DNA of 22,333 bases, taken from a virus. A model generated the notes under the pieces. The model was not told where the DNA came from. It made no database searches and was given only the letters and a program-made list of their open reading frames with translations. The stretch covers positions 1 through 22,333 of IMG/VR virus record IMGVR_UViG_3300020185_002465; one strand, written 5' to 3'. Within the stretch, counting starts at the first letter, position 1; every line of letters begins with the position of its first letter. The position numbers and the translations under genes are program-made. Below are positions 1 to 22,333 of this stretch, in pieces.

Positions 1-8
1 ATATATAA

Positions 9-30
9 TATGAATAAACTCTTATTCATA
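9..30 (-). repeat. Perfect inverted repeat at predicted transcript 5' end
   Basis: A perfect inverted repeat has 9-bp arms (TATGAATAA at 9-17 and its complement at 22-30) and a 4-nt loop. It begins where transcription from the promoter at 36-64 should start, about position 29, so the RNA would open with a hairpin, or the DNA could be an operator. No U-run follows, so it does not look like a terminator. On the minus strand an ATG at 29-27 opens a frame running off the left edge (MNKSLFILY...), so a leaderless gene start is also possible. Confidence 0.5.
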
Positions 31-35
31 CTACA

Positions 36-64
36 ATTATACTATATTAAGTGATTGTTGTCAA
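36..64 (-). promoter_or_regulatory. Sigma70-type promoter (consensus -35 and -10)
   Basis: On the minus strand TTGACA (64-59) is followed by an exact 17-bp spacer and TATAAT (41-36), a full consensus match in both boxes. It would drive the gene beyond the left edge of the window. It lies just past the stop codon of the HNH gene and belongs to a family of nine near-identical promoters in this window. Confidence 0.85.
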
Positions 65-70
65 GTGATT

Positions 71-610
71 TTATGCAACCATATTTACATATTCATCTGG
101 CCAGTTTAGATATTTTAGCCAAATTTCATGCTTTATGTTTAATGTAAAATTTTTACTTCCATACATTTGATAAAAACTGGGTTTATCTGGCATAACTTTG
201 GGTACAATATTTGAATTATTTCCTTTACTATGATTGCATTTTTTACACGCACTTACGATATTATGCCAATTTGTTCTGCCACCCTTACTTCTTGGTAATA
301 TATGATCAAGTGTTAAATCTTTCTTATTGAATGTATTATGACAATATTGACATGTATATCTGTCACGTATAAAAACATTTGCTCGGCAGAAATTAATTGT
401 GCCAGAGTGTGGCATGTATTCCCTAACACAAATAACACTAGGTACATGCATACTATGATTAACTGACCTTACAGTCCAATCATGCCATTCAAGTACATTT
501 ATCTTATCTAACCAGATAAGTTTTATACTCTCTTGCCAGGTTAAAGTTGATAACGGTGTCACGCTTAACGGCGCACCATTAGCATTCAATAATAGTGTAT
601 CATTGCTCAT
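71..610 (-). CDS. HNH endonuclease
   Basis: This is a 179-residue protein with a clear HNH nuclease domain in its middle and C-terminal half. A C-x2-C pair (CQYC, residues 87-90), the DH dyad (D102-H103), a WHN segment (115-117) and a second C-x2-C (CKKC, 122-125) form the metal-bound beta-beta-alpha fold. The N-terminal about 80 residues match, from memory, the leader of a widespread family of stand-alone HNH proteins rather than an intron homing enzyme. No split host gene is visible around it, although free-standing phage HNH genes can still be mobile. The ATG lies only 6 nt downstream of a TATAAATA element, which would give a very short or absent leader. Its biological role (DNA cleavage, recombination or packaging) cannot be told from the sequence. 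Confidence 0.85.
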   Translation of the reverse strand: MSNDTLLLNANGAPLSVTPLSTLTWQESIKLIWLDKINVLEWHDWTVRSVNHSMHVPSVICVREYMPHSGTINFCRANVFIRDRYTCQYCHNTFNKKDLTLDHILPRSKGGRTNWHNIVSACKKCNHSKGNNSNIVPKVMPDKPSFYQMYGSKNFTLNIKHEIWLKYLNWPDEYVNMVA

Positions 611-615
611 AATTA

Positions 616-623
616 TATTTATA
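616..623 (-). promoter_or_regulatory. Possible T4-type late promoter TATAAATA
   Basis: The minus strand reads TATAAATA, the T4 late-promoter consensus, in the 24-bp gap between the metallopeptidase/VWA gene and the HNH gene. Transcription would begin almost at the HNH ATG, which is unusual, and the region is AT-rich, so chance is possible. Confidence 0.35.
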
Positions 624-634
624 CTTATATTTTA

Positions 635-1969
635 CTATGATTCGTAATATGTGTATTCGCCAAATGGTGGCACAATATGCTGTGAGCCATGAATAACAAA
701 CAAAGTTTCACAATACGCAGGATTACCCCAACTACCAAATGGCATACCATCAGTAAACATGATAAACTTATCCGGTTCAATTTGATTTTCTTCCATGAAG
801 TCCCAATTACAAGCAAAATCTGTTCCTCCGCAGCCAATAATTTCATACTCTTTTAATTCTTCTGAATTCATTGGTGTAAATTCTTTAAATGATTCGGGAT
901 ATACATGAGTATCAAAAGTCCATATTTTTAAACGGAAATCTTGAAATTGTTGCATGATTCCATAAATTTCTCCCAAGAAGTCACGGATCATATCTTTAGA
1001 TATAGAACCAGATACATCAATACCTATTGCAGCATCTACCATAACTTCATTGTCCATACCTGGTAGATAGATACCCATACTACGTGATTTGCGAGATTGC
1101 CGCATCCATGTAAAATCTGCTTTTTGAGAACTTTGGATACTTAGATTAATATATTCACGCCAGTCCATTTTCGGTTCTGTCATATCTTTAATCATACGCT
1201 TGATATCACCAGGAAGATTGCCAGCACCAGATGCTTGAGCGGCCTGTAATACAGCCTGTTTCATTTGGTCTTTAATTTCTTTGGCTTCTTCTTTTGAAAT
1301 TTTGATAGGAGCTTTACGTCCAGTGGGATCATTTTCGCCACTGCCATTACCTTCACTATCACCGAACATATGTTCATCAAGTGTGTCAGTATCACTAAAA
1401 TCTTTTCCATCTTTTTGTTGTTGTAAGAGGTCACGATATATTTCTTCGGTATATGATTTGTAATATTTGCGGTCATACAATGCTTGCTTTGGCATTGTGC
1501 CGATTTTTGATTCTACTGTTGCCTGATTGACTTTATAATCAGCAGCAATATTCCACAACTTTGCATCACGCTCGTCTTCTACGAAGTCCATTAAACGACT
1601 GCCAATACCACAATGATCATATACACAGTGAAATACCTCATGTCCTACAATGAAGTCAATTTCTTCGGGTGTCATAGTGCGGAAGAAATCTGAATTATAA
1701 TAGAAATGTTTACCATCTACTGCGGCTGTTGGGCACCATTCTGCCTCAACAAGTTTCAAACGTGTAGCAAGTGTACCAAAGAAGGGATGTTTAATCAATA
1801 GACGAACACGTCCTGAAACAATCATTTCTTTAACTTCATTATCAGTATATTCGAATACTACAGGTTCTTCAGAATTTTCATCGATTTCTATACCGTTTTC
1901 CTTTAAAAGGTCATCAAATACTGCATTGAAATCATCTTCAGTTGTAATTTTTTCTGGTTCGATACGCAT
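635..1969 (-). CDS. Metallopeptidase-like / VWA-domain protein (DUF2201 type)
   Basis: This 444-residue protein has two parts. The N-terminal half carries an HEVFH zinc motif (residues 110-114) inside a helix with downstream His117/His119-region residues and an IAADYKVN segment (141-148), typical of the DUF2201 N-terminal putative metallopeptidase domain. A polar Gly/Asp/Glu-rich linker (about 190-225) follows. The C-terminal half (about 310-430) is a von Willebrand A-type domain with the MIDAS motif D318-V-S-G-S, a GGTD segment (381-384) and a TDG turn (406-408). Such proteins usually work with a MoxR AAA+ ATPase, and that gene lies directly upstream, although a terminator and a fresh promoter separate the two. 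The probable role is ATPase-assisted remodelling or cleavage of a target protein; the target is unknown. Confidence 0.85.
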   Translation of the reverse strand: MRIEPEKITTEDDFNAVFDDLLKENGIEIDENSEEPVVFEYTDNEVKEMIVSGRVRLLIKHPFFGTLATRLKLVEAEWCPTAAVDGKHFYYNSDFFRTMTPEEIDFIVGHEVFHCVYDHCGIGSRLMDFVEDERDAKLWNIAADYKVNQATVESKIGTMPKQALYDRKYYKSYTEEIYRDLLQQQKDGKDFSDTDTLDEHMFGDSEGNGSGENDPTGRKAPIKISKEEAKEIKDQMKQAVLQAAQASGAGNLPGDIKRMIKDMTEPKMDWREYINLSIQSSQKADFTWMRQSRKSRSMGIYLPGMDNEVMVDAAIGIDVSGSISKDMIRDFLGEIYGIMQQFQDFRLKIWTFDTHVYPESFKEFTPMNSEELKEYEIIGCGGTDFACNWDFMEENQIEPDKFIMFTDGMPFGSWGNPAYCETLFVIHGSQHIVPPFGEYTYYES

Positions 1970-1999
1970 GTAATTTCCCTTTTCATTTACTCAAATAGT

Positions 2000-2028
2000 A
2001 ATATAGCATCTATTATTTAGATTGTCAA
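2000..2028 (-). promoter_or_regulatory. Sigma70-type promoter for metallopeptidase/VWA gene
   Basis: TTGACA (2028-2023), a 17-bp spacer ending in an extended -10 TGC, then TATATT (2005-2000). It lies 31 bp upstream of the ATG at 1969 and immediately downstream of the terminator at 2031-2055, so this gene is transcribed separately from the MoxR gene. Confidence 0.85.
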
Positions 2029-2030
2029 GA

Positions 2031-2055
2031 AAAAAGGGCATCTAGTGCCCTTTTT
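2031..2055 (-). terminator. Rho-independent terminator after MoxR gene
   Basis: A perfect 10-bp stem (AAAAAGGGCA / TGCCCTTTTT) closes a 5-nt loop, with flanking A and T runs. It starts 6 bp past the MoxR stop codon. The structure is symmetrical and could act in both directions, but all genes here run leftwards. Confidence 0.88.
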
Positions 2056-2060
2056 ATTAA

Positions 2061-3188
2061 TTAAGTATTATGAGCATCAATAATTAGTTTACCATACTTT
2101 TTGAAAAACTTTTCAATACAAGGAACTTTGCGTGGCTCTAGTGGAAGTTTATAAACTTTAAGTGCAGTCCGACCACCAAGTACGGTCATTTCTGTTTCAA
2201 AGTTATCCATCATAAAGTTGAAGAAATTGTTAGCCATTTTGTATAACTCATCCATTTTTTCTTTGCCGTTACGGTCTAAAAAATCTTTAAGTTCGTAGCA
2301 TAGTGAAGCAGTTAGTGAGAACATGGCAGATATTTCACGTGCTTCCGGTGTTAATGTAGTAACTGTGCCATTTAAGATGTCAGTTGGATTAGGAAGTTTG
2401 CCTGCAATTGCACGATGTGCCATAAACTTAGTAGCGATACCATCGCCCACTGTGCCAGAAATCAAGTCATGCAAACGACTATCAGTGATTTGCTCACCTG
2501 GCATTGGGAGCATTTGAGATACGAAAGTCCATGAACGAGGAGTTGCAAATGCCCGCGATGCAGTGCGAGGATCAAAGCTCATTAGATCCATTTTATTAGC
2601 AGTAACATAACCTACGACTTCTGCATCTATATTATTCTCAAGTGCCCAAGTCTGCCAATCTTCAAAATCAGTTGTCATTTCAAGGTGAACAAAGCGGTTA
2701 GCAAGTGCAGTAGGCATACGATACGCAACCCCACGGTCACTTTCACGGTTACCTGCAGCAACGATTAGAACATTTTCAGGAAGTTTATAGTTACCTAGAC
2801 GCCGATTAAGAATTAACTGATATGCTGCTGCTTGTACTGATTGCGGTGCCTGATTCATTTCATCTAAGAATAAAACAATACAATCAAACTGGTCAGCAAG
2901 TTCTTGAGTGGGAAGATCAGCAGGCGGTAACCATTCCATCAGTCCAGTCTCAATATTTGGAACAGGAATACCACGCAAGTCTGTGGGCTCCATAAGTGCA
3001 AGCCGCATATCAATCATATATCCTGATCGTTCTTGTGTAATAGAACTTACAATTTCAGATTTTCCAATGCCCGGAGGTCCCCAAATAAAGACAGGACGCT
3101 TTCGATTCATTGCATAGTTAACTTCTTCACGAATATCACTTGGGCGAACTAAACGAACATCCATATCATGAGTTGAAACTTGTACCAT
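2061..3188 (-). CDS. MoxR-family AAA+ ATPase
   Basis: This is a 375-residue AAA+ ATPase. Walker A is GPPGIGKS (residues 37-44), Walker B is VLFLDE (105-110), a sensor-1 region reads VLIVAAGNRESD, and ALANRF carries a likely arginine finger. The order and the NQAPQSVQAAAYQL segment after Walker B match the MoxR group of chaperone-like ATPases. MoxR proteins are typically paired with VWA-domain partners (as in RavA-ViaA), and a VWA/metallopeptidase gene follows. It has its own promoter at 3228-3256. Some T4-like phages carry a CobS-type ATPase of the same broad superfamily. Here the neighbour favours a MoxR-VWA pair over cobalt chelation. What it remodels is not visible in the sequence. Confidence 0.88.
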   Translation of the reverse strand: MVQVSTHDMDVRLVRPSDIREEVNYAMNRKRPVFIWGPPGIGKSEIVSSITQERSGYMIDMRLALMEPTDLRGIPVPNIETGLMEWLPPADLPTQELADQFDCIVLFLDEMNQAPQSVQAAAYQLILNRRLGNYKLPENVLIVAAGNRESDRGVAYRMPTALANRFVHLEMTTDFEDWQTWALENNIDAEVVGYVTANKMDLMSFDPRTASRAFATPRSWTFVSQMLPMPGEQITDSRLHDLISGTVGDGIATKFMAHRAIAGKLPNPTDILNGTVTTLTPEAREISAMFSLTASLCYELKDFLDRNGKEKMDELYKMANNFFNFMMDNFETEMTVLGGRTALKVYKLPLEPRKVPCIEKFFKKYGKLIIDAHNT

Positions 3189-3227
3189 TATGATTCTCTT
3201 TCTATTTTGATTACTACTATAACTTAT

Positions 3228-3256
3228 AGTATAGCGTAGTTGAATTGTACTGTCAA
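3228..3256 (-). promoter_or_regulatory. Sigma70-type promoter for MoxR gene
   Basis: TTGACA (3256-3251), exactly 17 bp, then TATACT (3233-3228). The predicted leader is about 33 nt. The -35 box sits 8 bp past the stop codon of the upstream 102-residue ORF. Confidence 0.88.
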
Positions 3257-3263
3257 GAACTTT

Positions 3264-3572
3264 TTAAGACTGGAGAGGAGATGCTGGTATTGCATTTTCT
3301 ACTAGAAAAGCACGGTAACCTTCGTCAACATCCATTAACTCATTTTGCCATTCTTTCCATGTCATGGCTTCTATCGGAAACTCTTTGCAATACAGATCAT
3401 TTACCATATATTTTGCAGCAATAAATGCCATAGCATCTTGTGGACGTTCTACATCTTTCACAATATATTCATTGCCGCCCTTCATTTTCCAGTAAGCATT
3501 ACCATTTGAAAATTTGCCATCTGCTGAATGTGCACCATAATTTTCTAGAATTTGTGTTTTAACAACAAACAT
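3264..3572 (-). CDS. Hypothetical phage protein, 102 aa
   Basis: I do not recognise this small protein. It begins MFVVKTQILENYGAHS and has a mixed alpha/beta composition with several aromatic residues (WKEWQNE, YRAFL), no signal peptide and no transmembrane segment, so it is probably a soluble cytoplasmic protein. An AAGGG ribosome-binding site lies about 7 nt before the ATG. Its own promoter lies at 3604-3632, and another separate promoter follows for the MoxR gene, so it appears to be a single-gene unit. It resembles the style of small conserved ORFs of marine T4-like phages, but I cannot assign a function. Confidence 0.75.
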   Translation of the reverse strand: MFVVKTQILENYGAHSADGKFSNGNAYWKMKGGNEYIVKDVERPQDAMAFIAAKYMVNDLYCKEFPIEAMTWKEWQNELMDVDEGYRAFLVENAIPASPLQS

Positions 3573-3603
3573 ATCATATCCCTTTATTACTGTCTATATA
3601 TTC

Positions 3604-3632
3604 TTTATATAGTGATTCGTTTAGAATGTCAA
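3604..3632 (-). promoter_or_regulatory. Sigma70-type promoter for 102-aa ORF
   Basis: TTGACA (3632-3627), 17 bp, TATAAA (3609-3604). The predicted leader to the ATG at 3572 is about 25 nt. Confidence 0.82.
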
Positions 3633-3638
3633 GAGGAA

Positions 3639-3646
3639 TATTTATT
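3639..3646 (-). promoter_or_regulatory. Possible late promoter AATAAATA
   Basis: The minus strand reads AATAAATA, fitting the NATAAATA late pattern, just upstream of the sigma70-type promoter of the 102-aa ORF and overlapping the stop codon of the 120-aa ORF. A gene with both early- and late-type promoters would be expected to be expressed throughout infection. The element is short and AT-rich. Confidence 0.25.
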
Positions 3647-4007
3647 ATTGTGTGTATTTTTTATTTTCGATCCATAAATCGAAATCGCTATCAAGTAATA
3701 AAAACTCTGCCGCTAATGATTCTTCAAAAATTATAAGTTTACCATTACGCAAATAATATGGGGTAGACATATATCTATCCAATTGTATTATTTGTGTTCC
3801 GGTTTCTATCATGTAAGCGGTTTGTAATTTAATAGTATAGGTATCAAATTGCCTAGACATTATATCCTTGCCCATCGTGGTCAATCTGAAATTATGATTT
3901 TCTTTTGTTGAACTAATAAAAATATCATTGGTTTTATATTCTTTTCTACCAGCACATTTACCTTTTGTATTTAAGTTTAGGTATGTTATTAATTCAGTTT
4001 TAGTCAT
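3645..4007 (-). CDS. Hypothetical protein, 120 aa
   Basis: I do not recognise this protein. It is polar with a basic N-terminal part (GKCAGRKEYK) and has predicted beta-rich stretches; there is no membrane segment or signal peptide. It starts 12 nt after the 96-residue ORF and has no clear Shine-Dalgarno sequence, so it may depend on translation of that upstream gene. The two genes probably share one transcript from the late-type element at 4338-4345. The reading frame is clean, with the amino acid make-up of a real protein. Function is unknown. Confidence 0.65.
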   Translation of the reverse strand: MTKTELITYLNLNTKGKCAGRKEYKTNDIFISSTKENHNFRLTTMGKDIMSRQFDTYTIKLQTAYMIETGTQIIQLDRYMSTPYYLRNGKLIIFEESLAAEFLLLDSDFDLWIENKKYTQ

Positions 4008-4019
4008 TGTAATGTTATG

Positions 4020-4310
4020 TTATTTCGGAGATAACTTTTGTCCCTTATCAAGCAAATAAACTTCAAAATCATCACATTTAAATAAATCATTTAGTTTTTC
4101 TGCTAAGTTATAAGCATGTCCAGGATTTGAAAAAGAGCACTTTTTATATTTCGGTCCCGGAAAGTTAATTAGACTATTAAGTGACCGTAAGTTGATTGCC
4201 TCACCTTTGTAAAATACAGCATATATTGCAGTCGCTTTAAGAACTTGTTCGCTTCTATATGTTTTAGAGTCTGTATACTCTAATATTATTGTTGGTTTAG
4301 GTCTTGCCAT
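4020..4310 (-). CDS. Hypothetical protein, 96 aa
   Basis: I do not recognise this protein. It is lysine-rich (MARPKPTIILEYTDSKTYR start, GPKYKKCSF and KGQKLSPK segments) and looks soluble. The pattern NPGHAYNLAEKLNDLFKCDDFEVYLLDKG suggests a compact alpha/beta fold, and its basic character might fit nucleic-acid binding, but that is only a guess. An AAGGAAT ribosome-binding site precedes the ATG. It is the first gene after the SbmA-like gene's terminator and is preceded by a GATAAATA late-type element, with no TTGACA promoter in the gap. Confidence 0.68.
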   Translation of the reverse strand: MARPKPTIILEYTDSKTYRSEQVLKATAIYAVFYKGEAINLRSLNSLINFPGPKYKKCSFSNPGHAYNLAEKLNDLFKCDDFEVYLLDKGQKLSPK

Positions 4311-4337
4311 GATATTTTATTCCTTAATTGTTAAGTA

Positions 4338-4345
4338 TATTTATC
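4338..4345 (-). promoter_or_regulatory. Probable late promoter GATAAATA
   Basis: The minus strand reads GATAAATA, matching the NATAAATA pattern of cyanophage/T4-like late promoters. It lies about 28 bp upstream of the ATG at 4310 and downstream of the terminator at 4379-4404. The gap of about 117 bp holds no TTGACA box, so this is the best promoter candidate for the two small ORFs that follow. Confidence 0.5.
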
Positions 4346-4378
4346 TAAATTTAACTATTATATGCTGATATAACGTAA

Positions 4379-4404
4379 AAAAAGCGCCCTAAAAGACGCT
4401 TTTT
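4379..4404 (-). terminator. Rho-independent terminator after SbmA-like gene
   Basis: An 8-bp stem (AAAAAGCG / CGCTTTTT) encloses a 10-nt loop, followed on the minus strand by further Ts (six or more in a row). It starts about 24 bp past the stop codon of the transporter gene and closes the protease-transporter operon. Confidence 0.8.
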
Positions 4405-4427
4405 AATTTTATATTGTAGTACTGTTA

Positions 4428-5465
4428 TTATGTCACAGCGTTATTATCTGCTTCATCAAGTACCTTGTTAAACTCTCTTAATCGTTTAATTACAGATTGA
4501 AAATCAACAATTGTTGTCCATCTATCGATAAAGAATGTTAATGCACCTTCTACTCTGCCAAATGCATTAAGCACTTGTATAAGCACACCGAATGTAATTA
4601 ACTGTGCAAAGTAACTTGGTGCTAATATTACAATAGCAACATTACCTGCTAGTAATGAAAAGCCAGTCTGCCAGATACCAAAGCCCATATAGTAATTGAA
4701 CAGGCGATAATAGTTACGTTTGATTGATGCAAACATTGGAAACAAGTCTTCTGATAAACGTTCTTTGAAATCATCTTCGCTGTGTACCAATTTTTTACGA
4801 AACTTTGCTTCGACAACTTGGTTTTTATACTCTAAGCCTGGTAATTTGATACCCAGTAAGAATGATAATAGTGTGCCGCCTATACTCATAATAAGTGCAG
4901 CCCATACTAGAAAGCCAGGAATAATTTGACCATTCCAAACCGGTAGACCCTCACTTAATGTCCACAATACGGGTAAGAAAGCAGCAAGAATGAAAATCTT
5001 ATTGACAAAACCAGTGAATAGTGATTGTAACGTTTTACCAAAGATCATTAGATCCTCTTGAATACGCTGTGAACCACCTTCGATTTTCGCTGTTGAGTTT
5101 TCCCAACGCTTTAGATAGTAGTGTGTATTTGCTTCTCTCCAACGGAATGTAAATCGCTGTGTTTGCCATGTGGCATATGTTGCCATTGGTACATAGATAA
5201 GAAGTATTTCTAAGAAACTAGGAACAGTGGTTGTTTCGTCCATACTGAACGTGATAAACTCCCATAGTCTAACTGGATTGAAACTCCAGAACAGCTCCCA
5301 AAATCTTGCTTCTTGTAGTGTTTGTATAGCATCATAAAACTCGCGGTTCCATGCGTTATAATAAACTAGAATTTGAACATTATACCATCCAATAAATAAC
5401 AGCCAAGCAAGCATTAGCCAAGCATATAGAAATTGCGATGGAGTCCAAAAGAAACTCTTTAGCAT
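4428..5465 (-). CDS. sbmA-like: SbmA/BacA-like peptide transporter
   Basis: This 345-residue, multi-spanning inner-membrane protein shares long signature stretches with E. coli SbmA as I remember it. [14 protein letters not shown] corresponds to EGAAQRVQEDTMRF, and [20 protein letters not shown] to [20 protein letters not shown], followed by a conserved SEDD segment. [23 protein letters not shown] and a C-terminal [18 protein letters not shown] also align. SbmA/BacA imports peptide antibiotics and modified peptides using the proton gradient and lacks an ATPase domain; none is present here. The protein lacks roughly the first 60 residues of SbmA (about one membrane segment), but an AGGAGG ribosome-binding site 8 nt before the ATG supports this start. 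It lies 31 bp after the ClpP-fold protease gene and ends at a terminator. A phage copy is unexpected. Confidence 0.9.
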   Translation of the reverse strand: [345 protein letters not shown]

Positions 5466-5496
5466 TTTGTAGTCCTCCTATTAGGCAACCTTATCC

Positions 5497-6369
5497 TTAT
5501 ACTGGATCAAGTGTTGCGGTAGTCAACCCCCAAAAATTTACATAGTTTGTTGCTAAAGAAATTAGTGCCGGTTTAGCTTCAAAATCAGTTGGTTTCAACC
5601 AATACATTGTTTGATTTGGGATTTGTATGAACAATTTACGAACTTCTGGATCATCCACACCTAGTTCTTCCAATAATCCCAAGAGATTACTAGCAGTGCG
5701 ATATGCTCCTGATTCTGCCTGTCTTGCCGGCATTCTATTAATAAATTGTTCTGGCGTGCCGGGTCCGTGAATACCAAACCATACATCGCCTATAAGATAT
5801 CTTCTATCTCCGCCCAAAAATATAAGACCACATGCACTTGCACATACTGTTTTATTTTTTAGGTGGTCGATATCTAATTCATCTCCTACGTTGCCAGGAG
5901 AGTATATAATTTTGCCTTCGGCATTCATTACTGGTGTATCACGAACTACTGTTACAACATTTCTTAGTTTGAAATGTGCTGCAATACATGAACCTTCTGC
6001 AAGATTGCCGCCAGGGCTTTCTAAAATAACAGTAAAGTCCATCGGCATATTAAGTACAATACGGTCACAGTCGCCACTACCAACACTACCAGTTAATGTG
6101 TATAAGAAATCATCTATCTTAGTAAAATTTAAATGCTTTTCTTGTTCTGCTTGTAGTTTTTCTGCCTGGACAGATGCATCATTTAGTCTTTTATATTCTA
6201 CTATATATAAATTTACATAATTTTTTATATGCATTCCGCCCAGTACTATAACTGCTAAAATTAGTAATAAGTATAACGGTTTAGAAATAAGTTTTCTTAA
6301 TTGTTTATAAATCCAAGTTGATTTTATTGTTAAAATTACGACTTCACGTGCTTTACTTAGATATTTCAT
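5497..6369 (-). CDS. Membrane-anchored ClpP/SppA-fold serine protease (COG3904-like)
   Basis: This is a 290-residue protein. Residues 31-46 form one transmembrane helix after a basic N-terminus, followed by a charged, helical stalk (about 55-80) and a ClpP/crotonase-fold domain. Fold signatures are ESPGGNLAEGS (117-127), the nucleophile elbow CASACG (Ser178), GGDRRYLIGD and GIHGP (His201). Together they parallel the Ser-His pair of ClpP and of predicted periplasmic proteases of the COG3904 type. The positive-inside rule places the domain in the periplasm. The chain is longer than ClpP (about 200 residues) because of the anchor and the tail. It is the first gene of a two-gene unit with the SbmA-like transporter, behind a GATAAATA late-type element and an AAGGAAT ribosome-binding site. 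The substrate is unknown. Confidence 0.8.
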   Translation of the reverse strand: MKYLSKAREVVILTIKSTWIYKQLRKLISKPLYLLLILAVIVLGGMHIKNYVNLYIVEYKRLNDASVQAEKLQAEQEKHLNFTKIDDFLYTLTGSVGSGDCDRIVLNMPMDFTVILESPGGNLAEGSCIAAHFKLRNVVTVVRDTPVMNAEGKIIYSPGNVGDELDIDHLKNKTVCASACGLIFLGGDRRYLIGDVWFGIHGPGTPEQFINRMPARQAESGAYRTASNLLGLLEELGVDDPEVRKLFIQIPNQTMYWLKPTDFEAKPALISLATNYVNFWGLTTATLDPV

Positions 6370-6398
6370 AAACTATATTCCTTATTGGTATTATAGTA

Positions 6399-6406
6399 TA
6401 TTTATC
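6399..6406 (-). promoter_or_regulatory. Probable late promoter GATAAATA for protease-transporter operon
   Basis: The minus strand reads GATAAATA about 30 bp upstream of the protease ATG at 6369, immediately after the stop codon of the 100-residue ORF. It is the same octamer, at nearly the same distance, as the one upstream of the ORF at 4310. No TTGACA box is present in this gap. Confidence 0.5.
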
Positions 6407-6709
6407 TTAATTCCATCCATCGTTATTGTCTTCTGGTAATTCTGGAGTTGATGGTGCTGCATTTTGTTTATTATACAATTCCATTTGTCTTTGGAATTCT
6501 TCTTTTGTAACACATTGTGCTGTCTTATACATTTTGTATTCTAGATCCATAGTGAAACCTGCTGGTGGTGTTACTACATATTGTACATATTCTTGGCATC
6601 TATCCATACTTGGAAATGGCATAAATTGATATAGTGGTTGTCCTAATGGAATTTGAAATATAGAAACTACAAAGTGTCCTATAATCATAACTGCGTTAAA
6701 ATCTGGCAT
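6407..6709 (-). CDS. Hypothetical protein with hydrophobic N-terminus, 100 aa
   Basis: I do not recognise this protein. Residues about 6-20 are hydrophobic and could be a membrane anchor or an atypical signal sequence, although no positive charge precedes them. Two cysteines (C38, C66) in the next part could form a disulfide if the protein is exported. The C-terminal tail is Pro/Glu/Asn-rich and ends NNDGWN. It overlaps the 63-residue gene by one base (TAATG), implying translational coupling, and sits just before the protease-transporter pair, so an envelope role is possible but unproven. Confidence 0.68.
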   Translation of the reverse strand: MPDFNAVMIIGHFVVSIFQIPLGQPLYQFMPFPSMDRCQEYVQYVVTPPAGFTMDLEYKMYKTAQCVTKEEFQRQMELYNKQNAAPSTPELPEDNNDGWN

Positions 6710-6900
6710 TAAAATTTTCCTCCGTCAAATGTGACTGTTTTTGGTTCTGTGTTTGTATCTTTTAATTCCATAAGAAGTAGAGATAATTCTGTTTGTAATT
6801 TAACTGCATCTTCTATACTTATACGAATATGTTTATCTTTTCTAACTGCAGATTTATTAATCGACAGCAAGAAACTTTTTATTTGGTTATAATCATTCAT
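6709..6900 (-). CDS. Hypothetical small protein, 63 aa
   Basis: I do not recognise this protein. It is mostly helical, with a leucine-rich central stretch (EDAVKLQTELSLLLMELKD) that could form a short coiled coil, and ends in a polar tail with TFDGGKF. It is joined to both neighbours by overlaps: ATGA with the upstream 160-residue gene and TAATG with the downstream 100-residue gene. These overlaps are the main support for it being real. Confidence 0.68.
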   Translation of the reverse strand: MNDYNQIKSFLLSINKSAVRKDKHIRISIEDAVKLQTELSLLLMELKDTNTEPKTVTFDGGKF

Positions 6901-7379
6901 TTGTTAATTCTAGCAATTTCTGCTTCCAGTTGTGTCTTTGTTTTAAATGGACCTATATATTCGTATGTATCTAGCGTTTCACGCTTTACACAGTATGCGT
7001 TCTTCCAACCTGCGCCTGGGAATGCAAGGCCATAATAACCTGCAGCATACAACACTTTTGATTTATCTGTTTTTGTATATATTGGTATGTTATTCTTATC
7101 AAGTCCTTTGTTAAATGCTTTATGCTTGGATGGATAACTTTCAACTTCATCTATATCTTTGCCATAATCAACACTTACAGTTTTCTTTACTTGTTTTGAT
7201 TCAAGAATTTTACGTCCAAATTTTAAGGTTAGAGAATCTAAATTCAGAGTTTCTACATCTACAGCATCTTGCATGATTACTTCAAAGTCAGAAGATTCAG
7301 TCTTACGGATAAGACCAAGTTTTATACCTGAGTCTTCTACAATCCAGAACTTATCTTTTATTATTTCAACTGTATACAT
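6897..7379 (-). CDS. Conserved hypothetical phage protein, 160 aa
   Basis: I cannot give this protein a function. The N-terminus (MYTVEIIKDKFWIVED, IKLGLIRKT) reads like a short beta-rich domain that I associate with hypothetical proteins of marine T4-like phages. The C-terminal segment (YIGPFKTKTQLEAEIARI) looks like a helix after a strand, and the centre has aromatic and Gly-rich residues (YYGLAFPGAGWKNAYC). It is soluble, with no signal peptide. It overlaps the HAD gene upstream by 14 bp and the 63-residue gene downstream by 4 bp, so it is translated as part of the operon led by the 5' nuclease. Confidence 0.72.
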   Translation of the reverse strand: MYTVEIIKDKFWIVEDSGIKLGLIRKTESSDFEVIMQDAVDVETLNLDSLTLKFGRKILESKQVKKTVSVDYGKDIDEVESYPSKHKAFNKGLDKNNIPIYTKTDKSKVLYAAGYYGLAFPGAGWKNAYCVKRETLDTYEYIGPFKTKTQLEAEIARINK

Positions 7380-8082
7380 TCTTTAAAATCTCATATGTTT
7401 CTTCCCATCTGGATACCTTATGGGTTCTACCTACGCCTTTTTTCTTAATTGCTTGTGCTAATGTGTAGTCATTTCCGCCATCAAAGATACCGTCACCGAA
7501 GAATATAATTATATCACTTTTATTGAAGTCTTTAAGTATCTGGCTCTTATCAGAACCAGTGGGACCTATATCAATACCAGTCTCACCACCCACAGTTGCA
7601 GTTACATCTTTAAATTCATCATCGTTGTAATTAATATACAATGCCATGTTTTCACGTTCATTGTATTCTTTATCCCACTTTACATACTCTGCACGTTGTT
7701 CAGTATTAGCACCCCGTCCTACAATTGAGAAGTTAACCATACCTGGACGTTCTTCAATGTGTGTACCGGTAAGATGTGGAAATTGTGTATTTTCTAACCA
7801 GTATCTTAATGTTTGATGCGCTGGCACTTTTATCTTCCATGGGTTATTATGTATATTTACACCCTTTTCCCATACAGAGTTTCCATTACAGTTATAGGAG
7901 CGTTTTACAGTATTGAATAGTTTATTACCTATCTGTTCAATTGTTTTAGGCGCATCACTTCCTGTTGCAAGATATACATTATTGGATTTACAGAACTTTA
8001 ACATGAAACGCAAGAAAGAGGCATTGATTGCCCCTCTACTTGGTGTTAGTGTTCCATCTACATCAAATATATATCTAAGCAT
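7366..8082 (-). CDS. HAD-superfamily phosphomannomutase-like phosphatase/mutase
   Basis: This protein has 238 residues from the ATG at 8082. HAD motif I is FDVDGTLTPSR (nucleophile D7, acid/base D9), immediately after that start. Further signatures are ERPGMVNFSIVGR in the cap, GGETGIDIGPTGSDKSQ carrying the catalytic lysine, and FFGDGIFDGGNDY (motif IV). The set and order fit the HAD-IIB group that includes eukaryote-type phosphomannomutases, which interconvert mannose-6-phosphate and mannose-1-phosphate. Sugar-phosphate phosphatases share the layout and are the alternative. An upstream ATG at 8157 would add 25 residues, but these lie inside the nuclease gene and precede the conserved start, so I chose 8082. 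It overlaps the nuclease stop by 8 bp. It might supply an activated sugar to the glycosyltransferase at 11492-12562. Confidence 0.82.
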   Translation of the reverse strand: MLRYIFDVDGTLTPSRGAINASFLRFMLKFCKSNNVYLATGSDAPKTIEQIGNKLFNTVKRSYNCNGNSVWEKGVNIHNNPWKIKVPAHQTLRYWLENTQFPHLTGTHIEERPGMVNFSIVGRGANTEQRAEYVKWDKEYNERENMALYINYNDDEFKDVTATVGGETGIDIGPTGSDKSQILKDFNKSDIIIFFGDGIFDGGNDYTLAQAIKKKGVGRTHKVSRWEETYEILKNVYS

Positions 8083-9076
8083 GTGGATATGCTTTGTTAA
8101 GAATTGCAGCCATTTCATCCGGTGCTTTAGCCAGATTTTGTAAGTCCCATTCTCCACACCAACGTAGGAAGTTAATCCCTACACCTGCTTTTGTCTTAGG
8201 TATACTGCGTTCCGCAATGGTTTCGATAAACTTTATCTTTAAATCTTGTGGCTGCGCAGTAAGGTCAATCAATTTTTTATTACGTTCATACATATCACGT
8301 ACTGTATGTTCTTCACCATTATGATCTGTCCATCGTTGTAACATGAAGTTATTCCAATTAAAACCACCCGTGTTTCGGTCTTCAAATGCTTCGATCATGC
8401 CAACTTTATTCTTTGTACCTTTCTTGCGACATCCAGGATAGGCACTGAATATGTTATCACTTGTGTCACCACGAATGCACTTTTCAAATAGCAACCATTC
8501 GGGATCAGGCGCAGCTAATACTTCTTTAGTTTTCTTATCTTTTATAGGAGTGCGTTTCTTATCATCTTTGAAGAATCCGTCAGGTGTAATAATACGATTT
8601 TGAACACCATCATATATTGTTACATTGTTACAAATCAACTGCTGGTAATCGCTATCACTGCTAATAATAACATGATGATCATTTGGATGTGATTCAATAA
8701 ACAGCGCAATCATATCATCTGCTTCTGCTTCTGGGTTCTGCAATAGAGTACAATTAGTACGTTCATCTAGAAACTTAATCATACTATCATATGCGCCAAA
8801 CATAATAGCGTCTTCCTCTTGCTCACGCTCACTTTTTGCCATTTGTGCGGCTCTACGCTGTGCTTTATATGGTGTATAAAAGTCTTTGCGCCAGCTTCTG
8901 CCTTCTAAGCAAAATACTGCATGGTCTGCGTTAAACATATTATAACACATTTTTACACTTGACATCATAATGTGAAATGACATGCCAATTTTAGTATCGA
9001 TATCCGCACCACGGTGAGTTACATGTTTTGCACGATGATACATATTAAGACTGTCAACGAGAATGAAAGTAGCCAT
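8075..9076 (-). CDS. rnh: 5'-3' exonuclease / flap endonuclease (T4 RNase H-like)
   Basis: This 333-residue protein has the acidic residues of the FEN/5' nuclease family in order: D8 in ILVDSLN, EAEADD (116-121), SSDSDYQQL (139-147) and RGDTSDN (202-208). Together they bind two metal ions. The length and motif order match T4 RNase H, which removes RNA primers and short flaps during lagging-strand synthesis and would act with the polymerase and clamp encoded nearby. The basic region around residues 170-190 and the KKGTKNKVG stretch, in the position of the helix-hairpin-helix, probably bind DNA. It has its own sigma70-type promoter at 9106-9134 and starts an operon running leftwards to about 6407. 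Confidence 0.9.
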   Translation of the reverse strand: MATFILVDSLNMYHRAKHVTHRGADIDTKIGMSFHIMMSSVKMCYNMFNADHAVFCLEGRSWRKDFYTPYKAQRRAAQMAKSEREQEEDAIMFGAYDSMIKFLDERTNCTLLQNPEAEADDMIALFIESHPNDHHVIISSDSDYQQLICNNVTIYDGVQNRIITPDGFFKDDKKRTPIKDKKTKEVLAAPDPEWLLFEKCIRGDTSDNIFSAYPGCRKKGTKNKVGMIEAFEDRNTGGFNWNNFMLQRWTDHNGEEHTVRDMYERNKKLIDLTAQPQDLKIKFIETIAERSIPKTKAGVGINFLRWCGEWDLQNLAKAPDEMAAILNKAYPHA

Positions 9077-9105
9077 TATTACCTCTGTTTTTAAATTATG
9101 ATTCT

Positions 9106-9134
9106 ATAATAGATGATTTAAATACTAATGTCAA
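9106..9134 (-). promoter_or_regulatory. Sigma70-type promoter for 5' nuclease operon
   Basis: TTGACA (9134-9129), 17 bp, TATTAT (9111-9106). The -35 box overlaps the stop codon of the 156-residue ORF, and the predicted leader is about 24 nt. Confidence 0.8.
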
Positions 9135-9601
9135 GAGTATTCTGAATTGCCATCATCAGTTTTTAATTTTTGAATGATTAAGCCTTCTTTGCTAGAAGAA
9201 TCGACACTTTTTGTAATACCTTCACTATCTTCAAGTCCTTCCATTACAATATTTTGACATAAATCATTAAACCAATTATCTACAATTTCACCTGGTTCTA
9301 TGCCCGCATATCCGCTGTTGGCAAGATATTCAACAAAGTGTTCATTGAAATCCAGTTCAAAGTATCCTGCACTTGGTGATGTTGGATCCATTTCTAAACT
9401 TACAACACGTATATATGGTTCTTCATTTAATGTTGCAGTAGACTTATCAAATTCATCTGATGAAATTTCTTTATGCTTTAATTTATAATCTAATAGTTTT
9501 CTTTCTTTTGTATCACTATCTATAACTTTTTCAATGATATATTTTTCTTTACTTTTTGAATCCATAAGCATTGTTATGAACCAGTCTTTGACTTTACTCA
9601 T
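9131..9601 (-). CDS. Hypothetical acidic protein, 156 aa
   Basis: I do not recognise this protein. The N-terminal third is charged and helical (KSKEKYIIEKVIDSD, RKLLDYKLKHKE). The centre and C-terminus are acidic (FELDFNEHFVEYL, PGEIVDNWFNDLC, EGLEDSEG). There is no signal peptide or membrane segment. It is the last gene of the FolE-QueE transcript: it starts 4 bp after the 60-residue ORF, and a new promoter overlaps its stop codon. A role in base modification is possible by position only. Confidence 0.7.
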   Translation of the reverse strand: MSKVKDWFITMLMDSKSKEKYIIEKVIDSDTKERKLLDYKLKHKEISSDEFDKSTATLNEEPYIRVVSLEMDPTSPSAGYFELDFNEHFVEYLANSGYAGIEPGEIVDNWFNDLCQNIVMEGLEDSEGITKSVDSSSKEGLIIQKLKTDDGNSEYS

Positions 9602-9605
9602 AATA

Positions 9606-9788
9606 TTAATACTCCACTTTTTGTTGTAGATGTCTTATTTCAACTAGTTTTGCATTTTGGTCATCATCAAACCCATCGTTCAATCTATATGACACTCCTT
9701 GCTTATACAACTTCTTATTGAGTTTGTTTATACTATCTACATATAAACGTAACTCTTTAACCATATCTGATACTTTTGGGTCTTTCAT
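9606..9788 (-). CDS. Hypothetical small helical protein, 60 aa
   Basis: I do not recognise this protein. It is lysine- and leucine-rich with heptad-like spacing (MVKELRLYVDSINKLNKKL, then VEIRHLQQKVEY), suggesting a short coiled-coil hairpin. AGGA about 7 nt upstream and an ATGA overlap with a possible 28-codon ORF before it support this start. It lies between QueE and the 156-residue ORF on the same transcript. No function can be assigned. Confidence 0.6.
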   Translation of the reverse strand: MKDPKVSDMVKELRLYVDSINKLNKKLYKQGVSYRLNDGFDDDQNAKLVEIRHLQQKVEY

Positions 9789-9871
9789 AATTTTTTCCTA
9801 ATATTCTCTAGTTGTTCCTCTGATGTAATACCACGATTATATTTCGTAACCTCGTCAAGTCCCCCAGGCAT
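9785..9871 (-). CDS. Possible 28-codon micro-ORF between queE-like and 60-aa genes
   Basis: A 28-codon frame starts at an ATG inside the end of the QueE gene, overlapping it by 17 bp. It ends in an ATGA overlap with the 60-residue gene. The predicted peptide (MPGGLDEVTKYNRG...) is protein-like, and the frame neatly fills the 66-bp gap left by the neighbours. There is no good ribosome-binding site, only a CGGA very close to the ATG. It may be a real micro-protein, a coupling device, or chance. Confidence 0.25.
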   Translation of the reverse strand: MPGGLDEVTKYNRGITSEEQLENIRKKL

Positions 9872-10727
9872 TTCCGAATAAAGATATGTGGAGTCTGGGT
9901 GTGAATCTCCATCCTTTTGCCATGCAGAGTTCCGCCACTTCTTGTACGTTGAGGGAATATTCTTCACTGCGTCCCCCCATCGGCATAAGATATACTGGAC
10001 ATTCCAACCCGGCATCCCGGTATTGCTGAACAGCCCTAGTAACTTCGTCAACATCGTTTCTATCAGCAACAACAAACTTGAGGTAAACGTCACTAGTGTC
10101 CAAAATATTATACTCATAAGCAATATTAGGCTTAATAGCATCATCCCAAGACTCGCCTGAAACGGATAGTTTCGGTGAGCAACTAAAAGTGACTTGAAGT
10201 TTTTCATTATTGTTGAAATAATTAAAGAGTTCATCGTAAAGATGCTGCGTAGTGTTGGTTTCGAAAGTGACATTTTTTAGATCCTGCATACGTGGGTGTT
10301 CGAATAATTCTACATACAATTTTTGCCAGGCAAGTAAAGGTTCACCGCCTGTTAGAATTAGATGAATATCTTGACCATTATCTTGTGTCCACTTTCCTTC
10401 TGGAGTTAAAGACAATAAATGATCAACTACTTCATCAATTGTTCTATCAAACACAAGGTGTTTAAACTCTGGGTAGATACTAGCATATGTATCACAACCT
10501 GTGTGAATAATAGGCAAGTCTTCAAACTTTTTTACTGTCTCATGTACGCCATCTTTGATAAGTTGTTCAACTTCTGGATTATAACGAGACTTTTCTCTAT
10601 CTTTATTTAGTCCAAAGTTTTGACAACGAAAGTTGCAACCAAAGGTACGTAGGAATACACTAGGTACTCCTACAAACTTGCCTTCGCCTTGCACACTATA
10701 AAATGCTTCACTATATCTTAGTTTCAT
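9855..10727 (-). CDS. queE: QueE-like 7-carboxy-7-deazaguanine synthase (radical SAM)
   Basis: This radical SAM protein has 290 residues from the ATG. QueE converts 6-carboxytetrahydropterin to 7-carboxy-7-deazaguanine. The N-terminus (YSEAFYSVQGEG...G-PSVFLRTFGCNFRC), GGEP (127-130, SAM binding), ETNTTQ, a CSPK segment and the C-terminal LHISLFGNAWGT are QueE hallmarks. The cluster motif is altered: C31-x3-C35-x2-F38, with Phe replacing the third Cys. C78 in HTGCDTY may supply the missing iron ligand. The ATG overlaps the FolE stop by one base (TAATG). A TTG at 10733 sits at better distance (5 nt) from AGGAG and would add two residues. The gene lies on one transcript with FolE. Confidence 0.85.
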   Translation of the reverse strand: MKLRYSEAFYSVQGEGKFVGVPSVFLRTFGCNFRCQNFGLNKDREKSRYNPEVEQLIKDGVHETVKKFEDLPIIHTGCDTYASIYPEFKHLVFDRTIDEVVDHLLSLTPEGKWTQDNGQDIHLILTGGEPLLAWQKLYVELFEHPRMQDLKNVTFETNTTQHLYDELFNYFNNNEKLQVTFSCSPKLSVSGESWDDAIKPNIAYEYNILDTSDVYLKFVVADRNDVDEVTRAVQQYRDAGLECPVYLMPMGGRSEEYSLNVQEVAELCMAKGWRFTPRLHISLFGNAWGT

Positions 10728-11425
10728 TAGCAACTAAACTCCTGTTGTAGTTTAATATTGTCCATGAATTCTTGTTTTACATGTGGATTATCAAAGAATG
10801 ATCCTTTAAGAACTGTTGTCTGGGTAAGTGAACTATGTGCCATAATTCCACGATTTTCACAGCAACCGTGTGTCGCTTGAATATAAACACCAACATCGTT
10901 TGAGCCTGTAGCATTACGGATTTCTCTGTTAATATCCATAGCAAGTTCCTCTTGTAGTGTCCCTCTTCGTGCACACCATTGTGCAATCCTCGTATATTTG
11001 CTAAGACCAATCAAAGTATCTGCCGCAATGATTCCAATATAAGCAATGCCATTAACTGGCTGATGATGATGCGAACATACACTGGTCAGTTCTGAACGGA
11101 CAACTAGCATGCCTTCATATTTGTCACCTGTAACATTATCTGGTTCATTTGGAAATGCAGTAGCAGGCGGAGGCGGATTATAACGTCCAGCCATAAGTTC
11201 ATTTATATACATCTTGGCTAACCGTCTACCAGTATCCATTGAGTTAGGATCGGTCCATCTATCGATTAGTAGTGAATCTAATACACCTTCAAACTTTTCA
11301 GTAAGTTCGTCTATCAGATTACATTTATCATTTTCATCTATTACTGCAGAGATATTATCTCCTGCCCAGTAACGTATGCCTTCTTTTTCTAAACGTGATT
11401 TGATAATTTCGGAAGTCTTTGTCAT
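10727..11425 (-). CDS. folE: GTP cyclohydrolase I
   Basis: This 232-residue enzyme opens GTP to form dihydroneopterin triphosphate, the first step of both folate and 7-deazaguanine synthesis. The active-site residues are visible. VCSHHHQP supplies C117 and H120 for zinc and H119. IGLSKYTRIAQWCARR (139-154) is the conserved helix, and QATHGCCENRG supplies H186 and the third zinc ligand C188. The length matches bacterial FolE. Because QueE follows with a one-base overlap and QueD and DpdA lie nearby, its likely job is feeding 7-deazaguanine synthesis rather than folate. It has a dedicated promoter at 11467-11495. The proline-rich RYNPPPPATAFPNEP insert (81-95) is longer than I expect at this position. 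Confidence 0.93.
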   Translation of the reverse strand: MTKTSEIIKSRLEKEGIRYWAGDNISAVIDENDKCNLIDELTEKFEGVLDSLLIDRWTDPNSMDTGRRLAKMYINELMAGRYNPPPPATAFPNEPDNVTGDKYEGMLVVRSELTSVCSHHHQPVNGIAYIGIIAADTLIGLSKYTRIAQWCARRGTLQEELAMDINREIRNATGSNDVGVYIQATHGCCENRGIMAHSSLTQTTVLKGSFFDNPHVKQEFMDNIKLQQEFSC

Positions 11426-11466
11426 ATACTATGTTCCTTTCTATTTTATTAATTTGCTTGTATATA

Positions 11467-11495
11467 ATATTACTATATATTAATTAGTGTGTCAA
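11467..11495 (-). promoter_or_regulatory. Sigma70-type promoter for folE-queE operon
   Basis: TTGACA (11495-11490), 17 bp, TAATAT (11472-11467). The -35 box overlaps the stop codon of the glycosyltransferase gene. The predicted leader to the folE ATG is about 35 nt. Confidence 0.75.
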
Positions 11496-12562
11496 GTATT
11501 ATTATTTAGGTGTTTTATTAAATCACCACCTGAATAAAAACTTGCAACTCTATTAATTTCTTCTTGTAGTATAGGTTGAATATCAGAATTCTTATTCATT
11601 TGGGTACGAATATATGCTTTAATATTCTCTATGTTCTTTTTTGTTGAATCCAATGAAGTAGTCCAGTCACTTGGATACTTGAATTGTTCACTCCACATTT
11701 CACTGTATGATAATCTATCTGGTACCATTGGCACACTTCCAACTACAATTCCTTCATACATTGATATACCTAATGTTTCTTGTAAGTTGGCACTAAATAC
11801 CATCTTTGATTTACTTAATAAGTCATGGTAATCTGGTTTGGATAACTCAAGTTCTTGACATTTGATGAACTTATATTCGGGCATTTGTTCAGCAATATAA
11901 TCAAAAACTTCTGGCTGTTTCTCAGGTGCGATACGATGTGGAAATAGTATTATGTCCTCTTTCGCTTTATTATTTTTATATGCACCAAGATCAGTTTCGA
12001 TATACTCCATCGGCCAACCCACTTGTCTAATAGAGTGAAGTAGTTGCCTGTCGATGTCACGATCATTATCCCAAAACGTATTTGTAAAGAGATCAATATG
12101 AAAGCGAGTAGCAAAGAAGTTATCATTGTAACAGTCATACATTGACATTTCTGCTTTTCGAACCCATGAGGCATCACCAATTAAGCGACCTAGAAAATCT
12201 TGGGGATCATAACTACCAGCATGCCATAATCCACCTATACGGATTTTTATCCCAAGTAATTCTGCCATATATTTCAACTGGATGACAGTGGGATTCCACG
12301 CATCAGTATAAAGAAAGTAATCGCCATCATGGATTTTACCATCACAGAACAATTTCGCTATTTGTTCTAACTGTGCGCTCTTATAGATATTTGTACCTCC
12401 AAAGTTAAGAAATGCACCCGGTGTAGTAGATGCTGGGATATCAGTTGGACCTTCAATCACATTAACATCAATGCCGTTGCTTCGTAACAATGTGGGGAGA
12501 TGTGTTTTCCACTGCTTAGTATAGCGAGATTCAACACTTTCCAAGTCTATAAGATATAACAT
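11492..12562 (-). CDS. GT-B fold glycosyltransferase
   Basis: This is a 356-residue protein. The C-terminal domain has the donor-binding features of GT4-like enzymes: LFPHRIAPEKQPEVF (206-220) resembles the nucleotide-binding turn, and E262-x7-E270 (ETLGISMYE) is the E-x7-E motif of retaining GT-B enzymes, followed by GSVPMVPD. The N-terminal half (SNGIDVNVIEG, FLNFGG, YTDAWNPTVIQLKYMAELLG) would bind the acceptor. There is no membrane segment. The gene lies between QueD and FolE, inside the 7-deazaguanine set, so a modified DNA base is an attractive acceptor. T-even phages glucosylate hydroxymethylcytosine with GT-B enzymes, giving a precedent. A role in cell-surface or protein glycosylation is the alternative. 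AAGGG lies 8 nt before the ATG. The 101-bp upstream gap holds a long palindrome. Confidence 0.8.
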   Translation of the reverse strand: MLYLIDLESVESRYTKQWKTHLPTLLRSNGIDVNVIEGPTDIPASTTPGAFLNFGGTNIYKSAQLEQIAKLFCDGKIHDGDYFLYTDAWNPTVIQLKYMAELLGIKIRIGGLWHAGSYDPQDFLGRLIGDASWVRKAEMSMYDCYNDNFFATRFHIDLFTNTFWDNDRDIDRQLLHSIRQVGWPMEYIETDLGAYKNNKAKEDIILFPHRIAPEKQPEVFDYIAEQMPEYKFIKCQELELSKPDYHDLLSKSKMVFSANLQETLGISMYEGIVVGSVPMVPDRLSYSEMWSEQFKYPSDWTTSLDSTKKNIENIKAYIRTQMNKNSDIQPILQEEINRVASFYSGGDLIKHLNNNT

Positions 12563-12633
12563 TCGTTTTGCCCTTTTAATGAATGTGTAGATATTCTAGT
12601 ACTAGTTATTAATATCCAAACCAGATACCATTA

Positions 12634-12657
12634 TTCATTACCATATATGGTAATGAA
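12634..12657. promoter_or_regulatory. 24-bp perfect palindrome upstream of glycosyltransferase gene
   Basis: The half-site TTCATTACCATA is followed by its exact reverse complement, a 24-bp perfect palindrome in the gap between the QueD and glycosyltransferase genes. As RNA it would form a 10-bp stem with a UAUA loop but has no U-run, so it is a weak terminator candidate. An operator for a dimeric DNA-binding protein, or a processing site, fits better. A second, shorter palindrome CTAGTACTAG lies at 12596-12605 in the same gap. Confidence 0.55.
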
Positions 12658-12663
12658 ATTCTT

Positions 12664-13131
12664 TTAGATATTGTATTCAATCAATGCTCCGTTTTCACCA
12701 TCTTCGGAGATTTCAATTTTGATATCTCGTCCGGGATATTTCGCAACGATTTGATTGAACAAATCATCAGACATCATTTCACATGATTTGTGATCAAGTT
12801 GAATAACATCATCTTTATACAAGTTCTCTAGCCAACGTTGAAATTGAATAAATTCAATGTCTCTATCGTTGTGTGTTACTTTGATTGCTACTCGAAAGTG
12901 AAATTGATGGCGATGCGGATATCCCAAGAATGACACATCATATTCATCACCTGTAGCAAGTGCAGGATCTTCTAGTGCTGCTGGATAGCAGTGAATACCT
13001 TCACGTTTAAATGTAACCCAAATCCAACGTTTTGCTGTTGTCATGGGTACATTAATAGTTGTACTTGTTTCTGTCAATTTAGCGTCCTCTTCTCTGTTGC
13101 GCCGTTTCATATAATCATAATAACTAGCCAT
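12664..13131 (-). CDS. queD: QueD-like 6-carboxytetrahydropterin synthase family protein
   Basis: The protein has 155 residues from the ATG at 13131. QueD converts dihydroneopterin triphosphate to 6-carboxytetrahydropterin with zinc. Family features are an HxH pair in YPHRHQFHFRV (H73, H75) with H47 as likely third ligand, IEFIQFQRWLENL (the usual DF-x-x-L region), LDHKSCEMM (112-120) and an SEDGENG segment near the C-terminus. It is a divergent version. The usual catalytic Cys a few residues before HxH is absent; the only cysteines are C48 and C117. The first 30 residues are extra relative to bacterial QueD. A TTG at 13140 could start three codons earlier, but the ATG overlapping the preceding stop by 8 bp is preferred. 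Context with DpdA, FolE and QueE supports the assignment. Confidence 0.78.
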   Translation of the reverse strand: MASYYDYMKRRNREEDAKLTETSTTINVPMTTAKRWIWVTFKREGIHCYPAALEDPALATGDEYDVSFLGYPHRHQFHFRVAIKVTHNDRDIEFIQFQRWLENLYKDDVIQLDHKSCEMMSDDLFNQIVAKYPGRDIKIEISEDGENGALIEYNI

Positions 13132-13303
13132 TAGTTTCAAGTTCTCTTTCCATTGCTAAAATTGATTGTTTCAATTTTAATTTTTTCATTTTAAGTTCAC
13201 TAACATCTAGTCTGAGATTATAATCTTTTTGTATCTTATCGTCAAGTGTCCTATGTTCGATTTTTAGTTGTTCTAGTCTTGCTATTTTTTTATCAATTTT
13301 CAT
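13124..13303 (-). CDS. YdcH/DUF465-like small coiled-coil protein
   Basis: This 59-residue, highly charged helical protein has the pattern KIARLEQLKIEHRTLDDKI followed by ELKMKKLKLKQSILAMERE. It closely follows the DUF465/YdcH layout: a helix with H-x-x-LD, then an L-KK-KL-LKD-like helix. The function of that family is unknown. AAGGA lies 6 nt before the ATG at 13303; a TTG two codons upstream abuts the ribosome-binding site and is unlikely. It sits between DpdA and QueD and overlaps QueD by 8 bp, so it could be an accessory subunit of the modification machinery, but nothing shows this directly. Confidence 0.72.
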   Translation of the reverse strand: MKIDKKIARLEQLKIEHRTLDDKIQKDYNLRLDVSELKMKKLKLKQSILAMERELETNG

Positions 13304-13318
13304 TTTCAATCCTTATTG

Positions 13319-14881
13319 TTATCCAAATAAAGCATCAACACTTTCTGGATGTTTATATTCTTTTTTCTTTCCTTTAACTGCATTAATATATTCTTCTGTC
13401 TTAACCCCCGCCTCTTCAAATTTCATAAAGTCTGGAGTAGTAGAAATATTTTGAACACGTGACCCTTCACACTTACGAAGAAAGGCTTTATAATTAGTAA
13501 GCATATCCATTGGATCTTTTGTATTAGGATCAAACAATACTTCAACAAACTTTGCAAAATATAAAACTCTATCTGGGACTACGTCTGATAGTACATTTGT
13601 TTTCCCTAAATTTATTGTATTAATGTCAATCTTGTCTCTTAACATCTCATACTCATGATCGAACCTACGGATTGCATCTTGCATCCCGCGTATATGATAT
13701 TCAGTATTATGTGCTTGAATAAGAATATATGAAAGGCTATCCCAACTTGATTTTGCTTCTTTTTTATTACGATTTAGCATTCCAGGTTGCATGTAGTTAA
13801 TATCACGCATGTTTAATCTTGAGCCAATTTCACCTTCATATAACCAGGGCTGGGTATCATTGGTAATATCTTGTCTCCAGTTTAACTTCTTAGTTTTGTA
13901 ACTCCAAGCGTTGCCATTCAAGTCGGGGTAGTCATAAGCCAATCCCTTTGACGCTGTAATGTAAGGAGACGCAGCATCAAATGAGATTGTAATGTTTGGA
14001 TTAACATGTTTTCTTAGTTGTCGTTGGATTGCAGTCAACATTGCACCCCATGGGAGAACGCTAATACCTAGCGTGTGAATCCAAACATCGTCTTGGTCTG
14101 CCTGACCAAGAAGACCATCATCACGTAAACGAATAAGTCTACGCAATAACAATTCAGCATCACCTGCATGATCACCAGCCATCGCATAACCTTCAAATGC
14201 TCTATCGCCATATACTGACTTGTCATTGAAGTGCTTGACCTTCTCATACCACTTTTCACTAGTGTCCCAATTAGAACCGTGTAGAGTGTTTAAGAACTTA
14301 GTCTTACCAGGTGTTCGGTGTTTAATAAAGTATTCATGATTAAAGATTGTCTTATCTACGCATTCTTCCCAGTTTTTAATACCGTTCTTATCACGGTACT
14401 GTGGCAAACATGCCCAACCTGGAATATCAAGTGTCATAGAGTAATCACAATATTCTTCAAGCCATGCCATAATACCATGCCGTGCATCATGCCAACTCCC
14501 ATCAGCATCATAGAATTTATTCCAATCAAGTTTCCACGCACCAGTACCAATCTGATACCCGCCTGAATCCCCAACTAGAACAGTGTTTTCACGGTCACGG
14601 TTCACAACCATGCCATCTTCGATTTTAGTTTTCTCTAAATCTAGTTCAGCATGACCAGCAGAATAAAGACCATGTGAATAATACACATAGCCTTTATCTT
14701 TGTCTAAGATGTTTAGACCATCTAGCCCATATTCAAACCCCTCAGGGATACGCTCAGGAGGAAACATGTCTGTCGTACCTGCATAATGCTGTGATACTTT
14801 GCGAACATAGAAGTTAGAGATAGCGGGTAGAAATACTGCATATCCGCTATTGATATTGTTTTTACCTAAGTCTTTTACCAT
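13319..14881 (-). CDS. dpdA: DpdA-like DNA guanine transglycosylase (TGT family)
   Basis: This is a 520-residue TGT-family enzyme. Landmarks from the ATG at 14881 are VGDSGGYQIGTG (103-114; the DSGG-F/Y-Q signature with general-base Asp105), a LDIPGWACLP segment for base recognition, NTLHGSN (199-205), GYAMAGDHAGDAE (232-244), HTLGISVLPWG and SFDAASPY, where D302 would be the nucleophile. Phage and island DpdA enzymes of this family exchange guanine in DNA for a 7-deazaguanine. I see no CxCxxC zinc motif of tRNA-type TGT. The chain is longer than a tRNA TGT (about 375), as DpdA usually is. An ATG at 14944 would add 21 residues overlapping the clamp gene and lacks support. It begins 4 bp after the clamp stop, so both share a transcript, followed by the DUF465-like and QueD genes. 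Confidence 0.88.
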   Translation of the reverse strand: MVKDLGKNNINSGYAVFLPAISNFYVRKVSQHYAGTTDMFPPERIPEGFEYGLDGLNILDKDKGYVYYSHGLYSAGHAELDLEKTKIEDGMVVNRDRENTVLVGDSGGYQIGTGAWKLDWNKFYDADGSWHDARHGIMAWLEEYCDYSMTLDIPGWACLPQYRDKNGIKNWEECVDKTIFNHEYFIKHRTPGKTKFLNTLHGSNWDTSEKWYEKVKHFNDKSVYGDRAFEGYAMAGDHAGDAELLLRRLIRLRDDGLLGQADQDDVWIHTLGISVLPWGAMLTAIQRQLRKHVNPNITISFDAASPYITASKGLAYDYPDLNGNAWSYKTKKLNWRQDITNDTQPWLYEGEIGSRLNMRDINYMQPGMLNRNKKEAKSSWDSLSYILIQAHNTEYHIRGMQDAIRRFDHEYEMLRDKIDINTINLGKTNVLSDVVPDRVLYFAKFVEVLFDPNTKDPMDMLTNYKAFLRKCEGSRVQNISTTPDFMKFEEAGVKTEEYINAVKGKKKEYKHPESVDALFG

Positions 14882-14885
14882 TATG

Positions 14886-15641
14886 TTAGTTTCCAGATTT
14901 TGCTGGCAAAATGTATTCATAAAGACCCATACCTGAATCAACATGAATTGCCATTGCCCCTTGATCAGAAATTTTTATACTCATAGATGAAGTATCACCT
15001 AGTCTCAAAATTGTTAAAACTGTTGAGAGTGGGAAACTCCAACCGGTACTAAGGGTTCCTTCTACATTTGAGGCAAATGTCAAACTTAATTTATCAGTTG
15101 ATGCATCACCGATATAAAACATTAAATCATTGCCATCAGTTTTTACTGTAAATAATGGATCATATGCGCTAAGAATACCAGCAAATGTTTGTAAATCTTT
15201 TACTGCTTTGGCTGAAGGAATTACTTCGACATCCCATTTTGCACCTTTAAAGTTTGCTGTTTTAATCTGAGCATCAACATAGCTGCTTGCAATAACACGA
15301 TAAGTTGAGTCAAATACACCTTTCATTGAGAACCCTAGTTCTGTTGGGACAACTTCACCATTTTGTTCTGAGGTTCTCACTGTGATATCAGCGCCGCGCA
15401 TTTTACCATCATCATCAATATTTTCATATGATAGATATCCATTAAGAACGCCCAATCGTCCCATACCAAACTTACCATCAAATTCGTCTACACGTTTATG
15501 CATTTTGGCACGAAGAACAACAGTTCTATCATCATCCATTGCATCTAGCATTGTACTTGTATCATCTGTTGTTACTTTTACTGCTTGAATAATACCAAGT
15601 GAGTGTGTGTGTTTTACAATATCTTTTAAAATGTCACGCAT
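14886..15641 (-). CDS. 45: DNA polymerase sliding clamp (T4 gp45-like)
   Basis: This 251-residue protein has the length and beta-rich composition of phage clamp subunits. GRLGVLNGYLSYENIDDDG resembles the early strand-turn region of gp45. AKAVKDLQTFAGIL and SFPLSTVLTILRLG look like the inner helices of the two half-domains, and the C-terminus (ALAIHVDSG-like strand, then LYEYILPAK) ends as clamps do. As a trimeric ring it would tether the family B polymerase encoded at 18735-21533. Sequence identity to T4 gp45 is low by eye, so the call rests on pattern and context. It has a dedicated promoter at 15669-15697 and is followed after 4 bp by dpdA, an arrangement that could link replication to base exchange. 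Confidence 0.75.
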   Translation of the reverse strand: MRDILKDIVKHTHSLGIIQAVKVTTDDTSTMLDAMDDDRTVVLRAKMHKRVDEFDGKFGMGRLGVLNGYLSYENIDDDGKMRGADITVRTSEQNGEVVPTELGFSMKGVFDSTYRVIASSYVDAQIKTANFKGAKWDVEVIPSAKAVKDLQTFAGILSAYDPLFTVKTDGNDLMFYIGDASTDKLSLTFASNVEGTLSTGWSFPLSTVLTILRLGDTSSMSIKISDQGAMAIHVDSGMGLYEYILPAKSGN

Positions 15642-15668
15642 TGCGTTCTCCTATGTTTTATACGTTAT

Positions 15669-15697
15669 ATATTATCATAATTAAGTAAAGTTGTCAA
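15669..15697 (-). promoter_or_regulatory. Sigma70-type promoter for clamp-dpdA operon
   Basis: TTGACA (15697-15692), 17 bp, TAATAT (15674-15669), the same -10 as the folE promoter. The predicted leader is about 21-28 nt. Its -35 box overlaps one arm of the inverted repeat at 15687-15714. Confidence 0.78.
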
Positions 15698-15714
15698 TAT
15701 AAATCGACAACTTT
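15687..15714 (-). terminator. Inverted repeat overlapping clamp promoter (weak terminator or operator)
   Basis: Nine-bp perfect arms (AAAGTTGTC / GACAACTTT) flank a 10-nt loop, 15 bp past the stop codon of the outer-membrane protein gene. The tail lacks a solid U-run, so termination would be weak. The downstream arm contains four bases of the clamp promoter's -35 box, so a protein bound here could repress that promoter. Confidence 0.4.
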
Positions 15715-15728
15715 GTATTTTTATAATC

Positions 15729-18080
15729 TTAGAAAGTCCAAAGTGCACCCGCAGTAATAGAATTACTGGTGTCATAGTTTGATATATTCCGATTAAACCC
15801 TACCATCAAATTTAATTTGTCATTGATGGATTTATTAACATCTAGACCAATTCTGGTAGTGTCATATTCGTCAAAGTCCTTGCGAATACTTGCAGTAAAT
15901 ACATCATAATTAACATTCAAACCAACTGTTGGATAATTATATGTATCTTTCTCAGTTGCATAATCTAGAACCGCCAATACACTACCAGTTTCAGTGTAGC
16001 CTTGTGTTTTTCGTTGTCCAATTGTGTAACCAACGAATGGACGAAAATTGCCGGTTTCTTTTTCTAACATAAGACTAATATAATTATCGGTTGATGTAGT
16101 TTCACCAGCGGCTGAATAATCACCAACAACTCTAGAATATGAAATATCAGATGTGGTATGATTAAATGATGCTGTTAATTTTGTATCATTGTCATTTAAT
16201 GTTTTACCAATATCAAATCTTACTGCGTCTGAACTAATACTGCCATTACTATCGCTGCCGTTCATAGTTGTATTGACTTCATTATATTCTATGCCTGTAA
16301 CAATATTATCGGTACTTGAGATATCTTCAATTCCAATACTATAAACGGTTGATTTTGCGCTATAGCCATTATTCATTTTGTGTTCTGTTTTAGTAACTGT
16401 GATACCTTGCCCAATATCCATATTTCTATGAATATCTATTCCTATCAATTGTTCTACTTGGTCGACCCTGCCAACAACAGATTCAATATCACTGGATGTT
16501 GTGACAACATCATTTCTTACTAATGTTGTACTAGTTTCGTCACCATCGGTTACCATAACTGATCCATTATCATATGTTTCAGTAGTACGAACAAATGTGG
16601 TTGTTACAATATCCATTGGTGTTGTTACGGTTGTGATATCTTGCTTGGAAATAGTTTGCAAGTTATTGTCAACTGTAGAATCATATAGTGTTATATTATT
16701 TACTACTACTGGCAAAGTTGTACTTTGTGTTTCTGTTGTTGATGAAATAGTTTCATCAGAAGTACTTGTTACAACTGGCGCAGCCATACGTAATACACGA
16801 AAAGTTCTAATAACAGGAGAAACTTGTATCACTTCCTCTTCCACCACCGCCTCTTCTGCTGCAACCCGCGCCGCCTCTTCTGCGGCTGCCTCTTCTGCTG
16901 CTACACGTGCTGCCTCTTCTGCGGCTGCTACACGTGCTGCCTCTTCTTCCGCTGCAACCCGCGCTGCCTCTTCTTCCGCTGCAACCCGCGCTGCCTCTTC
17001 TGCTGCTACACGTGCTGCCTCTTCTGCTGCTACACGTGCTGCCTCTTCCTCCGCTGCTACACGTGCTGCCTCTTCTTCCGCTGCTACACGTGCTGCCTCT
17101 TCCGCAGCCTCACGCTCTGGTGCAGCAATTGCTGCCTCTGTTGCGGAACCAATATCTTCTACTGTCCAATCATTATCTGCGCCGCCACCGGAACCTTCTG
17201 AATCTTCAATAGCATCAAAGATAGATTCACCTAAAATATATGCGTAATTGGCGGTAAGAGTATCCCCTTCCTTGACATCAGTCCACAACCAACTGAGACC
17301 AATTGTATTATCGCCATTTCCATAGTTCAAGGAATTACCATCATCATCAGTATAAATTGTACCGTCATATGCATCTGCTTGAGTCGACCAATTTTGAATA
17401 CCTGCTGTTGTGTTAGTATCAGTAGTAGATACACCAATAGCGTAACCTGAAACGGTTGCTTCCCCGATTGCAATATTAGTATCTGGTATCCCTGAATAGC
17501 CAATAACATTATTAGTTAAATTACTATCTCCTGGATCTCCTTGTGAGTCAGGATCAGTGTGCTTACTATAATAGACTGTATCTGCATCAGCACCTGCTGT
17601 GATAGTTGTAGTTACATCAACGAATGTATTTCCGGAATCTAATTTAAACGTATTTTCTAATAACCAAGTGGATGAGTTGTTTACTAGACTTCCGTTCCAT
17701 GTAAGCGTATTAAGTTCATTTACTAAATCACTGCTTGCAGTGATATCGATCCTAGAAGATGAATTATTATTTCTATAATTTGTACCATCAATTTTGATAG
17801 ATTGCCCATCAAATGCAATGCCCGGAGTCAAAAAATCATATGATGTATTAAATGAACCGCCACCATCTGGATCGAACAGTATACCTGGTGAATTACTTTT
17901 ACCACTACCAAATGAGCCTGTTTGTCGATTGATGCCAACCTTCACTGACTCATTCTGTAATATTCCATCATTATCCAGTTGCATAAAGCTTGTATCTGCA
18001 ATCGCAGTTGTGCCTAACAAAAGTGATAATGTTGCACTGGGTAATGTTATTTTAAGTTGATTACTTACCGATATTGACAT
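15729..18080 (-). CDS. Autotransporter-like outer-membrane protein with Ala/Glu/Arg repeat
   Basis: This is a 783-residue surface protein. Residues 1-28 form a signal peptide (LSLLLGTTAIA, cleavage likely after AIA). Residues about 29-310 are Asn/Thr/Asp/Gly-rich and beta-rich, a passenger-like domain. About 325-415 is an alanine-rich helix with nine AARVAA repeats, like a TolA-type spacer. About 420-545 is Ser/Thr/Val-rich. About 548-783 shows alternating amphipathic strands (FRPFVGYTIGQ, YNYPTVGLNVNYDV, TRIGLDVNKSI, KLNLMVGFNRNIS) and ends ITAGALWTF. A C-terminal Phe is the usual BAM recognition signal of outer-membrane barrels. I infer a barrel with an exposed or periplasm-spanning passenger. 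It sits alone behind its own early-type promoter between polymerase and clamp genes. Lysogenic-type surface conversion, superinfection exclusion or adhesion are possible roles; a virion protein is less likely because of the signal peptide. Confidence 0.8.
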   Translation of the reverse strand: MSISVSNQLKITLPSATLSLLLGTTAIADTSFMQLDNDGILQNESVKVGINRQTGSFGSGKSNSPGILFDPDGGGSFNTSYDFLTPGIAFDGQSIKIDGTNYRNNNSSSRIDITASSDLVNELNTLTWNGSLVNNSSTWLLENTFKLDSGNTFVDVTTTITAGADADTVYYSKHTDPDSQGDPGDSNLTNNVIGYSGIPDTNIAIGEATVSGYAIGVSTTDTNTTAGIQNWSTQADAYDGTIYTDDDGNSLNYGNGDNTIGLSWLWTDVKEGDTLTANYAYILGESIFDAIEDSEGSGGGADNDWTVEDIGSATEAAIAAPEREAAEEAARVAAEEEAARVAAEEEAARVAAEEAARVAAEEAARVAAEEEAARVAAEEEAARVAAAEEAARVAAEEAAAEEAARVAAEEAVVEEEVIQVSPVIRTFRVLRMAAPVVTSTSDETISSTTETQSTTLPVVVNNITLYDSTVDNNLQTISKQDITTVTTPMDIVTTTFVRTTETYDNGSVMVTDGDETSTTLVRNDVVTTSSDIESVVGRVDQVEQLIGIDIHRNMDIGQGITVTKTEHKMNNGYSAKSTVYSIGIEDISSTDNIVTGIEYNEVNTTMNGSDSNGSISSDAVRFDIGKTLNDNDTKLTASFNHTTSDISYSRVVGDYSAAGETTSTDNYISLMLEKETGNFRPFVGYTIGQRKTQGYTETGSVLAVLDYATEKDTYNYPTVGLNVNYDVFTASIRKDFDEYDTTRIGLDVNKSINDKLNLMVGFNRNISNYDTSNSITAGALWTF
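16840..17110 (-). repeat. Tandem coding repeat (24-27 bp units, AARVAAEE)
   Basis: Nine units encode AARVAA followed by EE, EEE or AEE, so unit length varies as 24 or 27 bp, with one longer unit (AARVAAEEAAAEE). The plus strand reads as repeated GCTGCTACACGTGCTGCC-like blocks. All changes keep the frame, so copy number could vary without loss of the protein, altering the length of a helical stalk by about 1.3 nm per unit if fully helical. Confidence 0.92.
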
Positions 18081-18123
18081 TTATATTTTTCCCATATTAG
18101 TTACGAATATAGTTTATGATTCG

Positions 18124-18152
18124 TTTATAGCATGTTGATTTTATAATGTCAA
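18124..18152 (-). promoter_or_regulatory. Sigma70-type promoter for outer-membrane protein gene
   Basis: TTGACA (18152-18147), a 17-bp spacer ending in TGC (extended -10), then TATAAA (18129-18124). The predicted leader to the ATG at 18080 is about 37 nt, with GGGAAAA as a weak ribosome-binding site. Confidence 0.82.
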
Positions 18153-18157
18153 GTGTT

Positions 18158-18733
18158 TTATTCAAACAAAATATCGAATTGAGATACTTGCTTTTCTTTA
18201 GTTTTTCTTGGGTTTGCTGTAGATGGATTGTCAACCCAGTAGATAGTGTTGGGCGGTAAGAAACCATGAATAAACCAAGCGTTTCCAAATGGTGGTGAGC
18301 CGCCACCAGTAAAGTCAACACGATTATTGTAAACTAGCGCAGACATACCATATTCCATAAACATTTTGCCTCTTCCCGCTCCTTGAAAACTTGCAACGGG
18401 CAAGAATAATGCAAATGGTTTGCCCAAATCATAACAATGCCTGATAAACTTATCTTTTAGTGAATAGGGAGGATTTGTAATTACTCCGTCATGTACATCA
18501 CTTGGGACACATTCAAAGAAATTTTTACCTTTGCTTGGCTCAATATTGTAACCAAATTTGGTAAACCCTTCTATAATAAGACCTGACTTGCCACTTGTTG
18601 CTTCGTAGTAAGTCGCATCTTTATCTAAGTACTTCAATAGAGGTTCTATGCTATCAGGCGGAGTATAACATTCGTCTGATGCTGCATTTCTTCCCAAGTT
18701 TTGTACTAGTTTTGTATACGTATTTTTAGCCAT
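18158..18733 (-). CDS. Adenine-type DNA methyltransferase, probable
   Basis: The protein has 191 residues from the ATG at 18733. NPPYS (87-91) is the catalytic motif IV of amino-methyltransferases (N6-adenine or N4-cytosine). ECYTPPDSIEPLLKYL (21-36) resembles the motif X region that precedes the SAM site in Dam-like enzymes, and FALFLPVASFQGAGRG follows motif IV. The SAM-binding motif I appears as YEATSGKSG (43-51), weaker than the usual D/E-P-x-x-G-x-G, so activity is not certain. I see no target-recognition domain beyond the core, and the protein is short. It starts 1 bp after the polymerase stop codon, so it is co-transcribed with replication genes and would act on new phage DNA, probably for protection against host nucleases. 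An ATG at 18781 would overlap the polymerase and is unlikely. Confidence 0.75.
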   Translation of the reverse strand: MAKNTYTKLVQNLGRNAASDECYTPPDSIEPLLKYLDKDATYYEATSGKSGLIIEGFTKFGYNIEPSKGKNFFECVPSDVHDGVITNPPYSLKDKFIRHCYDLGKPFALFLPVASFQGAGRGKMFMEYGMSALVYNNRVDFTGGGSPPFGNAWFIHGFLPPNTIYWVDNPSTANPRKTKEKQVSQFDILFE

Positions 18734-18734
18734 T

Positions 18735-21533
18735 TCAAAACTCAAATAAATTTTCAAATTGTTCACTGGTGTTTGCAGCACTAAGATCCCACTTTAGAAC
18801 ACCAATTAGATTATCAATCTTTTTATCAATGATTGCTACTTCCATAGAATCATGGTCGAATGGAAGATCCTGAAACCATTGTGGAATACGAGGTTCATCA
18901 ATTGGATATGCAATACTTGTCATTTTCATTGGATTATCACGCAGTTTGCATACAATAGTTTTCATACCATCAGTTATTTCAATCGAGTACCTATCACTAT
19001 TCATTTCACGTAAAGTATTCCAATTTAATGCAGCACTAACGTGTCCTGGCAAACGTGGCTTTTCCAGTTTGTCTTCTGAACTTCGTAATCTAAAATCTGC
19101 ATTTTTTGCATGTTTATATTTTGATACATCATTTTTAAACTTAGTTAAATTATTGACACGTTTAGGGGTGCCCTTTTCCCAGCCAGGCTTTTCACGAAAC
19201 TCTTTTTTGAATTCTTTAACCATTTCAATAATATCTTTTTGCTCACCGCCTGTGAGAACTTTAACAAGGCATTCACTAAGAAAGTTTTGCATATAATCAG
19301 GAGTATCACTTCGCTTTAGATCAAGACCCATTGCTTTTACTTTGCCAGGCTTGCCATCTACATCACGGCGGACACCATCATCGTCATAGATAAGCATAGC
19401 ATAACGTTTCTTTTTAATAAAGATAGCCATTGTTGCTAAGTTCTCCCGACCCGCGGCAATGATTTCACCTTGACTACGTGGACAATTAAAAAACTCTTTC
19501 ATAAAATCTGGAAAACTATCATTAACTTGATTAGCGATTTCATCATACATCGTAAGAGCAATTTCTTTATCCCATTTGATATCTCCATTATCAATTTCTT
19601 TTTGATATGATGGATACATTGAATAGTAGATAGAGTCAGTATCGCCATAAATTACAGACTTGCCTTTATAATCATATGTGCCATCGATTACTTCATTTGT
19701 TTTCGCACCCATATGTCTTGTGATGCAACGACCTGATAGAGTAGTAGATTGCCCGATACGCTTATCATAAAATCGACAACCTTGATTTAGAATCGCACCG
19801 TATAGACTGTTCAAGTTAATTTTCTTAACGAGTTGTCGTTTATCCCAGAACGCAATTTCTTCATCTGTGCCACCGTTTTCTCTAACTTCACGCATATTCT
19901 TTTGAAGAACTTTACGTTCAGCATACCAACGTTCTAATAGACTGGGAATAATACCCTGTATATCTTGTTTAAATATAGTGCCATTCGCACTTATAGCCCA
20001 TGGAAGACCTGAATTATATACTAAGTCGAATGCTTCCGCACCTGATACTTTGTGTACTTCCCCATTTTCCATATCTAAGTTCATAATATTTGCTTTATCT
20101 TTTTCATTAAAAAAGCGAAACTCTTCAGTTGAAAATGTATCTTCCCATGCTTGCGCAGCACCAAAGCCTTTGTTCTTTCCACCCCGTCCAGCCCTGATAC
20201 GATTTTGTATCATTTCTTCTGTATAATCTTGTCTGAGTTGTGCAGTAATAGTTTCAGGCGACATATTCAATGCACGAATAATACTAGGATATAGTGAATT
20301 AATATCAATACCTGCTACCCATCGTTGTATACCAGTTTGTGGATTCGCAACAAAGGCACCGGCTGCCTTTTGTGCTTCTGCAGCCGCTTCTTCTTCTAGT
20401 GTTGGTTCGTAATTTTCATCTTCAACATCCCAACTACGTTTCTTCCTGTCAGGAACAACCATGCCTCGTCTGTGCGCTTCATTAATAATTGCTTGTTCAG
20501 TAACAGCAACAGCGCCCATTGTGGTCTGAATATTAACAGTATTATCATGTGCAATTTCATTTGCCAGATCGATAAATCGAAGTTTTTTGTCCAGGTTATC
20601 AAGTAATGCAACATCCTGTCTATTATATTCTATAAACTTATAAAAATCTTGATTATATAGTTGGTCTAGTGTGCCTTCATACGCAATTTTACGTTCATTA
20701 AGTTCATACTCACCAATAGCATCAAGTGAGTATGAATGCATTTCATGATATGTATACTTACGATACAATTCTAGATAATCAAGATGAATGCGTCCACTCA
20801 ATACATAACTATTTTGTTCCTTACCATACTTAATAATAGTCTTTGATTTTGGAAGAAGATCCCATAAACATAATTTACGAGTATGTGATTTACTTAAAAC
20901 CTTAACAATTCGATTCACTGTATATGGAATATCAAAGCCTTCGCTATTCCATCCACTAAGAACATCTGCATCTTCTATCAATGTTAAGAAGTCGTTTAAC
21001 ATGTCTGCTTCGCTTAGATACAGAAATGTATCTGAAAATTTATCACATAGACGCTGTGCTTCTATTAGACCGTCGCCATCCCTCATATGCTCTGGTGGCA
21101 TAACAAACGTCACAAGTTGGTCTGTCCATTGTAAATGTACAGTAATTGCAGTGATTGGCATGAACGGATCTTCAGGAGGCGCAAAGCCTTTAGTAGCATC
21201 AAAATCAACTTCAATATCGAAAAATGCTACATTCAATTTTGGTGAATCTAAGTTTAAATAATTTTCAGCAAGACATCTAACCTCTGGCTTAATATCACTT
21301 TCATATATTTTTTTATTACTGCAAAGACGTAATTCCTTATGCATATCTTTGAGTCTCTTGACCTTCACCTGACGAACTTTCTCACCGTGAATGCTAGTGT
21401 GTGACCCCCTATCGTCACGCACATAGAATGTACGCCACGCAGGAAAATCTTGGTAGATACGCTTGCCGTCTTTGCGTTCAACAACATTTACAATATCTTT
21501 GTCTTTGTTGTAGTATGCATCTACATAACTCAT
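18735..21533 (-). CDS. 43: Family B DNA polymerase (T4 gp43-like)
   Basis: This 932-residue replicative polymerase has a 3'-5' proofreading domain and a family B polymerase domain. Exo I is FFDIEVDFD (D106, E108), Exo II NSEGFDIPY, and Exo III YNRQDVALL. Polymerase motif A is DINSLYPSIIRALN (near residue 409), motif B KKINLNSLYGAILNQG, motif C YGDTDSIYYS (near 629), and KKKRYAML follows. The length is close to T4 gp43 (898), and the tail (SAANTSEQFENLFEF) could be a clamp-binding peptide, as in gp43 C-termini. All catalytic acids are present. Its ATG directly abuts the stop codon of the dsbA-like gene, so the two are translationally coupled. No intein or intron is visible. Confidence 0.97.
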   Translation of the reverse strand: MSYVDAYYNKDKDIVNVVERKDGKRIYQDFPAWRTFYVRDDRGSHTSIHGEKVRQVKVKRLKDMHKELRLCSNKKIYESDIKPEVRCLAENYLNLDSPKLNVAFFDIEVDFDATKGFAPPEDPFMPITAITVHLQWTDQLVTFVMPPEHMRDGDGLIEAQRLCDKFSDTFLYLSEADMLNDFLTLIEDADVLSGWNSEGFDIPYTVNRIVKVLSKSHTRKLCLWDLLPKSKTIIKYGKEQNSYVLSGRIHLDYLELYRKYTYHEMHSYSLDAIGEYELNERKIAYEGTLDQLYNQDFYKFIEYNRQDVALLDNLDKKLRFIDLANEIAHDNTVNIQTTMGAVAVTEQAIINEAHRRGMVVPDRKKRSWDVEDENYEPTLEEEAAAEAQKAAGAFVANPQTGIQRWVAGIDINSLYPSIIRALNMSPETITAQLRQDYTEEMIQNRIRAGRGGKNKGFGAAQAWEDTFSTEEFRFFNEKDKANIMNLDMENGEVHKVSGAEAFDLVYNSGLPWAISANGTIFKQDIQGIIPSLLERWYAERKVLQKNMREVRENGGTDEEIAFWDKRQLVKKINLNSLYGAILNQGCRFYDKRIGQSTTLSGRCITRHMGAKTNEVIDGTYDYKGKSVIYGDTDSIYYSMYPSYQKEIDNGDIKWDKEIALTMYDEIANQVNDSFPDFMKEFFNCPRSQGEIIAAGRENLATMAIFIKKKRYAMLIYDDDGVRRDVDGKPGKVKAMGLDLKRSDTPDYMQNFLSECLVKVLTGGEQKDIIEMVKEFKKEFREKPGWEKGTPKRVNNLTKFKNDVSKYKHAKNADFRLRSSEDKLEKPRLPGHVSAALNWNTLREMNSDRYSIEITDGMKTIVCKLRDNPMKMTSIAYPIDEPRIPQWFQDLPFDHDSMEVAIIDKKIDNLIGVLKWDLSAANTSEQFENLFEF

Positions 21534-21794
21534 TTATAGTGTACGTCCCACAGTTTCAAGTACTGTTTCTACATCTTCAAAGTCTTGCTTTGCGCCCTGT
21601 AGATTTGCTTTGTGTGCTAATGAGATGGCTTTATTTAGTACTGACGGTTTGATATCAAGTTCTTCCGCAATTGCCTTAACTGTATCACGTAACCCACCTT
21701 TAAGGTCATCTACTTCTTGTAGAACAGAACATCCTTCGTCTACTAATTGCTTTAGTTTTGCTTTTTCTTCGCTTGTTACTGAATCTAGTGACAT
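21534..21794 (-). CDS. dsbA: T4 DsbA-like dsDNA-binding protein
   Basis: This is an 86-residue, helical, soluble protein. The core DDLKGGLRDTVKAIAEEL followed by DIKPSVLNKAISLAHK has the layout of the small T4 dsDNA-binding protein DsbA (89 residues), whose matching part reads like a helix-turn-helix with LGVDGKMFNRLLALYHK. T4 DsbA binds near late promoters and mildly affects late transcription. It has an AGGAG ribosome-binding site, a dedicated promoter and a zero-gap junction with the polymerase gene. The similarity is judged by eye only; another small DNA-binding protein is the alternative. Confidence 0.72.
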   Translation of the reverse strand: MSLDSVTSEEKAKLKQLVDEGCSVLQEVDDLKGGLRDTVKAIAEELDIKPSVLNKAISLAHKANLQGAKQDFEDVETVLETVGRTL

Positions 21795-21814
21795 ATAATA
21801 ATCTCCTAATTAGA

Positions 21815-21848
21815 TATAAAAAATGGAGCTCTATCAAGAACTCCATTT
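21815..21848 (-). terminator. Rho-independent terminator overlapping dsbA promoter start site
   Basis: On the minus strand AAATGGAG pairs with CTCCATTT, extended inward by three more pairs including one G-U, with a 6-nt loop and a run of six Ts. It ends the transcript of the Gly/Ala-rich gene at the right edge. It lies downstream of the promoter at 21849-21877, whose predicted start point (about 21842) falls inside the first arm. Confidence 0.82.
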
Positions 21849-21877
21849 AATATAGCATAGTATTGTTAGACTGTCAA
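21849..21877 (-). promoter_or_regulatory. Sigma70-type promoter for dsbA-polymerase operon
   Basis: TTGACA (21877-21872), a 17-bp spacer ending in TGC (extended -10), then TATATT (21854-21849). Transcription would start near 21842, giving a leader of about 48 nt that has lost most of one terminator arm. Confidence 0.85.
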
Positions 21878-21886
21878 TAGATTATT

Positions 21887-22333
21887 TTATTTTTTATTTG
21901 CCTTATCAATTGCAGAATTCATTATATCATCTGCTTTCATTTCTAACCGCCAATCAGTGTGTTCAAGATGCTTGCCGGTAGCGCGTTTGTAAGTTGGATC
22001 GTCATAAGCATTTTTCAAACCGCCTGCGGCATGAGCTATAGTTTTAGCTCCACTAACAGCCCTAGCCACTTTGGCCACTTTGCCTAAACCTTTGCCTAAA
22101 CCACCAGCCGCCCGTGCAGCGCCTGCAACAGCACCAGCCGCCCGTCCAGCGCCTGCAACAGCACCAACCGCCCGCGCAGCGCCGCCAATGAGTGCGGGAA
22201 TAAACCAATATTCATCAAGTCTGCCTTCTTTCAGCATTTTCATTGAAAGATTTGCAACTTTCATCATACCTTCTTTTGTTTTCATTAGGTTGTCTAATTT
22301 TTCTTTATTTGCATCATTTACGTTATCATATAC
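21887..22333 (-). CDS. Gly/Ala-rich protein of unknown function, 5' end outside window
   Basis: The frame is open from the stop at 21887 to the right edge. There is an ATG at 22285, but 16 further in-frame codons upstream (VYDNVNDANKEKLDNL) read as natural sequence, so the true start is probably outside. After a charged helix (KVANLSMKMLKEGRLDEYWF) comes a Gly/Ala/Val-rich stretch with regularly spaced Arg and Lys (about 55 residues, blocks such as GAARAVGAVAGAGRAAGAVA). A charged tail ends AIDKANKK. The repeat stretch could be an amphipathic or membrane-active helix, or a DNA-binding basic segment. I do not recognise the family. A terminator follows the gene. Confidence 0.65.
   Translation of the reverse strand, partial: VYDNVNDANKEKLDNLMKTKEGMMKVANLSMKMLKEGRLDEYWFIPALIGGAARAVGAVAGAGRAAGAVAGAARAAGGLGKGLGKVAKVARAVSGAKTIAHAAGGLKNAYDDPTYKRATGKHLEHTDWRLEMKADDIMNSAIDKANKK
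22079..22184 (-). repeat. Short tandem repeats inside Gly/Ala-rich gene
   Basis: Two full 30-bp units (22102-22131 and 22132-22161) and a third partial, diverged unit encode the GAxRAAGAVA blocks. Next to them two exact 12-bp copies of TTTGCCTAAACC (22079-22090, 22091-22102) encode GLGKGLGK. The block is GC-rich compared with its surroundings. All units preserve the frame. Confidence 0.85.

Follow-up and report, generated by a model that had tools for sequence, protein, structure and literature searches.

Gene content of the locus

The window analysed here is the whole of the IMG/VR record IMGVR_UViG_3300020185_002465 (22,333 bases), and the gene cluster that it carries comes from a large marine phage. 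Every gene named in a first-pass annotation of this DNA was located on the minus strand at the positions it gave (Table 1). The gene order DpdA-PTPS2-glycosyltransferase (GT)-FolE-QueE is shared by 94 viral loci, of which many are closely related, and the cluster is therefore genuine rather than a chance arrangement. It is located in a replication module, adjoining a DNA polymerase gene and a clamp-like gene. The clamp-like protein has no Pfam match above the cut-off; genes of the same family are present in 36/36 non-redundant GT loci, and its relative in Sinorhizobium phage Phosso is annotated as a DNA polymerase III sliding clamp beta.

Table 1. Genes of the putative DNA modification cluster and its neighbours in the window.
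Feature	Position	Strand	Basis
HAD phosphomannomutase-like protein	7366..8082	-	PF03332, E 6.2e-26
QueE, 7-carboxy-7-deazaguanine synthase	9855..10727	-	phrog_2076, E 1.3e-54; sequence; cysteine spacing
FolE, GTP cyclohydrolase I (first step of 7-deazaguanine synthesis)	10727..11425	-	PF01227, E 6.1e-34
Predicted retaining GT-B/GT4 glycosyltransferase, QTMAN relative	11492..12562	-	fold, EX7E, QTMAN kinship, dpdA linkage
PTPS2, PTPS/QueD-like protein, not QueD	12664..13131	-	phrog_17812, conserved motifs, presence in GT loci
Unassigned small ORF of 61 aa between dpdA and PTPS2	13124..13309	-	ORF list
Predicted DpdA, DNA-guanine transglycosylase, subfamily without Pfam, PHROG or NCBIfam match	13319..14881	-	TGT fold, DSGG-x-Q and Asp302
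Probable sliding clamp, conserved neighbour upstream of dpdA (replication module, outside the pathway)	14886..15641	-	conservation at GT loci; Phosso relative

The FolE and the QueE-like protein proposed at first pass were both confirmed by profile matches (Pfam and PHROG, respectively); the NCBIfam models of QueE matched only weakly, far below their cut-off. The stop codon of folE and the ATG of queE share one base, and QueE carries an insert between the second and third cluster cysteines.

Distribution of the cluster

The GT was found in 143 viral loci, 115 of which have at least 6 kb of upstream sequence and 72 at least 6 kb on both sides. Both dpdA and PTPS2 are present in all of the former (115/115), although, as most of the viral loci are related, these 115 are not independent; in the latter, QueE was found in 72/72 and FolE in 70/72. 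The GT also lies close to dpdA in three bacterial genomes. Contigs of Devosia and Azospirillum hold dpdA, the GT and a Vut_1-family gene together (PF02592, E 1.1e-5, just below the cut-off, and 2e-7), and no other pathway gene, including those for FolE and PTPS, was recognised at these two loci. The refuting condition named at first pass, GT homologues mainly apart from dpdA and beside surface-glycan genes, did not hold: nearly all homologues of the GT are accompanied by dpdA, and none of the examined loci showed a surface-glycan context. At least 592 IMG/VR stretches encode a relative of the GT, which is therefore common in nature.

The GT pairs with two types of DpdA. The type present in the window accompanies it in marine viruses, in PA5oct-like phages and in Phosso, whose dpdA and GT genes are about 170 kb apart, and the DpdA2 type (phrog_10773), which has homologues in phages nt-1 and KVP40, accompanies it in ACP17, BUCT-ZZ01 and X1. 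The GT gene adjoins PTPS2 or dpdA in ACP17, Ettore, Phosso, BUCT-ZZ01 and X1.

The DpdA protein

No Pfam, PHROG or NCBIfam family matched the window DpdA above the cut-off; its structure was predicted with a pLDDT of 78.5 and a pTM of 0.82. All 21 Foldseek matches of the model at E<=0.001 (21/21) were tRNA-guanine transglycosylases (TGTs) or TGT subunits, and the top VIA match was 2ash_B (Z 20.5, rmsd 4.5, 304 residues aligned). The predicted fold is that of the TGT TIM-barrel, in agreement with the initial description of a TGT/DpdA-like enzyme. In the TGT superfamily, one catalytic aspartate lies in a DSGG-x-Q motif and another further downstream. The corresponding residues, D105-Q110 and Asp302, are invariant both in 16 viral homologues and in a six-sequence alignment that includes two DpdA2-type proteins. 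In Vibrio phage 2.275.O a homologue has QueF, QueE, FolE and a vitamin-uptake-type transporter encoded nearby. The putative action of DpdA on DNA rather than on tRNA is supported by genomic context.

PTPS2 and the supply of the base

The product of the gene at 12664-13131 had been named QueD-like, and its identification as QueD had to be rejected. It has no Pfam or NCBIfam match, and PF01242 (QueD) matches nothing anywhere in the 22-kb window. The protein belongs instead to phrog_17812 (E 4.3e-33), and its alignment with phage QueDs (hhalign probability 78.5%, E 1.7e-5, 44 columns) points to a remote PTPS relative, here called PTPS2. The cysteine preceding the histidine motif of QueD has a catalytic role; it was found before HGY in 11/11 phage QueDs and before His-x-His in 0/22 PTPS2 proteins. 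The His-x-His motif, SCE and a glutamate are invariant across 11 PTPS2 homologues. Ahead of SCE the window protein has LDH, which is kept as [DN]H in only 5/22 PTPS2 proteins and is spaced differently from SCE than the [FW]DH of phage QueDs (11/11). A true QueD is encoded by a separate gene (PF01242) in 7/7 related contigs of at least 175 kb and in 6/6 isolates, and in 0/6 shorter related contigs.

PTPS2 is present in 36/36 non-redundant GT loci. A homologue in Cellulophaga phage phiST lies close to QueD, QueE and FolE. In the phages lacking the GT (6/6), PTPS2 has no recognised DpdA within 12 kb, a point against the pathway favoured below. PTPS2 is a candidate for an enzyme that works on 7-carboxy-7-deazaguanine (CDG), the product of QueE. 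It might be DpdL, reportedly described by Cui et al. 2023 as a predicted CDG decarboxylase; if so, the resulting base would be plain 7-deazaguanine, without an obvious O- or N-acceptor at C7, a case that counts against a sugar-bearing 7-deazaguanine.

The reported lack of QueC holds for the window genes scanned (Pfam, PHROG, NCBIfam), but a QueC-like protein is not entirely missing from the virus group to which the window belongs. Contig G009 (67.7 kb) is longer than the window and shares its GT and DpdA at 100% identity; it codes for a diverged QueC-like protein of the PP-loop type (PF06508, E 8.4e-4, short of the cut-off). Of 19 GT-carrying records, 15 had no PF06508 match; a diverged QueC-like protein was also found in record G006 (29.6 bits against a PF06508 cut-off of 22) and a strong PF06508 match in PhiXhv-15. 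A weak match in X1 was rejected, being a NAD-synthase-type protein. No QueC was evident in the five PTPS2-carrying isolates searched.

The glycosyltransferase

The GT likewise has no Pfam, PHROG or NCBIfam family match above the cut-off. The top Foldseek match of its predicted structure (pLDDT 77.8, pTM 0.79) was MshA (3c4q_A, E 4.9e-7; VIA Z 21.2), and the 50 VIA matches listed had Z scores of 18.9-21.8. An EX7E motif together with Arg/Lys residues that bind the donor phosphate is characteristic of retaining GT4 enzymes; E262 and E270, as well as R210/K215, are invariant in 14 sequences. Fold and motif bear out the GT-B glycosyltransferase suggested at first pass and indicate a retaining GT-B/GT4 enzyme.

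The fold matches include the UDP-Glc tetrahydrobiopterin GT 5zes_A (Z 18.9, rmsd 3.5, 298 aligned; cf. cyanobacterial tetrahydrobiopterin glucosyltransferase), and the cluster holds the pterin-linked FolE and a PTPS-like protein, so the enzyme might glycosylate free pterin or free 7-deazaguanine. The product would then be a small molecule, or a base already glycosylated when DpdA inserts it. We regard this as very improbable. The 5zes_A match is not specific, because many GT4s tie at Z 19-22, and at the Devosia and Azospirillum loci dpdA and the GT occur together with no FolE or PTPS recognised nearby. Moreover, we know of no precedent for a TGT inserting a bulky glycosylated base.

A profile of the GT was searched against 185 genomes, which together contain at least 1,769 GT4-type matches. 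It gave nine matches, all of them (9/9) tRNA-queuosine mannosyltransferases (QTMAN): eight in PF12038 QTMAN genes, one of which is interrupted by a stop, and a ninth in a contig-end fragment scoring 232 bits with the QTMAN profile. The QTMANs matched the GT profile in 9/9 cases (eight at E<=2e-5, one at 0.02); other GT4s, represented by the top-scoring PF00534 proteins and not by a random draw, matched in 0/30. In hhalign, the phage GT scored 98.4% (E 6.7e-15) against QTMAN and 54.7% (E 1.2e-4) against other GT4s, and a tree split the phage GTs and QTMANs from the 30 other GT4s with a support of 1.0. Sequence comparison thus points to the QTMANs as the nearest cellular relatives of the GT.

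Most of the homology falls at about residues 155-310, in the donor-binding C-terminal half, and it therefore bears on the donor more than on the acceptor. The QTMAN profile also matches 25/30 other GT4s, more weakly (median 20.5 bits versus 48.7 for phage GTs), and QTMAN aligns to these over its length (hhalign 99.1%). The QTMAN_N domain (PF12038) matched neither the window GT nor six further phage/MAG GTs. The acceptor of QTMAN is the cyclopentenediol of queuosine, a group for which no counterpart was identified in the phage pathway.

This kinship and the TGT fold of DpdA would also fit a tRNA target: DpdA would be a TGT whose substrate is tRNA of the phage or the host, and the GT a viral QTMAN mannosylating a queuosine-like base there. 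Such a target is nevertheless very unlikely. The same GT pairs with DpdA2-type proteins, a type present in nt-1, whose DNA is reported to contain a modified guanine, at about 0.1% (PMC12028318, PMC6884629). In addition, the cluster sits within a replication module.

Sugar and acceptor

The description of the HAD protein as phosphomannomutase (PMM)-like was correct, and the protein could feed GDP-mannose synthesis; the gene is, however, lineage-specific, its family occurring in 11/36 non-redundant GT loci and in 0/6 isolates. A PMM, epimerase, CTP_transf_like or UDPG/GDP-Man dehydrogenase gene lies near the GT in 28/36 non-redundant viral loci, and none of these four families was found at the loci with PTPS2 or DpdA but without the GT (0/7). 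They are also missing at 5/6 isolate and 7/8 genome-contig GT loci, therefore mannose is not a general solution. In the lineage of the window it is the most likely sugar, supported by the QTMAN kinship and the PMM.

The base might instead stay unsugared, as CDG or plain 7-deazaguanine, and the GT might modify another target, for instance hydroxymethylated pyrimidines in DNA, a protein or a surface glycan. The thymidylate-synthase family includes pyrimidine hydroxymethylases, and a gene of this family, possibly for an ordinary thymidylate synthase, is present in 10/13 GT records. We consider this explanation unlikely, since ACP17, X1 and BUCT-ZZ01 have the GT, PTPS2 and DpdA2 but no PF00303 match, the GT is strictly linked to dpdA in viral loci, the Devosia and Azospirillum loci keep the pair without the synthesis genes, and the GT is kin to an enzyme acting on a 7-deazaguanine nucleoside.

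Proposed pathway

The explanation that we favour, and hold to be likely, is that some guanine in the phage DNA is replaced by a 7-deazaguanine, to which a sugar is then added. It rests on the presence of the genes, on two predicted folds and conserved catalytic motifs, and on the strict co-occurrence and the QTMAN kinship of the GT; from these we infer the DNA substrate, acceptor group, sugar, PTPS2 role, step order and purpose. FolE, QueD and QueE would convert GTP to CDG, the QueD gene lying elsewhere, outside the window. PTPS2 probably acts on CDG or a product of it, at the branch taken by QueC in other phages. DpdA would then exchange guanine in DNA for the 7-deazaguanine, and the freed guanine could be recycled by a phosphoribosyltransferase found in many relatives. 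Finally, the GT4 enzyme would move the sugar, here most likely from GDP-mannose with PMM assisting, onto the base with retention of the anomeric configuration. The likely purpose is shielding from host nucleases.

The sugar-bearing 7-deazaguanine of the first-pass annotation is thus partly upheld: the linkage of the GT to dpdA speaks for it, and QTMAN, through its kinship, sets a precedent for a sugar on a 7-deazaguanine, whereas the QueD identity was lost and the sugar genes vary by lineage and are rare in isolates. There is perhaps an even chance that a glycosylated purine occurs in the DNA of numerous large phages and of some mobile islands in bacteria. This would be a 7-deazaguanine whose synthesis uses a new PTPS-fold enzyme but no canonical QueC, with DpdA inserting it and a DNA counterpart of QTMAN adding mannose (or another lineage-specific sugar), perhaps through a C-glycosidic bond at C7. 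To our knowledge, all glycosylated DNA bases known so far are pyrimidines.

A sugar-bearing 7-deazaguanine would be expected in deposited isolates, i.e. PA5oct-like Pseudomonas phages, Phosso, Acidovorax phage ACP17 and Synechococcus phage BUCT-ZZ01. If true, the proposal would account for ‘hypothetical’ genes in cultured jumbo phages, provide a new means of labelling DNA and be relevant to restriction escape by such phages.

Comparison with known systems

The proposal joins two subjects kept apart till now, phage 7-deazaguanine DNA modification and glycosylated tRNA queuosine. With the dpd pathway of phages 9g, nt-1 and CAjan, the cluster has in common FolE, QueE, a TGT-fold DpdA and a separate QueD (in longer relatives and isolates); it differs in a DpdA without a family match, PTPS2, a GT4 near dpdA and the lack of an evident QueC in the PTPS2-carrying isolates searched. 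DpdL may be comparable to PTPS2 through the phiST homologue near QueD, QueE and FolE. QTMAN, a tRNA-queuosine alpha-mannosyltransferase, is the nearest cellular relative and likewise a retaining GT4. Its substrate is a 7-deazaguanine nucleoside within a nucleic acid, as proposed here for the phage GT, which unlike QTMAN lacks a QTMAN_N match and is located with DpdA. T-even phages make glucosyl-hydroxymethylcytosine with alpha-gt and beta-gt, and in that system as well a GT-B enzyme adds a sugar to a modified base of the phage DNA. The likeness is one of logic: the T-even base is a hydroxymethylpyrimidine made as a nucleotide, while here a 7-deazaguanine would be introduced by transglycosylation.

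Organization of the proposed modification cluster

The genes described for this single IMG/VR record of 22,333 bases all lie on the minus strand. Along the direction of transcription, a B-family DNA polymerase gene is followed by a methyltransferase-like gene, the gene of a 783-aa repeat protein, a clamp-like gene and dpdA (DNA-guanine transglycosylase), and then by a 61-aa ORF, a "QueD-like" gene (PTPS2, after its PTPS/QueD-like family), the glycosyltransferase (GT) gene, folE, queE, small genes, an exonuclease gene and the gene of a phosphomannomutase-like HAD protein (PMM). Family matches were found for FolE, QueE and PMM, all three named in the first-pass annotation. PMM was dropped as an obligate partner, since none of six isolates (0/6) has one.

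In QueE of the window and its relatives, 37-50 residues separate the second and third cluster cysteines (113/122 frames, from overlapping loci), while QueE of Phosso and of three further loci (L143, L158 and L159) has the usual two. The 783-aa protein, located inside the replication module, contains an Ala-Ala-Arg-Val-Ala-Glu-Glu repeat tract; by eye, its start resembles a signal peptide and its C-terminus a beta-barrel. A Pfam search with it gave no match. The window also encodes an SbmA/BacA-like transporter (NCBIfam NF009036, matched at E 7.8e-87 but under its curated cut-off).

Coordinates and gene order of the features discussed
Feature	Sequence	Coordinates	Strand	Gene order
SbmA/BacA-like transporter	window	4428-5465	-	
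PMM	window	7366-8082	-	
QueE	window	9855-10727	-	
GT	window	11492-12562	-	
PTPS2	window	12664-13131	-	
DpdA	window	13319-14881	-	
783-aa repeat protein	window	15729-18080	-	
QueC-like PP-loop protein region	L135, near-identical relative of the window	961-2943		
172-aa protein	L177	6428-6943		
Cupin-like protein	L226	12833-13393		
Distant GT locus	Xanthomonas phage PhiXhv-15 (L120)	3328-10903		
Two PF01242 proteins	Pseudomonas phage Ettore (OR805294.1; L122, L127)	40422-43151		
Bacterial GT locus	Devosia (L156)	6075-9038		dpdA, Vut_1-family gene, GT
Bacterial GT locus	Azospirillum (L157)	7484-10685		Vut_1-family gene, GT, dpdA (opposite strand)
Bacterial GT locus	Methylobacterium (L155)	3-3428		dpdA (truncated by contig end), PTPS2, GT
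Phage GT locus	PA5oct-like phages			dpdA, GT, PTPS2
Phage GT locus	Phosso			PTPS2, GT, FolE; dpdA ~170 kb distant
Phage GT locus	ACP17			DpdA2, GT, PTPS2, QueE
Phage GT locus	X1			GT, DpdA2, PTPS2, QueE
Phage GT locus	BUCT-ZZ01			DpdA2, PTPS2, GT

Association of the glycosyltransferase with dpdA

With the GT as query, two scans of IMG/VR yielded 144 loci among the matches listed, with the GT frame in 143 and the gene edge alone in one (L075). Among these matches DpdA is encoded in 129 of the 143 loci, the other 14 having less than 2.3 kb upstream. The first-pass annotation had tied the GT to dpdA, and this pairing was upheld, within related viruses: among the matches listed, every locus with at least 6 kb upstream carries DpdA (115/115) and PTPS2 (115/115), and those with at least 6 kb on both sides contain DpdA, PTPS2 and QueE (72/72 each), FolE (70/72) and a true QueD (1/72). 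When GTs more than 90% identical were removed, 36 non-redundant loci were left, all with DpdA, PTPS2, QueE and the clamp-like gene (36/36) and 34 with FolE. A surface-glycan locus, the setting that would have spoken against a role in DNA modification, was dropped as an explanation of the GT, as the loci examined show the dpdA setting instead. A 172-aa protein precedes PTPS2 in 25/36 loci and a cupin-like protein (by eye) follows the GT in 16/36; both are conserved families with no Pfam match.

The GT is paired both with DpdA of the window type and, in ACP17, X1 and BUCT-ZZ01, with DpdA2-type proteins (phrog_10773), and therefore accompanies two DpdA subfamilies. Using a profile and a simple motif, DpdA was not recognised in the PhiXhv-15 locus or in L159, nor within 12 kb of PTPS2 in six GT-less phages. 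In PhiXhv-15 the neighbours of a distant GT are a Gat-QueC fusion, a PIG-L-type deacetylase and a protein that gave two matches of GNAT type, which suggests an amino-sugar variant.

A single scan across 84,980 bacterial and archaeal genomes found 11 GT relatives, seven of them in loci with DpdA. The four loci without it comprise one with PTPS2, QueD, QueE and FolE, two fragments shorter than 5 kb, of which one carries FolE, and a locus encoding a tRNA-queuosine mannosyltransferase (QTMAN). The Vut_1-family (PF02592) match is just below the cut-off in Devosia (E 1.1e-5) and has an E of 2e-7 in Azospirillum; FolE, QueE and PTPS2 were not recognised within these two loci. Together with the Methylobacterium locus, they possibly represent a bacterial glyco-deazaguanine island. 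Recombinase-like genes (by eye) occur near the Devosia and Azospirillum loci, and on the Methylobacterium contig a membrane protein similar to the Vut_1 family, but without a Pfam match, is encoded next to dpdA and the GT gene.

Predicted structures of DpdA and the glycosyltransferase

As neither DpdA nor the GT had a family match above cut-off, the structures of both were predicted. The DpdA model (pLDDT 78.5) is TGT-like, in agreement with the TGT/DpdA-like enzyme first annotated: the 21 PDB structures that Foldseek matched at E<=0.001 are without exception TGTs or their subunits, and 2ash_B is the top VIA match (Z 20.5, rmsd 4.5, 304 aligned). All of 16 viral DpdAs keep the DSGG-x-Q of the active site and an Asp further on, and two DpdA2-type proteins share them. 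In hhalign, DpdA scored 92.5% against the DpdA2-type protein of ACP17, 69% against that of BUCT-ZZ01 and 1.7% against the X1 TGT alone. The phrog_10773 proteins have homologues in phages KVP40 and nt-1, the latter of which we take to be the published DpdA2. The DNA of nt-1 is reported to contain modified guanine (PMC12028318, PMC6884629).

The GT model (pLDDT 77.8) resembles retaining GT-B/GT4 enzymes, such as MshA (Z 21.2, rmsd 3.5, 314 aligned), with which many others tie. The EX7E motif and donor Arg/Lys of the GT are kept in each of 14 sequences. Neither of the T4 glucosyltransferases, alpha or beta, appears in the 50 fold matches listed, which excludes nothing. Sequence searches of the PDB with GT, DpdA and PTPS2 profiles gave chance-level matches or none.

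The PTPS-like protein and the proposed modified base

The gene first annotated as QueD-like does not encode QueD. It matches phrog_17812, a family of unknown function, and no Pfam or NCBIfam family; PF01242 (QueD) has no match across the window. A separate PF01242 gene occurs in all seven relatives of at least 175 kb and in 6/6 isolates, and in 0/6 shorter contigs tested; in ACP17 and BUCT-ZZ01 QueD and PTPS2 genes share one cluster, and in contig G004 they lie within the same fetched locus (L063). A Cys ahead of the HGY motif and an [FW]DH pair are kept in 11/11 phage QueDs, whereas the QueD-type Cys is absent from all 22 PTPS2 proteins examined. PTPS2 of the window has LDH directly before its SCE motif, yet [DN]H is found there in only 5/22 PTPS2 and the spacing differs from that of QueD; the invariant residues of 11 PTPS2 proteins are His-x-His, SCE and a Glu. 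The assignment to the PTPS fold comes from hhalign and motifs. Because of these motif counts and a weak hhalign link to QueD (78.5%, E 1.7e-5, 44 columns), PTPS2 is best described, from its sequence, as a PTPS-like protein with a changed active site. Having neither the Cys nor a PF01242 match, and with true QueD encoded elsewhere, it was dropped as the supplier of QueD activity. PTPS2 is also present in GT-less phages, e.g. Cellulophaga phage phiST, near QueD, QueE and FolE. In Ettore, two different PF01242 proteins are encoded in addition to PTPS2.

The absence of QueC, on which the first choice between 7-carboxy-7-deazaguanine (CDG) and preQ0 was based, was confirmed in part. Of 19 GT-carrying records searched for QueC (PF06508), 15 had no match, among them Ettore, Phosso, ACP17 and BUCT-ZZ01; PhiXhv-15 carries its Gat-QueC fusion (E 5.5e-51), and the X1 match is an NAD-synthase-type protein. 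As no QueC is evident in five PTPS2 isolates, their base is probably not preQ0 but CDG or the product that PTPS2 makes from it. However, the related contig G009 (67.7 kb), which shares its GT and DpdA with the window at full identity, encodes a QueC-like PP-loop protein below the PF06508 cut-off, with relatives in 6/17 records (including G009) and 0/6 isolates; for the window the base may be preQ0. This diverged QueC-like protein (L135) of the near-identical relative ends in CxxCWWC, and after it comes a radical SAM protein that matches QueE in part.

PTPS2 may take over the CDG branch, which would fit the observation that PTPS2 and an evident QueC were not found together in the five isolates. 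This is only a tendency, because contig G006 has PTPS2 together with a diverged QueC-like protein (29.6 bits, PF06508 cut-off 22). Cui et al. reportedly predicted, in 2023, a CDG decarboxylase, DpdL, from phages of this kind, and PTPS2 might be DpdL.

Relationship of the glycosyltransferase to QTMAN

Hahella is the source of the eleventh GT relative, which is a QTMAN (PF12038, E 5.6e-57), an enzyme whose donor is GDP-mannose. The kinship was tested without target choice, by running the GT profile against 185 genomes of Hahella's class, in which at least 1,769 GT4-type (PF00534) matches were counted, up to 17 per genome. The profile matched nine places in eight genomes. QTMAN is found in 9/185 genomes, and eight of the nine places lie inside these QTMAN genes, one of which is stop-interrupted; the ninth is a contig-end fragment (232 bits with the QTMAN profile, 45 with the GT profile). 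The GT profile matches 9/9 QTMANs (eight at E<=2e-5, one at 0.02) and 0/30 top-scoring other GT4s. Conversely, the QTMAN profile matches all 13 phage GTs, at a median of 48.7 bits, as well as 25/30 other GT4s (median 20.5, best 45.1), and a profile built from the other GT4s matched 0/13 phage GTs. With hhalign, phage GTs aligned to QTMAN at 98.4% (E 6.7e-15) and to other GT4s at 54.7% (E 1.2e-4); QTMAN against other GT4s gave 99.1%. The string PDRLSY occurs in 13/13 phage GTs, 6/9 more distant relatives, 2/9 QTMANs and 0/30 other GT4s. In a 61-sequence tree (with the Hahella protein twice), phage GTs and QTMANs split from the 30 others with a support of 1.0 (0.86 on the far side of the midpoint root), and phage-type GTs form a clade (0.96).

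QTMAN alpha-mannosylates queuosine in tRNA (PMC12518689). The QTMAN_N domain was searched for in the phage GT and is absent, and the GT is therefore not classed as a QTMAN. What aligns is mainly the C-terminal half, which binds the donor; the kinship is therefore better evidence for a donor like GDP-mannose than for an acceptor in common. In this lineage the sugar is likely mannose. The acceptor might instead be a hydroxymethylpyrimidine, given that the thymidylate synthase family (PF00303) is present in 10/13 GT records, but this alternative is weakened by three GT phages without such a match.

Possible sugar supply and nature of the proposed modification

At least one of four sugar families lies within about 10 kb in 28 of the 36 non-redundant loci: PMM in 11, an NAD-dependent epimerase/dehydratase with a GDP-mannose-dehydratase match in 13, a CTP_transf_like nucleotidyltransferase in 12 and a UDP-Glc/GDP-Man dehydrogenase in eight. 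A phosphoribosyltransferase (PF00156), which could salvage the guanine released by DpdA, is encoded in 34/36. Identities for these counts were assigned by Pfam on one member per family. None of these families is present in seven control loci (PTPS2 or DpdA, without the GT), and the four sugar families are absent from 5/6 isolate loci and 7/8 genome-contig loci with the GT. Because of the contrast with the controls (28/36 vs 0/7) and their absence from most isolates, the sugar genes are consistent with a pathway that transfers a sugar, but differ between lineages.

The sugar-bearing 7-deazaguanine first proposed remains the best-supported reading from gene linkage and kinship, and we consider it quite probable that the DNA of these phages contains a glycosylated 7-deazaguanine. 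In the part of the literature searched, no earlier claim of such a base in phage DNA was found. Each component comes from a known family, and what sets the system apart is their combination, the GT and PTPS2.
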